Part shown: one piece after another, positions 1 to 64,000 of the stretch
Position numbering within the stretch: the stretch's first letter is position 1
How the letters are laid out: every line of letters begins with the position of its first letter
Source of the DNA: Pseudorhodobacter sp. MZDSW-24AT
Lineage (GTDB): Bacteria; Pseudomonadota; Alphaproteobacteria; Rhodobacterales; Rhodobacteraceae
Assembly (NCBI RefSeq): GCF_002794355.1
Contig: NZ_PGOI01000008.1
Span: forward strand, 124,001 to 188,000
Direction: 5' to 3'
Length of the DNA: 64,000 nt
Translations under genes and position numbers: made by a program
Notes under the pieces: model-generated
Database searches by the model: none
What the model saw: only the letters and a program-made list of their open reading frames with translations
What the model was told of the DNA's origin: nothing

Positions 1-23
1 ATGACGTGCTTTTATCTTGGCAA

Positions 24-42
24 AAATATCCCCGCCGGAGGC
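24..42. repeat. Rhodobacteraceae-type intergenic repeat, copy 1
   Basis: This GC-rich 19-mer begins AAATATCCCC and ends CGCCGGAGGC. It lies just beyond the stop of the minus-strand flavoprotein gene. A second copy, 17 of 19 bases identical, occurs after glpX at 9726-9744. Both follow a gene end, as expected for a dispersed intergenic element linked to transcript ends. I infer it is non-coding; its function is unknown. Confidence 0.5.
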
Positions 43-88
43 TCCCGCAGGTGGCGCAAATCTGAGAGGGGACAAGACCATCGCGCCC

Positions 89-1339
89 TCAATGCAGGTT
101 GTGTTGGCTGCCGGTGCCTTCTTCGTCCAGAAGATGCCCCGTCGCAAAGCGGTCGAGCCGGAACCGCGCGGCGACCGGATGGCTTTCGCCCGTCGCCATC
201 AGATGCGCCATGCACCAGCCGCTGGCGGGCACCGCCTTGAAGCCGCCATAGTTCCAGCCCGCGTCGACAAACAGCCCGGCCACCGGCGTGCGGTCAATGA
301 TGGGTGAGCCGTCTGGCGTCATGTCCATGATCCCGCCCCAAGAGCGCAGCACCCGGGCGCGGCCGATCATTGGCATCAAGGTCATGCCGGCTTCCATCAC
401 ATGTTCCACCATCGGCAGGTTGCCGCGCGCGGCGTAGCTTGCGTAGAAATCGAGATCCCCCCCGAACACCAGCCCGCCCTTGTCGGACTGGCTGATGTAG
501 AAATGCCCCATGCCAAAGCTGATCACATGGTCGATCACCGGTTTCAGCCCTTCGGTCACGAAGGCCTGCAGCACATGCGACTCGATCGGGAGCCGCAGCC
601 CGGCCATCGCCGCCACCTGACTGGAACGGCCCGCCACCACCATCCCCACCTTGCGCGCGCGGATCGCCCCGCGCGTGGTCTGCACGCCGGTCACCCGCCC
701 GTCGACCACATCTATTCCCGTCACCTCGCAATTCTGGATCAGGTCCACCCCGCGCCGGTCCGCCGCCCGCGCATAGCCCCAAGCCACCGCATCATGCCGC
801 GCCGTGCCCCCGCGCGGGTGCAACAGCCCGCCATAGATCGGGAACCGCGTGTTGTCATAATCCAGATAGGGCAGCAGCTCGCGCACCCCCTCGCGGTCCA
901 GCAGCACCGCATCATCGCCTTGATTGATCATCGCATTGCCGCGCCGGGCAAAGGCATCGCGCTGGCCATCGGAATGGAACAGGTTGATCAGACCGCGCTG
1001 GCTGTGCATCACGTTGTAGTTCAGCTCGGCCTCCAGCCCTTCCCACAGTTTCAGACTGTGTGAATAGAACTCGGAATTGCCCGGCAAGAAGTAATTCGCC
1101 CGCACGATCGTGGTGTTGCGCCCGATATTGCCCGAGCCCAGATAGCCTTTTTCCAGCACCGCGATATTGGTCAGCCCGTGGTTCTTCGCCAGATAATAGG
1201 CCGTCGCCAGCCCATGCCCGCCGCCGCCGATGATGACGGCGTCATAAGCGGCCTTGGGCGCCGGATCGCGCCACGCAGGCGCCCACCCGGTGTTGCCCCG
1301 CAGCCCCTGAGCCAAGACCTTCCAGCCGGAATAGCGCAT
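89..1339 (-). CDS. soxB: Sarcosine oxidase beta subunit-like FAD-dependent oxidoreductase
   Basis: This 416-residue DAO-family flavoprotein resembles the beta subunit of heterotetrameric sarcosine oxidase, which demethylates sarcosine in the cytoplasm and passes one-carbon units to folate. The sequence shows a Rossmann FAD motif (IIGGGGHGLATAYYL, about residue 35), the stretch SGNIGRNTTIVRANY typical of SoxB around the covalent-flavin region, and a C-terminal MTPDGSPIIDRTP plus GWNYGGFK flavin-binding signature. I chose the ATG at 1339 over a GTG 12 codons upstream because family members begin MRYSGWKV or similar. The usual partners soxD, soxA and soxG do not follow in the window: an intergenic repeat begins within 50 bases of the stop. 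The gene therefore either acts alone or has partners elsewhere. The family call is firm and the exact substrate is inferred. Confidence 0.85.
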   Translation of the reverse strand: MRYSGWKVLAQGLRGNTGWAPAWRDPAPKAAYDAVIIGGGGHGLATAYYLAKNHGLTNIAVLEKGYLGSGNIGRNTTIVRANYFLPGNSEFYSHSLKLWEGLEAELNYNVMHSQRGLINLFHSDGQRDAFARRGNAMINQGDDAVLLDREGVRELLPYLDYDNTRFPIYGGLLHPRGGTARHDAVAWGYARAADRRGVDLIQNCEVTGIDVVDGRVTGVQTTRGAIRARKVGMVVAGRSSQVAAMAGLRLPIESHVLQAFVTEGLKPVIDHVISFGMGHFYISQSDKGGLVFGGDLDFYASYAARGNLPMVEHVMEAGMTLMPMIGRARVLRSWGGIMDMTPDGSPIIDRTPVAGLFVDAGWNYGGFKAVPASGWCMAHLMATGESHPVAARFRLDRFATGHLLDEEGTGSQHNLH

Positions 1340-1464
1340 CGCAGACCTTCCCCACCCCCGTGCCTCTGACGGCACTTAAACCGGGTCCGCGGCAGATAAT
1401 CAAGGATCAAGCGCCCGACCTTGGCCATCCGCGACACGCGCATGTCGCAGATGGCCAAAGCGCT

Positions 1465-2895
1465 TCACAACCCCTTGGAGCGGTAAGATTGCGCCACCCG
1501 CCCGATCGACACGATATAGGCCGCCGTGCGCAGATCATCGACCTCGTCACGCGTGTGCCAGACCGCCCGCATCGCCTGATAGGCCGTGCGCATCGTGTCA
1601 TCCAGACCCGAACGCACCAAGGCCAGCTCATCCGACCCGGTCAGGAACTTTTCCTTGAAATCAGGCGACAGCGTCCAGCCAAGGCCCTGATCCGCCGACA
1701 GCCGCTCCAGCTCTTCCACCAACAGGCGCGAGCGCGCTTCTTCGGCCCGGCGCTGCATGCGGCCAAAGCGGATATGCGACAGGTTCTTCACCCATTCAAA
1801 GTAAGACACCGTCACCCCGCCCGCATTGGCATACATGTCGGGAATGATCACCACGCCCTTCTCGCGCAGGATCTCATCGGCGCCAAAGGTCACCGGCCCG
1901 TTTGCCGCCTCCACGATCAGCGGCGCCTTGATCCGGGCCGCATTGCCCATATGGATCACCCCTTCCAGCGCCGCCGGGATCAGGATGTCGCACTCGGCCT
2001 CCAGAAGCGGCGTGCCATCCTCGACAAAGGCGGCAGAAGGATAGCCCTTGATGCTGCCTTGCTTGAGCATCCATTGCCGGATGTCCTCGATGTTCAGCCC
2101 GGCATCATTGTGCAAGGCACCATCGCGCTCGATCACCGCCGTGATCCGGCAGCCATCTTCTTCACTCAGGAACTTGGCGGCGTGATAGCCGACATTGCCC
2201 AAGCCCTGCACGATCACCCGCTTGCCATCCAGCCCGCCGCTCAGGCCTGCCTTGGCCTTGTCCTCGGGGTGGCGGAAGAACTCTTGCAGCGCATATTGCA
2301 CGCCGCGCCCGGTGGCCTCGACCCGGCCTTGAATGCCCCCTGCATGCGGCGGCTTGCCTGTCACGCAGGCATTGCCATTGATGTCGGTGGTGTTCATGCG
2401 CTTGTATTGATCGGCGATCCACGCCATCTCGCGCTCGCCCGTGCCCATATCGGGGGCGGGCACGTTTTGCGCCGGATGGATCAGGTCGCGCTTGATCAGC
2501 TCATAGGCAAAGCGCCGGGTGATCAGCTCCAGCTCATGCTCGTCCCACGCGCGCGGGTCGATGCACAAGCCCCCCTTGGATCCGCCAAAGGGCGTTTCCA
2601 CCAAAGCACATTTATAGGTCATCAGCGCCGCCAGCGCCTCGACCTCGTTCTGGTTCACCGAAAGCGCATAGCGGATGCCGCCCTTGACCGGCTCCATATG
2701 CTCGGAATGCACCGAGCGATAGCCGGTGAAGGTTTCGATCTTGCCGCGCAGCCGCACGCCAAAGCGCACGGTATAGGTGGAATTGCACACACGGATCTTC
2801 TGTTCCAAGCCGGGGCTCAGATCCATCAGCCGCACAGCGCGGTTGAACATCAGATCCACCGACTCGCGGAAACTCGGCTCTCCATCCCTGATCAT
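1465..2895 (-). CDS. gdhA: Glutamate dehydrogenase (Glu/Leu/Phe/Val dehydrogenase family)
   Basis: This 476-residue enzyme should interconvert glutamate and 2-oxoglutarate plus ammonia with NAD(P), linking carbon and nitrogen metabolism. The N-terminal substrate domain shows PVKGGIRY, the lysine-containing TYKCALVETPFGGSKGG and VPAPDMGTGEREMAW. The C-terminal Rossmann domain has the dinucleotide motif VQGLGNVGYHAA, then PAALEGVIHMGNA and EAANGP. The ATG at 2895 has a strong AGGAGG ribosome-binding site 5 bases upstream. The same frame stays open 25 codons further, but that part is not family-like. It is convergent with nothing and divergent from tadG. Coenzyme preference (NAD or NADP) cannot be read with confidence. 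The family assignment is very secure. Confidence 0.93.
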   Translation of the reverse strand: MIRDGEPSFRESVDLMFNRAVRLMDLSPGLEQKIRVCNSTYTVRFGVRLRGKIETFTGYRSVHSEHMEPVKGGIRYALSVNQNEVEALAALMTYKCALVETPFGGSKGGLCIDPRAWDEHELELITRRFAYELIKRDLIHPAQNVPAPDMGTGEREMAWIADQYKRMNTTDINGNACVTGKPPHAGGIQGRVEATGRGVQYALQEFFRHPEDKAKAGLSGGLDGKRVIVQGLGNVGYHAAKFLSEEDGCRITAVIERDGALHNDAGLNIEDIRQWMLKQGSIKGYPSAAFVEDGTPLLEAECDILIPAALEGVIHMGNAARIKAPLIVEAANGPVTFGADEILREKGVVIIPDMYANAGGVTVSYFEWVKNLSHIRFGRMQRRAEEARSRLLVEELERLSADQGLGWTLSPDFKEKFLTGSDELALVRSGLDDTMRTAYQAMRAVWHTRDEVDDLRTAAYIVSIGRVAQSYRSKGL

Positions 2896-3258
2896 CGGGT
2901 CCTCCTGACAGGCCGGGCGCAACAGGTGTCGCCCATGCCGCAGCCTAGCCGCAGTTGGCCGCGCTGGCATCGGCCATTCTGCCGATCAGACCGGTTTTGC
3001 GCGAATCGAATCGCCGCGCCCATCCGTCGGAATCGCAGGTCATCTGGGCAGCGCGCCCAAGGCCGCCCGGCTCTGTTGCGCCCGCCGCAACAATGGTCAG
3101 GGGTGGCGCCGATTGTCCTTGCCGCCCCCGCCCCGCCCGGCGCGCCCCGGCCTTTGCCATAATTTTGCCGCGCGCGCCGCGTTTGGTGAATGCAGGTTAA
3201 CAGGTCAGAAACCGTGGGGGCGGGGTTTCTGGCTCAGGGCGACATTGGATTGGACCGC
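2896..3258. other. Divergent intergenic region between gdhA and tadG
   Basis: This 363-base GC-rich spacer should hold the promoters of both flanking genes. I see no convincing -10/-35 pair, palindrome or small gene. The open frames that cross it are composition artefacts. Confidence 0.4.
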
Positions 3259-4935
3259 ATGATGAAGAGTGCTGCCTCGGGGCTATCGCGGCTGAACGTC
3301 CGCCGTTTCGCGCGGGATGAAGACGGCCACATCGTCATTTTCACCACCGTCATGCTGACGCTCATGCTCATGCTGGCCGGGGTTGGCGTTGACATCATCA
3401 ACTTCGAAACGATGCGGACCAAGCAGCAGCAAACGCTGGACCGCGCCACCTTGGCGGCCGCCTCTCTCACGCAGGAACTGGATGCCGAAGAGGTCGTGCG
3501 CGACTATTTCGCCAAGGCCGATATGGCCGACCATCTGCGCTCGGTGTCCTTCGAGCGGAGCTTCAACGCCTCGACCGTGCGGGCCGAGGCCGAGAAAGAG
3601 GTCACGCCGATCTTCATGAACCTCTACGATCTGCACAACAGCACCAAGCTGGTGGCGCGCGGCCGCTCGACGGCGGAACAGCGCATCAACAACATCGAAA
3701 TCATGCTGGTGCTGGACGTGTCAGGGTCGATGCAGGGCACCAAGCTGACCAACCTCAAATCCGCCGCGAGCGAATTTGTGGACACCGTGCTGGATCAGGA
3801 CGTGGAAAACCGCGTCTCCATCGGCATCGTGCCCTACAATGGTCAGGTCAACCTGCCGCAATACATGCAGAACCTGTTCACGTCGGTCGATGACCATGGC
3901 GTCAGCAATGTGAACTGCTTCGATCTGCCCAGCACCACCTATTCCAGCCTGACGCTGTCGCGCACGACGGGCATGCCTGTCACTGCGCATGCCGATACCT
4001 TCTCCAGCACCAACACCGGCGGCTATATCGCGCCCACCCATGCCAATGCCGTGGTGAACGAGGGCAACCGCTGGTGCCCGCCTTCCACCGTGAACGTGAT
4101 CCGGGCGCCCACCAACAACCGCACCCAGCTCAAGGCGCATATCAACAACCTCACCGCCATCGGGGCCACCTCGATCAACGCGGGGATGAAATGGGGCATG
4201 GCGCTGCTCGATCCGGCGGCCAACAGCCTGTATACCGGCTTCGTCTCGGCCGGGCAGACGCCCGCCTTCTTCGGCAACCGCCCCTTCGCCTATGGCGATC
4301 GCGAAGCGATGAAGATCATCGTGCTGATGACCGATGGCGAGCATTTCGCCGAAGAGCGCGTCAACGCGGGCTTCCGCGCCGGCAACGCCCCGATCTGGCG
4401 CGGCAACAGCGACACGCTGTTTTCCGTCTTCCACGCCTCGCGCGTGAACAACTCCTCCTCCAGCAACCTGTGCAACAGCCGCCCCTTCTACGTCCCCCAT
4501 CTGAACGCGTGGCATTCGCGCCCGTGGAACGGCACCGCGCCCAACTCCAGCACCTGCTACAGCCCCAGCGCCAGCCACTCCGGCGTCACCCAGCAAACCT
4601 GGCCGCAGATCTGGTCCAGCGTCCGCATGTCCTGGGTCGCGCAGCAGCTCTATGTCCGCGCCATCGGCGGCAGCCAGTCCGCCACCATGAACAGCCTGCG
4701 CACCCAGACCGCGATCACCACCATGGACAACCAGCTGCAACAGATCTGCAGCCAAAGCCGCACCCGCAACGTGCTCGTCTACGGCATCGCCTTCGAGGCC
4801 CCCAGCAACGGCCGCACCCAGATCGAGCGCTGCGCCAGCTCGCCCGCGCATTACTTCAACGCCCAAGGGCTCGAAATCCGCACCGCCTTTCGCGCCATCG
4901 CCACCAACATCACCCAGTTGAAGCTGACCCAATGA
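3259..4935 (+). CDS. tadG: TadG-like pilus-assembly protein with von Willebrand A domain
   Basis: This 558-residue protein has a cytosolic N-terminus (RFARDEDGHIVIF, the usual TadE/TadG lead) and one membrane segment at about residues 27-48. A long extracytoplasmic part follows, with a von Willebrand A fold. The MIDAS motif DVSGS is at about residues 153-157, and a later MTDGEHF supplies a second metal-site element. TadG proteins belong to the Flp/Tad pilus or a related surface system. The start ATG at 3259 was chosen because the membrane segment then sits at the family position; no strong ribosome-binding site is visible. The stop overlaps the next gene's ATG (ATGA), so it forms one operon with two TadE-like genes. 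The Tad motor, secretin and prepilin genes are not in this window. Confidence 0.82.
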   Translation: MMKSAASGLSRLNVRRFARDEDGHIVIFTTVMLTLMLMLAGVGVDIINFETMRTKQQQTLDRATLAAASLTQELDAEEVVRDYFAKADMADHLRSVSFERSFNASTVRAEAEKEVTPIFMNLYDLHNSTKLVARGRSTAEQRINNIEIMLVLDVSGSMQGTKLTNLKSAASEFVDTVLDQDVENRVSIGIVPYNGQVNLPQYMQNLFTSVDDHGVSNVNCFDLPSTTYSSLTLSRTTGMPVTAHADTFSSTNTGGYIAPTHANAVVNEGNRWCPPSTVNVIRAPTNNRTQLKAHINNLTAIGATSINAGMKWGMALLDPAANSLYTGFVSAGQTPAFFGNRPFAYGDREAMKIIVLMTDGEHFAEERVNAGFRAGNAPIWRGNSDTLFSVFHASRVNNSSSSNLCNSRPFYVPHLNAWHSRPWNGTAPNSSTCYSPSASHSGVTQQTWPQIWSSVRMSWVAQQLYVRAIGGSQSATMNSLRTQTAITTMDNQLQQICSQSRTRNVLVYGIAFEAPSNGRTQIERCASSPAHYFNAQGLEIRTAFRAIATNITQLKLTQ

Positions 4936-5468
4936 TGCCCCGCTTCCGCTCTCTCTTCCGTCCCTTCCGCAAGGACGAGCGCGGCCTCGCCTCGGTGGAA
5001 TTCGCGCTGTTCTTTCCGCTCTACCTCAGCATGTTCTTCTGGGCCGCCGAACTGGGCATCCTCACCATCAAATCGGTGATGCTCGACCACGCGCTCGATG
5101 TCTCCATGCGCGAGCTGCGCCTTGGCCTGATGGAAGACCCAAGCCAGGACAGCCTGAAAGAAGCCATCTGCGCCCGCGCCCGCATCATCGGCAATTGCGA
5201 GGACCAGATGATGATCGAGCTTCAGGCCGTCTCCACCGTCACCTTCGCCTTGCCGCAAACCCCCGTCACCTGTGTCAACAATGACGAAGAAATCCAGCCC
5301 GTCGTCACCTTCGCCCCCGGCCGCCAGCAAGAGCTGATGCTGGTGCGCGCCTGCATCGTGCTGCCGGTGCTGTTTCCCAACCTGATCTTCGGGCGGCAGT
5401 TCTTCCGCGACAGCAGCGGCGGCATCGGCATCGCCTCGATCTCGTCTTTCGTGAACGAACCGTCCTGA
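4932..5468 (+). CDS. tadE: TadE-like pseudopilin
   Basis: This 178-residue TadE-family protein begins with a basic stretch followed by DERGLASVEFALFFPLYLSMFFW. That is the processing-type junction and hydrophobic helix of TadE/TadF pseudopilins. The rest is extracytoplasmic with a cysteine pair (about residues 77 and 93). The start ATGATG overlaps the tadG stop, so translation is probably coupled. TadE pseudopilins are cleaved by the TadV/CpaA prepilin peptidase and support Flp pilus biogenesis. This is inferred for the present protein, because no other Tad genes are visible here. Confidence 0.75.
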   Translation: MMPRFRSLFRPFRKDERGLASVEFALFFPLYLSMFFWAAELGILTIKSVMLDHALDVSMRELRLGLMEDPSQDSLKEAICARARIIGNCEDQMMIELQAVSTVTFALPQTPVTCVNNDEEIQPVVTFAPGRQQELMLVRACIVLPVLFPNLIFGRQFFRDSSGGIGIASISSFVNEPS

Positions 5469-5486
5469 GCCTCGGAAAGCCCCGCC

Positions 5487-6080
5487 ATGCCCCCGATCCT
5501 GCGCCTGATCCGAACCGCCCTGCGCCGCTTCCGCCACAATGAAGACGGGCTGGCCTCGGCCGAAATGATCATCGTCCTGCCGCTCTATCTGTTCTGCATC
5601 ATGGGCACCTTCACCTTCTGGGATGCCTTCGATGTGGGCAACCGCTCGCAAAAGGCGGCCTATGCGGTGTCCGATCTGGTCACGCGCAAGCAAGACAATG
5701 TGACCGAAGTCTACATCAACGGCATGTTCGACACGATGCAATACATGATGGGCCCTTCGCTGCCCACGCGCACCCGCATCACCTCGATCTTCTACAGCGA
5801 AGCGCGCGCCCGCTATGAGGTGCTGTGGTCCCGCTCCAGCCTTCCCACCGTGCCCGCGCTCACCACGGCCACCCTCTCCACCATCCAAAGCCACCTGCCG
5901 GTGATGGCGGATGGCGATTCACTGGTGGTGGTCGAAGCGCGGGTCGAGTTCAAGCCGATCATCGCCGCCGTCGACCGTCTGCTCAACAGCCAGATCGAAG
6001 AAGGCACCATGCACCATGTCATCGTGTCGCGGCCGCGCTTCCTGCCCAAGATCTGCATGCAAGGCGTTGCCTGCGGCTAG
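5487..6080 (+). CDS. TadE/TadG-like membrane protein
   Basis: This 197-residue protein follows the first tadE gene by 18 bases. It repeats the TadE pattern: an N-terminal RFRHNEDGLASAEMIIVLPLYLFCIMG segment (basic lead, glutamate at the +5-like position, hydrophobic helix at about residues 24-42), then an extracytoplasmic domain with no other membrane segment. It is probably the third product of a tadG-tadE-tadE transcript. It may be a minor pseudopilin (TadF-like). The family is well supported but the individual role is not. Confidence 0.7.
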   Translation: MPPILRLIRTALRRFRHNEDGLASAEMIIVLPLYLFCIMGTFTFWDAFDVGNRSQKAAYAVSDLVTRKQDNVTEVYINGMFDTMQYMMGPSLPTRTRITSIFYSEARARYEVLWSRSSLPTVPALTTATLSTIQSHLPVMADGDSLVVVEARVEFKPIIAAVDRLLNSQIEEGTMHHVIVSRPRFLPKICMQGVACG

Positions 6081-6089
6081 GCCACGCTG

Positions 6090-6617
6090 TCAGTTGCGCT
6101 CTTTGATCAGCGTCTCCAGCACCTCGGCCATATAGCGCGCCTCATGGCGGTGGGTCACGCCGCCCACCCCGACCGAGCGGCCCAAGCGCCACCACAGCCC
6201 CGGCGCCCAAGCCCGCGCGGCAGGCGCCCGCAGCGACAGGGTAAAGCCCCCCGCTGGCTTGAAGGCGAACACCCCCCGGTTGACCGCGCGGATCTCCTCC
6301 ACCCGCGCCAGCACGGTGCCGGCCTCATCGCGCAGCACCTCGCGCGTCAACACCAAGCCTTGCGTGCTGGCCTGCCACATCCGCACCGCCAGCCACAGCG
6401 CGGCCACCCCCGCCGCCAGCAGCGCCAAAAGCCAGCCCAGCGCCCCCGGCGGAATCGCCAGCGCCAGCCAGATCAGCACCGCGCCCAGACTGGCCAGCAA
6501 GGCGACACCCAATAAACGGCGCGGCGGCGAAGGCCGCAAGGCGGCCAGAACCGGCACAGCCTCTCCCACCGGGCTTTCCACACGCCCCGTCAAGGGCGGC
6601 TCCGTCGCATCAGGCAT
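6090..6617 (-). CDS. Conserved membrane protein with two transmembrane segments
   Basis: This 175-residue protein runs convergently into the TadE-like gene, 9 bases apart. Two hydrophobic helices (about residues 34-55 and 57-80) follow a short Pro-rich N-terminus. The remaining 90 residues (TREVLRDEAGTVLARVEEIRAVNRGVFAFKP and after) look like a small beta-rich PH-like cytoplasmic domain. Residues upstream of the chosen ATG at 6617 are arginine-rich and look non-coding. I do not recognise a named family, and the function is unknown. Confidence 0.6.
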   Translation of the reverse strand: MPDATEPPLTGRVESPVGEAVPVLAALRPSPPRRLLGVALLASLGAVLIWLALAIPPGALGWLLALLAAGVAALWLAVRMWQASTQGLVLTREVLRDEAGTVLARVEEIRAVNRGVFAFKPAGGFTLSLRAPAARAWAPGLWWRLGRSVGVGGVTHRHEARYMAEVLETLIKERN

Positions 6618-6778
6618 CACGCACTCCAGATCAAGGCTCTCGCCCCAGCCATAAACCAGCCGCCGCCGCAGCGATAGAGACAAGGCATCCCGCAGGGGCC
6701 GCCCCTCTTGCTCACGGCCGCGAACCTGCCTAGGGTCGGCGCATCGCGGCAGCGCCTGCCGCCCGCCATGGATGCCCA

Positions 6779-7063
6779 ATGACGCGCGACCCCCGCTCTT
6801 CCTTCCGCGCCGCTCTGGCCCGCACCTGCCTTGGCCTGTGCGGCTTGGGTCTTGTCGCCTGCGCGCCCTTGCCCGACATCGCCAAGGCAACCGCCGCGCG
6901 CACATCACCCGACAGCTTCACCGGCCCGGCCCCGGTTCTGGTGCCCATCGACGGCATTCTCGCGCAGGCCGATGCGCTGGGCACGGGCGCAGGCAGCGTG
7001 GCCCCGGTCACCGCCCGGGCCGACCGTCTGCGCGCCCGCGCCGATCGCCTGCGCCGCGACTGA
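6779..7063 (+). CDS. Small putative lipoprotein
   Basis: This is a 94-residue protein with an N-terminal basic region, a hydrophobic stretch and a lipobox (GLVAC, cysteine at about residue 28). It should be exported and lipid-modified. The mature part is low in complexity (ADALGTGAGS, ADRLRARADRLRRD) and ends in an Arg/Ala helix. It sits 88 bases ahead of hom in the same direction, but nothing ties it functionally to that gene. It is hypothetical; the lipobox is the main support. Confidence 0.55.
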   Translation: MTRDPRSSFRAALARTCLGLCGLGLVACAPLPDIAKATAARTSPDSFTGPAPVLVPIDGILAQADALGTGAGSVAPVTARADRLRARADRLRRD

Positions 7064-7150
7064 CCCGGCCCTCGCGCCGCGTTGCCTTGCCGCGACAGGC
7101 GCGCTAAGACCGCCGACAACCACCACGCCACAGCCAGACGGAGTTCCCCC

Positions 7151-8446
7151 ATGCCAGCCCCCTTGCGAATTGGTCTAGCCGGTCTGGGCACGGTCGGCAT
7201 CGGCGTGGTCAAGATCGTGCAAAGCCATGCCGCGCTGATCGCGGCCCGCGCAGGGCGCGCGGTCGAAATCACCGCCGTCTCGGCGCGGGACCCGCAGAAG
7301 AACCGCGATGCCGATCTGTCCGGCTACGCATGGGAAACCGATCCGGTGGCGCTGGCCCAGCGTGCCGATGTCGATGTCTTTGTCGAGGTGATGGGCGGCC
7401 ACGAAGGCCCCGCGCGCCTTGCCACCGAAGCCGCCATCGCGGCCGGAAAGGATGTGGTCACCGCCAACAAGGCGCTTTTGGCGCATCACGGCCACGCGCT
7501 GGCGCTCGCCGCCGAAGCCCAAGGCCGGGTGATCCGGTTCGAGGCCGCCGTCGCCGGGGGCATCCCGGTCATCAAGGCGCTGACCGAAGGCCTCGCTGGC
7601 AATCAGATGCGCCGGGTGATGGGGGTGATGAACGGCACCTGCAACTATATCCTCACCCGGATGCAGGCCGCAGGTCTGCCGTATGAAACCGTGTTCGAAG
7701 AGGCGCGCGCGCTGGGCTATCTCGAAGCCGATCCCAACCTCGATGTCGGGGGCATCGACGCGGGCCACAAACTCAGCCTGCTGGCCGCCATCGCCTTCGG
7801 CACCAAGGTCAGTTTCGACGCGGTGGAACTCGAAGGCATCGGCAATGTCTCGATCGACGATATTCATCTGGCCGATGACATGGGCTATCACATCAAGCTT
7901 CTGGGTGTGGCGCAGATGACAGGGCGCGGGCTGGAACAGCGCATGACCCCTTGCCTCGTCCCGGCCGAAAGCCCGCTGGGCCAATTGCAGGGCGGCACCA
8001 ATATGGTCGTGCTCGAAGGCGACTCGGTGGGTCAAATCGTGATGCGCGGCGCGGGCGCCGGAATGGGGCCGACCGCCAGCGCCGTGATGGCCGATGTTAT
8101 CGACATCGCGCGCGGCACCCGGCTTTCCACCTTCGGCCGCCCGGCCAGCACGCTGGCCGAACCGATCGCCGCCCGCTCGGCCACGCCTGCCCCTTATTAC
8201 CTGCGGATGACCTTGCTCGACAAACCGGGGGCTCTGGCCAAGATCGCCACCGCGCTCGGCACGGCGGGCATCTCCATCGATCAGATGCGCCAACTCAACC
8301 AGCCGAACGAGGCCGATAACAAGGCCACCGTGCTCATCGTCACCCACAAGGCCTCTCCGGCCGATGTGGCCTATGCGCTCGATCAATTCGCCACCACCGG
8401 TGTGCTGATCGGTGCGCCGGTGGCGATCCGCATCGAAGAGGTCTGA
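7151..8446 (+). CDS. hom: Homoserine dehydrogenase
   Basis: This 431-residue enzyme reduces aspartate semialdehyde to homoserine, the branch point to threonine and methionine. The N-terminal Rossmann fold shows GLAGLGTVGIGVV (about residues 8-20). The catalytic domain has VMGG, TANKALLAHHG, AAVAGGIPVIKAL and MNGTCNYILTRM, all family hallmarks. The C-terminal 75 residues (YYLRMTLLDKPGALAKIATALG onward) form an ACT domain that usually gives threonine feedback control. I chose the ATG at 7151 since the family begins close to the GxGxxG motif. The next gene, glpX, is 273 bases downstream, beyond a strong hairpin. Confidence 0.95.
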   Translation: MPAPLRIGLAGLGTVGIGVVKIVQSHAALIAARAGRAVEITAVSARDPQKNRDADLSGYAWETDPVALAQRADVDVFVEVMGGHEGPARLATEAAIAAGKDVVTANKALLAHHGHALALAAEAQGRVIRFEAAVAGGIPVIKALTEGLAGNQMRRVMGVMNGTCNYILTRMQAAGLPYETVFEEARALGYLEADPNLDVGGIDAGHKLSLLAAIAFGTKVSFDAVELEGIGNVSIDDIHLADDMGYHIKLLGVAQMTGRGLEQRMTPCLVPAESPLGQLQGGTNMVVLEGDSVGQIVMRGAGAGMGPTASAVMADVIDIARGTRLSTFGRPASTLAEPIAARSATPAPYYLRMTLLDKPGALAKIATALGTAGISIDQMRQLNQPNEADNKATVLIVTHKASPADVAYALDQFATTGVLIGAPVAIRIEEV

Positions 8447-8487
8447 CCGCCCGCGCGCCCCCATGGCCTTGCGTTTTCTGTCCCCAC

Positions 8488-8508
8488 GCCCCCCGGCGTC
8501 CGGGGGGC
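8488..8508 (+). terminator. GC-rich hairpin after hom
   Basis: This is a perfect 9-bp stem (GCCCCCCGG with CCGGGGGGC) around a 3-base loop, 41 bases past the hom stop. It has no T-tract, which is common for terminators in this family, so it could also be a 3'-end stabiliser. Confidence 0.55.
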
Positions 8509-8719
8509 TGGCCTTGCAGTCCTGCAAGCCGCAGCGCGAATATGTTAAAAATCCCTAAAGGCGCAATTCCAAGCTGTTGATTCCAAAGAAAAGCCCATTT
8601 TGTAACACAGTGGACACACAGCCCCTGCCCCCCATGCCGCGTTAGCGCCATCACGCTTGCCCCAAGGGGACCGGGCAGGCTACACCGGGGCGCAGCTCAT
8701 TTCCCAGCAAGGACCGATC

Positions 8720-9700
8720 ATGCCCGTCGCCCCGCCCAAAATCGCCGAATTCCAGGACCGCCTGCTCTCGCTCGGCCTCGCCCGCGTCTCCGAGGCCGCC
8801 GCCCTTGCCAGCGCCACCCTGATCGGCCGCGGCGATGAAAAGGCCGCCGATCAGGCCGCCGTGAACGCCATGCGCGACCAGCTGAACCTGCTCGACATCA
8901 AGGGCGTGGTCGTGATCGGCGAAGGCGAGCGCGACGAGGCCCCGATGCTCTACATCGGCGAAGAGGTCGGCACCGGCCAAGGCCCCGCCGTCGACATCGC
9001 CCTCGACCCGCTCGAAGGCACCACCCTCACCGCCAAGGACATGCCCAACGCCCTCACCGTGATCGCGATGGCCCCGCGCGGCACCCTGCTGCACGCCCCC
9101 GACGTCTACATGGACAAGCTCGCCATCGGCCCCGGCCACCGCCCCGGCACCGTCACCCTTGCGATGACCCCGTCCGAGCGCGTCTCCGCCCTCGCAGCGG
9201 CCAAGGGCTGCTCCACCAATGACATCACCGTCTGCGTCCTCGAACGCCCCCGCCACGAAGAGATGATCGCCGAGATCCGCTCCACCGGCGCCGCCATCCG
9301 CCTGATCACCGACGGCGACGTCGCGGGCGTGATGCACTGCGCCGAGCCCGACCTCACCGGCATCGACATGTATATGGGCTCGGGCGGCGCCCCCGAAGGC
9401 GTGCTCGCCGCCGCCGCGCTGAAATGCATGGGCGGCCAGTTCTTCGGCAAGCTGCTCTTTCGCAACGAAGACGAGCGCGCCCGCGCCCGCAAGGCCGGGA
9501 TCGAGAACTTCGACCGCGTCTACACCCGCGACGATCTGGTGCGCGGCGACGTGATCTTCGCCGCCACCGGCGTCACCGATGGCAGCCTGCTCGCCGGCAT
9601 CAAGCGCGAACCCACACATCTGACCACCGAAACCATCCTGATGCGCTCAAAAACCGGCTCCGTCCGCCGCATGACCTATCGCAACCCGATCCGCCGCTGA
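8720..9700 (+). CDS. glpX: Fructose-1,6-bisphosphatase class II
   Basis: This 326-residue GlpX-type phosphatase hydrolyses fructose-1,6-bisphosphate in gluconeogenesis and, in CO2-fixing relatives, may also act on sedoheptulose-bisphosphate. The sequence shows the metal/phosphate motifs VVIGEGERDEAPML (about residues 56-70), DIALDPLEGTTL (about 92-103), and ITDGDVAGV and YMGSGGAPEG. The ATG at 8720 is preceded by AAGGA; the open frame reaches 21 codons further upstream without family similarity. The order hom-glpX-recJ on one strand is a familiar arrangement in Rhodobacteraceae. Confidence 0.95.
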   Translation: MPVAPPKIAEFQDRLLSLGLARVSEAAALASATLIGRGDEKAADQAAVNAMRDQLNLLDIKGVVVIGEGERDEAPMLYIGEEVGTGQGPAVDIALDPLEGTTLTAKDMPNALTVIAMAPRGTLLHAPDVYMDKLAIGPGHRPGTVTLAMTPSERVSALAAAKGCSTNDITVCVLERPRHEEMIAEIRSTGAAIRLITDGDVAGVMHCAEPDLTGIDMYMGSGGAPEGVLAAAALKCMGGQFFGKLLFRNEDERARARKAGIENFDRVYTRDDLVRGDVIFAATGVTDGSLLAGIKREPTHLTTETILMRSKTGSVRRMTYRNPIRR

Positions 9701-9725
9701 TCGCCTTTGCCATTGCACCTTTCTG

Positions 9726-9744
9726 AAATACTCCCGCCGGAGGC
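9726..9744. repeat. Rhodobacteraceae-type intergenic repeat, copy 2
   Basis: This is a second copy of the 19-base element seen at 24-42, differing at two positions (AAATACTCCC at the start, CGCCGGAGGC at the end). It lies 25 bases after the glpX stop, ahead of recJ. Confidence 0.5.
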
Positions 9745-9812
9745 ATCCCCACGATGCCCCCGGCGTTACATTTGCAGTTGAAGCGCCGCCCCCGCTGGTG
9801 CAGACCGCTGCC

Positions 9813-11561
9813 ATGAGCACACGCGCATTCCTCAACGTCGAAGCCTCCGCACTCGGTCGTCGCTGGACCGGCCCCGAGATCGAGGAAGAGCGTCTGGCCG
9901 AAGCGATGGCTCAGCAAACCCGGCTGCCGATGGCGCTGTGCCACACGCTGGTGCGGCGCGGCGTATCCCCTGCGGAAGCTCCGGCCTTTCTCGCCCCGGT
10001 CCTGCGCGACCTGCTGCCCGATCCGCTCACCTTGCGCGACATGGCGGCCGCCTCCGACCGCTTTCTTCTGGCCGTCAAACACCGCCAACGCATCGCGATT
10101 TTTGCCGATTATGACGTCGACGGTGGCGCCTCGGCAGCTCTCCTCATCATCTGGCTGCGGGCGATGGGGCGTGAGGCGACGCTCTATATTCCCGACCGCA
10201 TCGATGAAGGCTATGGCCCCAATGTGCCCGCGATGCAGGCCTTGGGGGCCGCGCATGATCTCATCATTTGCGTCGATTGCGGGACGCTCAGCCACGACCC
10301 CATCGCGGCGGCAGGCTGCGATGTTGTGGTGCTTGATCACCACCTTGGCGCCGAAACCCTGCCTGCCGCGGTCGCGGTGGTGAACCCCAACCGTCAGGAC
10401 GAAACCGGCGCGTTGGCGCATCTTTGCGCGGCCTCGGTGGTCTTCCTGATGCTCGTCGAGGCCAACCGCCGACTGCGGGCCGAAGGCGTGCAAGGGCCCG
10501 ACCTGATGGCGATGCTGGATCTGGTCGCCTTGGCAACCGTCGCCGACGTGGCCCCGCTCATCGGTGTCAACCGGGCCTTGGTGCGACAAGGCTTGCGGGT
10601 CATGGCGCGGCGCGAGCGGACCGGGCTGGTTGCGCTGGCCGATGTGGCGCGGATGGATCAGGCGCCCACGCCCTATGCGCTGGGTTTTGTACTGGGCCCG
10701 CGCGTCAATGCGGGGGGGCGGATCGGTCAGGCGGATCTGGGCGCTCGGCTGCTGGCCAGCGATGACCCGCGGGCCGCAGCCGCCATGGCCACGCGTCTGG
10801 ACCAGCTGAACACCGAGCGCCGCGAAATCACCGAGCGTGTGCGGGAAGAGGCCATGGCGCAGGCCGAAGCGCGCGGTCTAGACGCGCCTCTGGTCTGGGC
10901 CGCCGCCGAAGGCTGGCACCCGGGTGTGGTGGGGATCGTCGCCGCGCGCCTGAAAGAGGCCTTCAACCGCCCGGCCATTGTGATCGGCCTTGAAGATGGC
11001 ATCGGCAAGGGCTCGGGCCGGTCCGTCGCGGGGGTTGATCTGGGGGCTGCCGTTCAGCGCACGGCCAGCGAAGGGCTGTTGCTCAAGGGCGGCGGTCACA
11101 AGATGGCAGCCGGGTTGACCGTGGAACAGCACCAACTGGAGCCTGCGATGGCGCGTCTGGCCGAGCTTCTGGGCCGGCAGGGCGCGGGCGCAGAAGGACC
11201 GCGCGATCTGCGCATCGACAGCCTGCTGATGCCCTCGGCCTGCACGCCCGGCTTTGTCGAGCAGATCGAGGCCGCCGGTCCCTTCGGCCAAGGCGCCCCT
11301 GCCCCCCGCTTCGCCTTGGCCGACGTGGCGGTGGTGGCCCGCCGGATCGGCGACAGGCACCTCAAACTTGCCGTCTCGGATGGCATGGGGACCCAGATCG
11401 AGGCGATGGCCTTTGGGGCTTTCGACTCTCCTTTGGGCCCCGCATTGGAAAACCCCGGACACCGGCGCTTTCACCTCGCGGGACGGTTGGAACTGAACCA
11501 CTGGGGCGGGCGCACCAAGGTTCAGCTCCGGCTGGAAGACGCCGCGCCTGCTTCAGGCTGA
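9813..11561 (+). CDS. recJ: Single-stranded-DNA-specific exonuclease RecJ
   Basis: This 582-residue DHH-family 5'-3' single-strand exonuclease acts in recombination and mismatch repair. It shows motif I (IFADYDVDGGASAALL, about residue 96), the CVDCG motif, the DHH signature VVVLDHHLG followed by VVNPNR, and the DHHA1 nucleic-acid-binding domain with GGGHKMAAGLTV. A C-terminal OB-like domain completes the usual length. I chose the ATG at 9813, giving MSTRAFLNVEASALGRRW, a family-like beginning. No strong ribosome-binding site is visible. No defects were seen. Confidence 0.94.
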   Translation: MSTRAFLNVEASALGRRWTGPEIEEERLAEAMAQQTRLPMALCHTLVRRGVSPAEAPAFLAPVLRDLLPDPLTLRDMAAASDRFLLAVKHRQRIAIFADYDVDGGASAALLIIWLRAMGREATLYIPDRIDEGYGPNVPAMQALGAAHDLIICVDCGTLSHDPIAAAGCDVVVLDHHLGAETLPAAVAVVNPNRQDETGALAHLCAASVVFLMLVEANRRLRAEGVQGPDLMAMLDLVALATVADVAPLIGVNRALVRQGLRVMARRERTGLVALADVARMDQAPTPYALGFVLGPRVNAGGRIGQADLGARLLASDDPRAAAAMATRLDQLNTERREITERVREEAMAQAEARGLDAPLVWAAAEGWHPGVVGIVAARLKEAFNRPAIVIGLEDGIGKGSGRSVAGVDLGAAVQRTASEGLLLKGGGHKMAAGLTVEQHQLEPAMARLAELLGRQGAGAEGPRDLRIDSLLMPSACTPGFVEQIEAAGPFGQGAPAPRFALADVAVVARRIGDRHLKLAVSDGMGTQIEAMAFGAFDSPLGPALENPGHRRFHLAGRLELNHWGGRTKVQLRLEDAAPASG

Positions 11562-11624
11562 TCGTTGCGTTTTTCCTCTTGCGAGTCAGCGGGAAGCACA
11601 CTAGACACCCCTCACCGACAGCGT

Positions 11625-11699
11625 GGCCCGTTCGTCTATCGGTTAGGACACCAGGTTTTCAACCTGGGAAGAGGGGTTCGACTCCCCTACGGGCTGCCA
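11625..11699 (+). tRNA. tRNA-Glu (anticodon TTC)
   Basis: This 75-base cloverleaf has acceptor strands GGCCCGT and ACGGGCT, a D-arm around CGGTTAGG, an anticodon stem CCAGG/CCTGG enclosing the TTC anticodon, and a T-arm GGGGTTCGACTCCCC. CCA is genome-encoded. The anticodon TTC reads glutamate codons. The 3' part (from 11681) is repeated at 28753-28774, so this gene is the integration target of the island that follows. The copy here is complete. Confidence 0.97.
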
Positions 11700-11702
11700 C
11701 TT
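11681..11702 (+). repeat. attL-type direct repeat within tRNA-Glu
   Basis: These 22 bases start ACTCCCCTAC and end in the tRNA CCA plus CTT. They are identical to 28753-28774. The flanking bases differ at both ends, so the match is bounded. Confidence 0.85.
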
Positions 11703-11740
11703 CTCCTTATTTTATCTCTTTATAACAATAGCTTGTAAAC

Positions 11741-11750
11741 AGGTTAGTCA
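11741..11750 (+). repeat. AGGTTAGTCA motif, left end (possible integrase arm site)
   Basis: This is one of three exact copies of a 10-mer in this window that cluster within about 100 bases of the island ends. The others are at 28660 and 28712. All are in the same orientation. Confidence 0.45.
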
Positions 11751-11770
11751 TTTGCGGGAGTCGCATAGGC

Positions 11771-11965
11771 TCAAATCCAACCAGCGTAGGGTGGCGACAA
11801 GGACAGACCTGACGAGCTAAGTCGCATGACGTTGCCGGCGATCTCATAGTCGTCGATCTCGGCCATATCAAAATCACGAGCTGCCTGCGCCACCGCAACG
11901 CCCCGCTCTGGCACCACCTTCACAGCCCCTAACTTGAACTCCTTCGTGAATTTCCGTTTTACCAT
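11771..11965 (-). pseudogene. Truncated IS3-type transposase (OrfA) remnant
   Basis: The first 34 residues (VKRKFTKEFKLGAVKVV, then GVAVAQAARDF) match the helix-turn-helix start of IS3-family OrfA transposases. After DFDM the frame runs into unrelated sequence and stops at 64 residues. No inverted repeats, OrfB or target duplication were seen, so this is a fragment left in the island's left end. The bases between it and cbpM (11966-12169) contain nothing recognisable. Confidence 0.6.
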
Positions 11966-12169
11966 GCCCGATCTCCGTTTCCTTGGTTACGATCTTATCT
12001 TCGTGTCCACGAAACCGGAGCAGCACACCGCAGCCCAGATGGCATCAAGCAGATCGAAGAGTCATAGCTATGGCTCTGTAGCAGTCACAGACAGTGATTT
12101 TGTTCGAGTCAGTTCAGGCACACCCCACTTAATCTGAACCGCACCCGCGTGATCCTCCGACTCCGAGCA

Positions 12170-12508
12170 TCATCTCAATGCAGCGCTAAGTGCGGCGCCA
12201 ACCCGCTCCCTGACCGCTTCAGATTCGTTGGCCAAGGCCATTGCAAGTGATTGAAGGACAAATCTTGCGCCGTGCAATTGGTCGATCAGCGACATTACGA
12301 TGGCAATTGCGGGGTCGTCCAAATCGAAATCGTTGGAAAGGTCACACAGCAGGCGAAGGCGAGCAAGGTCGATCTGGCAAAAAAGGGGGCCATCGTCGCT
12401 TTGAACGGGAACCACGGCCCTAGACGCTAGGAAAGTGGTCCGACGGGCTTGGGTCAAGCCTGCAATCGCGGCAAGAGCATCGTCTTCGGTTAGATAGCGC
12501 GTCATCAC
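12170..12508 (-). CDS. cbpM: Chaperone modulator CbpM
   Basis: This 112-residue protein has the CbpM/MerR_2 pattern. It is small and helical, with the stretch LCQIDLARLRLLCDLSNDF-like (here LFCQIDLARL then RLLCDLSNDF) and an acidic run followed by VMSLIDQLHG. CbpM binds the J domain of CbpA and restrains its co-chaperone activity. The gene overlaps the end of cbpA by 4 bases (start within the cbpA stop), so the two are co-translated. The family call rests on pattern and context. Confidence 0.8.
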   Translation of the reverse strand: MMTRYLTEDDALAAIAGLTQARRTTFLASRAVVPVQSDDGPLFCQIDLARLRLLCDLSNDFDLDDPAIAIVMSLIDQLHGARFVLQSLAMALANESEAVRERVGAALSAALR

Positions 12509-13437
12509 GTTGCCCCTGACAGAGTGGTGGTGCGCGGATCATGGGAATGGGTCCGGCGCCAGTTGGTCATGAAGTCGCTTAGAGCAGCATCGATTTTGGG
12601 CGGGGCAACGATCCGCAGTTCAACCCGCTGATCGCCCTTTTCAGAACCAATCGCCTTAGCCATGCCGCGCCCGCGCAAGCGGAGGACTCTGCCAGAACTG
12701 GTGCCTGCCGGGATCGTCAGGCTGACCGGACCCGAGATCGTCGGGGCCCGCACCTTGGCCCCGAGGATTGCTTCATCGATCGAAATTGGTAACGTGATCA
12801 GGATGTCGGCACCATCACGGCGAAACACAGGATTTGCCTGAAGGGATAGCGTGATCAGCGCATCCCCGGATACCCCGCCGCGCTGGCTCGCTCTGCCCAT
12901 ACCGCGCAAGCGCAGCACCTGGCCATCTTCGGCTCCCGGCGGGATCCGGACTGCGACATCGCCCCCGTCACCCAAGGTCACGCGCATCTCTGCCCCCCGC
13001 GCTGCATCAAGAAACGGCACGTTGAGCGTAAATCGAAGGTCGCGCCCGGGGGCGGCAAAGCCTTGGCCGTCTTCGCCGCGTTGCCGCAACATTTCGGCAA
13101 AGATATCACCCGGGTCCCCACTGGCAAAGCCCGCGCGGTAACCCGGTTGGGGACGATAAGCGTTGCCGGTTGCGTCGGAAAAGTCGCGGTAATACTGCCG
13201 GGGCGGCTTTTCCGCGCCCAAGGAATCAATCTCGCCTGCATCAAATCGCGCTCGGGTGGCAGCGTCTTTTAAAAGATCATAGGCTGCACTTATGTCTTTG
13301 AACGTGGTCTCGGCCTTAGCGTCATTGGGGTGCAGATCGGGATGATGAGCGCGAGCCAGCTTGCGGTAAGCCTGCTTTATCTCGGCAGCCGTTGCGGCAC
13401 TTGACAGTCCAAGAACATCATAGGGTTCAAGCCTCAT
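12505..13437 (-). CDS. cbpA: DnaJ-class co-chaperone CbpA
   Basis: This 310-residue protein has an N-terminal J domain (residues 5-67, with the HPD motif in HHPDLHPND). A Gly/Phe linker follows, then two DnaJ C-terminal substrate domains (LRFTLNVPFLDAARG and ILITLPISIDEAILG). The cysteine zinc-finger repeats of true DnaJ are absent, which is the CbpA layout. It should stimulate DnaK and, in enterobacteria, also binds curved DNA. It heads a cbpA-cbpM unit transcribed away from the membrane-fusion gene. A Fnr-like palindrome lies 93-106 bases upstream. Confidence 0.9.
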   Translation of the reverse strand: MRLEPYDVLGLSSAATAAEIKQAYRKLARAHHPDLHPNDAKAETTFKDISAAYDLLKDAATRARFDAGEIDSLGAEKPPRQYYRDFSDATGNAYRPQPGYRAGFASGDPGDIFAEMLRQRGEDGQGFAAPGRDLRFTLNVPFLDAARGAEMRVTLGDGGDVAVRIPPGAEDGQVLRLRGMGRASQRGGVSGDALITLSLQANPVFRRDGADILITLPISIDEAILGAKVRAPTISGPVSLTIPAGTSSGRVLRLRGRGMAKAIGSEKGDQRVELRIVAPPKIDAALSDFMTNWRRTHSHDPRTTTLSGAT

Positions 13438-13529
13438 ATCTCTGTCTACTCATTCATGGACGATTTGCAGAACCGCGACCGCGACGCGGCAGAATTGCGC
13501 AGGTGTCCCATGAAAGATCATGCTTTTTA

Positions 13530-13543
13530 CTGATGCAGATCAT
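13530..13543 (-). promoter_or_regulatory. Fnr/Crp-type palindrome between cbpA and the exporter operon
   Basis: On the minus strand it reads ATGATCTGCATCAG, matching the TTGAT-N4-ATCAA Fnr family at most positions. It shares its inner CTGY with the sites at 21615 and 27408. It lies in the divergent spacer of two island operons. Confidence 0.5.
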
Positions 13544-13701
13544 CGCCCATGGCCCTGCCGCGGACTACAGTAGTGCAACAGCCTAAGCCGCACCGAAATC
13601 GCGCCGACGAACTCTCGATTTGCGAGCGCAGGCCTATCCCAGACCACCAAGCCATTTCAGTCAAATGAGGTTCTTCATTTCGGATCGTCCCACACCCTCC
13701 T

Positions 13702-14838
13702 GTGATGCCCCACGAAGCGTCAGGCGCGCCGCTGCTTCCGGTTGTGATGCCAAAAGCAACCGGACCCGGCGCAGTGGTGCCGAAAGCTAATCGACGCGCA
13801 TGGCCTTGGGCCGCAGGTGCCGTCTTGCTGGTGGGGATTTGCGCGCTGGTCTGGCTTCAGCCTTGGGCGCCAGCTGTGATGGAAGTAGCGGTGGAGACTG
13901 TCGCCCCAGAGCAGGTATCGCGTGTTCTGGCCGTCAACGGCCGGGTGGCAAGCGAAGTTTCGATTGAGGTGCGCCCGTTGGTCAGCGGCCCAGTGCTCGA
14001 GGTGCGCGTCTCCGAAGGGGATATCGTCGAGGTCGGCCATGTTCTTGCCCTGATCGACCCTGCGACGCAGGACGCGATTGTGCGGCAAGCCGTAGCAGGC
14101 CTTGATGCAGCGCTGGTTGGGCAGACCAACGCAAAGTCAACGTATGCCCGGACAGAAGCGCTTGGCACGAACGCAGCAAGGGTGGTGCTGGAAGATGCCG
14201 CCCGTGCCGTGCAAACGGCGGCACAAGAGGTGTCAAGGTTGACTGCACTTCTCGATCAGGCGCAGATCGCGCTGACCCGCTTCACCATCCGCGCATAAGT
14301 GGCAGGATCGGTGCTGATGCTGTTCGCTGATCCGGGCCAGACGGTAGACCCCTCTACGATTTTGATGACGATTGCGGATTTGCGCGGGCTCGTGATCGAA
14401 ACAAACGTGGACGAGACCTATGCCACACAGGTCAGACAGGGCCAACCCGCCGGCTTGCAATTGGCGGGTGAGGGTGAGGTGCGTCCCGGCCACGTCAGCT
14501 TTGTGTCGCAACGGGTGGACCCGGCGACCGGGGGGCTCGCGATAGAGCTGAAATCAGAAGCCCCCCTGACCGCTCCCATCGGCCTGACGATCACTGCCAA
14601 CATAACCGTTGATGATCGCACAGCAGCTATGACGGTTCCTCGCGCGGCCATTGTCCGGGATGACCGCGGCAACTGCGCTTTTGTGGTCAAAAATGGCCTC
14701 GCCCGGCGCCAATCGGTCACAGTGATCGACTGGCCCGCCGCTCGGTTGATCGTGACCGAAGGCTTGGCGGCAGGTGATCAGGTCATAACCGATGCGACCG
14801 GTATCACTGATGGCCAAGCCGTCACGGTCGTGCCCTGA
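13702..14838 (+). pseudogene. HlyD/RND-type membrane-fusion protein with in-frame stop
   Basis: This is a periplasmic adaptor of an ABC exporter. Residues about 31-52 form the membrane anchor, a biotinyl-lipoyl-like domain follows (VSIEVRPLVSGPVLEVRVSEGDIV), then a helical hairpin and beta-barrel (PAGLQLAGEGEVRPGH). A TAA at 14296-14298 interrupts the frame after TRFTIRA. Translation would resume in the same frame as VAGSVLMLFADPGQTV, where relatives usually have a proline. Total length (378 residues if read through) fits the family. It could be a true nonsense mutation or a sequencing error. The permease begins on the stop codon's overlap at 14838. Confidence 0.8.
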
Positions 14839-16052
14839 TGCTTTATGCGCTAAAGATTGCAACGCGCTACCTGACCGCAAGCAAGGCCCAGACCGCCCTT
14901 TTGGTGTTTGGCGTGGCGATCGGCGTTTTTATCTTCATCTTCATGTCCGCGCTGATCGGTGGTCTGGCAGAATTCATTATGATGCGCACGGCGGGCGATA
15001 TGGCGCATATCACCATTCAGGCCGAAGCCGTGGACCCCGCCTTGTTGCAACCAAATACCGGACGGACAGTTCTTTTGGTGCAAGAACCGACCACACAAAC
15101 CACGGCCATCCTGAAGGACACCGCCGCATTCCTGCCGCTGATCGAGGCTTTGCCCGGCGTGACCGGCACCTCGCAGCAGATCAACGGATCGGGGTTTCTG
15201 ACGCGCGGAGTCCAAGTCACGCAGGTGTCAATCAACGGGCTGGAGCCGGGGCACGAATCCGTCATCGTCAACCTCGCCAGCTACATCACCGAAGGCACGG
15301 CGAACCTTGGGGCGGGCGGGGTTCTGGTGGGCAAGACTTTGGCCGAGGATATGGATCTGTCGCTGGGCCAAACTGTGCGCCTGCAAAGCGCGCAGGCGAT
15401 TGACGCGGCGCTGACAATCACCGGCATCTATGAAATCGGGTCAGGCGGACCAGATCGACGGCAGGCCTATGTCAGCCTTGCCACCGCGCGCACCCTCTTT
15501 GCCCTGCCGCAAGGCGTGACGCGGATCGAGATCAAGCTGGCCGATCTCTACACCGCCGACGCACTCGCCCCCCGGATCATGGCGCTGACCGGGCTTGATG
15601 CAAAGTCATGGACCGAACAGGCCGCGCAGCTACTCGAGGCCCTTCAGGCACAGGCGCAGACCGGCTTTATCCTAAAGGCCTTTGCGCTTTTGACCATCAT
15701 CATCGGAGTCGCCTCGGCGCTCCTTTTGTCCACCTACCGCCGCCGACCAGAGATCGGAATTATGCGGGCGATGGGTGCCGGGCGATGGTTTGTGATGGTG
15801 GTCTTTGTATCCCAAGGCGCGCTGATCGGGTTGATGGGCGGCCTGTTTGGGGCGGCGGCAGGCTACGGCGTGCTGCTGGCCTTCCCCTCGCGCGTCAGTT
15901 TTGGCCCGGGGCAAAGTGGTCTGCCCATCGACATTCGCCAAGGCGCCTATGGGCTGGCGATTTGGCTGACCACGCTGGGGGCAATCCTTGCCTCAATCCT
16001 GCCCGCGCGGGCGGCGGCGCGGCTCGATCCAGTGACGGCGATCGGGCAATGA
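14838..16052 (+). CDS. FtsX/MacB-type ABC transporter permease
   Basis: This 404-residue inner-membrane protein has the MacB/LolC layout. The first membrane helix is at about residues 17-42, a large periplasmic domain covers about 45-270, and three C-terminal helices follow (LKAFALLTIIIGVASALLLS, MVVFVSQGALIGLMGGLFGA, LAIWLTTLGAILASILPA). The coupling stretch YRRRPEIGIMRAMGA and the C-terminal PARAAARLDPVTAIGQ are signature elements. Its ATG overlaps the fusion-protein stop, and its own stop overlaps the ATPase start (ATGA). It is part of a three-gene tripartite exporter whose substrate is unknown. Confidence 0.88.
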   Translation: MLYALKIATRYLTASKAQTALLVFGVAIGVFIFIFMSALIGGLAEFIMMRTAGDMAHITIQAEAVDPALLQPNTGRTVLLVQEPTTQTTAILKDTAAFLPLIEALPGVTGTSQQINGSGFLTRGVQVTQVSINGLEPGHESVIVNLASYITEGTANLGAGGVLVGKTLAEDMDLSLGQTVRLQSAQAIDAALTITGIYEIGSGGPDRRQAYVSLATARTLFALPQGVTRIEIKLADLYTADALAPRIMALTGLDAKSWTEQAAQLLEALQAQAQTGFILKAFALLTIIIGVASALLLSTYRRRPEIGIMRAMGAGRWFVMVVFVSQGALIGLMGGLFGAAAGYGVLLAFPSRVSFGPGQSGLPIDIRQGAYGLAIWLTTLGAILASILPARAAARLDPVTAIGQ

Positions 16053-16726
16053 CCGCATTGCTGGAGGTCCGAGATCTGGTGAAAACCTTTGGCATGGGCG
16101 AGGCAGCAACGCGGGTTCTGCACGGGCTGACCCTGACGATGGAAGCAGGGGAACTGGCGGCCCTTCTTGGCCCATCGGGATCGGGTAAAAGCACGCTCCT
16201 GACTATCTTGGGCACGTTGATGCATCCCACATCGGGCAGCCACACCATGCTGGGCTTGGACCTGACCACGGCGAGCGACAGCGCATTGACCGAGTTTCGC
16301 AACCTGCACATCGGGTTCGTGTTTCAGTTCCACAACCTGTTGCCCGACTTCACAGCGTTGGAAAACGTGTGTTTCCCCACCGCCGTCCGCGAAGGGCGCG
16401 AAACCACCGCCGCGCGGACCCGAGGCCAAGAACTTCTTGTCCGCATGGGTCTTGCCGATCGTGTGCATTTTCCCACTGCCAACCTGTCGGGTGGCCAAAA
16501 ACAACGCGTCGCCGTCGCACGGGCGCTGATGAACCGGCCGGAACTGGTGCTTGCAGATGAACCAACTGGCAACCTCGACCGCGCCTCGGCCAGCCAAGTC
16601 ATGGACTTGATCGCCGAGATAAACCATGACGAAGGCACGACTTTCCTCATCTCCACCCATGATGAAAAAATTGCGGCACTGTGTCGGCGGCAGATCGTGG
16701 TGGGCGATGGCATTGTGACGGGCTAA
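16049..16726 (+). CDS. ABC transporter ATP-binding protein (LolD/MacB type)
   Basis: This 225-residue ATPase has a Walker A at LLGPSGSGKSTLL, a Q-loop (FVFQFHNLLPDF), the signature LSGGQKQRVAVARAL, Walker B ELVLADEPTGNLD and an H-loop (LISTHDEK). It powers the FtsX-like permease encoded immediately upstream, with overlapping start and stop. It is intact even though the adaptor gene of the same operon is broken. Confidence 0.92.
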   Translation: MTALLEVRDLVKTFGMGEAATRVLHGLTLTMEAGELAALLGPSGSGKSTLLTILGTLMHPTSGSHTMLGLDLTTASDSALTEFRNLHIGFVFQFHNLLPDFTALENVCFPTAVREGRETTAARTRGQELLVRMGLADRVHFPTANLSGGQKQRVAVARALMNRPELVLADEPTGNLDRASASQVMDLIAEINHDEGTTFLISTHDEKIAALCRRQIVVGDGIVTG

Positions 16727-16811
16727 CTCCACGCCTCAGGCCAAACTGCGTGATCTTGCCTTGGACGCGGCAACACTCCCCTGCCCATGCCGAACTCCCC
16801 AACACAAGCGA

Positions 16812-16976
16812 TCAGAGACGGCCAAGCAGCACAAGCACAACGACAATAATCAGGATGGCCCCGATCGCCACCACGCCGCCATGTCCGTAGCCATAGCCAT
16901 ACCCCCCAAACCGGCCACTAAAGCGACCCAAAAGGGCGATGATCAGGATGACGGCAAGTATGGTGCCAAGTGGCAT
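16812..16976 (-). CDS. DUF3309-like small membrane protein
   Basis: This 54-residue protein has two hydrophobic helices separated by a Gly/Tyr-rich turn (FSGRFGGYGYGYGHGG) and ends VVLVLLGRL. This is the pattern of the DUF3309 family of tiny membrane proteins. The ATG at 16976 has GGAG 8 bases upstream. A longer open frame upstream is not protein-like. Its role is unknown; it converges on the exporter operon. Confidence 0.7.
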   Translation of the reverse strand: MPLGTILAVILIIALLGRFSGRFGGYGYGYGHGGVVAIGAILIIVVVLVLLGRL

Positions 16977-17044
16977 AAGGGGTCTCCGCAGTTTTGGGGT
17001 CAGGAAGGAAAGGAATGGAGGACGGAAATGTCCATCTGGCCACA

Positions 17045-18184
17045 TCAAGGGGATGTGTGAACATCCTCGCGCCGCAGCAGCCAACCGCCGGGCAGCGCAA
17101 AGGCTGCCAACGTGCCGATCCCAAGCATCGTCAGGCCTAGAACAAAGAACCAACCCGCAATCGGCACCAGCCACGCAAGACCCGCAACGAAGGCACCAAG
17201 ACAAGCCAGCGCAAATTTGCCCGGCAGGCCAAGCGGCATCAGGCGACCAAAGCCGAGCCACAGGCTAACCCCCAGCACATAAGATCCAAGCGCATAGCCA
17301 GCAAAGATCGCGACCACCGTAAGGATCAGCATCACCGGAAGAAGAAAGACCCCGACCAGAGTCAGCATCAGCACAAACCCTGATCCCGCCAGTGCCGACG
17401 TCACCAGAAACCCCGACCAGATTGCCCGCCCCGGATGGGCAAGCGCTAGTGTCCGCCAACGTTGCACCGCCTGTGGCGCAATTGCGATCACCAGCGCGGC
17501 TATCAAGCCAGACATGAGAACCCCCACCAGAAATCCCGTGACGATCCGCCAGACCGGAACCTGCATTTGCATTCTGTCTGACCATTCGTCGTTATCATAC
17601 TGCGCGGCCTGCTCAATTTTGACCCGGGCCGCCGGCGCCACGCTTTCTGGCACAGTCACAAGGGCCGGGTCTTCGGCATAAATCGTCAGTTGGCCTGCCA
17701 CCTTGGCACCGGGGCCAAAGGCGATGTCCTCTGCCACCAAGACGGCATCGCCAGCGATGACACCCTGCAGCGAGACCTCGGCCCCGGTGATCAGCGCATA
17801 GCCGCCAACTGCCGCAACCGCCACCTCTGCCCCTGCCACCCTTAGATTGCCGGTAACGTCCCCCGGCACCACCTCGTAGCCTGTAACCGATGCATCGCCA
17901 CTCACCACTGCCTCAAGCATCACGCTGTAACCTGCGGCATAAAGATCGCCCGCCACTGCGGCCTCAACCCTGATCCGCCGCCCAGCCAGATGTGCCGACC
18001 CGCCCACGGGCGATGCTACAACGACCCGGTTTCCAGCCATGAAAAGATCGGTCACTGCAGGCCCGTCATAGGTGACAGACGCCCCTGCCAGATAGCGGTC
18101 GTCTGAAATGGCCAGGCTGGTGATATCGGCAAATGCAGGCATGGCCAGGAGGCCACAGGCAAGGGTCAGTGTGCGCAGCATCAC
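17045..18184 (-). CDS. Exported polymer-forming-type (bactofilin-like) repeat protein with membrane domain
   Basis: This 379-residue protein has a signal peptide (cleavage after AMPAFA, about residue 18). A run of short beta-helix-like repeats covers about residues 25-180, with recurring VAGDLYAAG, VSGDASVTG and VAGDAVLV units. Four to five membrane segments follow (about residues 215-365). The repeats resemble polymer-forming cytoskeletal (bactofilin) folds but would lie outside the cytoplasm. The same-strand neighbours are the cupin and DUF3309 genes. It is probably an envelope-stress or scaffold protein, but its function is not known. Confidence 0.65.
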   Translation of the reverse strand: MMLRTLTLACGLLAMPAFADITSLAISDDRYLAGASVTYDGPAVTDLFMAGNRVVVASPVGGSAHLAGRRIRVEAAVAGDLYAAGYSVMLEAVVSGDASVTGYEVVPGDVTGNLRVAGAEVAVAAVGGYALITGAEVSLQGVIAGDAVLVAEDIAFGPGAKVAGQLTIYAEDPALVTVPESVAPAARVKIEQAAQYDNDEWSDRMQMQVPVWRIVTGFLVGVLMSGLIAALVIAIAPQAVQRWRTLALAHPGRAIWSGFLVTSALAGSGFVLMLTLVGVFLLPVMLILTVVAIFAGYALGSYVLGVSLWLGFGRLMPLGLPGKFALACLGAFVAGLAWLVPIAGWFFVLGLTMLGIGTLAAFALPGGWLLRREDVHTSP

Positions 18185-18214
18185 GTTTATCCTTAGATCA
18201 AAGGGAGAGAGCCG

Positions 18215-18610
18215 CTATTCGCTTGCAACACCGTCAAAGACTTCGCGTGAGGTCTCGGCCTCGGCCTTCGTGTCTTCGAGCAGCTTGTCGATGTGGTTCG
18301 GTGGGCCATAGATCGTGTAAAGTCGCAGGCGGTTGTCACCGGTGTTGACCAGATTGTGCTTGGCCCCCGCTGGAACGATAAGGCCATCGCCACTCTTGAT
18401 CTTTTGGCGCACCCCGTCGATCACGACCTCGCCATGACCCTTTTCGATCCGGAAGAACTGATCATGTGTGGCGTGGGTTTCCATGCCGATGTCCTGACCG
18501 GGCGTCAGTGTCATAAGCACCAATTGCAGGTTGTGACCCGTGTAAAGCACCTTGCGAAAAGCGGTGTTTTCTTCGGTCAGCGTTTCGATGTCGGCAAGAT
18601 AGCCCTTCAT
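18215..18610 (-). CDS. Small cupin-domain protein
   Basis: This 131-residue single-domain cupin shows motif 1 (METHATHDQFFRIEKGHGEV) and motif 2 (IVPAGAKHNLVNTG), with the His/Glu residues that usually bind a metal. The substrate is not inferable. The ATG at 18610 follows a GGAGG 5 bases upstream; residues further upstream in the frame are Arg/Cys-rich noise. It lies in the minus-strand group running from the P-type ATPase to DUF3309. Confidence 0.8.
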   Translation of the reverse strand: MKGYLADIETLTEENTAFRKVLYTGHNLQLVLMTLTPGQDIGMETHATHDQFFRIEKGHGEVVIDGVRQKIKSGDGLIVPAGAKHNLVNTGDNRLRLYTIYGPPNHIDKLLEDTKAEAETSREVFDGVASE

Positions 18611-18639
18611 GGTATCCTCCAAAGGGGTGAGTGGTGAGA

Positions 18640-18852
18640 TCAGCGATTGCGGCAGCCCGGAACGTTCAGATCGCGGCAGAAATATCCAGCAGCACCGCCG
18701 ACAACGGCGCCGGACAAAGGACTGCCTCCAGTGGCGCCGCTGATCACCGCACCACCCGCCGCACCGGCAAGGCCACGCTCGGTATCGCTGGCAAGGCAAC
18801 CTGACAGGCCAAGTGACAAGGCGCTCAAAAGCAGGAAGGATTTGGTCGGCAT
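18640..18852 (-). CDS. Small glycine-zipper lipoprotein
   Basis: This 70-residue protein has a signal peptide ending in the lipobox LSGC (about residue 19). A Gly/Ala-rich segment (GLAGAAGGAVISGATGG, GAVVGGAAGYFC) fits a glycine-zipper membrane insertion like those of small osmotic-stress lipoproteins. The start at 18852 gives a standard MPTKSFLLLSAL signal. It is hypothetical and probably an envelope protein. Confidence 0.6.
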   Translation of the reverse strand: MPTKSFLLLSALSLGLSGCLASDTERGLAGAAGGAVISGATGGSPLSGAVVGGAAGYFCRDLNVPGCRNR

Positions 18853-18980
18853 ATGAGCCTCATTTCTGGAATGGGTTTGGCAGACCGCAAAGGAAGGGCG
18901 TGGATCAAACCCTTCCCATTGTCGGTTTGGCGAACTCGCAACAGGATGCGCCGATGCCGCGCGCACCGCGCTGCTTCAGA

Positions 18981-21546
18981 TCAGTGGTTCACAGGTTTCC
19001 CGGATCGCAAAGCCAAGGCCACCCGGTTGCGCTGCACCGCCCGAGCCCAGATCGGTTTGAGCACCTCCAGCGCCACCAGAACCGCAAGCCCGGCCAAAAG
19101 GGGCACTGCCAGATGCGCAGGATCAAGCGCGCCAAAACCAAAAAGATCGCGGGCCACAGGCCAGAACAATATGACACCCAAGAGCCCCCCCACGATGGGC
19201 AGCACTACGGCCAAGGCGCGGTTTGGCCGGGTGATCGCCGTTAAAATCGACGACGACCGCGACCTATCCACCAAAATCAGCGCCACAATGCCAAACACAA
19301 GCGCAGCAAAGGTCATCCCGCGCACCTGATCGGTGGACAGACCATATCGCGGGGCAAGCGCAAAGATCGCCGCTGTCACGCCCAGCACCAACACGCCCTG
19401 CACCAGACTCCAAAGGATCGTAGGGCCAGAAAACAGCGGCTCCGTGGGCGGGCGGGGTCTGCGGGTCATCACATCGTCCTCTTCCGTCTCAGCCTCGAAG
19501 ACGAGCGCACAAACGGGGTCAATCACCATTTCGAGGAACGCGATATGCACAGGCCCGAACAGAATTGGCAAACCGAACAAAAGCGGCATCAGCGCAAGGC
19601 CGGCGATGGGGACGTGAACGGCAAGGATAAAGCTCATGGCCTTGCGCAGGTTGTCATAGATGCGGCGGCCAAAGCGAATTGTGGTGACTATTGACCCGAA
19701 ATCATCATCCAAAAGCACGATAGAGGCTGCTTCCCGGGCCACATCCGTCCCCCGCCCGCCCATCGCGATTCCGATATGGGCGGCCTTGAGCGACGGCGCG
19801 TCATTCACCCCGTCGCCTGTCATCGCCACAACAGCCCCCGCAGCCTTGAGCGCGGTCACAATACGCAGCTTTTGTTCGCGCATGATGCGGGCGAAAATCG
19901 TCACATCTCGCACCGCCACTGCCAGATCCTCATCACTCAGGTTTTCGAGTTCTGGTCCGCTAATGACCCGATCTCCCTCCAGCCCCGCCTGCGTGGCAAT
20001 GGCCTGCGCTGTGGTCGGGTAATCGCCGGTGATCATGATGACCCTGATCCCCGCACTCCGGCATTGGGCCACGGCGGCGGGCACTGATGCGCGCAGCGGA
20101 TCTGCCAGCCCAACCAGACCAAGGAACCGAAAGCAGAAATCGCGCTGATCTTCGGGCAGGCTGCCTTCTTGTGCAGCCTCGGCAACACCCAACACGCGCA
20201 GGCCAGCGCCTGCCATCTGATCGACCTGTGCCGTCAGCCTGGCCAGCGCCACAGCGTCCATCCGGCAAAGTTCGGCGACGGCCTCGGGCGCGCCCTTGGC
20301 AGCGATCTGCCAGCCCTTGCCTGCCTCCCACGCCTGCGACATGGCCAACAATTGCGGCGAGAGGGCATAGCTGCGCACCAAAAGCCGCGCCGGGCAGGGT
20401 TTCACCTTTGCGCAGGTCGGTTTTGGCCAAAGTATGGAACGCCTTTTCCATCGGGTCAAAGGGTTCGGGGGCTGAAGCCATCACCCCGGCAGCCGCCAGT
20501 TCCCGGAACCGCTCGGGCACGGGCTCGCCTAAACTGGCCCTCTTGCCATCCGGCAGACGCATTTCGGCGATGGTCATGCGGTTTTCTGTCAGCGTGCCGG
20601 TTTTGTCAGTGCACAGCACGCTTGCAGCGCCCAGCGTCTCAATCGCTGACGCCCGCCGTGTGAGCACCCGCACCTTGGAAATCCGCCACGCGCCCATCGC
20701 CATGAAAACGGCCAGCACCATGGGGAATTCCTCAGGCAACATCGACATGCCCACTGCGATCCCCGCCAGCACCCCGTCCGGCCAGCCCCCGCGCAACATC
20801 CCATACAGCACCACGACCGTCCCACTGACCGCCGCGCCAACGGCGGCAAATACGATCACCAGCTTGCGCATCTGGCGTTGCAGATGGGGAGTCTCTGTCT
20901 CCAGCTGACCGAGCGATGTGCCAATCCGTCCCATCTCACTCGCCGTCCCGGTGGCAGTGACCAAAGCCATCCCCGTGCCTCTGACGATCAAGCTGCCAGA
21001 AAAGACCATCGTTTGATCCTCACCCCCCGGGCGAGCGTCGGTTGCAGCGCCAGCACTCTTGCGCACCGGCACGGCTTCTCCCGTCAGCAAGGATTCGTCC
21101 GCCGATAAGGACTGTGCCTCGATCAGAGCCGCATCTGCAGGCACCCGGTCGCCTTCGGCCAGCACGATCACATCGCCCCGCGCCACATCGCGACCCGCGA
21201 TCCGCTGCCGCTGGCCGTCGCGGATCACCAAGGCGCGCGGGCTGGTCAAATCGCGCAACGCATCCAGCACACGTTCAGTGCGGGCCTCTTGCACGACTGT
21301 GATGCCAACAGACAGGCAGGCAAAGGCCAAAAGGATCAACGCCTCTTCCTTGCCACCAAGAAAAAGATAGACCACCCCTCCGGCCACCAGCAGCGCCAGC
21401 ATTGGCTCGCGCAGCACTTCAAAGATGATCCGCAGTGGTGATCGCCGCTGCGCCTTTGGCAGTTCGTTGAACCCCTCAGCGGCAAGCCGAGCGGTCGCTT
21501 CGGTCTGTGTCAGGCCTACCAAAAGGGAGGTGTCAGAGTGTGTCAT
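18981..21546 (-). pseudogene. Cation-transporting P-type ATPase, frameshifted
   Basis: This is a calcium/monovalent-cation P2-type ATPase of about 855 residues. The first part (21546 to about 20385) carries the actuator TGEAVPV and the phosphorylation motif DKTGTLT. The second, in another frame, carries KGAPEAV, MITGDYPTTAQAIA, TGDGVNDAPSLKAAHIGIAMG and the C-terminal helices with PVCALVFEAETEEDD. The switch occurs near 20385, where GETLPGA should join LLVRSYALSP. One extra G in a GC run explains it. Both halves are otherwise well conserved, so the lesion is recent or a sequencing error. The ATG at 21546 was chosen on family grounds. A Fnr-like box lies 70-80 bases upstream, shared with the divergent arginine operon. 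Confidence 0.85.
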
Positions 21547-21614
21547 GCGCGCTTTCTCGTGAGTGGTGCGCTTTGGCGCGCGGGTCACACTGACACGGCC
21601 CCGGTGTGATCGCC

Positions 21615-21628
21615 TTGACCTGTATCAG
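21615..21628 (+). promoter_or_regulatory. Fnr/Crp-type palindrome between the ATPase and arginine operons
   Basis: TTGACCTGTATCAG fits the TTGA-N6-TCA(A) Fnr/Dnr pattern. It lies in the 210-base divergent promoter region, about 70 bases from the ATPase start and 130-150 from the antiporter start. Confidence 0.55.
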
Positions 21629-21763
21629 CGGCCAACAACGACGTGTTCTTCCGCACTGCCTGACCTCAGGTGACGTTTGAGCGTGTCGCTAACCTGCATC
21701 AACACGGTCCCGCCCTTCCGGACCTACCATCATGCAATCAAGCCTGATCGAAGGACCGTGCCA

Positions 21764-23191
21764 TTGCCCTCCATAGAAAAGCCAAGATTCCGTTTCCCTT
21801 CGGCCTTCACCATCCTTTTCGGCCTGATAATCTTGGTGGCCGTGCTGACTTGGGTTATCCCCGCCGGACAGTATGCGCGCGCGCCTTCGGAGGCGCTGGG
21901 CAAGGATGTTCCGGTTCCGGGCAGCTACGCGCTGACCGAAGCCAATCCTCAAGGCGTTTTCGACGTCCTTCTGGCGCCCATCGCCGGGTTCTACGACCCC
22001 GTGGCCTATACGGCGAATGCGATTGATGTCTCGCTGTTCGTGCTGATCATCGGCGGCTTCATCGGGGTGGTGACCGCGACGGGTGCGATTGATGCAGGGA
22101 TCAAACGGGCGATGGTGCGGGCCAAGGGGCGCGAGGTCTGGATGATCCCGTTCCTGATGGCACTCTTCGCTCTTGGCGGCACCACCTATTGAATGGCCGA
22201 GGAAACGTTGGCATTTTATCTGATCCTGACACCGGTCCTGATCGCCGCGGGCTGTGATGCGATGGTGGCCGTCGCGGTGATCCTGCTGGGTGCCGGGATC
22301 GGGGTCTTGGGCTCAACCATCAACGCCTTTTCCACCGTCATCGCCTCGGATGCCGCCGGGGTAACTTTTGCCGACGGACTGTTGCTGCGGATCGCTATTC
22401 TGGGCATCTGCTGGGTTGTCACTGTGGCTTTCGTTATGCGCTACGCCGCACGGGTCAAGATGGATCCGTCCACGTCGCTGGTCTTTGATCGTAAGGCAAC
22501 GAACGAGGCGCATTTCCTTAAGGACACTGACGCTGATGTAGAATTCAGTGGGCTACAAAAGGTGGTGCTGATCTTATTCGCGCTGACCTTTGCGGTTATG
22601 ATCTGGGGCGTCTCCGGCGCCGGCTGGTGGATGGCTGAGTTGAGCGCGCTGTTTCTTGCCGCTGCCATCATCATTGGGGTGATCGCCCGGCTTGGCGAAG
22701 GCAAGCTGGTCGAGGCGTTCGTGAACGGCGCGCGGGACCTTTTGGGCGTGGCGCTGATCATCGGCCTTGCACGCGGGATTGTTGTGGTGATGGACGCTGG
22801 CCACATCACAGACACCATCTTGCACGGCGCCGAAGTCTTGGTCGCTGATCTGCCAAAAACCGCATTCATCTTGGTCATCTACTGGATCGAGGTCGGCCTA
22901 TCGTTCTTCGTCCCGTCCACGTCAGGCCTTGCAGTCCTGTCTATGCCCATACTAGCCCCTGTGGCCGATTTTGCCGGGGTTAAGCGGGAACTGGTGGTTA
23001 CCGCTTTCGCCACCGCCAGCGGGATGGTCAATCTGATCACCCCAACCTCTGCTGTCGTCATGGGCGGCCTCGCCATCGGACGCGTGCCCTACGAACGCTG
23101 GCTGCGCTTTGTCTGGCCATTGCTGGTCGTCCTAAGCCTGATCATCATGGCAGCCCTTGTGATGACCGTCATATTTGGAGCCACCCTATGA
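21764..23191 (+). pseudogene. arcD: YfcC/ArcD-type arginine-ornithine antiporter with in-frame stop
   Basis: This is an inner-membrane transporter of about 475 residues with some ten to twelve helices, and it heads the arginine deiminase operon. It should exchange arginine for ornithine. A TGA at 22190-22192 splits it: FALGGTTY ends the first part and MAEETLAFYLILTPVL continues in the same frame. Relatives have glycine here (GGTTYG), so GGA to TGA is the likely change. The start is a TTG at 21764 with AAGGA 8 bases upstream, or a GTG at 21758. Its stop overlaps the arcA ATG. Either the gene is dead, or it is read through, or it is a sequencing error. Confidence 0.8.
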
Positions 23192-24410
23192 TCCTCACCT
23201 ACGGCGTTCACTCCGAAGCGGGTAAACTGCGCCGCGTCCTGGTCCACCGCCCAGGGTCTGAGATGGCGCGGCTGACGCCCGCAAATGCCGAAAGCTTGTT
23301 GTTCGACGATGTGCTATGGGTAAAGCAGGCCCGCATCGACCATATGGCGTTCGTCGATATCCTGCGCGAGCGCGGGGTCGAAGTGGTTCTTTTGCGCGAA
23401 ATGCTCGAAGAGGTGCTCGCCATCCCCGTGGCGCGGCGCTGGCTGCTGCAGGCGCGGATCAGTGACAATTCGGTGGGGGTGGGCCTGTCGGCGGATCTAT
23501 TGGCCTGCCTTGCCGAGATGCCCGCAAAGCCCCTCTCCCATATCCTGATCGGAGGCATGAGCCGCGCCGAACTGCCGATCCCTGAGTCTGGCGTTGTCGT
23601 GCCGATGCTGCGGCCCGAGGATTTTCTCCTTCCACCAATGCCGAACACCATCTTCACCCGCGACAGCTCATGTTGGATCTACGGCGGCGTCACAATGAAC
23701 CCGATGTTCTGGACTGCCCGGCGACTTGAAACGCTGAACCTGGCCGCGATCTACCGCTTTCACCCTGACTTTGCCGATGCCAGTTTCCCGATCTGGTTCG
23801 GCGATCCGCTCATTGATCATGGGATGGCAACGCTCGAAGGTGGCGACGTCATGCCCATCGGCAACGCGACGGTCCTGATCGGCATGGGCGAGCGCACAAC
23901 ACCGCAGGCGGTTGGGCAAGTGGCACGGGCGCTGTTTGCAGGCGGCGGTGCAGAGCGTGTCATCGCCTGCCAGTTCCCCCGAGCCCGATCCTCAATGCAT
24001 CTCGATACCGTCTTCACCTTCTGCGACCGCGATCTCGTGACGGTCTTTGCCGAAGTCACGGACGCGATCCAGGCCTATTCCTTACGCCCCAGCGACAAGG
24101 GCGGAGTCACGGTAACGGCTGAAAAGCACCCTTTCTTGACGTGGTCGCCGAAGCGCTTGGCGTCAAGAAACTCCGCACTGTGCCCACTGGTGGCAACGCC
24201 TACGAGTCGCAGCGCGAACAATGGGATGACGCAAACAACTTGCTCTGCATCAGCCCCGGCGTCGTGGTGGGATACGAACGGAACGAACATTCCAACACTC
24301 TGCTGCGCAAGGCGGGCGTCGAAGTCATCACCATTTCGGGCGCGGAACTCGGGCGCGGGCGCGGTGGGTCGCATTGCATGACCTGCCCGCTGATCCGAGA
24401 CGCGCTGTGA
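23188..24410 (+). pseudogene. arcA: Arginine deiminase, frameshifted
   Basis: Arginine deiminase converts arginine to citrulline and ammonia. The first 314 residues have HRPGSEMARLTP, NTIFTRDSS and SMHLDTVFTF. The frame then breaks at 24129-24131, where one C appears to be missing from CACCC. The rest is in another frame as [19 protein letters not shown] and ends with the catalytic-cysteine motif [10 protein letters not shown]. If repaired, the length is about 407 residues, the family norm. The unrepaired frame would end in a nonsense tail at 24381. Its ATG overlaps the antiporter stop. Without repair the catalytic cysteine is lost. Confidence 0.88.
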
Positions 24411-24434
24411 TCCTATCTTTGAAAGGACGACCCT

Positions 24435-25439
24435 ATGCCACAAAATCTGCACGGCCGCAGCTTTTTGAAACTGCTGGATTTCTCTGGCGACGAGTTACGC
24501 TTTCTCTTGCAACTGGGCGTCAGTCTGAAAGAGGCAAAGGCAGCCGGGACCGAACGCCCTTTGTTGGCGGGAAAGACAATCGCCCTGATCTTTGAAAAGG
24601 ATAGCACCCGCACCCGCAGCGCGTTTGAGGTAGCGGCTTTCGATCAAGGGGCACATGTCACTTACCTTGGACCGTCCGGCAGCCACATCGGCATCAAAGA
24701 ATCCATGAAGGATACCGCCCGTGTGCTGGGACGGTTTTATGACGCCATCGAATATCGCGGCTTCGGACAGGCGGAAGCAGAAACCCTTGCCGAATTTTCT
24801 GGTGTTCCAGTCTACAATGGACTGACAGCCGAATTTCACCCTACGCAAGTGCTGGCCGACCTGATGACCATGCAGGAAAACACGCACAAGCACCTGTCTG
24901 ACATTGCATTTTGCTTTGTCGGCGACACTGGTGGCAACATGGGTGCGTCACTTCTGGTGGGTGCGGCACTGATCGGGATGGATATCCGCCTGTGCGGGCC
25001 AACCGCACTTTGGCCGCATAAGGCGCTGCTCGACCAGTGTCGCGCCCTTGCCGAAACCTCTGGTGCTCGTATCACTCTGACCGAAAAGCTCGCCGAGGGG
25101 GTGGAGGGCTGTGACTTCGTCTACACCGACGTCTGGGTCTCGATGGGCGAGCCAGACACCGTCTGGGCCGACCAAATCGCGGTCTTGTCGCCCTTCACCG
25201 TCACACAAAACGTGATGGACCTAACCGGCAACCCCTATGCCAAGTTCCTGCACTGCCTGCCTGCCTTCCATAACCGCGACACAACAACGGGCGAAAAGAT
25301 TTTCCAGACCTACGGACTTGAGTGCTTGGAGGTAACCGACGAGGTTTTTGAATCCCCTGCGTCCAAGGTCTTTGATCAGGCAGAGAACCGGCTTCATTCG
25401 ATCAAGGCCATCCTTGTCGCAACGTTAGGGGCCGCGTAA
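24435..25439 (+). CDS. arcB: Ornithine carbamoyltransferase (catabolic)
   Basis: This 334-residue transcarbamylase in the arginine deiminase pathway splits citrulline into ornithine and carbamoyl phosphate. It shows the carbamoyl-phosphate motif STRTRSAFE (residues about 56-64), the HPTQVLADL motif, and the ornithine-site HCLPAFHN. It is intact. A ribosome-binding site (GAAAGGA) precedes the ATG. The stop overlaps the arcC ATG by one base (TAATG). The catabolic role is inferred from the operon, because the anabolic argF product has the same motifs. Confidence 0.93.
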
Positions 25440-26434
25440 TGCGCATCGTCGTGGCCTTGGGCGGCAATGCCCTTCTAAAGCGTGGTGAGCCAATGACGGC
25501 TGAAGCGCAGCACACCAACGTCCGCATCGCAGCGGCTGCACTGGCAGATCTGGCCCGCGACCATCAGATCATCGTGGCACATGGCAACGGCCCTCAGGTC
25601 GGGTTGATGGCGCTGCATGCAGCAACATTCGCGCCGGAAAATCCTTGGCCGCTGGATGTGCTGGGCGCCGAGACAGAAGGCATGATCGGGTATCTGATCG
25701 AGCAGGAGCTGATGAACGCCCTGCCCCCCGGCACCGACTGCGCCACACTGGTGACAAGGGTCGAGGTTGACCGCCAAGACGCCGCCTTCGACCAACCCAC
25801 CAAACCCATCGGCCCGGTCTACACCGCGGAAGAAGGCAAGATTATTCGCGCTGAACATCAATGGTCCATGGTATCCGAAGCAACCGGCGGCTTGCGCCGT
25901 GTTGTTCCTTCACCCTTGCCCTTGGCCGTCCTGAACATCGCGCCGATCCGGCTGCTCGTTCAGGCGGGGGTCTGCGTGATCTGTGCGGGCGGTGGCGGCA
26001 TTCCGGTCATCCGCAGGACAGATGGAAAAATGGAGGGAGTCGAGGCGGTGATCGACAAGGACCGCACGGCAGTCCTGCTGGCAAAGGCACTTCAGGCCGA
26101 CATTCTTTTGATGCTGACCGATGTAGATGCAGTGTTTCGCGACTGGGGCGACCCTGATCAATCTGCCATTGATCACATCACACCCGATGCGTTGGACAAA
26201 TTGGAATTTGCCACAGGATCCATGGGGCCCAAGGTTTCGGCGGAGTGCGATTTTGTGCGGGCGGGTGGGGCATTGGCAGGCGTTCGTTGCCTGCAGGACG
26301 CGCGGGCCATCGTCGAAGGACGCAAAGGAACCCGGATCCAGATGCACGCGCCGAGGGGTAAATGCATAAAGGCCAAAGATGGCAGCGCAATTTTGGCACG
26401 ACACCAACCTGAAACAGTGCGGGTCGCCGTGTAA
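25439..26434 (+). CDS. arcC: Carbamate kinase
   Basis: This 331-residue amino-acid-kinase-family enzyme makes ATP from carbamoyl phosphate and ADP, the energy-yielding step of arginine fermentation. It shows the N-terminal VVALGGNALLKRGEPM, the VAHGNGPQVGLM motif, CAGGGGIPVI and the ADP-site TDVDAVFRDWG, then TGSMGPKV. It is intact. It ends the arcD-arcA-arcB-arcC operon, and a 13-bp stem-loop follows 53 bases after the stop. Confidence 0.95.
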   Translation: MRIVVALGGNALLKRGEPMTAEAQHTNVRIAAAALADLARDHQIIVAHGNGPQVGLMALHAATFAPENPWPLDVLGAETEGMIGYLIEQELMNALPPGTDCATLVTRVEVDRQDAAFDQPTKPIGPVYTAEEGKIIRAEHQWSMVSEATGGLRRVVPSPLPLAVLNIAPIRLLVQAGVCVICAGGGGIPVIRRTDGKMEGVEAVIDKDRTAVLLAKALQADILLMLTDVDAVFRDWGDPDQSAIDHITPDALDKLEFATGSMGPKVSAECDFVRAGGALAGVRCLQDARAIVEGRKGTRIQMHAPRGKCIKAKDGSAILARHQPETVRVAV

Positions 26435-26486
26435 CGGGCGATATCAAAGATCTTGCCAGCGCTCTCGTCCCCTGCGTCAGGCAAGC

Positions 26487-26525
26487 GCCCACCCGATGCT
26501 CCGGTCCCTCGCGCATCGGGTGGGC
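26487..26525 (+). terminator. Stem-loop after the arginine deiminase operon
   Basis: This is a 13-bp perfect stem (GCCCACCCGATGC with its complement) around a 13-base loop, followed by a weak T-rich stretch. It sits between the convergent arcC and Crp/Fnr genes and could serve both. Confidence 0.7.
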
Positions 26526-26586
26526 TGATTTGCTGCACACGCCGCCTGTTTTTAATCCGAAGCACTAAAGACTCTTGGCGCCAAGG

Positions 26587-27318
26587 TCACTTCATTAGCG
26601 GGCCATCATGATCCAGATAGTTCCGGTCGAATTCGCAAAACGCCACCAAGCCATCGAAATCGTCGAAGATCACGCGGCCAAGCTGAAAGGTGACGAACCC
26701 ATCCTCACGCAATTCGCGCAGCACGCGGTTGACATGCACGGCGCTGAGGCCAAGGGCATCGGCCAAGAGGTATTGGGTCAACGGGCAGCTGTAGCCATCG
26801 TTTGAGGCGAGCCCCACAAGCTTCAGCCGCGCGCCGAGTTCCAGCAGAAAATGCGCCATACGCTGCTTAGCGTCGCGCCGCCCGATGTCGACGAGGTGTT
26901 CCACCACCATCGCCTCGTCACGGGATGCGGCCCACAGCACCGCAGCAGCCAGTCGGGGCGCGCTGTTAAAGGTCTCCAGCAAATCTTGCACATGGACTTC
27001 AGAGGCCTTAACCCGGGTGATCGGTTCGATATTATGATCCGCAGTGCGAAACAGCACCGAGCGCAGGCCAAGAAAATCCCCAGGAATTTGAAAGTCGACG
27101 ATCTGGCGCGTACCGCCCGGCAAAAGCTTATAGGAACATACCCAGCCCGAGGCGAGGATATAGGCAGATCGTTCCACCTGCCCCTCATAGATCATGTCCC
27201 GCCGCGCGGGAAAGGTCCGGCGTCGGTTGTGCAACTGATTAAGCAAATTCAGTTCCATGTCTGAAAGGGCAACAAATGCGCCCAGTTTGAGGGCAAAGGG
27301 TGTATGCAGGGCAGTCAC
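26587..27318 (-). CDS. Crp/Fnr-family transcription regulator
   Basis: This 243-residue regulator has an N-terminal cyclic-nucleotide-type effector domain (YEGQVERSAYILASGWVCSYKLLPGG, then VDFQIPGDFLGLRS). A long dimer helix and a C-terminal winged helix follow (LTQYLLADALGLSAVHVNRVLREL). The N-terminus lacks the cysteine cluster of oxygen-sensing Fnr, so it is not an iron-sulfur Fnr; it may sense another signal. It is a good candidate to bind the three NTGAYCTGYRTCAG palindromes in this island, one of which lies 90-103 bases upstream of its own start. The regulatory link is inference. Confidence 0.87.
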   Translation of the reverse strand: MTALHTPFALKLGAFVALSDMELNLLNQLHNRRRTFPARRDMIYEGQVERSAYILASGWVCSYKLLPGGTRQIVDFQIPGDFLGLRSVLFRTADHNIEPITRVKASEVHVQDLLETFNSAPRLAAAVLWAASRDEAMVVEHLVDIGRRDAKQRMAHFLLELGARLKLVGLASNDGYSCPLTQYLLADALGLSAVHVNRVLRELREDGFVTFQLGRVIFDDFDGLVAFCEFDRNYLDHDGPLMK

Positions 27319-27407
27319 CCGAGGCCAATCCTTTCGTGACGCGCGACGCAGCGCTGAAAGCGGACGATGCCGCCCATCAGTTCTAAATCAGCGGGACGTC
27401 GAAGACG

Positions 27408-27421
27408 CTGATCTGTGTCAG
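27408..27421 (+). promoter_or_regulatory. Fnr/Crp-type palindrome upstream of the Crp/Fnr gene
   Basis: CTGATCTGTGTCAG lies midway between the divergent Crp/Fnr gene and the small gene at 27515. It shares the CTGAT/CTGT pattern with the sites at 13530 and 21615. Confidence 0.5.
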
Positions 27422-27514
27422 TCAATCCTACCACAGGTCTGCGACACTCTCCTGAATATTGATTGCGCAGGCGTCGGGCGCATGTGCCTGATGCCGCAAG
27501 GGAAAGGTCTGTAG

Positions 27515-27751
27515 ATGAAAAACGTCCCCGACGTAGCTGGCACCGCTGCTCTCGCGATCTGCGAGTCACTGCTTCTGGCGCTGAACGACCGCAACATCCT
27601 GCCCGAGCGCGAAATTGTGGGGATACTGCGGGATGCGGCGGCTGCCCATGCCCATGATCCGGGGGATGATGGCATGACCGACCTTCACAAAGCGGTTGCC
27701 GAACTGATCGGGGGAATTATTGCAGGGGGCAATTCCGTCCGGCGGCGATAA
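27515..27751 (+). CDS. Small conserved hypothetical protein
   Basis: This 78-residue helical protein (GTAALAICESLLLALNDRNIL, then EIVGILRDAAAAH) is probably cytoplasmic. It is transcribed divergently from the Crp/Fnr gene and shares its Fnr-like palindrome, so it may be part of the same response. GGAAAGG lies just ahead of the ATG. No family is recognised. The acidic helical character would fit a small binding or adaptor protein, but this is a guess. Confidence 0.55.
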   Translation: MKNVPDVAGTAALAICESLLLALNDRNILPEREIVGILRDAAAAHAHDPGDDGMTDLHKAVAELIGGIIAGGNSVRRR

Positions 27752-27960
27752 TTTGCTGGCAGGACAGGTGTAATTCCGCCGACCCACGGCCGAAAGTTTG
27801 GAAGGACCAACATGCATCAGTCCGCCGCGAAATCCGCCCGAGTAAGGTTACCAAGACAGCAAACCAACCCGCTGTCGATGTCTGTAGCGAGTATCGGCGA
27901 AGCTTTCTGGATCCCCGGAATGCTTCGCCCTGTCGCGCAGACCAACAAAGGAATGATCTC

Positions 27961-28155
27961 ATGGACGCGAAAGCACCGATGCCAAGCACAGATGAAAAGA
28001 TGAAATCTGTCAAAGCAGTGTGGGACAAGGCCTCTGCCGGACCCAAGAAAGACGCGGCTTTGAAGCACTATCAAGCTGCCGAGAAGGCCCACACCGCCAA
28101 GAACGATGCCGAGTGCAACCGCGAACTTGACGCGGCAAAACACGCTCTGGCCTGA
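27961..28155 (+). CDS. Small hypothetical protein (64 residues)
   Basis: This lysine/alanine-rich helical protein (EKMKSVKAVWDKASAGPKKD, KHYQAAEKAHTAKNDAECNR) probably forms two helices. The ATG has AAGGA 8 bases upstream, and a near-perfect rho-independent terminator follows 21 bases after the stop. That makes a short monocistronic gene likely. Its function is not recognised. It is the last clear gene in the island. Confidence 0.6.
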   Translation: MDAKAPMPSTDEKMKSVKAVWDKASAGPKKDAALKHYQAAEKAHTAKNDAECNRELDAAKHALA

Positions 28156-28176
28156 TTGGTCACAAGCTCTTTGGAG

Positions 28177-28211
28177 GCCCGCTTGGTGCATCGCACCGGG
28201 CGGGCTTTTTC
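28177..28211 (+). terminator. Rho-independent terminator
   Basis: Nested stems GCCCGC/GCGGGC and GGTGC/GCACC enclose a 3-base loop and are followed by at least five Ts. It terminates the 64-residue gene. Confidence 0.85.
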
Positions 28212-28659
28212 TTGGCTGCGGTCTATAGCAACTTGTGACCAACTGTCGTTTCGCAAACAATCGCGAGTAACGGGTGGAAAACCACTGTGCCAAGTTTGCG
28301 ACTCTGATAGCCCGCCGCCGTTGAGAATTTGCAAGTCGGACATGGCGCGGCGATGGGGCTGGTCTCACGCATATGACGGCTATGCCCGTAAAGATGCCAT
28401 TCGTGATCAGGCGGCAGCGGGTAAAGACCGCGTAAAGATTTCAGGTGTTGTGGATCACTCTTCGACCGCGCTCTGGGGACCCCAACACGCGTTTCTGGAC
28501 TGAGGGATCATGGAAAGTGAGAGCGCTTGGCAGTGCCAATGACTGCTCTTGATGTCGATCGAATAGCTGCGCATGTCCCACCCAAAGACCGCTTTCCACG
28601 CCTTTCGGCTTTGACAACTCCGCATCTTGGGCAGCGGGCCACCGCGAATGGCCAGAAAA
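28212..28659. other. Gene-free right end of the island
   Basis: I find no supported gene in this 450-base stretch. Short open frames on both strands lack ribosome-binding sites and family patterns. It leads into the two AGGTTAGTCA repeats and the right direct repeat. Confidence 0.5.
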
Positions 28660-28669
28660 AGGTTAGTCA
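28660..28669 (+). repeat. AGGTTAGTCA motif, right end, copy 1
   Basis: This is an exact copy of the 10-mer at 11741-11750, located 93 bases left of the right direct repeat. Confidence 0.45.
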
Positions 28670-28711
28670 AATCTGGAATATCTCCAACGAATTAAATGAC
28701 GAGAAATGCAC

Positions 28712-28721
28712 AGGTTAGTCA
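28712..28721 (+). repeat. AGGTTAGTCA motif, right end, copy 2
   Basis: This is an exact copy of the 10-mer at 11741-11750, located 41 bases left of the right direct repeat. Confidence 0.45.
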
Positions 28722-28752
28722 ATCCAACCTATTGAAAAAGTTAGAACATCAC

Positions 28753-28774
28753 ACTCCCCTACGGGCTGCCACTT
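28753..28774 (+). repeat. attR-type direct repeat (tRNA-Glu 3' end)
   Basis: This 22-base exact duplicate of 11681-11702 includes the T-arm 3' strand, acceptor strand and CCA of tRNA-Glu. No tRNA body precedes it, so it marks the displaced end created by site-specific integration. Confidence 0.85.
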
Positions 28775-28864
28775 TATCCTATCTTCAAATAACCCGTTAA
28801 AATCGTGTAATTTTTTCTAAGGTTTTGACGACAGGTGCTCTGTCGCGGTCGAACGCCTTAAAAG

Positions 28865-29390
28865 TCACGACTGTCTTCCCTCATTTATCGCCAAGCGCCG
28901 CGGGTCCGCCGTTCGGGTGTATTGTAAGGCCATCCTGCCGCTGTCCCAGCCAAACACCGCCTTCATCTCGCTGACCGTCGCGCCCGCGTCGGTCGCCCCC
29001 TGAGCCGCGATCTTCCGCAGCCCGCGCGCCGATGTCTTCACCCCCGCGGCCCGGCACGCGTCCGCGAATATGTTTGCGAAGCTTTCCTTCGTCAGCGGCT
29101 TCCCGTTTGCACCGAGGATGAAGGGCATGTCGCCGGTTGGCCCAGCATCGAACGTGGCTCACAACGCCCGGTGAATCTTGACCTCCGTCCCGGTCTTTCC
29201 AATCTTCACGACGGCGCTCCCCTTCCTTGACGTGCTGGCGGCCCAGCATCGCCGCTGCGCCGCAGGCCCGGGCAGAGCACAACGTCCACCCAGACCACCT
29301 CGTTCGTCCCCAGCGGCCAGCCCTCGTGTTCCTTTGCCACACCGGTGTCGTTCCACGCCGGAGAGACAGCGCACGGAAGCAGCCTCACCG
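28865..29390 (-). pseudogene. Degenerate tyrosine recombinase (phage-type integrase)
   Basis: Fragments of one integrase are spread over all three minus frames. A box I piece is WVDVVLCPGLRRSGDA (near 29290). Next come GRQHVKEG, then VVKIGKTGTEVKI, and then an 87-residue run to 28865 with ANGKPLTKESFANIFADACR, RGLRKIAAQGATDAGATVSE and the catalytic-tyrosine region MALQYTRTADPRRLA. At least three frame changes and loss of the N-terminal part make it non-functional. It lies 90 bases outside the right direct repeat. It may be the old integrase of this island or of a neighbouring one. Confidence 0.75.
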
Positions 29391-29742
29391 TCCGGACTCT
29401 GTCTTCTGCCAGACCAACAGCCGTATCGGAAGCGGATCATGCTTGCGCGGTATCTCGCAACCTTCAACGCAGGCTCAAGCGCATTCGACCGTAATTACTG
29501 GCGACTGGAGTTGCGCGACAACTGTGTCCGCTGCACGATCTCCCGAACGGACAGCTACTCAGACAATGCCGAACGCTTGATTTCAGTCAAAAATGCCTGC
29601 CCGATCTCTTGAATGTTCTCTGCCGCAAGCAGCAAGGAAAAGGGGGGCACATGGGTCAGTCTTAGTGTCAATTATGCGTCTGTCTGGGTAAGGGTAGAAA
29701 TCGGCAGCCAAGCACAAACCCGGAAGAACCTTGCGCGGCGGA

Positions 29743-30690
29743 CTAGTCCCTTTCGCATTCTGGACCAGAGGCGGTATGTCTTTCTTGTGCAAAGCTGATC
29801 CAAGCCTCGACGTTCAAAATCTGCCCCACGATGCCCAAGCGCGCGCTCAGAACTTTGGCATCGGCGCGCGAAAGATCATCAAGCGTTTTAATGCCGACTT
29901 GGCCCAGCATCCAGACCAGCCCAGGCCCGGCGCCGGGCAACAGGAACAGGCTGCGCGCCGGATCGTGCGACACCTCTGTCGACGAGATTGTGTCATCGCT
30001 TGTCTCTGGGCCTGCGCTCGGCGCAGAAGACTTGTCCGGCCAGGCCGTCTCCAGTCGCGTTGATCGGGAGCCGAGAGCGGCTTGGCCCTCTTCATCACCA
30101 AGATGTCCTGCGCTGGGGCCCTGCGCGGCCGCCGCCGAAGCCGCGCGAGCCAAACTCTTCCCACCACAGCCCTCTGTCATCTCCGCCATCGCGGCTGCCA
30201 AAATTGCTGCATCTTGCCCGCAAGCTGACTCCACAGGGTGAACCGTCTGACCACCTGCGTTTGCTTGATGCACCCTGTCGGGCGTGGGGACCGCTTCGCG
30301 GGTTTCCATGGTTGGCGGTGGCATGTCAGCATCGGCAAACGGTTGCGCGTCGTTTTGCGAAAGCGCCGCCGCCTCCTTTTGGGTAAGCGGCGCGTCCGGA
30401 CAGAGTTCCGGCACGCTGAGGTGCCCATCCGCACCATCACTCAACTGACACGAGGCACTCCTCTCTGCGTCCTTAACAAATCTTGGCGCGACAGAACGCG
30501 CCATGCGCACTTGGGCGCCCTCCTCATCCGCATGCGAGCCCTCAAGTTGAAATGCCGAAACGGCGGGGACCAGATCCGCAGCATTTCCTGTGCGGCGCGA
30601 GAGGCGGAGACGCCGTATTTCGCGTAGATGCGCTCGGGCCGCATGCCGAACCGCCTTTGTCCGCGCCTGGTAGCCGTCCTCCCATCTCAT
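29743..30690 (-). CDS. Gas-vesicle-locus protein with C-terminal helix-hairpin-helix domain
   Basis: This 315-residue protein has an N-terminal basic helical stretch (residues 1-40), a long low-complexity and probably disordered middle (about 60-245, rich in Ala, Ser, Asp and Pro), and a compact C-terminal domain (about 250-305: LFLLPGAGPGLVWMLGQVGI, KTLDDLSRADAKVLSARLGI). The C-terminal part matches the helix-hairpin-helix fold of flap-endonuclease-like small domains, which bind DNA or proteins. Its ATG overlaps the stop of the upstream gene (ATGA), so both are co-translated and divergent from the pyp-gvp operon. Its function is unknown. Confidence 0.65.
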   Translation of the reverse strand: MRWEDGYQARTKAVRHAARAHLREIRRLRLSRRTGNAADLVPAVSAFQLEGSHADEEGAQVRMARSVAPRFVKDAERSASCQLSDGADGHLSVPELCPDAPLTQKEAAALSQNDAQPFADADMPPPTMETREAVPTPDRVHQANAGGQTVHPVESACGQDAAILAAAMAEMTEGCGGKSLARAASAAAAQGPSAGHLGDEEGQAALGSRSTRLETAWPDKSSAPSAGPETSDDTISSTEVSHDPARSLFLLPGAGPGLVWMLGQVGIKTLDDLSRADAKVLSARLGIVGQILNVEAWISFAQERHTASGPECERD

Positions 30691-31175
30691 GAACCCGCCC
30701 CCTGCAAGGAAAGTCCTATCTCTGCGTCCTCATCGACCTCCGACCAATGCGCCAAGGCTTCCCCGACCAAAGAGGAGAAGGCATGATGAAACTGTGCCCA
30801 CTGCTGCAACTGCAACAGCTTTTCCACCGGCGTCTTGGGCGGGCAAGGCGTCTGAAGCGGAAGAAATGCGCAAAGATCTTCAAGATAGCGCATTGCCTCA
30901 TCAAGCGAATCAACAAGAACAGCGTCACTCGCAATCTCAGCACCTGTGCTGATCGGGTAGGCAATCACCCACCCTGTCAGGCGCCGCCGCCAGAGAGACA
31001 CTTCCAGATCGATTTGCGCAGAGAAGCGGTGACGGTGATGCGAGAGCCGCAGACCATTGAACCTTAATGGAGATTGGTCCGGCCTCGGCAGGGAAACATC
31101 AGACCAATCAATTAAAGCAAGGCCTTTGCCGTATACTGCACCTCCGCTTGCGGCCTGCCTTTCACTTCCCAACAT
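30687..31175 (-). CDS. Hypothetical protein, paralogue family near pyp (member A)
   Basis: This 162-residue protein was assigned the ATG at 31175 because it has GGAG 6-7 bases upstream; an open frame continues 69 codons further but is not protein-like. The core reads SPLRFNGLRLS, then IDLEVSLWRRRLTGWVIAYP and DSLDEAMRYLEDL. The same pattern (P-L/I-x-F-x-G-x-x-L, an L-x-L-Y/W strand, then a D-x-A-x-x-x-L helix) occurs in the genes at 32432 and 32958. I therefore infer a paralogous family. It is co-translated with the helix-hairpin-helix gene. No known family is recognised. Confidence 0.6.
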   Translation of the reverse strand: MLGSERQAASGGAVYGKGLALIDWSDVSLPRPDQSPLRFNGLRLSHHRHRFSAQIDLEVSLWRRRLTGWVIAYPISTGAEIASDAVLVDSLDEAMRYLEDLCAFLPLQTPCPPKTPVEKLLQLQQWAQFHHAFSSLVGEALAHWSEVDEDAEIGLSLQGAGS

Positions 31176-31571
31176 CGCTTGCTCCGAAATCCTTCCGCGC
31201 TTGACCCTAGCAAAGCATGACAAAGGTTGCGGTCCGGTTAACGCGGAAGCGTGCAAAATCAGGACCGCGGCCCGAGGAGCACGCAAGGCGCGAATAGCCC
31301 TCGTCTTCAGACAAGATGCCGGGACCGCGCGATCATGGGCTGGACCGCCGACGAGCACGGCCCCCACGGCCTTCGATTCCAACGTCCTGTTGCCAGGCTC
31401 TGTCCGCGCACAGCGCTTGGCACAGACTTTACGCTTTCAATTTTATGCTTTGGCCCAGTCACGCTGGGCTGGCCTTGAGAGATTTTTCACCTCTTGAGTC
31501 GACCTTGTCTTCATATCCGCAAACAACCGCGGTCCGCCGTTTCATGCCGTGCCGGAAGGAGTACTTTTCTG
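31176..31571. other. Divergent control region of the pyp-gas-vesicle locus
   Basis: This 396-base spacer separates the minus-strand pair from the plus-strand pyp operon and should contain both promoters. Base composition is less GC-biased than in neighbouring genes. I see no clear palindrome, Fnr-like box or consensus promoter. Open frames across it look non-coding. Confidence 0.4.
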
Positions 31572-32012
31572 ATGACCGAAATTGGACGACTCAGCCAAGC
31601 CGATGGGCAATACGAATTCCGCGATCCAAGTCGAAACCTGATCGTCAGGGGTGGCCACCCGGAATGGGTGCTCATGGCAGCCGCAGAAGTGATCGCTAAC
31701 ACGGCGCGCCTTGAGGCGGAAAGCCTGCTCGAAGAGTTGTCTGCCCTGATGGAATTTGAGGCGGCCGAACCGATCGACGTGGATTCAGCACGTTTTTCCT
31801 TGAAAGAACGTTTCGAGCTGATCCCGCAATGCATCGTTTCCTTGGGAACGATGGACTATAAATGGGCTGCTGCGGAAGGTCGCGCGAAAAAAGCTGCAGA
31901 ATTCGGCGATCAGCCGCTGAAACGTGTCCATGACATGTCTCTGACGCGCTCAGACTCGTTTCTGACCAACGATCCAGGCATTTCTATGCCCGGTCTCGAC
32001 GTCTCTGAATAA
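31572..32012 (+). CDS. Hypothetical protein immediately upstream of pyp
   Basis: This 146-residue soluble protein begins at an ATG preceded by GGAAGGAG. It reads YEFRDPSRNLIVRGGHPEWV, then a helical stretch (AAAEVIANTARLEAESLLEEL) and a polar C-terminal tail (MSLTRSDSFLTNDPGISMPG). It lies 26 bases ahead of pyp and is probably in the same transcript. It has no membrane segment and no motif that I recognise. Its position suggests a partner of the light sensor or a gas-vesicle accessory protein, which is inference only. Confidence 0.65.
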   Translation: MTEIGRLSQADGQYEFRDPSRNLIVRGGHPEWVLMAAAEVIANTARLEAESLLEELSALMEFEAAEPIDVDSARFSLKERFELIPQCIVSLGTMDYKWAAAEGRAKKAAEFGDQPLKRVHDMSLTRSDSFLTNDPGISMPGLDVSE

Positions 32013-32038
32013 TTCCCTTCCAGCCTCGAGGACAAGCA

Positions 32039-32413
32039 ATGGAAATTATCCCTTTCGGCAGCCAAGATCTCGACAACATCTTGAACCGTGAACCGCAGCG
32101 TGCCGAGTATCTTCCCTTTGGTGCCGTGCTGCTCGACCGGTCGGGCAAAATCACGAAGTACAATAAGGCCGAAGGTCTGATCGCAAGCCGGACACCCGAA
32201 GACATGATTGGAAAGGATTTCTTCAACGACGTCGCCCCTTGCGCAAAAGGAAAGCGCTTCCATGGCGAGTTCTTGAAGTTCCACCGCACAGGACAGGTCA
32301 ACGTCATGTTTGATTACACATTCGCCTACAAGGGCGCCGATGTCGGTGTGAAGATCCACCTCAAATCACAACCCGATGGTCAGTACTGCTGGATGTTCGT
32401 CAAGCGCACGTAG
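32039..32413 (+). CDS. pyp: Photoactive yellow protein (blue-light PAS sensor)
   Basis: This 124-residue protein aligns end to end with photoactive yellow protein of Halorhodospira halophila (125 residues). The chromophore cysteine is kept (Cys68 in FFNDVAPCAKG, equivalent to Cys69), as are the chromophore-pocket Tyr41 and Glu45 (KYNKAEG, equivalent to Tyr42 and Glu46), Arg51 (Arg52), the MFDYTFAY strand and the C-terminal WMFVKR. At the position of Met100 this protein has glycine (Gly99), and at Thr50 it has alanine. Both should alter photocycle speed. PYP binds p-coumaric acid by a thioester and undergoes a blue-light photocycle. The ligase and ammonia-lyase for that chromophore are encoded nearby (33472 and 43246). 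It lies at the head of the gas-vesicle genes. Confidence 0.95.
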   Translation: MEIIPFGSQDLDNILNREPQRAEYLPFGAVLLDRSGKITKYNKAEGLIASRTPEDMIGKDFFNDVAPCAKGKRFHGEFLKFHRTGQVNVMFDYTFAYKGADVGVKIHLKSQPDGQYCWMFVKRT

Positions 32414-32431
32414 CAAATCCGGAGCTGTGGC

Positions 32432-32947
32432 ATGGCACCGGAGCGCGAAATCAATGTGGACGTCCACATCTCGGACACCTTGAAAAAGATGTACGACGGC
32501 GCGCCAAGAGCGCCCCACCCAAGCGCACAAACTGCCTTGCCGCTCTCCACCTTGCCCCCGCGTGATTGGCAACAGCTCTCGTTGCGACGCGATGGCAAAC
32601 CCCCGATCCGGTTTGTGGGAACCCTCCTCTTCGCGCGAAGCTGTATAATGCAGTCACTCAAGGGGCACGCCAAGCAGTCGCTGAGCATATACCTCGCGAT
32701 TGAGGGGACGGTTTACGCTGGCTTGGCATTTGAGCCGAGTGAGGCGTGTCCTGCTTGGTCTTCTTACCGTTGTGCCCCGCTTCACGCGCCCACTGACCTG
32801 GCCGAGTTGTTTCGCGACTGGTGTCCGGAGGCGAATTTTTTCCCGGCACCTTTGTCGGCTCACTGTGGAACAGGGCCACCGGCCGCCCGCTCCGCTTTCA
32901 ACGCGATGGCCGCAGACTGGCTGACCCTCTCTGTCCTGCAAGGATAA
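32432..32947 (+). CDS. Hypothetical protein, paralogue family near pyp (member B)
   Basis: This 171-residue protein starts 18 bases after pyp, with GGAG 7 bases ahead of the ATG. It shares the family layout of 30687 and 32958: RDGKPPIRFVGTLLF, a beta-strand segment (QSLSIYLAIEGTVYAGLAFE) and a PTDLAELFRDW helix. It has six cysteines, which is unusual for this neighbourhood. It has no membrane helix or signal peptide. The function is unknown, but the placement between pyp and the ligase makes a signalling role plausible. Confidence 0.6.
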   Translation: MAPEREINVDVHISDTLKKMYDGAPRAPHPSAQTALPLSTLPPRDWQQLSLRRDGKPPIRFVGTLLFARSCIMQSLKGHAKQSLSIYLAIEGTVYAGLAFEPSEACPAWSSYRCAPLHAPTDLAELFRDWCPEANFFPAPLSAHCGTGPPAARSAFNAMAADWLTLSVLQG

Positions 32948-32957
32948 GGATTCCAAT

Positions 32958-33467
32958 ATGTCTTCTATGACCGACCAACTGATGGCCGAACAACTCGCCC
33001 AGCACGGTACAATGCAGTTTGCGATAACAGCGCCGACATTTCGTATCAAACGCCCCGGCGCGCGCCCCCTGATTTTCGAAGGCGTTGAACTTGCTATGGC
33101 GATGAGTTTTACGCCGTCGCTGCCCAACTGGTATGAGGTAAATCTGTACAGAACAAGCGACCAGCGCTTTGTGGTGGCAGTTCGGCTGTTCTTTCAATCA
33201 GAGGCAGAACAAGATCAGATCCGCGCGTGGGATTTCGAGACACTGGACCAAGCTCTTGAAAAGCTTTCGCAATACGACGCGGGACAAGACGTCAGGGTTT
33301 CGCTAGATCAGGCCGATCTCTCTCTCCCGCCTGCGGAGTTGGCCGCGATGGCGCTCGAGTTGCGCGCGCGTGTGGATTCGGCACGGCGCCATTTCGCAAG
33401 CCTGCTGGGAGAGTTCTTCTTTGAGCTCGACACCATAAAAGTGCCGGTGCCGCGCGGCCGCGCCTGA
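32958..33467 (+). CDS. Hypothetical protein, paralogue family near pyp (member C)
   Basis: This 169-residue protein is 10 bases after member B. The core RPGARPLIFEGVELA, then YEVNLYRTSDQRFVVAVRLFF, then WDFETLDQALEKLSQYD is the clearest version of the family pattern. The C-terminal half is helical (ELAAMALELRARVDSARRHF). It is probably soluble and co-transcribed with pyp and the ligase. No known family is recognised. Confidence 0.62.
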   Translation: MSSMTDQLMAEQLAQHGTMQFAITAPTFRIKRPGARPLIFEGVELAMAMSFTPSLPNWYEVNLYRTSDQRFVVAVRLFFQSEAEQDQIRAWDFETLDQALEKLSQYDAGQDVRVSLDQADLSLPPAELAAMALELRARVDSARRHFASLLGEFFFELDTIKVPVPRGRA

Positions 33468-33471
33468 AAAG

Positions 33472-34749
33472 ATGCTGCGGAGAAGATGTAGAATGCTGCA
33501 GCCAAAGGCGCCCTCGAACTCGTGGTTAACGCGGACCATGCTGCGACGACTTGCGGCCAGTCTAATACTCGCGGAACAGGAGGACCTGGTTGCCAAAGGT
33601 CAATTGGAAAGGGGGGCGCTCGCAGTGCTGAAACGCCCTGCGGCACTCCACAATTCCTTCGACGCTGTGCGGATCGATGAAAGTGGATTGGGCTTTGATA
33701 GCCTGTCACGCCTGTCGCTCATCCTCAGATTTAACCGTTTTTTTCACCTGAATGATACCGGGATCGAGGACTACCTTTTGACGGCAACCTCGCTTGGGAA
33801 ATGGGTAACACTTCTCGACCAGCACTTACGCGCGATGGGGGATGGCGCGCGCTTCAGCTTCGCCACGTCCGGTTCAGCAGGTCCTGTAAAACACATCTGC
33901 CACAGTGTAAGCGACCTTGTCGAAGAAGTGCACTCGCTTCAGCGGCGTTTGCAAGACTGGATGCGCCCAAATGGACGCTTTTTGGCACTGGTGCCTCCGC
34001 ACCATATTTACGGGTTCTTGTTTACCTGCCTTCTCCCCAAGTTTGCAGGCATGCCGGTTGTCGACCTCCATCATGCTGGTCCCTGCGCCGCTTTCCGGCA
34101 TGCCCGCAGCGGCGATGTCTTGATCGGCACTCCATTTGTCTGGCGAACTCTTTGCGCCAGTGGTCTTACCTTCGCGCATGATGTGTTGGGCGTTACCTCT
34201 GCAGGAGCGGCCTGCTCCCAGACTTGGTCGACACGTGATATCAACGGTCTCGGCAAACTGATCGAAATTTACGGCTCGACTGAAACCGGTGGGATTGGCA
34301 CCCGCAGCGAACCTGGCGCAGCGTTTGAGCTCTTGGATCACCTTTGCCGTGCAAATGGAAATGACGAGGTGATTGCAGATGGCAAGCCATCCAAGCCGCT
34401 GCAAGATAAGTTGGAATGGCTTGGTCCACGACAGTTTCGGTTGCAGGGTCGGCGCGATGATGTCGTCAAGGTGGGTGGCGTGAATGTCTCGCCCTCCCAT
34501 GTGGAAGCGGTATTGCGTGCCTGCGAGGGTGTCTCTGCCGCATCTGTGCGGCTGGCAGGCGACAGAATGAAGGCCTTCGTGGTGCCGCGACCCGGCATTG
34601 TCCTGTCGAAACTTGAAGCCTTGCTGAACGCGCACATGCGGCGCCACCTGCAGGCACCCGCGCGCCCCGTGCAACTGACCTTTGGCGCTGAATTGCCTGT
34701 TAATGCAATGGGCAAAATCTGTGATTGGGACGCGGCACCCTCGGGATAG
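33472..34749 (+). CDS. pcl: AMP-forming acyl-CoA ligase, probably 4-coumarate:CoA ligase for PYP
   Basis: This 425-residue ANL-superfamily enzyme would activate p-coumarate to its CoA thioester for loading onto photoactive yellow protein. It shows the phosphate loop FATSGSAGPVKH, PPHHIYGFLFTCLLP, the YGSTETGG motif, GRRDDVVKVGGVNVSP and the C-terminal catalytic-lysine motif PVNAMGKICDW. It is shorter than plant 4CL enzymes, as expected for a PYP-specific ligase. Assignment to coumarate rests on its place next to pyp. The start could also be the ATG at 33493. It lies 4 bases after member C, in the same operon. Confidence 0.82.
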   Translation: MLRRRCRMLQPKAPSNSWLTRTMLRRLAASLILAEQEDLVAKGQLERGALAVLKRPAALHNSFDAVRIDESGLGFDSLSRLSLILRFNRFFHLNDTGIEDYLLTATSLGKWVTLLDQHLRAMGDGARFSFATSGSAGPVKHICHSVSDLVEEVHSLQRRLQDWMRPNGRFLALVPPHHIYGFLFTCLLPKFAGMPVVDLHHAGPCAAFRHARSGDVLIGTPFVWRTLCASGLTFAHDVLGVTSAGAACSQTWSTRDINGLGKLIEIYGSTETGGIGTRSEPGAAFELLDHLCRANGNDEVIADGKPSKPLQDKLEWLGPRQFRLQGRRDDVVKVGGVNVSPSHVEAVLRACEGVSAASVRLAGDRMKAFVVPRPGIVLSKLEALLNAHMRRHLQAPARPVQLTFGAELPVNAMGKICDWDAAPSG

Positions 34750-34821
34750 GTAACCAAACCTTAACTTCGATCAAAGAAGATCATCAGAGGACAGAATGGC
34801 CTTAGAAACTGAGATCACCCC

Positions 34822-35787
34822 GTGACAAAAAGCGACCCTCATCCGACCAGATCTTCAAGGCCACATCAGGCGTATCCGCTTGAGGCGGCCTACAACCCGT
34901 GGCGGGGCCTCTCAGACGCGCATCCGTTTTTCGAAAATGCAGAGATCTCCGCCATCATTACGCGCGCCGCCTTCTATGCGATCGGTGGAATCCCCGTGCA
35001 CTTCCAAGGAAGTGCGGGCCTCGGAAAGACGTCGCTTGCCTTGGCCATCGCACAAAGACTGGGACGTCCTGTCTCCTTTATGGCGGGCAATGATTGGCTT
35101 GGCGCGGAAGACATGATTGGAAAGGAAGTCGGCGTTACGACAAGCGCCGTCGTCGACAGATACATTCAGCGTGTGCGTCGCAGCGAGTCCCATACGCGGC
35201 AAGATTGGGCACCTTCAATTCTTGCCGAAGCGATGGAACAGGGGCGCACACTGATTTATGACGAATTCACCCGCTCCAGTGCAAAAGCCAACGGAATCCT
35301 TTTGTCTGTGTTGGAAGAGGGCATTTTGGTTACGACCAACCAGTCAAGCGCGCGCCGCATCCTGCAAGCTCACCCCGAATTCCGCATCATTCTGACGTCC
35401 AACCCGCATGACTATGCCGGGGTGAATTCTACACCTGACGCGCTGTTGGATCGCATGGTGACATTCAGCCTCGACAGCTATTCGGTCGAGACGCGTATTG
35501 GGCTCGTGGCCGCACGCACTGGCCTGCCCCTGTCAGTGTCTGCCCGCATCGTCCGTCTGACAGATGCTTTGCAAAAGCAAACGCAAGATGCCAACCGTTC
35601 TTCTTTGCGCTTAGCGATCCTCGTCGCGCGGATCGCCGCCATGCGGTTGCACAACGGCAACTTGTCCGACGCGCTTCTCGCCCAAATCACCGCCGATGTT
35701 TTCACCGGTCGCGGCTTTGGTGTGACCGCGGCGCAGATTGCCCGCCTTCTTTCCAGTGAACCAGAGCCACAGGAGGACGCCGCGTGA
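34822..35787 (+). CDS. gvpN: Gas vesicle protein GvpN (AAA+ ATPase)
   Basis: This 321-residue MoxR-like AAA+ ATPase is required for full-size gas vesicles. Walker A is GSAGLGKTS (residues 63-71), followed by the family-specific NDWLGAEDMIG, Walker B LIYDEFTR (about 143-150) and the sensor region ILTSNPHDYAGVN. The start is a GTG at 34822. The stop overlaps the next gene (GTGA). It is intact. Confidence 0.93.
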   Translation: MTKSDPHPTRSSRPHQAYPLEAAYNPWRGLSDAHPFFENAEISAIITRAAFYAIGGIPVHFQGSAGLGKTSLALAIAQRLGRPVSFMAGNDWLGAEDMIGKEVGVTTSAVVDRYIQRVRRSESHTRQDWAPSILAEAMEQGRTLIYDEFTRSSAKANGILLSVLEEGILVTTNQSSARRILQAHPEFRIILTSNPHDYAGVNSTPDALLDRMVTFSLDSYSVETRIGLVAARTGLPLSVSARIVRLTDALQKQTQDANRSSLRLAILVARIAAMRLHNGNLSDALLAQITADVFTGRGFGVTAAQIARLLSSEPEPQEDAA

Positions 35788-36008
35788 AGCGCCCCGTTTC
35801 CCAAACGCCCCGACGCCCACGTATGGCAGCGCCACGTGTCACCAGAACACGCAAGGAGGCAGCAATAGACCTCGTGCGCCTAGAATTCGACGCTGAGCGT
35901 TTGGACTCAGGCGTTCGTCAGGCACTCGGCCGCGCCTGTGTGTTTCAGGATGAGCTTGCCCGGAATCGTGCCCAGCGCGCGCGCTTGCTCGACCTGATTT
36001 CGCGATGA
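35784..36008 (+). CDS. Small basic protein between gvpN and gvpO
   Basis: This 74-residue protein is very rich in arginine at the N-terminus, with a helical second half (LVRLEFDAERLDSGVRQALG). Its GTG start overlaps the gvpN stop, which supports coupled translation. A shorter form could begin at the ATG at 35823. No Gvp family is matched. It may be an accessory factor unique to this lineage. Confidence 0.5.
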   Translation: MKRPVSQTPRRPRMAAPRVTRTRKEAAIDLVRLEFDAERLDSGVRQALGRACVFQDELARNRAQRARLLDLISR

Positions 36009-36027
36009 CGAACAAAAGAGTACTGAG

Positions 36028-36339
36028 ATGATGCATGAAGAAAGCGCCATCCCAGGGCAAAGCAAAGAATCACCCTCTCATCTGACGATGCGGGCTGCAA
36101 TCGGCATCGCCCGCGACACAGTGGCGAGCTTGACGGTCTTGTCCTTCGATTCCGTCGGGCAGTGCGAGCGTTGCGCTGATGGACGCTGGATGGTGCAGAT
36201 TGACGTCATCGAAAGCCCGGCCCGGATGGGGGATAACGATCTTCTCGCCACTTATGAGGTTGAAATTGGCGATGAAGGAGAACCGCTGAAGGTCAGTCGC
36301 CTGCGGCGGTATCATCGCGAGGATGAGGAGCAAGCATGA
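36028..36339 (+). CDS. gvpO: Gas vesicle protein GvpO
   Basis: This 103-residue protein has the GvpO pattern: an N-terminal helix (AAIGIARDTVASLTV), then GRWMVQIDVIESPARMGDNDLLATYEVEI and the C-terminal VSRLRRYHRED. GvpO is essential for vesicle formation in halophiles and is found in bacterial clusters. Its stop overlaps the gvpJ start (ATGA). Confidence 0.9.
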   Translation: MMHEESAIPGQSKESPSHLTMRAAIGIARDTVASLTVLSFDSVGQCERCADGRWMVQIDVIESPARMGDNDLLATYEVEIGDEGEPLKVSRLRRYHREDEEQA

Positions 36340-36701
36340 CCCACGATGTTCGAAGTGCAGCCCGCAGCGATGGTTTGGCCGATGTGCTCGAACGTATCCT
36401 CGACAAGGGCATCGTCATCGCGGGGGATGTCAGTGTGTCCCTTGTGGGGATCGAGCTTCTGACCATTCGCCTGCGCCTTCTGATCGCCACCGTGGGCCGC
36501 GCTAAAGAAATGGGGATCGATTGGTGGGAGCGCGACCCACGCCTTTACGCGCGGTCAGACCGTGACTTCGGCAGCGAAACAGAGGCCGAAAGGCTTCAAC
36601 ACGAAAACACCGCCCTGCGTGAGCGCATTGAAGCTTTGGAACGTTTGCTCCCCCCGGCTGAAGGCGTCTCACTCCGGCGCAACTCTGTGGTGCCAGCATG
36701 A
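36336..36701 (+). CDS. gvpJ: GvpA-family protein, GvpJ type
   Basis: This 121-residue member of the GvpA family has a conserved core at residues 12-62 (LADVLERILDKGIVIAGDVS, then SLVGIELLTIRLRLLIATV). An extended C-terminal coiled segment follows (ERLQHENTALRERIEALERLL). The extension distinguishes it from the structural GvpA at 43024 and fits GvpJ, a minor component implicated in initiating assembly. It overlaps both neighbours by 4 bases (coupled translation). Confidence 0.88.
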   Translation: MTHDVRSAARSDGLADVLERILDKGIVIAGDVSVSLVGIELLTIRLRLLIATVGRAKEMGIDWWERDPRLYARSDRDFGSETEAERLQHENTALRERIEALERLLPPAEGVSLRRNSVVPA

Positions 36702-37189
36702 AACTCGGCACCAATAAGACATTTAACCGAAGCGAACCATGGGTGCCGTTCCGCGCTGCAGCTTTGTATGACGGTTTTGACACAAGCGCTTCGGCAAACG
36801 CCGCGCCCTCCTCGCGAGCATTGGACCGAACAAGATCTTGGCTTGATCGGGCCCTTCGCTCCCTCTTCAGCGTTGTGCTTTTTCCGATTGCGTGGCCTGA
36901 GCGCCGTCTCTTTGTTGTTCAAAACACCGAAATGCCTCTGCCTGGCGGCGCACTCAGCGACGTGACAGGAGAAAAAAGTTTATATGTGGCATATGCCTTC
37001 GGCCTTTTGCCGACTGACTGTCCCTCATTCCATGCCGCTGACAAAAAGTCCGCCACGGCTTCGGGCCACAATCTGCCCAAACTGGGGTCGGACGCCGAAG
37101 GCCTCGTCAGGGTTCGTCTTCGTAACCCGCTCCATTCCTGCCCGACTACCACGCTACCGCGCGGCACTGCAGCGAAAGAGGTAAGATGA
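36698..37189 (+). CDS. Hypothetical protein coupled between gvpJ and gvpF
   Basis: This 163-residue frame overlaps the gvpJ stop and the gvpF start by ATGA junctions at both ends. That is strong evidence of a translated gene. The sequence is unusual, with an arginine-rich middle and a hydrophobic stretch (LRSLFSVVLFPIAW). I see no resemblance to any Gvp family. Composition is less GC-biased than its neighbours. It could be a fast-evolving accessory protein or a decayed gene kept for coupling. Confidence 0.5.
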   Translation: MKLGTNKTFNRSEPWVPFRAAALYDGFDTSASANAAPSSRALDRTRSWLDRALRSLFSVVLFPIAWPERRLFVVQNTEMPLPGGALSDVTGEKSLYVAYAFGLLPTDCPSFHAADKKSATASGHNLPKLGSDAEGLVRVRLRNPLHSCPTTTLPRGTAAKEVR

Positions 37190-37956
37190 TTTACCTTTAC
37201 GCCCTTATCGAAGATCCCTTGCCTGGCTTTAAGGCGACCCTTCAATCTCTTACGGGGTTGCAAGGCCGCGTGCAGCTGCATCCCATCGGGCCGTGGCAAC
37301 TGGTCTTTTCCGAACATGGTAAGGATGCAATCTTGCCCAAGCGCCCAGATCTGCTTACCCACACCCGCGTTCTTGAACAGTTAATGCCTTTCGGCACGCA
37401 GTTGCCCGCCCGTTTCGGTATGGCAGTCGAAGACATCGGTGCGGTTGAGCGGATGATCCGGGCAAAATCCGCGCTGCTTGCAGAGCAGTTCACGCGGGTG
37501 CGCGGCTGTATCGAACTTGGCATCCGCATCCGATTTGCGCGGCCTCTGGCTCTCGGCGCAACACTTGCCGACGATGCGCGGCTCATCCGTGAGCGCGATC
37601 GGTTGGCCCGCCTCGGACCGGACGCACAACTGGCATGGGCCGAGTTCGGCGGAAAGCTCGCTGACCGTCTTGATCGGCGCCGCGGCGCCGCGCAACAGGC
37701 GCTGTGCCGCAAGTTGTTACCCTTGTGCCGGGCGCATGTGCTTCGGGTACCGGAAGAAGATGTTGAGGTGCTGCGTGCCGAATTCCTGCTACCCGCCGAG
37801 GGTCAGTCAGCCTTTCTTACGGCGGTAGAGGAAGCCGCGGCCCAGCTAGACTTCGCTCCAGGCGCTGCGCCAGAAATCAAGGCCGTGGGACCCGTGCCAG
37901 TCTACAACTTTGTGCGGCTCAATCTGATGCAAGACGACAGTGAGGAGGTCACATAA
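37186..37956 (+). CDS. gvpF: Gas vesicle protein GvpF/GvpL family (1)
   Basis: This 256-residue GvpL/GvpF-family protein has the diagnostic start MIYLYALIEDPLPGF. The middle is LPARFGMAVEDIGAVERMI with an ELGIRIRF strand, and the C-terminus is VGPVPVYNFVRLNL. GvpF and GvpL bind GvpA and form part of the assembly machinery. The stop overlaps the gvpG ATG by one base. This is one of four family members in the locus. Confidence 0.9.
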   Translation: MIYLYALIEDPLPGFKATLQSLTGLQGRVQLHPIGPWQLVFSEHGKDAILPKRPDLLTHTRVLEQLMPFGTQLPARFGMAVEDIGAVERMIRAKSALLAEQFTRVRGCIELGIRIRFARPLALGATLADDARLIRERDRLARLGPDAQLAWAEFGGKLADRLDRRRGAAQQALCRKLLPLCRAHVLRVPEEDVEVLRAEFLLPAEGQSAFLTAVEEAAAQLDFAPGAAPEIKAVGPVPVYNFVRLNLMQDDSEEVT

Positions 37957-38186
37957 TGGGCTTGTTGCGCAGATTGCTCACATTTCCGATAAGTGCTCCC
38001 GTCAACAGTGTTTTTTGGATCGCAGGTCAGCTCCACAACGCTGCCTTGGCTGAAGTCAATGATCCTGCCACGTTGCGCCGCGCCTTGGTCGATCTCGAAC
38101 AGGACCTTTTGGAAGGTCGGATCGACGAAGAGACCTATGATGCGGCCGAAACCCGCATCCTCTCCCGCTTGCAGGGGATGACATGA
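37956..38186 (+). CDS. gvpG: Gas vesicle protein GvpG
   Basis: This 76-residue protein is typical of GvpG: MGLLRRLLTFPISAPVNSVF, then ALVDLEQDLLEGRIDEETYDAAETRILSRL. GvpG is a small helical chaperone-like component of the cluster. The start overlaps the gvpF stop, and its own stop overlaps the next ATG (ATGATG). Confidence 0.93.
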   Translation: MGLLRRLLTFPISAPVNSVFWIAGQLHNAALAEVNDPATLRRALVDLEQDLLEGRIDEETYDAAETRILSRLQGMT

Positions 38187-38533
38187 TGCGCATTTCTTTG
38201 ACGACTGAAACCCTTGCAAACAATAGCCCGATCGTCAGCTTTGCGCACTTGTCGCGTGCTGCGATCGTTTGGTCTGGTTCAGATCAAAAGGGCGCGACAT
38301 TGGCCCCACTGCCCTCGCGGGCTGATGCACAATCAATGCCTTTTCCCCCTGCGGCGCTCAATCATTGCAAGCGAGATGCACCTTTGCAGCTTTCTTCGCG
38401 CGCGCAGAGCAAGCGTTGGCATCAACCGTCGCCAGCAACGATGTTACCACAGTTGCTTCACGGCCTCGCCGCACTGTGTACGCAAGACTTCGAATTTATC
38501 TCCACCGACGGAGACGCGCATGCACATCTATGA
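38183..38533 (+). CDS. Hypothetical protein coupled between gvpG and gvpL
   Basis: This 116-residue frame overlaps gvpG by 4 bases and the following GvpL-family gene by 14. It resembles the frame at 36698 in position only. The sequence is low in family features (ALNHCKRDAPLQLSSRAQSK). It is either a lineage-specific accessory gene or spacer DNA that happens to be open. The coupled start favours a real gene; the composition does not. Confidence is limited. Confidence 0.38.
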   Translation: MMRISLTTETLANNSPIVSFAHLSRAAIVWSGSDQKGATLAPLPSRADAQSMPFPPAALNHCKRDAPLQLSSRAQSKRWHQPSPATMLPQLLHGLAALCTQDFEFISTDGDAHAHL

Positions 38534-39455
38534 TCTGATCGGCGTTCTGGACGGAACCCATACAACACCGCCCCACCCAGAAATTCGATTGCTGCCCGAG
38601 GCAGGCATGACCGCAGTACTGTCACCTCGGTCCTCGTGCGATGCTACGCTCCCAACGGACCAAACCAGCTGCTTGTCCGAGGCCGCGCGCCGCTTGGCGT
38701 TGCAAGAATCCTGCCTACCGCTTTCGACGCTTTTGCCAGTTCAGCGCACATACGGACTCACGCAGTTGCAGGCGCGACGTTTCCTTTCGGCAAATCAACC
38801 TTTTCTGGCAAACCTCCTTCGTCGTCATGCCGGTCTTGTCCAAGTTCAGGTCACGGTGCGTTGGCAAGAGGAGGTCGCGCTCGACCATTTCCGGAACCAC
38901 CCCGCCATAAGGCCGCTCTTCGCTCTTGCGCGACTCAATTCAAAAAATGTCATCGATGCGGTCACCGAGCTGTCTGCCGATCTTTGCCGGCAGATCGAAG
39001 GTTATCTTCTGCCAGAAGCAACGGAGCGGATCGCACTGCCCGTGACCAGGTCGATCCTTTGGAATGGGGTACTGCTGTTGCCCTTGGGCAGGCTTTCCGA
39101 CCTCGACGACGCCATTGAGCAGATCGACGCCATCTGGAGCGACGGGTTTGCGATCAGCCAAATCGGCCCCGCACCGATCGCCTCCTTTGCCCTTGTCACT
39201 CTCGAAACAGTGACGCCGGCGCAAGTGGCACAGGCGAATGCGACCTTTCGCACAGCGCCGTCAATTCAGTGGGGCCTGCGTGCTGGCCTAAAGGCGGCAG
39301 GCCAAAACGCAGAAAAGCGAGACTCTATACGTCTGCTCGCCCGCATTGCCGAAGCGGCAGCACGCTTGCCGACTCCGGAAGAAGGGCTTTCATTGGCTGG
39401 CCTGCGCACTGAAGGTCACTCCATCGCCAACAATGCGCAGCAAGCGGTGGCCTAG
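38520..39455 (+). CDS. gvpL: Gas vesicle protein GvpF/GvpL family (2)
   Basis: This 311-residue member begins MHIYDLIGVLDGTHT, with GGAG 6 bases ahead of the ATG at 38520. It has a typical central ARLNSKNVIDAVTEL and a C-terminal WNGVLLLPLGRLSDLDDAIEQI with a second beta-sheet region. It is longer than the other paralogues. The long open frame upstream of 38520 overlaps gvpG and is not used. It is followed by another GvpF/L gene 2 bases later. Confidence 0.8.
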   Translation: MHIYDLIGVLDGTHTTPPHPEIRLLPEAGMTAVLSPRSSCDATLPTDQTSCLSEAARRLALQESCLPLSTLLPVQRTYGLTQLQARRFLSANQPFLANLLRRHAGLVQVQVTVRWQEEVALDHFRNHPAIRPLFALARLNSKNVIDAVTELSADLCRQIEGYLLPEATERIALPVTRSILWNGVLLLPLGRLSDLDDAIEQIDAIWSDGFAISQIGPAPIASFALVTLETVTPAQVAQANATFRTAPSIQWGLRAGLKAAGQNAEKRDSIRLLARIAEAAARLPTPEEGLSLAGLRTEGHSIANNAQQAVA

Positions 39456-39457
39456 GA

Positions 39458-40162
39458 ATGCCTGAAATCCTCCTGCATGGGTTCGTGCTGCCCGAATGCC
39501 CCTGCCCAACGGACGCCCCCCCACACGAGCGCGTGAGCAGTCGCGCGATCACCGCGCTAAGCACCGTCGCGCCTGCGGACTTTGCCACATATGGCGCGGA
39601 TGACATGGCAGTGGCGGTTCTCGCGCATCACGCACTGCTTCAAGCCTATTGTCTGAAAGGGCCAGTCTTGCCTGCGCGCTTTGGCAGCTTGTTTTCCTCT
39701 CGCACCGCCTTGGCCACCCATTTGGAAGACCTTGCGACCGGCATCACCCAAGCACTGCACGCGTTAAGCTGTGTTGAAGAGTTTACCCTTAGATTGAGCG
39801 TCGCTGCAGAGGTGGATCAGCCTCGCCCTCAGATCGAGTCGGGCCGGGAATATCTGGCACGTGGTCGAGAGCACCGTGCTGGGCGCGCAGCGCTGACGGT
39901 TCGGCGTGCAGCCTTACAGCGCGAGATCTCTGCAGCCTTGCTGCCGCGCGCCCTACAGGTCGAAACCAGCCCCACATCTCGGCCAGACCGACTGCTTGAT
40001 GTGGCTATTCTGCTTCGAAAGGCCGATGTGCCAGACCTTCACTCCATGGTCCAGCGCTTTGGACCCGCTGCTGAGGAGCTTCATCTAGAGCTTTCCTTCA
40101 GCGGACCATGGCCCGCCTACAGCTACCGCCCATCGATTGCAGAGCTGTGCGATGGCCCTTGA
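39458..40162 (+). CDS. Gas vesicle protein GvpF/GvpL family (3)
   Basis: This 234-residue member shows MPEILLHGFVLPECPC at the start, VLPARFGSLFSSRTALATHL in the middle and LELSFSGPWPAYSYRPS at the end, all family motifs. It lies 2 bases after the previous gene and overlaps the next (GvpS/M-like) start by 11 bases. It is part of the assembly machinery by family assignment. Confidence 0.88.
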   Translation: MPEILLHGFVLPECPCPTDAPPHERVSSRAITALSTVAPADFATYGADDMAVAVLAHHALLQAYCLKGPVLPARFGSLFSSRTALATHLEDLATGITQALHALSCVEEFTLRLSVAAEVDQPRPQIESGREYLARGREHRAGRAALTVRRAALQREISAALLPRALQVETSPTSRPDRLLDVAILLRKADVPDLHSMVQRFGPAAEELHLELSFSGPWPAYSYRPSIAELCDGP

Positions 40163-40364
40163 TCTTCAATATGCCACACCGGGCGAAGTGCTCGGGTCCA
40201 CGCAGACAACGCTTGTCGAGTTGGTTGATGGTCTGCTCACGCATGGTGTCGTCTTGCGCGCCGAACTTTGGCTCACCGTCGCAGATGTCGACCTCGTGTT
40301 TATCGGGGCCGACCTGTTGTTGACGTCTCCCCAGAAGATGCGCAAAGATCGGAGTTGCATATGA
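40152..40364 (+). CDS. gvpS: GvpA-family minor protein (GvpS/GvpM type)
   Basis: This 70-residue protein has the GvpA-family core: TLVELVDGLLTHGVVLRAEL, then WLTVADVDLVFIGADLLLTS. The ATG at 40152 gives MALDLQYATPGEV. It differs from the structural GvpA at 43024 and from GvpJ, which fits the minor GvpM/GvpS class. Its stop overlaps the next ATG (ATGA). The symbol is provisional. Confidence 0.82.
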   Translation: MALDLQYATPGEVLGSTQTTLVELVDGLLTHGVVLRAELWLTVADVDLVFIGADLLLTSPQKMRKDRSCI

Positions 40365-40990
40365 TCGCTCTTGGCTGGTGCCGCCCGACCTGTCACCCCC
40401 CGCTTCCGATGACACTACGTCCATGCGGAAAAGTGGCGGTACTTTGCACAGATTTTGTCGGCGCAGCACGAGACCGTCTGTCATGGCAGCAGCAAGCCTT
40501 TGACGACGGGATAGACCTTTTGCCTTTGGCTCCGGGCCCCATCTGGCAGGCGGAAGAAGTCTGCAAGTTCACGCAGTCAGCGGCGGATGATCTCGACACA
40601 AAGCTTGCGGATCTTGCTGGGCAGTGTCAGGCGACGCTCACTCTCCACTGGTCTGCTTCCGTCATGCTCTGTCCCCCCGATGGTTCGGGGCGCGACTGGT
40701 TGCGGAAGGTCACGCGGCAACACCGTGACACACAGATGCAAAAAGACCGCGCGGCTGAATTGTTTGCCAAGCTGATCACCTTCCAGCCCGCACAGCAAGG
40801 TAAGCTGCGCTATGGGCCGAGCAGCCTAAGCCAAAGCCTGCTTCTGGCCCGTGCCGACTTTGCGGATTTCCGGCATTACCTGCAGGAGACGGCCTCAGCG
40901 GATAGCGGCATTTCCATATGTCTGACAGGCCCTTGGCCCGCATTCGAGTTTGTTGGTGCACCGCTGTCTCACAGTGAGGTGCTGGCATGA
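40361..40990 (+). CDS. Gas vesicle protein GvpF/GvpL family (4)
   Basis: This 209-residue member is recognised from the C-terminal SICLTGPWPAFEFVG, the LTLHWSAS strand and the helical RHYLQETASADSG segment. It is the most divergent of the four family copies here. The start overlaps the upstream stop, and the stop overlaps gvpK (ATGA). Confidence 0.78.
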   Translation: MIALGWCRPTCHPPLPMTLRPCGKVAVLCTDFVGAARDRLSWQQQAFDDGIDLLPLAPGPIWQAEEVCKFTQSAADDLDTKLADLAGQCQATLTLHWSASVMLCPPDGSGRDWLRKVTRQHRDTQMQKDRAAELFAKLITFQPAQQGKLRYGPSSLSQSLLLARADFADFRHYLQETASADSGISICLTGPWPAFEFVGAPLSHSEVLA

Positions 40991-41316
40991 CCGATGCGCT
41001 TTCGCTCAACCCGGATCATGTGCGATCGCTGCTGTCAAAAGTGGTCCCGCCCGATGGACGCCTGCGGCTCAATCCCAATTCGGCAGAGCAAGACCTGGCA
41101 AAGCTGGTGCTAGGCGTTGTTGCATTTTTACGACAGCTGATGGAGTTGCAAGCGATCCGCCAGATGGAAGCTGGCCTTCTCACCCCCGAGCAAGAGGAAG
41201 CCGTTGGAACCACACTGATGCGCAGCGAAGCGGCCCTGCATCAAATCGCTGCGGCATTCGGCCTAGCCCCGGGTGATCTGGCGCTTGATCTCGGCCCTCT
41301 CGGACGCACGATTTAA
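40987..41316 (+). CDS. gvpK: Gas vesicle protein GvpK
   Basis: This 109-residue protein has the GvpK pattern: GRLRLNPNSAEQDLAKLVLG, then LRQLMELQAIRQMEAGLLTPEQEE and GLAPGDLALDLGPLGRT. It is an accessory protein needed for vesicle formation. The start overlaps the previous gene. The next gene begins 3 bases later. Confidence 0.94.
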   Translation: MTDALSLNPDHVRSLLSKVVPPDGRLRLNPNSAEQDLAKLVLGVVAFLRQLMELQAIRQMEAGLLTPEQEEAVGTTLMRSEAALHQIAAAFGLAPGDLALDLGPLGRTI

Positions 41317-41319
41317 CAC

Positions 41320-42885
41320 ATGGAGCGCCTTGATGTGCAGATCCGCTCGATGACGATTGGTGCACCTGACACGGTCCCGACGACAGAGCTCCCCGAGCAC
41401 GATGATCTGGACCTTGGCTTTGATGCCCTGATCCGCCGCTATGCCACCCACAGACTTGCTGACCCCGCAGCATTAAGTCGCCTGCGGCCAGATCTGACTC
41501 CTCTGATCGCACCGCCCGAAGTGGTTTTTGCCGCTTATCTCGCGGATGGCTCGATCGTGCTTTGCTGTCCTGAAGGTGTCCCGCTTGAACTGTCCGGCGT
41601 GGTGCATGTGCTCTCTCCACTGCGTGAGCCTCCCCTCCCTGTGCGCCAGATCGAAATTCCGCACGTTCTCACCAAGCTGGACGAGATAAGCCTGCGGCTT
41701 GACCAATTTCAACGCGCTCAGGGAGACGGTGCCGATATCGTCGCGCGGCTAGAAGACGTCAAAACTGCGCTGATCAGCGGGTTGCGCCGCGCTGAGGCCG
41801 CGGCCACGTCCGGTCCGCCGGCTTCGAGTCTTCTGGAGCAGGTGCGGCATCACTTTACAGACTTCGAAGAACGCCTGCTGGTTCATTTAAACCAGACGCA
41901 AACGGTACAGTCTCTTGGTCTGCAAATTGCGCAAATCGACCATGGCGTGCACCGTTTGCTGGCGCAGGCACCCGATCAGGCGAAAATCCTTGAAAAGATG
42001 GTGCAGCTGAACCAGGACATCGCGGACATCGGATCCGGCCGCATCAGCCAGATCGAACTTCTGCAGGCGAGGCAAGAGCTTGCGCAGTTTTTTGAAGCCC
42101 TGAACACGGGGTTGCGTCGCCTTGACAACACAGTGGACCGCTTGGAAACTCCGTCTGCGGACCCAAGACTAGACGAAATTCATGCTCAGTTGGCCACATT
42201 TGGTGCGCAGATCGATGGCTCACGCAAGGCTGCGATCGCCATCGAAGCGCTCTCACGCACAGTTGGCGCGCTGCAAAGCAGCATGGACACCGCCTGCCGA
42301 CTCATCGCGTCGACACCGGAGGCCCTGGTCAGGGTGTCAGACCAGTTGCAGGCATTGGCCCAGCGGCCCGACCCGGTTCTGGACCTCACCGCGCAACGCC
42401 AAAGTTTTGCGCAATTCGCGACTGTGCTGCACCACATCGTCGAGCGGATCGAAAGCGCCGTCCAGACTGTCGAGAACGATCAGGGCGGCGTTCAATTCCT
42501 GGAAGCACTGCATGGCTTGCGCAAAGATCTTGAGGCACCGCTTTCGCGACTCCCCGAGGCGCTTGACGCAATCTCCGATCTCAGCTGGCAGCTCAAAGAG
42601 GCCGTTGATCGTCCCCCTCCCGTGCCGGACCTGACGCTTCACCGTCAAAGTGTTGCTCAAATTGCAATCGCCCTCCGCGCGGGTCTTCAGCGCTTGGAAG
42701 ACCGGACCGAAGGCATTCACGACGCAGCCCGCAATGTGCAGGATATGACGGTGCAGGCGATCTTTGCTTTGCTCGCCAGCCAACTCAAAACGGGCGCCGC
42801 TCCGGAAACACAGCGGCTCGCGTTGGCTGAAGCGCTGGCCAGTGCCCTAGCTGGCGTTGGCTGGACACCGGCATCGGTAAAGTAG
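41320..42885 (+). CDS. Large coiled-coil protein at the end of the gvp operon
   Basis: This is a 521-residue soluble protein. Residues 1-105 may form a small domain with beta content (VVFAAYLADGSIVLCCPEGV). From about 110 to the end it is long helices with heptad-like spacing (LTKLDEISLRLDQFQRAQ, LLEKMVQLNQDIADI, FFEALNTGLRRLDNTVDRL). It has no membrane segments and no 33-residue GvpC repeats. It is 3 bases after gvpK. A stiff rod of this size could strengthen, tether or nucleate vesicles. No known family is recognised, and the structural role is a guess. Confidence 0.65.
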   Translation: MERLDVQIRSMTIGAPDTVPTTELPEHDDLDLGFDALIRRYATHRLADPAALSRLRPDLTPLIAPPEVVFAAYLADGSIVLCCPEGVPLELSGVVHVLSPLREPPLPVRQIEIPHVLTKLDEISLRLDQFQRAQGDGADIVARLEDVKTALISGLRRAEAAATSGPPASSLLEQVRHHFTDFEERLLVHLNQTQTVQSLGLQIAQIDHGVHRLLAQAPDQAKILEKMVQLNQDIADIGSGRISQIELLQARQELAQFFEALNTGLRRLDNTVDRLETPSADPRLDEIHAQLATFGAQIDGSRKAAIAIEALSRTVGALQSSMDTACRLIASTPEALVRVSDQLQALAQRPDPVLDLTAQRQSFAQFATVLHHIVERIESAVQTVENDQGGVQFLEALHGLRKDLEAPLSRLPEALDAISDLSWQLKEAVDRPPPVPDLTLHRQSVAQIAIALRAGLQRLEDRTEGIHDAARNVQDMTVQAIFALLASQLKTGAAPETQRLALAEALASALAGVGWTPASVK

Positions 42886-42916
42886 GCCAGATGCTTCACA
42901 TTTTTTGTATTCTGCT

Positions 42917-42980
42917 GGGCTCGGCCAGAAGTCTGATAAGAGTCTTTTAGAGGTGCAGAAGTAGCCTGTTGACCGAGCCC
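42917..42980 (+). promoter_or_regulatory. Possible long-range stem in the gvpA leader
   Basis: GGGCTCGGCC at 42917 can pair with GACCGAGCCC at 42971, 9 of 10 positions, with about 44 bases between. It lies 44-107 bases upstream of gvpA. It may be a transcript-end or leader structure protecting the abundant gvpA mRNA. It is weak evidence by itself. Confidence 0.35.
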
Positions 42981-43023
42981 ATCCGAGGGGGCTTGAACTT
43001 CAACCGTGCACGGAGAGTACATC

Positions 43024-43236
43024 ATGGCCATCGAAAAAAACATTGCATCTGCCTCCATCGCCGAAGTCGTGGACCGCATTCTGGACAAGGGTGTCGTGAT
43101 TGATGCCTTTGTCCGCATCTCGCTGGTGGGGATCGAATTGGTCGCAATTGAAATCCGGGCGGTTGTCGCCTCGGTTGAGACCTGGCTGAAATATGCTGAA
43201 GCGGTCGGCCTCACCTTGGACCCGACAACGGCCTGA
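43024..43236 (+). CDS. gvpA: Major gas vesicle structural protein GvpA
   Basis: This 70-residue protein forms the ribbed vesicle wall. It shows [20 protein letters not shown], then [20 protein letters not shown] and [13 protein letters not shown], nearly canonical for GvpA. The ATG at 43024 has GGAG 8 bases upstream. It is set apart from the rest of the cluster by 138 bases with a possible leader structure. That fits a separate strong promoter. It is convergent with the ammonia-lyase gene. Confidence 0.96.
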
Positions 43237-43245
43237 GGTGCGCCC

Positions 43246-44826
43246 CTAGGGGTCGGGCGGGTCAGTCCGGGTGAGTGCGTGTGACAACAACTCGATCTCC
43301 CGCCCCAAAGGTCGATCGGTTTGCAGCGCCGGGCTAAGCGCACGCACCATCCGCCGCAGTCCTTGTGCAGAACGGCTAAAGCCAAGATCAGGATCAAAAA
43401 GATCGAGAATATCCATCGCTTGCACGACGGCTAACGCCAGAATGGCCTGTATTTGCGAAAGTGTTGTGAGCTTATCAGAAAGGTGACGCGCAGCAATGGT
43501 GCCCATCGACACCACATCCTGATTGGCACCATTGGTCGAGATGGAATGCACCGATGCGGGGCCAATGCTGCGCGCTTCCGCCAAAAGGGCTGTCGCGGTA
43601 ACCTGCGCGCCCATCAAGCCGGAATTAAGCCCGCCCGCCCCGCGATGCAGAAATGCCGGAAGACCTTGGTTCAGCGCTTCGTCGGTCACGCGTGCCACTT
43701 GCCGTTCGGCCAGTCCCGCAAGGACCACGACCGCATTCGCAAGCGCGTCCGATGCGAGGCCGACATGCTGGCCCATGAAATTGCCACCGTGAAGCGCGAA
43801 CGCTTCAGGTGCATCAGGAAAAATGGGATTATCTGTTGCGGAGAGCAGTTCAACCACCACAATTTCATCATGCCAGTGGGCCGTGTCCCGGACCGCACCA
43901 ATGATTTGCGGTGCACAGCGCAGCGTATAGGCATCTTGCCCGGCAAGGCTTTCGGTGGCGGGCACAAGCCCCAGAAGGCGCCGATCGCAAAGGCGGCCGG
44001 CCTTTAGCCGTTTGCTGCCCTGCACTCTGGCGCGCAGGTCTTCCGCGATCGATTGCTGACCGGGATGCGGACGCACTTCGGAAAACACCGCATCCCATGC
44101 TTCAACCCGCGCAGACTGCACCTCGGCCAAAGCGGCTGTCAGCGTCACCGCCCAATCAATCGCGCGGTGCATGGCCAAAGCGTTGAGCACCGCAATGCCA
44201 GTCATCGCCGAGGTTCCGTTGACCAGTGCCAAACCGTCTCTCTGCGACAGATCAAGCGCTGGCAAGGCCATCTCGGCAAGCGCCGCTGTGGCTGGAACAC
44301 GACGCTCATCCGGCAGCAGGAATTCCCCCTGGCCTTGGAAGCACAAAACCATATGTGCCAAAGGCGTCAGATCGCCCGATGCCCCTACTGTCCCCTTGCT
44401 GGGGATGACCGGAGCAAAACGCGCATTGAGCAAGGCAACCAGCGCGTTCACGGTTGGCAGGGATGCGCCGGAAACACCCTGCAAGATTGACATCAAACGC
44501 GCGAGCACGATGGCGCGCGCTTGGCGCCAGCTGAAATGTGGGCCGATCCCCGTCGCGAGGTGATTCACAAGATTTTGCTGCAGCATTGCGCCTTCGGCAG
44601 GATCCACCAACCGATTGGCCAACGGTCCGAAACCCGTCGTGATGCCATAGATATGCCGCTGCTCGGCAATGAGCCGAGCAAGACGCGCGTGCGCTGCGCC
44701 ACACCTTTCTATTGCCGACGGAGTCAGTGCAATTTTGCTGACACCGTCAGCCACGTGCACCGCATCCGCAAGAGAAAGGTGGCGATCGACAAGAATGGTT
44801 TGGGCGATTAACTGACGAAGATGCAT
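43246..44826 (-). CDS. tal: Tyrosine ammonia-lyase (PYP chromophore biosynthesis)
   Basis: This 526-residue MIO-type aromatic ammonia-lyase converts tyrosine to p-coumarate. The MIO-forming Ala-Ser-Gly is at residues 149-151 (GTVGASGDLTPL). The substrate-selectivity pair is His89-Leu90 (NLVNHLATG), as in Rhodobacter TAL; histidine lyases have Ser-His and phenylalanine lyases Phe-Leu at this place. The ATG at 44826 has AGGGA upstream and gives the same residue numbering as Rhodobacter TAL; a second ATG at 44841 is possible. It is convergent with gvpA and supplies the chromophore for pyp. Without the His-Leu pair it would be called histidine ammonia-lyase. Confidence 0.9.
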   Translation of the reverse strand: MHLRQLIAQTILVDRHLSLADAVHVADGVSKIALTPSAIERCGAAHARLARLIAEQRHIYGITTGFGPLANRLVDPAEGAMLQQNLVNHLATGIGPHFSWRQARAIVLARLMSILQGVSGASLPTVNALVALLNARFAPVIPSKGTVGASGDLTPLAHMVLCFQGQGEFLLPDERRVPATAALAEMALPALDLSQRDGLALVNGTSAMTGIAVLNALAMHRAIDWAVTLTAALAEVQSARVEAWDAVFSEVRPHPGQQSIAEDLRARVQGSKRLKAGRLCDRRLLGLVPATESLAGQDAYTLRCAPQIIGAVRDTAHWHDEIVVVELLSATDNPIFPDAPEAFALHGGNFMGQHVGLASDALANAVVVLAGLAERQVARVTDEALNQGLPAFLHRGAGGLNSGLMGAQVTATALLAEARSIGPASVHSISTNGANQDVVSMGTIAARHLSDKLTTLSQIQAILALAVVQAMDILDLFDPDLGFSRSAQGLRRMVRALSPALQTDRPLGREIELLSHALTRTDPPDP

Positions 44827-44919
44827 AGGCAGGTCCCTCATGAACGTCTGCGCAGGCTACCTCAGTCTTGGTTAACCAGGGTTTAAGCCTCAAAAGGGCG
44901 TTCGCTCCCCTGTTGCACT

Positions 44920-46371
44920 TTATGGGACCGGGCAAAGGGGCGGCTGCTGGACAAGCCGGACAAGGTCGAGCACCGGAGTGGCAAGGCTGAGGGAACCTTG
45001 TTTCAATTGAACCAGCGGCTCTTCTTGACCACCGGCAAGCGGAAGTGCTTCCAGACGCCACTCCGCAGTTTCGATGCTGAACACTTTTTCAACCAAAAAA
45101 CCGACCTGTTCGCGTGTCTCACCGGTCAGCAGAACACGCGCCATGTCGGTTTCGCCGGGGGGGCGACCCAGCAAAGACACAAGATCGACCAGAGGGACAG
45201 ACCAAGGCGCGCGTGCAAAATATCCCAGCACCCCAGTCTCCGGACGATGGCAAGGCACAAGATGGGAGGGAATGGGGATGATGCCCGTCACTTGTTCAAG
45301 AGGAATAGCGAAGGTGCGCCCGGCTTGCACCAACAAGTAACGGCTGCCCCCTTGTCGGCGGACGGCTTCGCGACCTTCGACGGCAACGGGATCGGAAGTC
45401 AGGCCCGCAATGGCTCTGATGCCCGGATCGTTGGTCAAATTTTCGACGGACAAGACAAACACTTGCCCTGCATCCTCACGCAAGATGACTTGGGTCAAGA
45501 ACCCCGTTTTACGCGCGATCATCTTTGGCACCTCGGCATGGCGCCGCAAATCGATGCGCTGAATGTCAAGAATGCCGTCAACCGCGAGTCCGATCAGTCG
45601 CGCGTCGGGACAGCGCAGGATCACCACCTCGGAGGCAGCCCATCGGTCTCGCTGACCAAGGCCGAGCACATCGACCGTGTTCAGCACCGGCACCCTGCGC
45701 TGGTGATAGCTGATGGACCCCAGACAATAGCCCGAAGTCAGGGCGCCGGTATCAATGTTTTGGCGAGGCACGGTGCCGTAGACATCGCTCGCTTCAACGC
45801 AAAAGCGCGCCCCGCCAACCGTAAAGGTCAGCATCGGTGTCCGGCCATCCTCGACAGAACTGGGCTGGCTTTTCGGCGGCAGCGCGGCAGAGTAGACGCC
45901 CGGCAGGGCGAAGAGTTGGTCCACATCAAGGATCGAGACAGTCTTGCCATCTTCGATAAAGACCTGACGCACGCAAAGCGGCTGGTCCGAACGCATTCCT
46001 TCCGAAAGAATTTGTACCTTTTCGGGCGCCACCCGACTGATGCCCTGCACCTGATCGACGAGAAAGGCCATGTGCCGATCACCGAGACGCAAGACCACGG
46101 CAAAACTGGCGGGGTGTGATGGCGCAGGTAGGCCGCACAGAGCGCGCATGTCGATCACCGGGATCAACTGACCCCGCAGGTCAATCCCGCCACACAAAAA
46201 CGAGGCTTGCAAAAGCAATGGCGATAAACCGTTGATCTGGCACACTTCTGATAGAGCGCCGATCGGCACGCCCACCCACACATCCTTTAATCGGCAAATA
46301 CCAAGGCACAATTCGCCCGAAGGCGCGGGCTTGGCCTCCGTTCCCGGGATAAGCGGGACAGACTCAGGCAT
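44920..46371 (-). CDS. Triple CheW-domain chemotaxis adaptor
   Basis: This 483-residue protein contains three CheW-type domains in tandem (about residues 20-150, 180-315 and 335-475), each with the beta-barrel pattern. Examples are [31 protein letters not shown] and [15 protein letters not shown], then [11 protein letters not shown]. Single-domain CheW couples receptors to the CheA kinase. A three-domain form may scaffold several receptor or kinase contacts. The gene overlaps the chemoreceptor gene by 8 bases, so both are co-translated. No CheA is in the window. Confidence 0.88.
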
Positions 46372-49171
46372 GAATGGCCTTTTGAATTTCGGTTACCAGA
46401 TCGGCGACCTGTTCATGATGCTGTGTCTGGGTGTTGGAATGGGCCATCAACTGCTCCAGCCCACCCCCACTTTCCGCGAAGAGCAACTCTTGATCGCGCA
46501 AGAGGTGAACAACCGCCTCCGCCCCGGCCGTTCCTGCCTGAATCCGATCCATGGCCGCATCGATGTGTCGGCTGATACCGCGCGCGGCTTCGACGTTGCG
46601 CTCTGCAAGTTTGCGCACCTCATCGGCGACGATCGAGAAGCCGATGCCGTATTCCTTGGCGCGCGCGGCCTCGATCGCTGCGTTGAAGGCCAAGAGGTTG
46701 GTCTGCACGGCGATTTCGCTGATGACGGTGGCAATTTCAGACACCGAAGCGACCGAGGTCGTGGCGTTCTTGAACACATCGAGCGACTCCGACAAGGTCT
46801 TCACGCCGTCGTGGGTGAAGCCCAAGGCGCGGGTGGCAACGCCCCGCAGTTCTGATGCCTGTGCCTTGATAGAGTCGCTGATCCCGTTCGCGTCAGAAAC
46901 ATTCTGCAAGATGCGCTCGGCATTGGCATTGGCCAGAGTTTCAAGGCCCACCTGATCAGAGATGTCCACTGCGGTCTCCACCACTTTGATCACCTTGCCG
47001 TCAAGATCGACGACCGGCGCGTAACTGGCCTGCAGGTAGACATCGCGATCAAACCGACCGATGCGATGCACGCGCTCAATGAAAGGCTCGCCCTGCGCGC
47101 GGTTGATCCAGAATTCGCGATACTCACGCGACCGCACATAATCCGGCGGACAGAAAATGCTGTGATGCTGGCCGACAACCTCGCGCAGCGAATAGCCAAA
47201 GCACTTCAGAAAGGCGTCATTCGCAGTGAGCACATACCCTTGCGGGTCGAATTCCGCGACGGCCTGCACACTCAGCACTGCGGTCAGACGGGACTGCGCA
47301 TCGAGTGCAGCGCGCCTTTGCGCTGTCACATCTTGGGCAAACTGCAGGATGAGCGGGGTCGACCCCTTTGACGAGGGGAGGAGCGTGTAACTCCCCGCGA
47401 GCCAGATGTCTTCGCCCGAGGCCGTGCGGCGCCGGAAGCCGCCGCGCTGCGGTTTGCCGCTGCGCACCTGATCAAGGACCTTGCGCGCTTCCTCTGTCTC
47501 GCTTGCTGAACTGTGGCACAGCATTTGATGAGACAGGCCGATCACCGCCTCTTCACTGTGGCCGAAGGCGTCCAGAAAGGCGCGGTTGGCGCGGAGGATC
47601 GTGCCATCAAGATCATATTCCACCATGATCTGGCACTGGTCGATCGCCCGGAGGCGGCCTTGCACTTCGGCCTGCTCCTGAACCTTGGCCGTGCTGTCCA
47701 GGAAAAATTGCACCACCTTCCAAAAGTTGCCATTTGGCGTGAAAAGCGGGCAGAAAATCGCGGTCAGCCAGATCGGCTGACCATCCATACGGCGCATCTC
47801 GTAGGTGTCTTCCAACGTGTCGCCGGCCTGCAACCTGTCCCAGAAATCGCGATACTTGGTCGATGTCTTGACATCATCCGTGCAGAAATCACGGTGTTCC
47901 TTGCCCACCGCATCGGCCATCGGGATCTTGAAGCACCGCTCAAACATCTTGTTGGCCTTCAGGATCTTGCCATTCTGATCATACTCGCAGCGTCCGATCA
48001 GCCGATCGGACGCGGTCAACAACGCGGTCGCATCGCGCAGACCTTCGTGCGTTTCGGTGACGTCTTCGCCAGTCTTCAACACCCGCACCACTTTTCCCGA
48101 TGCATCGAAAATCGGCACGAACAACGCTTGAAACCAGATTGCGCGCTGCGCTTTGGTTTTTTGTGGCACAAGCAACTTGCGGGTCTGACCTGCGCGCAGA
48201 TCTTGCCAAAGCGCGGCATAGGCACCGCTGCGGGCAAATTCACGATCACAAAAATTGCTGTCGTGCTGACCAACGCAGCTTTCGGCAGACAGGCCAAGCA
48301 ATTCGGCCATCGGATCATTCACCGAAGCGATGTGACCCTCAAGATCATATTCGCAGGCTGGCAATCCCGCCCAAAATGCGGTGCTGCGCTCCATCGCCTG
48401 ACGGGCCGAGAAATGGAACTGTGTGACATCCATCAAGGATTGGACGACGCAATTCACAAAGCCATCGTCATTCTTGATCGGCGTATAGGTGCACTGAAAC
48501 CAAACCTCATTCTGGACGGCGGTGATGTGCTGGTGGCGCCCATCCAAGATCCGGCCCTGACGCAGCTTTTCCCAGAAATCAAAATAGGAATCCGCCTTTG
48601 TCATCGACTCGGGCCACAGCGTGTCATGGTTGCGGCCAATCAGCTCTTCGCCATAATCTTCCATCGCCGTCTGGGCGCGTTCGTTCATCGACAGGATGTT
48701 GCCGTCGATGTCATAGACGATCACCCCGACCGAAGCGCTTACAACCGCATCGAAATTGCCGGTGGCGGCAAGAGGCTGGGCGGGTGCGGCGCCCCCTTCC
48801 CGCAGCGTCAGGATAACGTGGCGCGCATCCTTGCTCGCGACGGCAACGATCACCCCCGCCATCGACAAGCCAAGCGCGCCCGAAATCTCCCCCGTCCAGC
48901 GTGCCACCTCTCCGGCAAGGATCATTTGCCAGCGGTCAGCCGCACCGATCCCGACACAGTCGGCAAAGCTGGGCTGCAAGGCCGTTGACAGATCGACCCC
49001 CAGCCTGACAAGCGAGGTTTCGTTAGCACTGACAAGGCAGGTGCTGGTGGCGTCGAACACCAGAATGACATCCTGCTCAAGAACACGTGCAGCGACCGGC
49101 CCCATCAATCGCGCCAGAAGATCGTGGGGCGTTTCGAAGTCTGCGCTTTTGGAGGGTGTTGTCATGGTCAC
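46364..49171 (-). CDS. Soluble multi-PAS methyl-accepting chemotaxis protein
   Basis: This is a 935-residue chemoreceptor without transmembrane segments. Five clear PAS domains (from about residue 130 to 730), each beginning with ...YDLDG-type strands and ending with [11 protein letters not shown]-type strands, follow one weaker N-terminal PAS-like region. The C-terminal part is a short MCP signalling domain with the conserved hairpin tip [20 protein letters not shown] and [12 protein letters not shown]. Lacking membrane anchors and HAMP, it should sense an internal signal (redox, small molecule or light). The stop overlaps the CheW-like gene. ATG at 49171 or 49165. Confidence 0.9.
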
Positions 49172-49210
49172 GCTCGATTTGGGGTCTGTCGCGAGAATAG
49201 GCGCGGGCCG

Positions 49211-49498
49211 TTAACATCGCGTCACCAAACGCAAGGCGGCGCGCTCCCCTTTGCCGCAGCGGGCCTGTGTGATGACGGGCGGCTTCTGAAGCGTCAGACC
49301 TGCCTTTGCCTGTCCTGCGCCACAATCAAGGCACAGGGGCAGCACGGTCTGGGGCACGCCATCTTGGCGAAGCGCACTCCAAACGGCACGGTAATCGCCG
49401 CACAGTTCAGGCTGCACGCCACGCGCGGCGGCAAAGCTGTCGCCACAACCGGCCAACCTCGCTCCATTCGGCGCAGACGCCGCATCGGAGCCACCCAA
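49211..49498 (-). CDS. Possible small Cys-containing exported protein
   Basis: This 95-residue frame begins at a TTG just after the ClpP-like gene, in the same reading frame. It has CGDS, ELCGDY and LPLCLDCGAG pairs and a basic C-terminus. These recall DUF2946-like small secreted proteins, but the match is weak. There is no good start codon or ribosome-binding site. It may instead be non-coding DNA that happens to be open. Confidence 0.3.
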   Translation of the reverse strand: MGGSDAASAPNGARLAGCGDSFAAARGVQPELCGDYRAVWSALRQDGVPQTVLPLCLDCGAGQAKAGLTLQKPPVITQARCGKGERAALRLVTRC

Positions 49499-49537
49499 CC
49501 ACGCCAGCCAAGGGCATTGACTTGGCCCTTGTTGGGA

Positions 49538-50308
49538 TCATTCCAGCATTTCGGTGGCCAGCTTGAACTCGGTCAGCTCTTCTTCCAGCAAGATGTAGAT
49601 GCTCGCCGGCGGGGTCTGCATCGCGCGGGCCGACAGGCGCAGATCGATCTCCATCTCGCTCAGGTAATCCAGCACCTCGCCCTGCCCGTGCTGAATGCTT
49701 TCCACCGCCACAAAGGCCGGGAGCAACGTGCTTTCGCCAAAGTAATGCTGATGCACCCCGACAAGCGCGTCGCGGCTGACCCGGCGCTCGGTGCCGGCGG
49801 CAAGGATATAGGGACAGGCCGAGAAACAGGCCGCGCCCGATTGCATCAACGTGGGCAGGCCCGCGCTGCGGATCGCGCGCCCAATCTCAAGCGCATCGGT
49901 GACCGAGCCGCCCGGACTGTGCAGGGCAATCTGCTCGGGCAAACTGGCGCGCTGGTCAAGATACTCGGCAAAACGCTGGCTGTCGCCGGGTTCAATCGCG
50001 CCCTCCAGCAGCAGGGTCTTGCGGCCCAAGGCTTCGGTCTCGGTGAATTGCAAACGCGCGGGCACCGAATCGCTGCGCGGAAAATCAGGGCCTGCCGGCA
50101 CTTCGCTGGGCAGATCGCGCGGCGCATAACGCCGCGTCTGATCGCCCGGACGCACCGGGACGGCGGCCGGCGGCGCGGTCCCCGACCGGAACAGGCCGGG
50201 CAAGACCCGCTGAAAATCTCCCGCAACAATCAGCCCTGCCAAAAGGATCTGCACCCCCAGCATCGCCTGCAACACCCGCCCCGAGCGGGGCACCCGCCAG
50301 CCCGCCAT
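49538..50308 (-). CDS. ClpP-class periplasmic protein (COG3904-like)
   Basis: This 256-residue protein has an N-terminal membrane anchor (about residues 13-30) and a ClpP/crotonase-fold domain (LLLEGAIEPGDSQRFAEYL onward). The nucleophile-type serine lies in SGAACFSACPYI and a histidine in VGVHQHYF, as in the COG3904 group of predicted periplasmic proteases. It starts directly after the stop of the membrane-protein gene (no spacer), so they form a pair. Substrate and role are unknown. Confidence 0.75.
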   Translation of the reverse strand: MAGWRVPRSGRVLQAMLGVQILLAGLIVAGDFQRVLPGLFRSGTAPPAAVPVRPGDQTRRYAPRDLPSEVPAGPDFPRSDSVPARLQFTETEALGRKTLLLEGAIEPGDSQRFAEYLDQRASLPEQIALHSPGGSVTDALEIGRAIRSAGLPTLMQSGAACFSACPYILAAGTERRVSRDALVGVHQHYFGESTLLPAFVAVESIQHGQGEVLDYLSEMEIDLRLSARAMQTPPASIYILLEEELTEFKLATEMLE

Positions 50309-51619
50309 TCAGCGTGCGCCGTGGATCAGCTGCGGCGGCGGCGCGCTTGGCAACTCTGTCGTGGCCTGTGACGCACCACCCGCTTCGGCGCTCGGCTCCG
50401 GTGCCTGTGGCCCATCCAGCGCGCGCAAGGCGGTGACAGCGGCACGGATCTCGGCCAGTGTCATGGTTTCTTCGGGCGCCGTGGTGCCGCGTTCCGACCG
50501 GATCGCGCCTTGCGCAACCATCATGATCAGCACCAGAACCGCCGGCAGCAGATCAATCGCGATGGCCCCTGCCCAAGAGGGCACGAAATCGCCCGCATAG
50601 CGCAGCACGGCATCGGCCGTCGAGATGGGGGCATAGGTGGTGTCATCCGGTGTGGGCATTGCCAGCACCTCATCCGCCGCCGCCTTCAGGGTGGTCGACC
50701 GCTGCGCCAGCAAAGTCAGCACCGCGTCAATCGTGCTGCGCTGGTCGCTGCGGATGCTGTCGGTCGATCCGTCCAGTTCCGGCACCACCACCGAGGCCGA
50801 TAAATCCTGTGCCGCCCGTGCCACCAAAGGGGCCACCGAAAGCTGGCGCAGTTGCGCGATCAGCCCGGCAAGCCGCACCGACTCCTCGGCAAATTCAACC
50901 GAACGCTGCTCCACATCCCCGACCGAGGCGGTCAACGCGCGCATCCGGCTCAGGATCTGGTTGCCTTCCGCAAAGGCCGCATCCACCAACGGGCCTTGGG
51001 CGGCAATCTGCGCTTCCAGCCCCGCCAGCTCATCCGCTTTCTGCACCAGCACGCGGAACACCGCACCCCGCCCGGCGGTGCCTGACAGATTGCCGGTCGC
51101 CTCTTGGGCCGACAGGTCCTGAAAGCTCTGGCGGGTGCGCGCCACATCAAGGCCCAAGCCTTGAGCGGCCACCGTCACCCTGTGGGCCTGTTCCAACCCG
51201 ACCTGATATTGCTGCACCGTCTTGGCCAAGTGCTGCTCTACCGCCGCCGATCCGGCCAAGGCTGCCGCGTTCAGCCAGCTCGACATCGCAATGATCGCCA
51301 AAGACCCCAAGGCCATCGACAGGAACAGCCCAAGACGCGATGCCGCCGAACGCATCGCGGGCAAAAGGCGGATCAAATAGCTCCAGAACACGAAGATCGC
51401 GACCGAAACCGCCAACGAATAGGCCACGGCGGCGAAAAAGCTCAAAGCGCCGCTGGTGTTCAAAAGCGATGACACGCCCAGATAGGTGTAAATCCCTGAC
51501 GCCACCGACAAAACCCCCAAGGCCATCGGCGTGAAGGTTTCCAGTGCTTTCAGATGGCCTTCGATTTCACGCGCGGCATGCAGGCCGCGCGCTTCGGAAC
51601 TGGTGGGGGGTGGCGTCAT
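50309..51619 (-). CDS. Membrane protein with long periplasmic or cytosolic helical region
   Basis: This 436-residue protein has three or four N-terminal hydrophobic segments (about residues 30-125). A long helical domain follows (QHLAKTVQQYQVGLEQAHRV, VDAAFAEGNQILSRMRALTA), then one C-terminal membrane segment (AGAIAIDLLPAVLVLIMMVAQ) and a Pro/Ala tail. The ATG at 51619 was chosen because the frame upstream is not protein-like. No family is recognised. It is co-transcribed with the ClpP-like gene and may be part of an envelope complex. Confidence 0.65.
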   Translation of the reverse strand: MTPPPTSSEARGLHAAREIEGHLKALETFTPMALGVLSVASGIYTYLGVSSLLNTSGALSFFAAVAYSLAVSVAIFVFWSYLIRLLPAMRSAASRLGLFLSMALGSLAIIAMSSWLNAAALAGSAAVEQHLAKTVQQYQVGLEQAHRVTVAAQGLGLDVARTRQSFQDLSAQEATGNLSGTAGRGAVFRVLVQKADELAGLEAQIAAQGPLVDAAFAEGNQILSRMRALTASVGDVEQRSVEFAEESVRLAGLIAQLRQLSVAPLVARAAQDLSASVVVPELDGSTDSIRSDQRSTIDAVLTLLAQRSTTLKAAADEVLAMPTPDDTTYAPISTADAVLRYAGDFVPSWAGAIAIDLLPAVLVLIMMVAQGAIRSERGTTAPEETMTLAEIRAAVTALRALDGPQAPEPSAEAGGASQATTELPSAPPPQLIHGAR

Positions 51620-51821
51620 GCGACCGCGGCTCCTTGATACATGGCCGGAACCCGGCTGGCGGATGTCCGCAAGATAGGCGCGCTTGGCGCGCGCACCAAA
51701 TGCCAACAGCGTGAACGGCTTGTCCGCCCCGGAACCGCGCCACGGCCTTGGCGTTGACATGTGAAACGCGGGCACAGGCCATTCCGGCCAGACGCCCGCC
51801 CCTGCTGAATGAAGGTATCCT

Positions 51822-52280
51822 ATGTTGATCGATCGCTTCTGGAAAGAGATGGAGAGCGTCCACTCCGCCATGCTGGGCATAGGCGAGGCCCGCCACGTGC
51901 CGATGTCGCCTTACGCGCGGCAGAATGACGGCGCGATCTGGTTCATCACCGCACAAGGCACCGAGCTGGTCGAAGCGATCACGCGCGGCGCCTCCGAGGG
52001 CTCCCTCATCGTCACCGGAGAAAGCAATATCCATGCCCGCATCGAAGGGACCGCCAGCATCGTGCAAGACCGCGCCAAGCTGGAAGAGCTTTGGAACCCC
52101 GTTGCCAGCAGCTGGTTCGACGGCATCGACGACCCCGACATCCGCCTGATCCGGCTGGTGCCCGCCGAGGCCGAAATCTGGCTGACCTCGGGCGGTCTGG
52201 GCTTTGCCTTCGAATTGGTGAAATCCAAACTCACCGGCAAGCAACCGGATGTGGGCGAACATTTCAGCCTGACGTTCTAA
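51822..52280 (+). CDS. General stress protein 26-like (pyridoxamine phosphate oxidase fold)
   Basis: This 152-residue protein of the flavin-reductase/PNPOx-like split-barrel family is related to COG3871 general stress proteins. It shows MSPYARQNDGAIWFITAQGT, SLIVTGESNIHARIEGTASI and WFDGIDDPDIRLIRLVPAEAEIW. These proteins often bind FMN. It is monocistronic, with a strong hairpin 44 bases after the stop, and convergent with treY. Confidence 0.85.
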   Translation: MLIDRFWKEMESVHSAMLGIGEARHVPMSPYARQNDGAIWFITAQGTELVEAITRGASEGSLIVTGESNIHARIEGTASIVQDRAKLEELWNPVASSWFDGIDDPDIRLIRLVPAEAEIWLTSGGLGFAFELVKSKLTGKQPDVGEHFSLTF

Positions 52281-52323
52281 GGCAAAAGGCCACGCGGGCA
52301 TTTAAACCGCTCCCCCAAGCTGC

Positions 52324-52357
52324 AAACACCCCCGAACCTGTCGGTTCGGGGGTGTTT
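52324..52357. terminator. Bidirectional terminator between stress-protein gene and treY
   Basis: A perfect 15-bp stem (AAACACCCCCGAACC with its complement) encloses a 4-base loop (TGTC). A/T runs on both arms allow termination in both directions of this convergent pair. Confidence 0.92.
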
Positions 52358-52395
52358 TGCGTTTTATGGCGGGGGCTGCGCTGCCAAGCCATGCC

Positions 52396-54630
52396 TCATG
52401 CCGCGATCTCGCGCGGCTCTTCCTCCACGCGTGGCTCGCGCCCGGCGCGCACCTCAACACAGATCGCGCCGCCTTCGGTCAGCCGACGCACGGTGTAGCC
52501 GCGCCCTGCCCGCTCCACCCGGGTCTCGCCCGCGCCCCTCAGATCTGCGATGCGACCTTGGCGCAGGGCAAGCAAGGCGCGCGTCAGGCGGTATTTGCGG
52601 CCCGCGAAATCTTCTGCCGCCTCCAGTGCCATCAGCCCCGTCGGATCAACGGCGGCACGGTTGTCTGGATCGGTCAGGCAGAACGACGCGCCCTCACAGC
52701 CACGGTAAAAGTCGGGCACACCGCGCGACAGGGTCTTGAGCGCCACTTGCACCAAAGCCAGCACCTCGCCCCGGTCGATCAAGGCGGCCGCCGCTTCGGG
52801 CAGATCTGCCTGCCACGCCGCCGCCAGATCATGGGCCAGTGCCAGCGCGGGCGCTTCCGCGCGCTCATCGGGGTATCCGGGCACCGAAATCTCCTTGGCC
52901 TCGCGGATCGCCTTTTGCAGATAGGCCGCCACCCTGTCCGGCAAATCCGGCGCCTCTGTCGCAGGGTGCCACGCCGCAAGCAGGCTGTGCATCAGCGCCC
53001 ATACCTCATCGCGCCGCACCCCTGCGGCCAAGGCCTCCTGCACACGCGGCAAAGCACATGTCTCGCGCCACAAAACCTGCACCGCATCCGGGAGGTGCGC
53101 GCAAGCCACAAGCCGCATCCGCGCATCTTCGCTGCGCTTCGTGTCATGCGTCGAGGTCAGCACCATGGCGCCGGGAGCCAAGCGGGCCGAAGCGGCGGCA
53201 AAAGCATCCCCCGAAAGCGTGGCGGCATCGGGCGACGCTCCCACCTCGCAAGCAGCGGGATAGGGCAAAAAGCGATAAAGCGCCGTGTCTTCGGCAGATT
53301 TCGCCAAGACCGCGCCGCTCGTCTGCTGGAACAGATCGCGGAACGCCGCTTCCTCGGGCGTCTGTGCCTTGGCCACCGCCTCGATCAGGCGCAACGCCGT
53401 CAACGGCGGGCGCAGCGTGGCTGTCACATGGGCACGCATCTCCGCCAGCGCCTCTTCGGCGAAGGCGGCCGATTGATGCGGCTCTCCAAAATAGGTCCGA
53501 TAGACCGGCATCCCTTCCAGCATTCCAATCACCGATTGCCGCAAGGTCTCGGGACCCGGATCATATTCCGGGTCCTGCGCCAGCGCGCGGCGGCCCAGAT
53601 CGACCAGCCGCAGCACCTCGGCCGCCAGATCATGGCGCAAGATCTCGCGCTTCGCCGCCGTCAGCGTCGAGGCATAGTCCGGGCTGCGCTCGACCGCCTC
53701 GCACCAAAGCTTGGTCACCTCGCTCAGACCGTCCGGCGGTGTCAGCACCCGGGCGATGTCGCGCCCGTGCTCATAGCCGGTGGTGCCTTCCACCGGCCAC
53801 TGCGGCAAAGGCTCCTCCCCAACAAGGATCTTCTCCACCCAGATCGGCACCTCTGGCCCCACCTTGTCGCGCAACCGCGCCAGATAGGCGCCGGGCGCGC
53901 GCAGCCCGTCGACATGGTCGATGCGCAGCCCCTGCACATCGCCACTGGCCACCAGATCCAGAATCAGACGGTGCATGTCATCAAACACCTCGGGCTGATC
54001 CACCCGCATGCTGATCAATTCGGTGATGTTGAAAAAGCGCCGATGCGTGATGCTGTCGGTGCCTGCCTGCCAATCGGCCAACTGCCAGCTTTGCCGCGCC
54101 AGCACCTCCTCCAGCGGGCCCTCCGTCTCACCCTGCAACGGCAGCCGCAAATCGCCCACCTCCAGCACCTTGCCCAAAACGGCGTCTTGCGCCACCTGCA
54201 GCGCGCCTTCCGCCAGCAGCGCCTGCACGGGGCGCGGCAACCACGGCAACACCAAGGGACCTGCCGACCAGTCAATATCGAAATGTGACGCGTAGCGGCT
54301 GGCCTGCCCATGGCGCAGCACATCCAGCAGCCACGGATTTTCCAGCGAGAACGCCGTATGGTTCGGCACAATATCCAGAATCAGGCCCAAACCCCGCGCC
54401 CGTGCCTCCGATGCCAGCGCGCGCAAGCCTTCGATGCCCCCCAACGCCGGATCAACCTCGTCCGGGTTGGTCACGTCATACCCATGGGTAGAGCCCGTGG
54501 TCGCGGTGAACACCGGCGACAAATACACATGGCTCACCCCCAGCCGCGCGATCGCGTCCAGATCCGCAATCACCCGGGGGAAATCCACGCCGTTGCGCAG
54601 TTGCAGGCGATAGGTGGCAATCGGCAACAT
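52396..54630 (-). CDS. treY: Maltooligosyl trehalose synthase
   Basis: This 744-residue GH13 enzyme rearranges the reducing end of maltooligosaccharides to make maltooligosyl-trehalose. It begins MLPIATYRLQLRNGVDF, a TreY hallmark. Next comes VSHVYLSPVFTATTGSTHGYDV, then the catalytic motifs GLRIDHVDGL and WVEKIL and the C-terminal VPDFYRGCEGASFCLTDPDNR. The ATG at 54630 fits the family; upstream residues in the open frame do not. No treZ, the usual partner, is in the window. Divergent from the small RHH gene. Confidence 0.94.
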   Translation of the reverse strand: MLPIATYRLQLRNGVDFPRVIADLDAIARLGVSHVYLSPVFTATTGSTHGYDVTNPDEVDPALGGIEGLRALASEARARGLGLILDIVPNHTAFSLENPWLLDVLRHGQASRYASHFDIDWSAGPLVLPWLPRPVQALLAEGALQVAQDAVLGKVLEVGDLRLPLQGETEGPLEEVLARQSWQLADWQAGTDSITHRRFFNITELISMRVDQPEVFDDMHRLILDLVASGDVQGLRIDHVDGLRAPGAYLARLRDKVGPEVPIWVEKILVGEEPLPQWPVEGTTGYEHGRDIARVLTPPDGLSEVTKLWCEAVERSPDYASTLTAAKREILRHDLAAEVLRLVDLGRRALAQDPEYDPGPETLRQSVIGMLEGMPVYRTYFGEPHQSAAFAEEALAEMRAHVTATLRPPLTALRLIEAVAKAQTPEEAAFRDLFQQTSGAVLAKSAEDTALYRFLPYPAACEVGASPDAATLSGDAFAAASARLAPGAMVLTSTHDTKRSEDARMRLVACAHLPDAVQVLWRETCALPRVQEALAAGVRRDEVWALMHSLLAAWHPATEAPDLPDRVAAYLQKAIREAKEISVPGYPDERAEAPALALAHDLAAAWQADLPEAAAALIDRGEVLALVQVALKTLSRGVPDFYRGCEGASFCLTDPDNRAAVDPTGLMALEAAEDFAGRKYRLTRALLALRQGRIADLRGAGETRVERAGRGYTVRRLTEGGAICVEVRAGREPRVEEEPREIAA

Positions 54631-54787
54631 CAGAAACATTCCTTGAGTTCGGGGGGCAAGCGCATGGGTTTGGGCGGGGCGGGCCCGGATCACGCCAAGC
54701 CCTTGCAAAGTCATCCCGAACAAAACCCGTCAGCGCCCAACAGGTTCCCCCCTTTGCGCGCGCGCGCGGCACCGCTAGACTGCCTGC

Positions 54788-55006
54788 ATGACCACCCGTC
54801 CCGCCAAACATTCGCTCACCCTCCACGGCCACCGCACCAGCGTCTCGCTGGAGCCCAGCTTCTGGGAGGCCTTCCGCGCCATCGCCGCCGAGCAAGGGGA
54901 AACGGTCAACGCCCTTGCCGCCCGCATCGACGCGGGCCGGACGGGCGATGAAGGGCTCGCCTCGGCCATCCGGGTCTTTGTCTTGCGGCATTATCGCGGC
55001 AAATAG
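54788..55006 (+). CDS. Ribbon-helix-helix domain protein (RHH_4 type)
   Basis: This 72-residue protein has the RHH_4 pattern: [40 protein letters not shown], then a short helix ending [11 protein letters not shown]. The family members are small DNA-binding-type proteins of unknown target, widespread in alphaproteobacteria. It lies 73 bases ahead of purQ in the same direction; a functional tie is not shown. Confidence 0.85.
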
Positions 55007-55079
55007 CCCATTCACACACTGGAAGCGCGCCGCCGCTTGGGGTATGGGCAAGGCAGAGTGCACCATCAGGGAGAGCCCC

Positions 55080-55748
55080 ATGAAAGCCGCTGTCATCACC
55101 TTCCCCGGATCGAACTGCGACCGGGATCTGGCATCGGCCTTCGCACAGGCGGGCTTTCAGGTCACCCGGGTCTGGCACAAAGACACCGAACTGCCGCCCG
55201 GCGTGGATGTGGTCGGTGTGCCGGGGGGCTTTTCCTTTGGCGATTACCTGCGCTGCGGCGCAATTGCCGCGCAATCCCCCATCGCCGCGGCCGTCAAATC
55301 CCATGCCACACGCGGCGGGTTTGTCCTTGGCATCTGCAACGGCTTTCAGGTGCTCACCGAAATGGGCCTGCTGCCGGGGGTGCTGATGCGCAATGCCGGG
55401 CTGAAATTCGCCTGCAAGCGGGTGGCTTTGCGCGTGGCCACCACGGAAAGCGCCTATACCGCCACCTACGGACGCGGGCAGGAAATCCTGATTCCGATCG
55501 CGCATCATGATGGCAATTACACGATCGATGCCGAAGGCTTGGCCCGGCTGCAAGGCGAAGACCGCATCGCGTTCACCTATGAACAGAACCCCAACGGCTC
55601 GATGGCCGACATCGCGGGGGTGCTGTCCGACAACCGCCGCGTGCTGGGCATGATGCCCCACCCCGAGCGCGCCTGTGAGCCGGTTCACGGCGGCACCGAT
55701 GGCGCGGGAATGTTCAAGTCGCTGATGGGCGGGATGGCGCTTGCCTGA
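55080..55748 (+). CDS. purQ: Phosphoribosylformylglycinamidine synthase subunit PurQ
   Basis: This 222-residue class I glutamine amidotransferase supplies ammonia to the PurL-PurS-PurQ complex in purine synthesis. It shows [25 protein letters not shown], the nucleophile motif [17 protein letters not shown] and the catalytic His-Glu in [10 protein letters not shown]. The ATG at 55080 follows AGGGAGAG. purS and purL are not adjacent here. The gene is complete. Confidence 0.96.
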
Positions 55749-55795
55749 CCGCCCCCGGCTTGAGGCAGGCCCGACCTGCGCCTAGAGTCGCGCGC

Positions 55796-57565
55796 ATGAC
55801 GGACACTCGGCTTCCCACAGACCAGACCGATGATGCGCAGGGCGTTTCCTGGCGCGTCAAACTGGTCGTGACCTTGATGATCGTGCTGGCGATCGGGGTC
55901 GTGCTTGTCACCAACCGCTGGCTGACAGAGCGTTTCTCGGAAACCACCCGCAACCGGGCCGATCTGCGTCTGGCCCTGTATTCCGGGAATATGATCTCGG
56001 AACTGCAACGCACCTCTGTGGTGCCGCTGTTGCTGGCCACCGACCCCGCCTTTGGCGAGGCGCTGCGGCAAGGCAATTTCTCGCAAACCTCGCAGCGGCT
56101 GATCAAGGTGCAGTCCGAAATCGGCGTCGCCTCGATCATGATCATGGACCGCGATGGCCGCGTGGTGGGGGCAACCAATCGCAATCTTTTGGGCACGCTC
56201 TATCGCACCGAAAGTTTTTACGTCGATGCGCTGCGCGCCAAGGACACCATCTTCACCGCCGCCCGGCGCGGCACGGCGGGCTTTGATTTCACCTATTCGC
56301 GCGCCATCGTGATGGATGGCCGCCCGGTGGGGGTGATCGCCGTTGCCGTCGATCTGATGAAATACGAACGCGCTTGGGCCGGGTTTCAGGACGCCGTTCT
56401 GGTCACCGACAGCGAAGGCACCGTGATTCTGGCCACCGAACCGCGCTGGCGCGGCTTGCCCTTGGCCGAGGCACTGGCTGTGCGCGAAGAGCGCTCGGCC
56501 TTGGGCCGCGCGCTGCAAGCCACCGCCGACTGGGCGCAGAACCCGCCCGATGCCTATCTTTCCGGTCAGGCCGTCATGAAAACCGAGGCGCGGGTGCCTT
56601 TCCGGGGGTGGCGCATGGTCACCTTCACCGCCTACGATTCCGTGCGGGAACGGGTGAACGGCGTGCTTGCGCTGGAAATCATGGGCTTTGCCATCCTTCT
56701 GGCGCTCACCTTCTACGCCCTGTCGCGCAAGGCATGGTCCCAAAGCATGAGCTTCCGGCGCGAGTCGGCGGAACTGCGGCTGCTGAACGCCCGCCTGCAA
56801 CGCGAGATTGCCGAGCGCGAAAAGGTGCAAAAAGACCTCGCCGTGGCCGAGCTGACGCTGGCGCAATCGTCCAAACTCGCCGCCTTGGGCGAGATGTCGG
56901 CCGCCGTCAGCCATGAGTTGAACCAGCCGCTGGCCGCGATGAAGACCTATCTGGCGGGCGCGCGCCTCTTGCTGCAACGCCGCCGCCCCGAAGAGGCCTT
57001 GTCCTCGTTCCAGCGCATCGACGATTTGATCGAGCGGATGGGCGCGATCACCCGGCAGCTGAAATCCTATGCCCGCAAGGGCGGTGAAGCCTTTGAACCG
57101 GTCGACATGCGCCAAGCGCTCAGCTCTGCGCTGTCGATGATGGAACCCCAGCTCAAGGCACGGGTGGTCAAGATCACCCGCACCCTGCCCCGCCAACCGG
57201 TGATGGTGCTGGCCGACCGCATCCGGCTGGAACAGGTCATCATCAACCTTCTGCGCAACGCGCTGGATGCCACCAAGGACCGGCAAGGTCCGCAGATCGA
57301 CCTGATCCTCAGCCAAGGCGACACTGCCTTGCTGATGGTGCGGGACAATGGCCACGGGATCGCCGATCTCGAAAATCTTTTCGAGCCCTTCTACACCACC
57401 AAGAAACCCGGCGAAGGGGTGGGGCTTGGCCTCGCCATTTCCTCGGGCATCGTGGGGGATCTGGGGGGCCGTCTGACCGCGCGCAATGCCGAAGGCGGTG
57501 GCGCGGTGTTTGAAATGCAATTGCCCTTGATCGGGCCCATGAAAGAGCAGGAAGCTGCGGAATGA
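55796..57565 (+). CDS. dctB: C4-dicarboxylate sensor histidine kinase DctB
   Basis: This 589-residue membrane kinase has TM1 at about residues 21-44, a periplasmic Cache/PAS-type sensor (about 45-290), TM2 at about 296-316 and a coiled linker. The kinase core follows: AAVSHELNQPLAAMKTYL (H-box), NLLRNALDAT (N-box), DNGHGI and GVGLGLAISSGIV. DctB detects succinate-type acids and phosphorylates DctD. The ATG at 55796 was chosen on context. The dctD gene follows after 7 bases. No dctP/Q/M transporter genes are in the window. Confidence 0.9.
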   Translation: MTDTRLPTDQTDDAQGVSWRVKLVVTLMIVLAIGVVLVTNRWLTERFSETTRNRADLRLALYSGNMISELQRTSVVPLLLATDPAFGEALRQGNFSQTSQRLIKVQSEIGVASIMIMDRDGRVVGATNRNLLGTLYRTESFYVDALRAKDTIFTAARRGTAGFDFTYSRAIVMDGRPVGVIAVAVDLMKYERAWAGFQDAVLVTDSEGTVILATEPRWRGLPLAEALAVREERSALGRALQATADWAQNPPDAYLSGQAVMKTEARVPFRGWRMVTFTAYDSVRERVNGVLALEIMGFAILLALTFYALSRKAWSQSMSFRRESAELRLLNARLQREIAEREKVQKDLAVAELTLAQSSKLAALGEMSAAVSHELNQPLAAMKTYLAGARLLLQRRRPEEALSSFQRIDDLIERMGAITRQLKSYARKGGEAFEPVDMRQALSSALSMMEPQLKARVVKITRTLPRQPVMVLADRIRLEQVIINLLRNALDATKDRQGPQIDLILSQGDTALLMVRDNGHGIADLENLFEPFYTTKKPGEGVGLGLAISSGIVGDLGGRLTARNAEGGGAVFEMQLPLIGPMKEQEAAE

Positions 57566-57572
57566 GGTTTTC

Positions 57573-58901
57573 ATGTCGCGCACAATGAAAGTGGCCATCG
57601 TCGATGACGAAGCCGATATGCGTCAATCGATCAGCCAATGGCTCGCGCTGTCTGGCTTTGACACCGAAACCTATGCCAGCGCCGAAGACGCGCTCAAGGG
57701 CATCAGCGCCGATTTTGCAGGCGTCGTCGTCAGCGACATCAAGATGCCCGGCATGGATGGCATGGCCTTCCTCAAACGTCTGATGAGCATGGATTCCGGT
57801 CTGCCCGTCATCATGATCACTGGCCACGGCGATGTGCCGATGGCGGTCGAGGCGATGCGCGTCGGGGCCTATGATTTTCTGGAAAAGCCGTTCAACCCCG
57901 ACCGGATGACCGAACTGGCCAAGCGCGCCACCCAAGCGCGCCGCCTCACGCTCGACAACCGCGCGCTGCGCCGCGAATTGTCGGACGGGTCCGTGCTGAT
58001 GAAAAAGCTGATCGGTGCCAGCCCGGTGATGGAGCGCCTGCGCGAGGATATCCTTGATCTTGGTCAAGCCGACAGCCATGTGCTGATCGACGGCGAAACC
58101 GGCACCGGCAAAACGCTGGTCGCCCACGCGCTTCATGCCGTGGGTCCGCGCGCCACCAAGAAATTCGTCACCATCTCTTGCGCCGCATGGTCGGAAGACC
58201 AGCTTTCCGCCAAACTTTTCGGACCGGCCGAGGATGGCACGATCCCGCTGGTGGAAGAGGCGCGCGGTGGCACGCTTTGCCTTGAGGATGTCGAGGCGCT
58301 CAGCCAGTCGCTGCAAGCCCGGCTTCTGACGCTGATCAACGATCAGGGCACCCCGCCGGAAACCCGGATCATCGCCATCTGCAACGAACACGCGCCCGAC
58401 AAGACGCTGGAAGATGCCCTGCGCGCCGATCTTTATTACCGCCTTGGCGCCATGACGATCCTTTGCCCACCCCTGCGCTCGCGCGGGGAAGACATCCTGA
58501 CGCTGTTCACCCGGATGTCGGAACAATTCGCCGAAGAATATGGCTGCGAGGCCCCGCAAGTCACCGCGCAAGAGGCAGCGCAGCTTCTGCAAGCCCCTTG
58601 GCCCGGCAACGTGCGCCAGCTGGTCAACATCGCCGAACGGGCGGTCTTGCAAAACCGGCGCGGCTCGGGCTCCATCGCCAGCCTGCTGATGGCCGATAAC
58701 GAAGCCTCGGGCCCCGCGATGACGACCGAAGGCAAGCCGCTTAAGGAATATGTCGAAAGCTTTGAAAAAATGCTGATCGACAACACCATGCGCCGCCACA
58801 AGGGCAGCATCGTCGCCGTGATGGACGAACTTTGCCTGCCGCGCCGCACCCTGAACGAAAAGATGGCGAAATACGGTCTCCAGCGGCAGGATTACACCTG
58901 A
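57573..58901 (+). CDS. dctD: C4-dicarboxylate response regulator DctD-like, lacking the sigma-54 loop
   Basis: This 442-residue NtrC-family regulator has a receiver domain (residues 1-120, phosphoacceptor Asp in VVSDIKMPGMDG). The AAA+ domain has Walker A GETGTGKT and AHALHAVG, and a Fis-type C-terminal helix-turn-helix (LCLPRRTLNEKMAKYGL) completes it. Between SAKLFG and ARGGTLCLEDVE, where sigma-54 activators carry GAFTGA and about 14 more residues, there is only a short PAEDGTIPLVEE-type stretch. Walker B is altered (LED instead of LDE). It therefore probably does not activate sigma-54 RNA polymerase, as known for NtrC of Rhodobacter capsulatus. It is co-transcribed with dctB. Confidence 0.88.
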   Translation: MSRTMKVAIVDDEADMRQSISQWLALSGFDTETYASAEDALKGISADFAGVVVSDIKMPGMDGMAFLKRLMSMDSGLPVIMITGHGDVPMAVEAMRVGAYDFLEKPFNPDRMTELAKRATQARRLTLDNRALRRELSDGSVLMKKLIGASPVMERLREDILDLGQADSHVLIDGETGTGKTLVAHALHAVGPRATKKFVTISCAAWSEDQLSAKLFGPAEDGTIPLVEEARGGTLCLEDVEALSQSLQARLLTLINDQGTPPETRIIAICNEHAPDKTLEDALRADLYYRLGAMTILCPPLRSRGEDILTLFTRMSEQFAEEYGCEAPQVTAQEAAQLLQAPWPGNVRQLVNIAERAVLQNRRGSGSIASLLMADNEASGPAMTTEGKPLKEYVESFEKMLIDNTMRRHKGSIVAVMDELCLPRRTLNEKMAKYGLQRQDYT

Positions 58902-58967
58902 CCCTGTCGCATGCCTGTTACAGGCGCGGGGGTAATCACGACGGGCATTCATCGAAAGGTCCCGCCC

Positions 58968-59885
58968 GTGACGACCCCCGTGCAAACCCTTGTGCCAGAC
59001 TGGCTTCAGGCCGAACTCGCCGACAGCTTCGACGAAGATTTCGAGCTAGAACTGGAAGATGCCCAGCTTTCGCTGGAAATCGCGCGGATCTACAAGCAAA
59101 AGCACCCCGACACGATCGACCGCCACCGTTATTTCCACGCGCTGATCCGCCTGCAATCCGAGCTGATCAAGCTGCAGGATTGGGTGCAGTATCACAAGAA
59201 AAAGGTGGTGGTGCTCTTCGAAGGCCGCGACAGCGCGGGCAAGGGCGGCGTGATCAAGCGCATCAGCCAGCGGCTCAACCCGCGCGTGGTGCGCACCGTG
59301 GCCCTGCCCGCGCCTTCTGACCGCGAAAAATCGCAGTGGTATTTCCAACGCTACGTGCCCCACTTGCCTGCGGGCGGCGAAATCGTGCTGTTCGACCGCA
59401 GCTGGTACAACCGCGCCGGGGTCGAGCGGGTCATGGGCTTTGCCACCGAGGATCAGGTCGAGCAATTCTTCCGCGACGTGCCTGAATTTGAACGCATGCT
59501 GGTCCGTTCCGGCATCACCGTGATCAAATACTGGTTTTCCATCACCGATGAAGAACAGCAGATGCGCTTTTTGATGCGCATTCACGACCCGATGAAGCAA
59601 TGGAAACTCTCTCCCATGGATCTGCAAAGCCGGGTGCGCTGGGAGCAATATACCAAGGCCAAGGAAGAGATGATGGCCCGCACCAACATCCCCGAAGCGC
59701 CGTGGTATATCGTTGAAGGCAACGATAAAAAGCGCGCGCGGCTGAACTGCATCGATCATCTTTTGGGCCTGATCCCCTATGAACCCGTCCCGCATGAAGA
59801 GGTTCATCTGCCCCAGCGCGTCTTCAATCCCGATTACGAGCGCGCCGCCCTGCCGCCCGAGCTTTACGTCCCCTCCCGCTACTGA
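58968..59885 (+). CDS. ppk2: Polyphosphate kinase 2 family protein
   Basis: This is a 305-residue PPK2-family kinase (phosphate transfer between polyphosphate and nucleotides). It shows Walker A-type VVLFEGRDSAGKGGVIKRI, RVVRTVALPAPSDREKSQWYFQRY, the VLFDRSWYNRAGVERVMGF motif and IHDPMKQWKLSPMDL. I prefer the GTG at 58968, which has GAAAGG 8 bases upstream; an ATG at 58911 adds 19 residues. Nucleotide specificity cannot be read by eye. It may store or mobilise phosphate. Confidence 0.92.
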   Translation: MTTPVQTLVPDWLQAELADSFDEDFELELEDAQLSLEIARIYKQKHPDTIDRHRYFHALIRLQSELIKLQDWVQYHKKKVVVLFEGRDSAGKGGVIKRISQRLNPRVVRTVALPAPSDREKSQWYFQRYVPHLPAGGEIVLFDRSWYNRAGVERVMGFATEDQVEQFFRDVPEFERMLVRSGITVIKYWFSITDEEQQMRFLMRIHDPMKQWKLSPMDLQSRVRWEQYTKAKEEMMARTNIPEAPWYIVEGNDKKRARLNCIDHLLGLIPYEPVPHEEVHLPQRVFNPDYERAALPPELYVPSRY

Positions 59886-60326
59886 CGCCCGAACACTGCC
59901 CTTTTGACAGGCAGCGCAAGGACGCGCGCCGCGCGCCAATGGCACAAATTGCCCATTGCTCTTGCGCGCGCTTTGCCGCTAGGGTTAGCAGGCATAAGCA
60001 GACTTATGCACAGAATTCTCTGCAAGCCATGGCCGATGCGATGAAACGCGACGTGCGGGCAAGCAGCCGGATCGGCCGCAAGGCTGTTGTCATTGCCCGC
60101 AAGTCCTTGGATGAACGGGCTTTTTTAAGGTGGGGGGCCTAGCCGCCCCTCAGACGTGAACCGCGATGATGCGCGCGACGAAAAGGATGAACGGCGTGGG
60201 GTGCCCAATGGGCATTCCGCCGTCATGCCTGACGCGCGCCCCCGCCCGAACAAGCCGCCTCTCTCCGTATCAATGCCCCTCTGGTCCGCCAGAGCCATTG
60301 ATGCGTCGCAGGCGCAATGGAATGAT
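59886..60326 (+). promoter_or_regulatory. Long leader region of rne
   Basis: This is 441 bases between ppk2 and the rne ATG. It should contain the rne promoter and a long untranslated leader. RNase E genes in other bacteria are autoregulated through such leaders. No clear promoter box could be assigned. An open frame runs through it in the rne frame, but it lacks family sequence. Nothing else is visible. Confidence 0.45.
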
Positions 60327-63074
60327 ATGGCTAAGAAAATGCTTATTGATGCCACCCACGCCGAGGAAACTCGGGTCGTGGTGGTCGACGGAAACAAGGT
60401 CGAGGAGTTTGACTTTGAAACCGTCAACAAGCGCCAGCTTGCTGGCAACATCTATCTTGCAAAGATAACGCGGGTCGAACCGTCGCTTCAGGCGGCCTTT
60501 GTCGATTACGGCGGCAACCGGCACGGATTTCTGGCTTTCGCCGAGATCCATCCCGATTATTACCAGATCCCGGTCGCCGATCGCAAAGCGCTGATCGAGG
60601 AAGAGCGCGCGTTCGCCCGCGCCGAGGAAGAAGAAGAAAACCGCCGCTCGCGCCGCCGCGCCCCGCGCCCGAAACCCGCCGCCGAAGAGACCAAGGCCGA
60701 TGACGCCGTGACCTCGGGCCCGGCGGGCATGGATGTGGTCGACCTCGACGAAGATCACGAGGGTGACGACACGCCAGCCCCCGCGGCCGTGCCTGAGCAA
60801 GACGACACCAGCACCCACGACGCCGCGGCCGACGCAAACGGCGATGCGGGCGCCGACGGTGGCACGGGCGAGACGCCCTACCGCGCGATGGACCATGCCT
60901 CCGACACCGACGACGAAATCGAGTCGATCGCCGAAGAAGACGTGGCCGAGGAAATCAGCGCCCCGCGCAAGCCCCGCGCCCGTCGCTACAAGATTCAGGA
61001 AGTGATCAAAGTCCGCCAGATCATGCTGGTGCAGGTGGTCAAGGAAGAACGTGGCAACAAGGGCGCCGCACTCACCACCTATCTTTCCCTCGCAGGCCGC
61101 TACTGTGTCTTGATGCCCAACACCGCGCGTGGCGGTGGCATCAGCCGCAAGATCACCAATGCCGCCGACCGCAAGAAGCTCAAGGAAATCGCGGGCGAAA
61201 TCGAAGTGCCGGAAGGTGCTGGCCTGATCATCCGCACCGCAGGCGCCAAGCGCACCAAGGCGGAAATCAAGCGCGATTACGAATACCTGATGCGGCTGTG
61301 GGAACAGATCCGCGAGCTTACGCTCAAATCCATCGCTCCTGCCCCCATCTACGAAGAGGGCAACCTGATCAAACGCTCGATCCGCGACCTTTACAACCGC
61401 GAGATTGACGAGGTTCTGGTCGAAGGCGAAGAAGGCTTCCGCACCGCCAAAGACTTCATGCGCATGATCATGCCGAACCATGCCAAGGCCGTGCAGCGCT
61501 ACACCGACCCCACGCCGCTCTTCGCGCGCTATCAGGTCGAAGGCTACTTGGGCGGCATGTTCAACCCAACCGTGCAGCTCAAATCCGGCGGTTACATCGT
61601 CATCGGCATCACCGAGGCGCTGGTCGCCATCGACGTGAACTCGGGCCGCGCCACCAAGGAAGGCTCGATCGAGGAAACCGCGCTGAAAACCAACCTCGAG
61701 GCCGCCGAGGAGGTGGCCCGTCAGTTGCGTCTGCGCGACCTTGCCGGTCTGATCGTGATCGACTTCATCGACATGGAAGAGCGTCGCAACAACGCCGCCG
61801 TCGAAAAGCGCCTGAAAGACAAGCTGAAAACCGACCGCGCCCGCATTCAGGTGGGCCGCATCTCGGGCTTTGGCCTGATGGAGATGAGCCGCCAGCGCCT
61901 GCGCCCCGGCATGCTCGAATCCACCACCCAGCCTTGCCCACATTGCCACGGCACCGGCCTCATCCGCTCGGATGATTCGATGGCCTTGCAGGTTCTGCGC
62001 GCGCTGGAAGAAGAAGGCACCCGCAAACGCTCGAAAGAGGTGCTGCTCAAGGCGCCGGTCGGCATCATCAACTACCTGATCAACCAAAAGCGCGAACATA
62101 TCGCGCTGATCGAAGCCCGCTATGGCATGTCCGTGCGGCTTGAAGCCGATCCCACGATGATCAGCCCGGATTACACCATCGAGAAGTTCAAAACCGCGCT
62201 GCGCGTGGTGCCGGAACCGGGTGCGGTGATCTCGGGCAATTCCAGCCTCATGGGCGCGCCAGTGGCCGAAGAGGATGACGAGGATCTGCCAATCGAGGAG
62301 GATGTCGAAGACGAGGCCGAGCCTGAGTCGGAGTCCGAGGCCGAAGCCAAGGCAGAGCCCGCCGCCGATGCGCGTCAGGGCGACGGCAATGGCAAGAAAA
62401 AGCGCCGTCGCCGCCGCCGCCGCAAGGGTCCGGGCGCGAATGGCGCGGAGGCCGAAGGCAATGGCGCGACCGATGAGGGCGACGCCGAAGGCGATGACGG
62501 CGACGAGGCCGAGGCCAGCGAAGCCGCCGCCCCTGTTGCCGCACCCGAGGCCGACGTGGCCCCGGCAGAGGCAACGGTCGACGCCCCCGCCCCCGAGGCC
62601 GAAGCGCCGAAAAAGCGCAGCCGCAGCCGCAAACCCAAGGCCGCTCCGGCCGAGGCTGCCGCAGCGGATGCGACAGCCCTCGCCGCCGAGCCTGTCGCTG
62701 AACCCACTGCTGAGGCGGAACCCGCCCCGGAAGCGCCCAAAAAGCGCAGCCGCAGCCGCAAGCCTAAAGTGACCGAAGCCGCAGCGGCCCCGGTCGAGGC
62801 CGCGGCAGACGCCGTGTCAGCGCCCGCACCGGCACCGGAGCCGACCGCCGAGGCGCCTCAGGTGGAAGCCCCCGCCCCGCAGGTGGCCGCACCCGCACCG
62901 CAGGTGGACGCCCCGGCACCGGTGGAAACGGCCGATGCCAGCGCAGCCACCCCAGAGGCCGCTCCAGAGGCCCCCACCGCGGAACCGGAGGCCGCGGCGC
63001 CTGCAACGGAACCCGCCGCCGAAGACACCGCCGCCAAGCCCAAGCGCAAAGGCTGGTGGTCGCTCAATCGCTAA
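60327..63074 (+). CDS. rne: Ribonuclease E
   Basis: This 915-residue endoribonuclease is the core of the RNA degradosome. The start MAKKMLIDATHAEETRVVVVDG at 60327 is canonical. The S1 domain (about 35-235) carries a 110-residue acidic insertion, usual in alphaproteobacteria. The catalytic region has AIDVNSGRATKEG and LIVIDFIDMEERRNN, and the Zn-link CPHCHG lies near residue 537. The C-terminal scaffold (from about 660) is Pro/Ala/Glu-rich with arginine patches (KKKRRRRRRRKG) and two copies of PKKRSRSRKPK. It should be RNA- and partner-binding. Confidence 0.95.
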   Translation: MAKKMLIDATHAEETRVVVVDGNKVEEFDFETVNKRQLAGNIYLAKITRVEPSLQAAFVDYGGNRHGFLAFAEIHPDYYQIPVADRKALIEEERAFARAEEEEENRRSRRRAPRPKPAAEETKADDAVTSGPAGMDVVDLDEDHEGDDTPAPAAVPEQDDTSTHDAAADANGDAGADGGTGETPYRAMDHASDTDDEIESIAEEDVAEEISAPRKPRARRYKIQEVIKVRQIMLVQVVKEERGNKGAALTTYLSLAGRYCVLMPNTARGGGISRKITNAADRKKLKEIAGEIEVPEGAGLIIRTAGAKRTKAEIKRDYEYLMRLWEQIRELTLKSIAPAPIYEEGNLIKRSIRDLYNREIDEVLVEGEEGFRTAKDFMRMIMPNHAKAVQRYTDPTPLFARYQVEGYLGGMFNPTVQLKSGGYIVIGITEALVAIDVNSGRATKEGSIEETALKTNLEAAEEVARQLRLRDLAGLIVIDFIDMEERRNNAAVEKRLKDKLKTDRARIQVGRISGFGLMEMSRQRLRPGMLESTTQPCPHCHGTGLIRSDDSMALQVLRALEEEGTRKRSKEVLLKAPVGIINYLINQKREHIALIEARYGMSVRLEADPTMISPDYTIEKFKTALRVVPEPGAVISGNSSLMGAPVAEEDDEDLPIEEDVEDEAEPESESEAEAKAEPAADARQGDGNGKKKRRRRRRRKGPGANGAEAEGNGATDEGDAEGDDGDEAEASEAAAPVAAPEADVAPAEATVDAPAPEAEAPKKRSRSRKPKAAPAEAAAADATALAAEPVAEPTAEAEPAPEAPKKRSRSRKPKVTEAAAAPVEAAADAVSAPAPAPEPTAEAPQVEAPAPQVAAPAPQVDAPAPVETADASAATPEAAPEAPTAEPEAAAPATEPAAEDTAAKPKRKGWWSLNR

Positions 63075-63091
63075 GGCGCCATGACCAGATC

Positions 63092-63122
63092 GGGGCGGCA
63101 GATCACTCTGCCGCCCCTTTTT
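63092..63122 (+). terminator. Rho-independent terminator of rne
   Basis: A 10-bp perfect stem (GGGGCGGCAG with CTGCCGCCCC) around a 6-base loop is followed by five Ts. It lies 17 bases after the rne stop. Confidence 0.95.
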
Positions 63123-63232
63123 CTATCCGCTGCGCATGCGATGTTTCACCAAGGCCACGCCGATGTGACACCCCGCCCCCGTGACGCGCGCAGCACAGCA
63201 AGCTATCACAGGGCGAAAGGGGACCATGATCC

Positions 63233-63991
63233 ATGTTCGGAATCGACCTGATCGACGCAGGCCTGCTGCCCGCCATGCTGATTGCACTGGCCGCAGGTGT
63301 GCTGTCCTTCCTCTCCCCTTGCGTGCTGCCCATTGTGCCGCCTTATCTCGCCTATATGGGCGGCATCTCGATGGGCGACATGCGCGACAATGCCAGCGCC
63401 CGCCGCCGCGTGATCCTGCCCGCCTTGTTCTTCGTGCTGGGTCTCTCGACCGTCTTTCTTCTGCTGGGCTTCACCGCCTCGGTGTTCGGGGCGTTCTTCC
63501 TGCAAAATCAGGTGCTGTTCTCGCGCATTTCCGGTGTGGTGGTCATCGTCTTCGGCCTGCACTTCCTTGGCGTCTTCCGCATCCCCTTGCTCGACCGCGA
63601 AGCCCGGCTCGATGCAGGCGACCGAGGCGGCACCGCGCTTGGCGCCTATGTTCTGGGTCTCGCCTTCGCCTTCGGCTGGACACCCTGCATCGGCCCGCAG
63701 CTGGGCGCCATCCTGTCGCTGGCCGCACAGGAAGGCTCGGTCCAGCGCGGCACGGCCCTGTTGGCCCTTTATGCGCTCGGCCTCGGCCTGCCGTTCCTGC
63801 TGGCCGCGGTGTTCGTGGAACGCTCGCTTGGCCTGATGCAGCGGCTCAAGCCCCATATGAAGACGATTGAACGGGTGATGGGCAGCCTTCTGCTGATCGT
63901 CGGTCTTGCGCTGGTCACCGGGGCCTTCACCGATTTCAGCTGGTGGCTCTTGGAAACCTTCGACCGTCTGGGAATCCCGCTTCTGGGCTGA
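63233..63991 (+). CDS. ccdA: Cytochrome c biogenesis protein CcdA
   Basis: This 252-residue inner-membrane protein has six helices. It moves reducing power across the membrane to periplasmic thioredoxin-like proteins for cytochrome c maturation. The two conserved cysteines are in FLSPCVLPIVPPYLAYMGG (helix 1) and GWTPCIGPQLGAIL (helix 4). The ATG at 63233 follows AAAGGGG. The gene is complete at the right edge of the window. Confidence 0.94.
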   Translation: MFGIDLIDAGLLPAMLIALAAGVLSFLSPCVLPIVPPYLAYMGGISMGDMRDNASARRRVILPALFFVLGLSTVFLLLGFTASVFGAFFLQNQVLFSRISGVVVIVFGLHFLGVFRIPLLDREARLDAGDRGGTALGAYVLGLAFAFGWTPCIGPQLGAILSLAAQEGSVQRGTALLALYALGLGLPFLLAAVFVERSLGLMQRLKPHMKTIERVMGSLLLIVGLALVTGAFTDFSWWLLETFDRLGIPLLG

Positions 63992-64000
63992 CCGCTTTTC

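Follow-up and report, generated by a model that had tools for sequence, protein, structure and literature searches.

Photoactive yellow protein (PYP) and gas vesicles have been brought together before. The linkage of pyp to gas-vesicle (gvp) genes in Rhodobacter capsulatus goes back to Kyndt et al. 2004 (as cited in PMC3646047), and the citing passage places PYP near a gas-vesicle cluster in R. capsulatus SB1003 and Loktanella sp. SE62. Because this link was published in 2004, a pyp-gvp locus is not new in itself, and the original prediction, made from the sequence of the present locus, rightly treated it as established knowledge. One co-expression module of R. capsulatus is enriched in both gas-vesicle and flagellar genes, and this module and two others between them cover 84% of the CtrA regulon (PMC4158056). 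A survey of December 2025 regards signal transduction from PYP as an important gap, and its Table 1 gives the proteins of R. capsulatus and R. sphaeroides as being of unknown function (PMC12826048).

We analysed 64,000 nucleotides of Pseudorhodobacter sp. MZDSW-24AT, referred to as the window. Compared with the known pyp-gvp link, the locus adds candidates for a concrete signal route: a soluble chemoreceptor (MCP) with a triple-CheW protein (CheW3), and two companions of PYP, ORF31494 and U169. The passage on R. capsulatus SB1003 and Loktanella sp. SE62 mentions no MCP/triple-CheW pair and no companions of PYP (PMC3646047). A genome of Cereibacter (Rhodobacter) sphaeroides (G051), whose tyrosine ammonia-lyase (TAL) matches PDB 2o6y except at the modified residue, resembles the window in that tal is convergent with gvpA and all 11 gvp genes are matched. 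Unlike the window, its locus holds no matches to MCP, CheW3, ORF31494, U169 or the ligase in the 30 kb read, and searches of the whole genome found no PYP, ORF31494 or U169, and no MCP or CheW3 at the thresholds used. An R. sphaeroides PYP is listed in the 2025 survey (PMC12826048); its absence from G051 may reflect a difference between strains, a stretch lacking from the sequence searched or a missed match, and would alter the count of PYP-negative genomes.

The sensor and the enzymes for its chromophore are encoded as follows.

32039..32413, plus strand: photoactive yellow protein (pyp), 124 aa; TIGR02373 above cut-off, key residues kept
33472..34749, plus strand: 4-coumarate-CoA ligase (pcl); TIGR02372 above cut-off
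43246..44841, minus strand: tyrosine ammonia-lyase (tal); match to PDB 2o6y, start possibly at 44826

PYP reaches 177.2 bits with TIGR02373 (curated equivalog cut-off 143.05), and its top PDB matches are PYPs of the H. halophila type. Cys68, Tyr41, Glu45 and Arg51, on which the original identification had rested, are all present as the equivalents of Cys69, Tyr42, Glu46 and Arg52, and the identification stands. Since Table 1 of the survey gives 435/375 nm and a recovery of 1 ms for the R. capsulatus PYP (PMC12826048), a single peak at 446 nm is not to be assumed for the window protein. The ligase scores 385.5 bits with TIGR02372 (4-coumarate-CoA ligase; equivalog cut-off 334.7) and, as had been proposed, lies near gvpN, being the gene immediately 5' of it. 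TAL finds PDB 2o6y as top match (571 bits). It keeps the His and the next Leu (His89-Leu90), which we take to be the TAL selectivity pair; PDB chain 2o78, otherwise matching, differs at that His. Its Ala-Ser-Gly, presumably the MIO triad, aligns to the modified residue of the PDB chain. Alignment to both structures confirms the earlier assignment, and the window TAL is, by homology, of the R. sphaeroides type with a predicted preference for tyrosine. The genome also encodes a more distantly related homologue, at 37% identity. Only 9 bases separate the stop codons of tal (minus strand) and gvpA (plus strand), which agrees with the proposed neighbourhood; PYP and ligase at one end and TAL at the other indeed bracket the gvp cluster. 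The family assignments give good support to the production of holo-PYP from genes found here.

Between ligase and TAL lie the following genes.

34822..35787, plus strand: gvpN; AAA_5, TIGR02640 236.6 bits, under its cut-off of 266.8
36028..36339, plus strand: gvpO; PF05800
36336..36701, plus strand: gvpJ-type gene of the GvpA family; PF00741
37186..37956, plus strand: gvpF; PF06386, 145.5 bits
37956..38186, plus strand: gvpG; PF05120
38520..39455, plus strand: second gvpF/L; PF06386, start codon picked by reading
39458..40162, plus strand: third gvpF/L; PF06386
40137..40364, plus strand: small GvpA-family gene (S/M type); PF00741
40361..40990, plus strand: fourth gvpF/L; PF06386
40987..41316, plus strand: gvpK; PF05121
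41320..42885, plus strand: CC521, long protein, probably coiled coil; no family over cut-off
43030..43236, plus strand: gvpA, major shell protein; NF006874 above cut-off

The cluster had been put at 20 genes; we recognise 11 of gvp families (N, O, J-type, F, G, three further F/L, a small GvpA-type, K and A), together with three unassigned ORFs of 74, 163 and 521 aa. With A, J/M-type, F/L, G, K, N and O all present, this is a gas-vesicle gene cluster, and vesicle formation is predicted. GvpA is 80-90% identical in six relatives and 71% in G386. By tblastn, CC521 has homologues in Rhodobacter sp. KR11 and, weakly, in G083.

Among 394 genomes of the family, PYP was found in five, and in one of the 16 genomes of the window's genus. 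All five are among the seven of 394 with strong GvpA-family genes (best E below 1e-15), which speaks against chance co-location; the hypergeometric figure of 2.7e-10 is overstated, as genes lying together in related genomes cannot be counted as independent cases. At E<=0.001, the number of matching genomes rises to 13 of 394, with 9 above the family cut-off. The lower matches (G168, G217, G220, G321, G371, G377; best E 1.7e-5) were not counted as gas-vesicle genes, although in G377 and G217 they score above the family cut-off. The tal gene is absent from two PYP-containing genomes, G144 and G253.

Around pyp, five genes carry no established name.

29743..30690, minus strand: ORF30, conserved 315-aa protein; strong conservation confined to the C-terminal ~55 aa
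30687..31382, minus strand: ORF31, distant relative of U169 by profile comparison
31572..32012, plus strand: ORF31494, PYP companion, 146 aa from a conserved ATG; gene 5' of pyp
32432..32947, plus strand: U171; tblastn homologue in G332 only, among the loci compared
32958..33467, plus strand: U169, PYP companion, 169 aa; gene 5' of the ligase

ORF31494 and U169 track PYP, not gvp. ORF31494 occurs in all five PYP-containing genomes and in 2 of 70 others, U169 in the same five and in none of the 70, and both are absent from the two genomes that have strong gvp genes but no PYP match. The original prediction had cast the unnamed genes generally as the missing output path. For these two the distribution gives it real support. 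ORF31494, with 40 invariant columns across five homologues, is a candidate signalling or maturation partner of PYP. Profile searches of the PDB gave nothing significant for ORF31494 (best E 0.072) or U169, and neither matched the plasmids searched; U169 shows a weak EXLDI match (18.8 bits, cut-off 32). U169 and ORF31 align in profile comparison with 96% probability (E 2.7e-9); U171 as a third member of this family was rejected at 5.7% probability. ORF30 has no Pfam or NCBIfam match; its homologues are neighbours of pyp or gvp in G332, G144, G253 and G083, and one is found in G140.

Co-occurrence with PYP would also fit ORF31494 and U169 as factors for chromophore loading or PYP stability, not as signalling partners. 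In G008, ORF31494 sits between the TAL and ligase genes and PYP was not found, which is in line with such a role. Published apo-PYPs, however, load from activated p-coumarate without factors of this kind, and we regard a loading or stability function as rather unlikely.

The minus-strand run that ends with tal extends beyond position 44826, where the original prediction stopped, into two further genes.

44920..46371, minus strand: triple-CheW protein (CheW3); PF01584 in three stretches
46364..49171, minus strand: soluble multi-PAS chemoreceptor (MCP); five PAS stretches and MCPsignal

The run is operon-like, with MCP first, CheW3 second and tal last, and the MCP and CheW3 genes overlap by 8 bases. 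The pair, outside the part of the window first described, is in our opinion the most informative output candidate. MCP carries a PF00015 signalling domain with an intact kinase-binding hairpin tip, and with a top 19-residue mean hydropathy of 1.66 it has no evident transmembrane segment. Of the three CheW domains in the window protein, domain 1 alone has the LRG motif, presumably the site of the receptor-binding Arg; for the G253 CheW3 a late start was used, and the alignment therefore shows its N-terminal domain wrongly. No CheA, CheR or CheB was found among the locus genes run against Pfam; the genome has one CheA match, on another contig, and CheA was found in 12 of 12 genomes examined. Flagellin and the photosynthetic reaction centre are present in the window's genome. 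As in the cytoplasmic arrays of R. sphaeroides (TlpT, CheW4, CheA3/A4), the locus has a soluble receptor, which could cluster with CheW and CheA in the cytoplasm; the TlpT operon, however, has its own CheA proteins (PMC3964821), whereas no CheA was found among the genes of our locus and its CheW is triple.

The pair lies beside gvp in four of the seven strong-gvp genomes (G000, the window's own, G144, G253 and G332) and in Rhodobacter sp. KR11, the one locus returned by a contig scan with MCP, whose 22.8 kb end short of the pyp position. In the window and in KR11 it runs together with tal. A tree of 14 MCPs puts the five gvp-flanking proteins, the TAL-flanking one of G158 and the remnant-like one of G140 together on one side of a 100/100 branch; in the CheW3 tree, these seven genomes again fall together, at 90/97. 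The trees exclude the MCP match of G017, the CheW3 matches of G153 and G293, and the G386 row; the G386 match was rejected as a chemoreceptor, being a PAS histidine kinase with receiver. Strong gvp genes occur in four of six sampled genomes of this group (hypergeometric 5.2e-7, overstated for the same reason). Neither gvp nor PYP was found in the genomes of G158 and G140, which probably hold broken loci. By sequence grouping, the gvp-flanking pairs belong to a lineage linked to loci of this kind and nearly specific to them.

The pair is not obligatory, since G083 has pyp, gvp and tal and carries its MCP/CheW3 on another contig, outside the gvp-linked group. Soluble PAS-MCP and triple-CheW genes are also adjacent or two genes apart in Ruegeria sp. 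TM1040, where CheR and CheD accompany them, and on the Novosphingobium plasmid pNL2, but these are 22-35% identical to ours, fall on the opposite side of the 100/100 branch and have no gvp or pyp annotated nearby. As other-branch pairs occur too in genomes where no gvp match was found (G128, G077, G039), such a pair also works without buoyancy. This fits an account in which pyp, gvp and MCP/CheW3 merely travel and are regulated together for life in the water column, PYP not controlling vesicles and MCP serving ordinary flagellar chemotaxis. The patchy occurrence of PYP in the genus and a G+C content below most flanks suit an island, G253 has pyp ~158 kb from gvp, and the window's genome has the flagellin and CheA that chemotaxis would use. 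Still, the gvp-linked group is nearly confined to these loci, G144 keeps it even though flagellin was not found there, and it shares a run with tal in two loci; co-location without signalling seems to us rather unlikely.

A further idea, suggested by the position of the pair at the pyp/tal locus, is that PYP signals directly through MCP and CheW3, MCP being its missing transducer in the manner of sensory rhodopsin and Htr. PYP-MCP fusions (PMC12826048) and the binding of CheW by the kinase domain of Ppr (PMC2993699) are precedents. In G253, however, the pair stays with gvp and not with pyp, G083 has PYP without a gvp-linked pair, and photomovement elsewhere is reportedly unaltered by pyp inactivation. 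Moreover, Table 2 of the survey gives no operon number for MCP (PMC12826048). We consider this direct route improbable.

We tentatively prefer, at somewhat less than even chance, to see the locus as a light- and energy-informed vertical-positioning module of a phototrophic member of the Rhodobacteraceae. TAL and ligase would make p-coumaroyl-CoA, which would load PYP; PYP excited by blue light would act via ORF31494 and U169 on vesicle assembly or gvp expression, and we infer that blue light may control buoyancy here. The soluble PAS-MCP on its triple-CheW scaffold would pass a cytoplasmic signal (redox, oxygen or ligand) to the CheA of the genome. Buoyancy and swimming would be set jointly, and CtrA-type control would provide the transcriptional input that they share. 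A bolder version, to which we give little credence, has PYP, ORF31494 and U169 acting on the MCP/triple-CheW complex, which would control the assembly or number of gas vesicles and not (only) the flagellum. If true, this dedicated cytoplasmic chemosensory complex would be the long-sought output of free-standing PYP and a case of chemoreceptor-controlled buoyancy. The gap in PYP signalling is reduced to a short testable list in Rhodobacter relatives (ORF31494, U169, MCP, CheW3), and the possibility is raised that chemoreceptor hardware steers buoyancy. In the open-access literature, we recognised no report that connects gas vesicles to genes for chemoreceptors or CheW in Rhodobacter among the matches listed, judged by title and start of the abstract.

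Concerning transcriptional control, one site was located.

44872..44886, no strand assigned: CtrA-type site TTAA-N7-TTAA, 31 bases 5' of the tal ORF

It is the sole exact TTAA-N7-TTAA in the window, a motif which, in promoter regions, we take to be the CtrA consensus. In G051, a CtrA-type site lies upstream of gvpN. Over 453 kb, seven exact copies stand against one for 15 other spacings (0 to 15) together; with one mismatch, the window has 6 against 2.2 expected, and 3 of 100 shuffles were equally high. The shorter CtrA half-site TTAACCAT was searched for and is absent. Putative CtrA-type sites recur in these loci, with strong spacing specificity. A single promoter-like site was found, fewer than the shuffle mean of 4.8; terminator-like sites, at 15 against 19.5, did not exceed the shuffled level. 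An FNR-like palindrome with two mismatches occurs 27 times against 16.4 expected, a number reached in 1 of 100 shuffles, and its copies are spread across the window.

The photoactive yellow protein (PYP), 4-coumarate-CoA ligase and tyrosine ammonia-lyase (TAL) of the window, which lies within a 774 kb contig of the 3.86 Mb genome, are true members of their families, as the original prediction had proposed. PYP and the ligase score above the NCBIfam equivalog cut-offs. TAL exceeds none of these, so that its name depends on the match to the R. sphaeroides enzyme (PDB 2o6y). In this alignment it retains the selectivity residues His and Leu and the MIO triad Ala-Ser-Gly. The predicted PYP residues Tyr41, Glu45, Arg51 and Cys68 are all present; in comparison with H. 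halophila PYP, Ala occupies the Thr50 position and Gly the Met100 position, likewise in all four relatives compared. In spectrum and photocycle, the window's PYP is predicted to resemble the R. capsulatus type (435/375 nm, ms recovery) more than one absorbing at 446 nm. Instead of the claimed 20-gene gas-vesicle (gvp) cluster, 11 recognisable gvp genes were found.

Main features of the window

22193-27318: arginine deiminase type operon with a Crp/Fnr-type regulator, lying a few kb ahead of the pyp locus; genes for a DcuC-family carrier, arginine deiminase, ornithine carbamoyltransferase and an amino-acid kinase (reads as carbamate kinase)
31572-43236, plus strand: ORF31494 (146 aa), pyp, U171, U169 (169 aa), ligase gene pcl, gvpN, (74 aa), gvpO, gvpJ-type, (163 aa), gvpF, gvpG, gvpF/L, gvpF/L, small GvpA-type, gvpF/L, gvpK, CC521 (521 aa, probable coiled coil), gvpA
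32039-32413, plus strand: PYP
33472-34749, plus strand: 4-coumarate-CoA ligase
43246-44841, minus strand: TAL, 571 bits to 2o6y

Each intergenic gap from ORF31494 to pcl measures at most 26 bases. Running towards gvpA on the minus strand are the genes of a chemoreceptor (MCP), a triple-CheW protein (CheW3) and then TAL. In the MCP (935 aa), Pfam recognises five PAS stretches as well as an MCP signalling domain, whose kinase-binding tip is intact; a transmembrane segment is not evident. The CheW3 gene (483 aa, three CheW domains) overlaps the MCP gene by 8 bases, and tal lies 78 bases beyond it. By alignment, the LRG-type motif, which carries the receptor-binding Arg of CheW proteins, is seen in domain 1 only. 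A CDC48-type AAA ATPase lies within the gvp clusters of Rhodobacter sp. KR11 (L009 20520-22550) and Methylosinus (L070 11658-13838); the gvp cluster of the window showed no such gene.

Among 394 family genomes, approximately one per genus, PYP occurs in five, strong GvpA-family genes in seven, the MCP (E<=1e-70) in nine and the triple CheW (E<=1e-15) in 13. The MCP/CheW3 pair adjoins gvp in four of the seven gvp genomes (the window's genome, G144, G253 and G332), all of which have PYP. G083 has PYP, but its pair lies on a different contig from gvp. At these thresholds the searches gave no pair in G051 or G386, the gvp genomes that lack a PYP match; close to its gvp genes, G386 encodes a PAS hybrid histidine kinase. 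KR11 repeats the window's arrangement (MCP, CheW3, TAL, convergent gvpA) in a stretch that ends short of the pyp position. In G253, where about 158 kb separate pyp from gvp, the pair stands beside gvpN; the pair therefore tracks gvp, not pyp. Three annotated plasmid gvp clusters, of Octadecabacter arcticus, Methylosinus and Spartinivicinus, hold no annotated MCP or CheW in the stretches covered by an incomplete gene table; in Methylosinus this stretch encodes a PAS protein as well as a response regulator. On the Ruegeria sp. TM1040 megaplasmid (L041 6489-7863), CheR and CheD genes stand between a related PAS protein and a triple CheW, a hint that pairs of this kind can make up a unit capable of adaptation while lacking a CheA of their own.

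By maximum likelihood, 14 MCPs fall into two sets of seven (support 100/100): the first comprises the five gvp-flanking receptors (KR11 included), G158 and G140, the second the receptors of seven pairs that have other surroundings. The first set recurs in the CheW3 tree at 90/97. Both trees were rooted at the midpoint only, and the gvp-linked group is therefore a split, not a proven clade. In G158 the pair adjoins a PYP-type TAL of which only the start is present before the contig ends. G140 carries ORF30 and ORF31 (in the window, minus-strand genes before pyp), a 70-aa N-terminal piece of ORF31494, an MCP without its N-terminal part, and CheW3; it is probably the remnant of one deletion in a locus of the window's type. 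The search of the 394 genomes gave no gvp or PYP match in either G158 or G140.

ORF31494 and U169, the proteins encoded before pyp and before the ligase gene, were searched by profile in 75 genomes, comprising key genomes and others picked by hand, not at random, from across the 394 and the genus. U169 was found in exactly the five PYP genomes, ORF31494 in seven: all five PYP genomes, G008 and the probable remnant in G140. Both are missing from G051 and G386, the strong-gvp genomes lacking a PYP match. Neither has a family over cut-off or a solved relative, and neither matched a collection consisting of plasmids only, of which four records hold PYPs of 41-45% identity. U169 is related to ORF31 (profile comparison, 96% probability, E 2.7e-9). 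A 10 kb contig (L068 2333-8363) of the 82% complete genome G008 has TAL, an ORF31494 homologue, the ligase and a NIT-domain MCP side by side, and no PYP; an apparent long coiled-coil protein was read at its end. This MCP differs from the window's and represents a second chemoreceptor type beside a PYP-chromophore gene set. In G051, a Cereibacter sphaeroides genome (L051, C5:660001-690000), TAL equals 2o6y except for the modified residue and tal adjoins gvpA. Genome searches there gave no match for PYP, ORF31494 or U169; in contrast, a survey lists a PYP of R. sphaeroides (PMC12826048). The PYP genomes G144 and G253 have no TAL match at E<=1e-60; they may import p-coumarate or rely on a different lyase.

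The pairing of PYP with gas vesicles is already known: a position of pyp close to gvp was reported in R. capsulatus, and Loktanella shows it as well (PMC3646047, which cites Kyndt et al. 2004). What is new, within the literature searched, is the receptor/triple-CheW branch fixed at the locus, together with both PYP-linked companions. The main text of the 2025 PYP survey never uses 'gas vesicle', 'gvp' or 'CheW', and its Table 2 lists 12 PYP-MCP fusions and gives no operon number for MCP (PMC12826048). The nearest biochemical precedent in the literature searched is Ppr of Rhodocista centenaria, a PYP-phytochrome-kinase whose kinase domain binds CheW (PMC2993699).

The window has one exact copy of TTAA-N7-TTAA, the CtrA consensus; it lies 31 bases upstream of tal. 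In 17 sequences (453 kb, window included), seven exact copies occur at spacing 7 versus one at the 15 other spacings (0 to 15) combined. In both the window and KR11 tal has such a site upstream, as does gvpN in G051; in KR11 and in G253 a site directly follows gvpK. Of the remaining two, one is found in G253 roughly 2 kb past the ligase and the other, without relation to gvp, in G128. In R. capsulatus, an expression module enriched in gas-vesicle and flagellar genes covers, with two others, 84% of the CtrA regulon (PMC4158056); FnrL represses several gas-vesicle genes, directly or indirectly (PMC4634722), and all ten examined go down in photosynthetic growth (PMC5643017).

Gene content, gene order, linkage to gvp and co-occurrence of the companions are direct observations. 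TAL and the ligase would supply p-coumaroyl-CoA for PYP, which would signal via its companions; the PAS-MCP/CheW3 pair would pass a signal from the cytoplasm to CheA, and vesicle level and swimming would be tuned jointly under CtrA-type control. We put this mechanism forward tentatively, as quite possible though short of probable. Its strongest rival, mere co-location of genes serving one lifestyle, appears rather unlikely to us.

As for the proposed route to CheA, this kinase was found in all 12 genomes examined. The window's genome has a CheA operon with CheW, CheR and receiver proteins (assigned by reading) on another contig; the corresponding operon of G144 was confirmed by Pfam. G144 has the pair and CheA though no flagellin match, and the flagellin matches of G158 and G140 are short (41-44 residues). 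This is suggestive, not decisive, of a non-flagellar output in these three genomes, one flagellar family having been searched. Reaction-centre genes are present in 12 of 14 genomes examined, including the window's, G051, G083, G144, G253, G332, G386, G158 and G140.

A tyrosine recombinase/phage integrase remnant (28865-29128; 25.4 bits, cut-off 27.1) occupies part of the interval that separates the arginine operon from the pyp locus. Together with a tRNA-Glu (11625-11699), a lower G+C over about 12-49 kb of the window and the presence of PYP in one of 16 genomes of the genus, it suggests an island.
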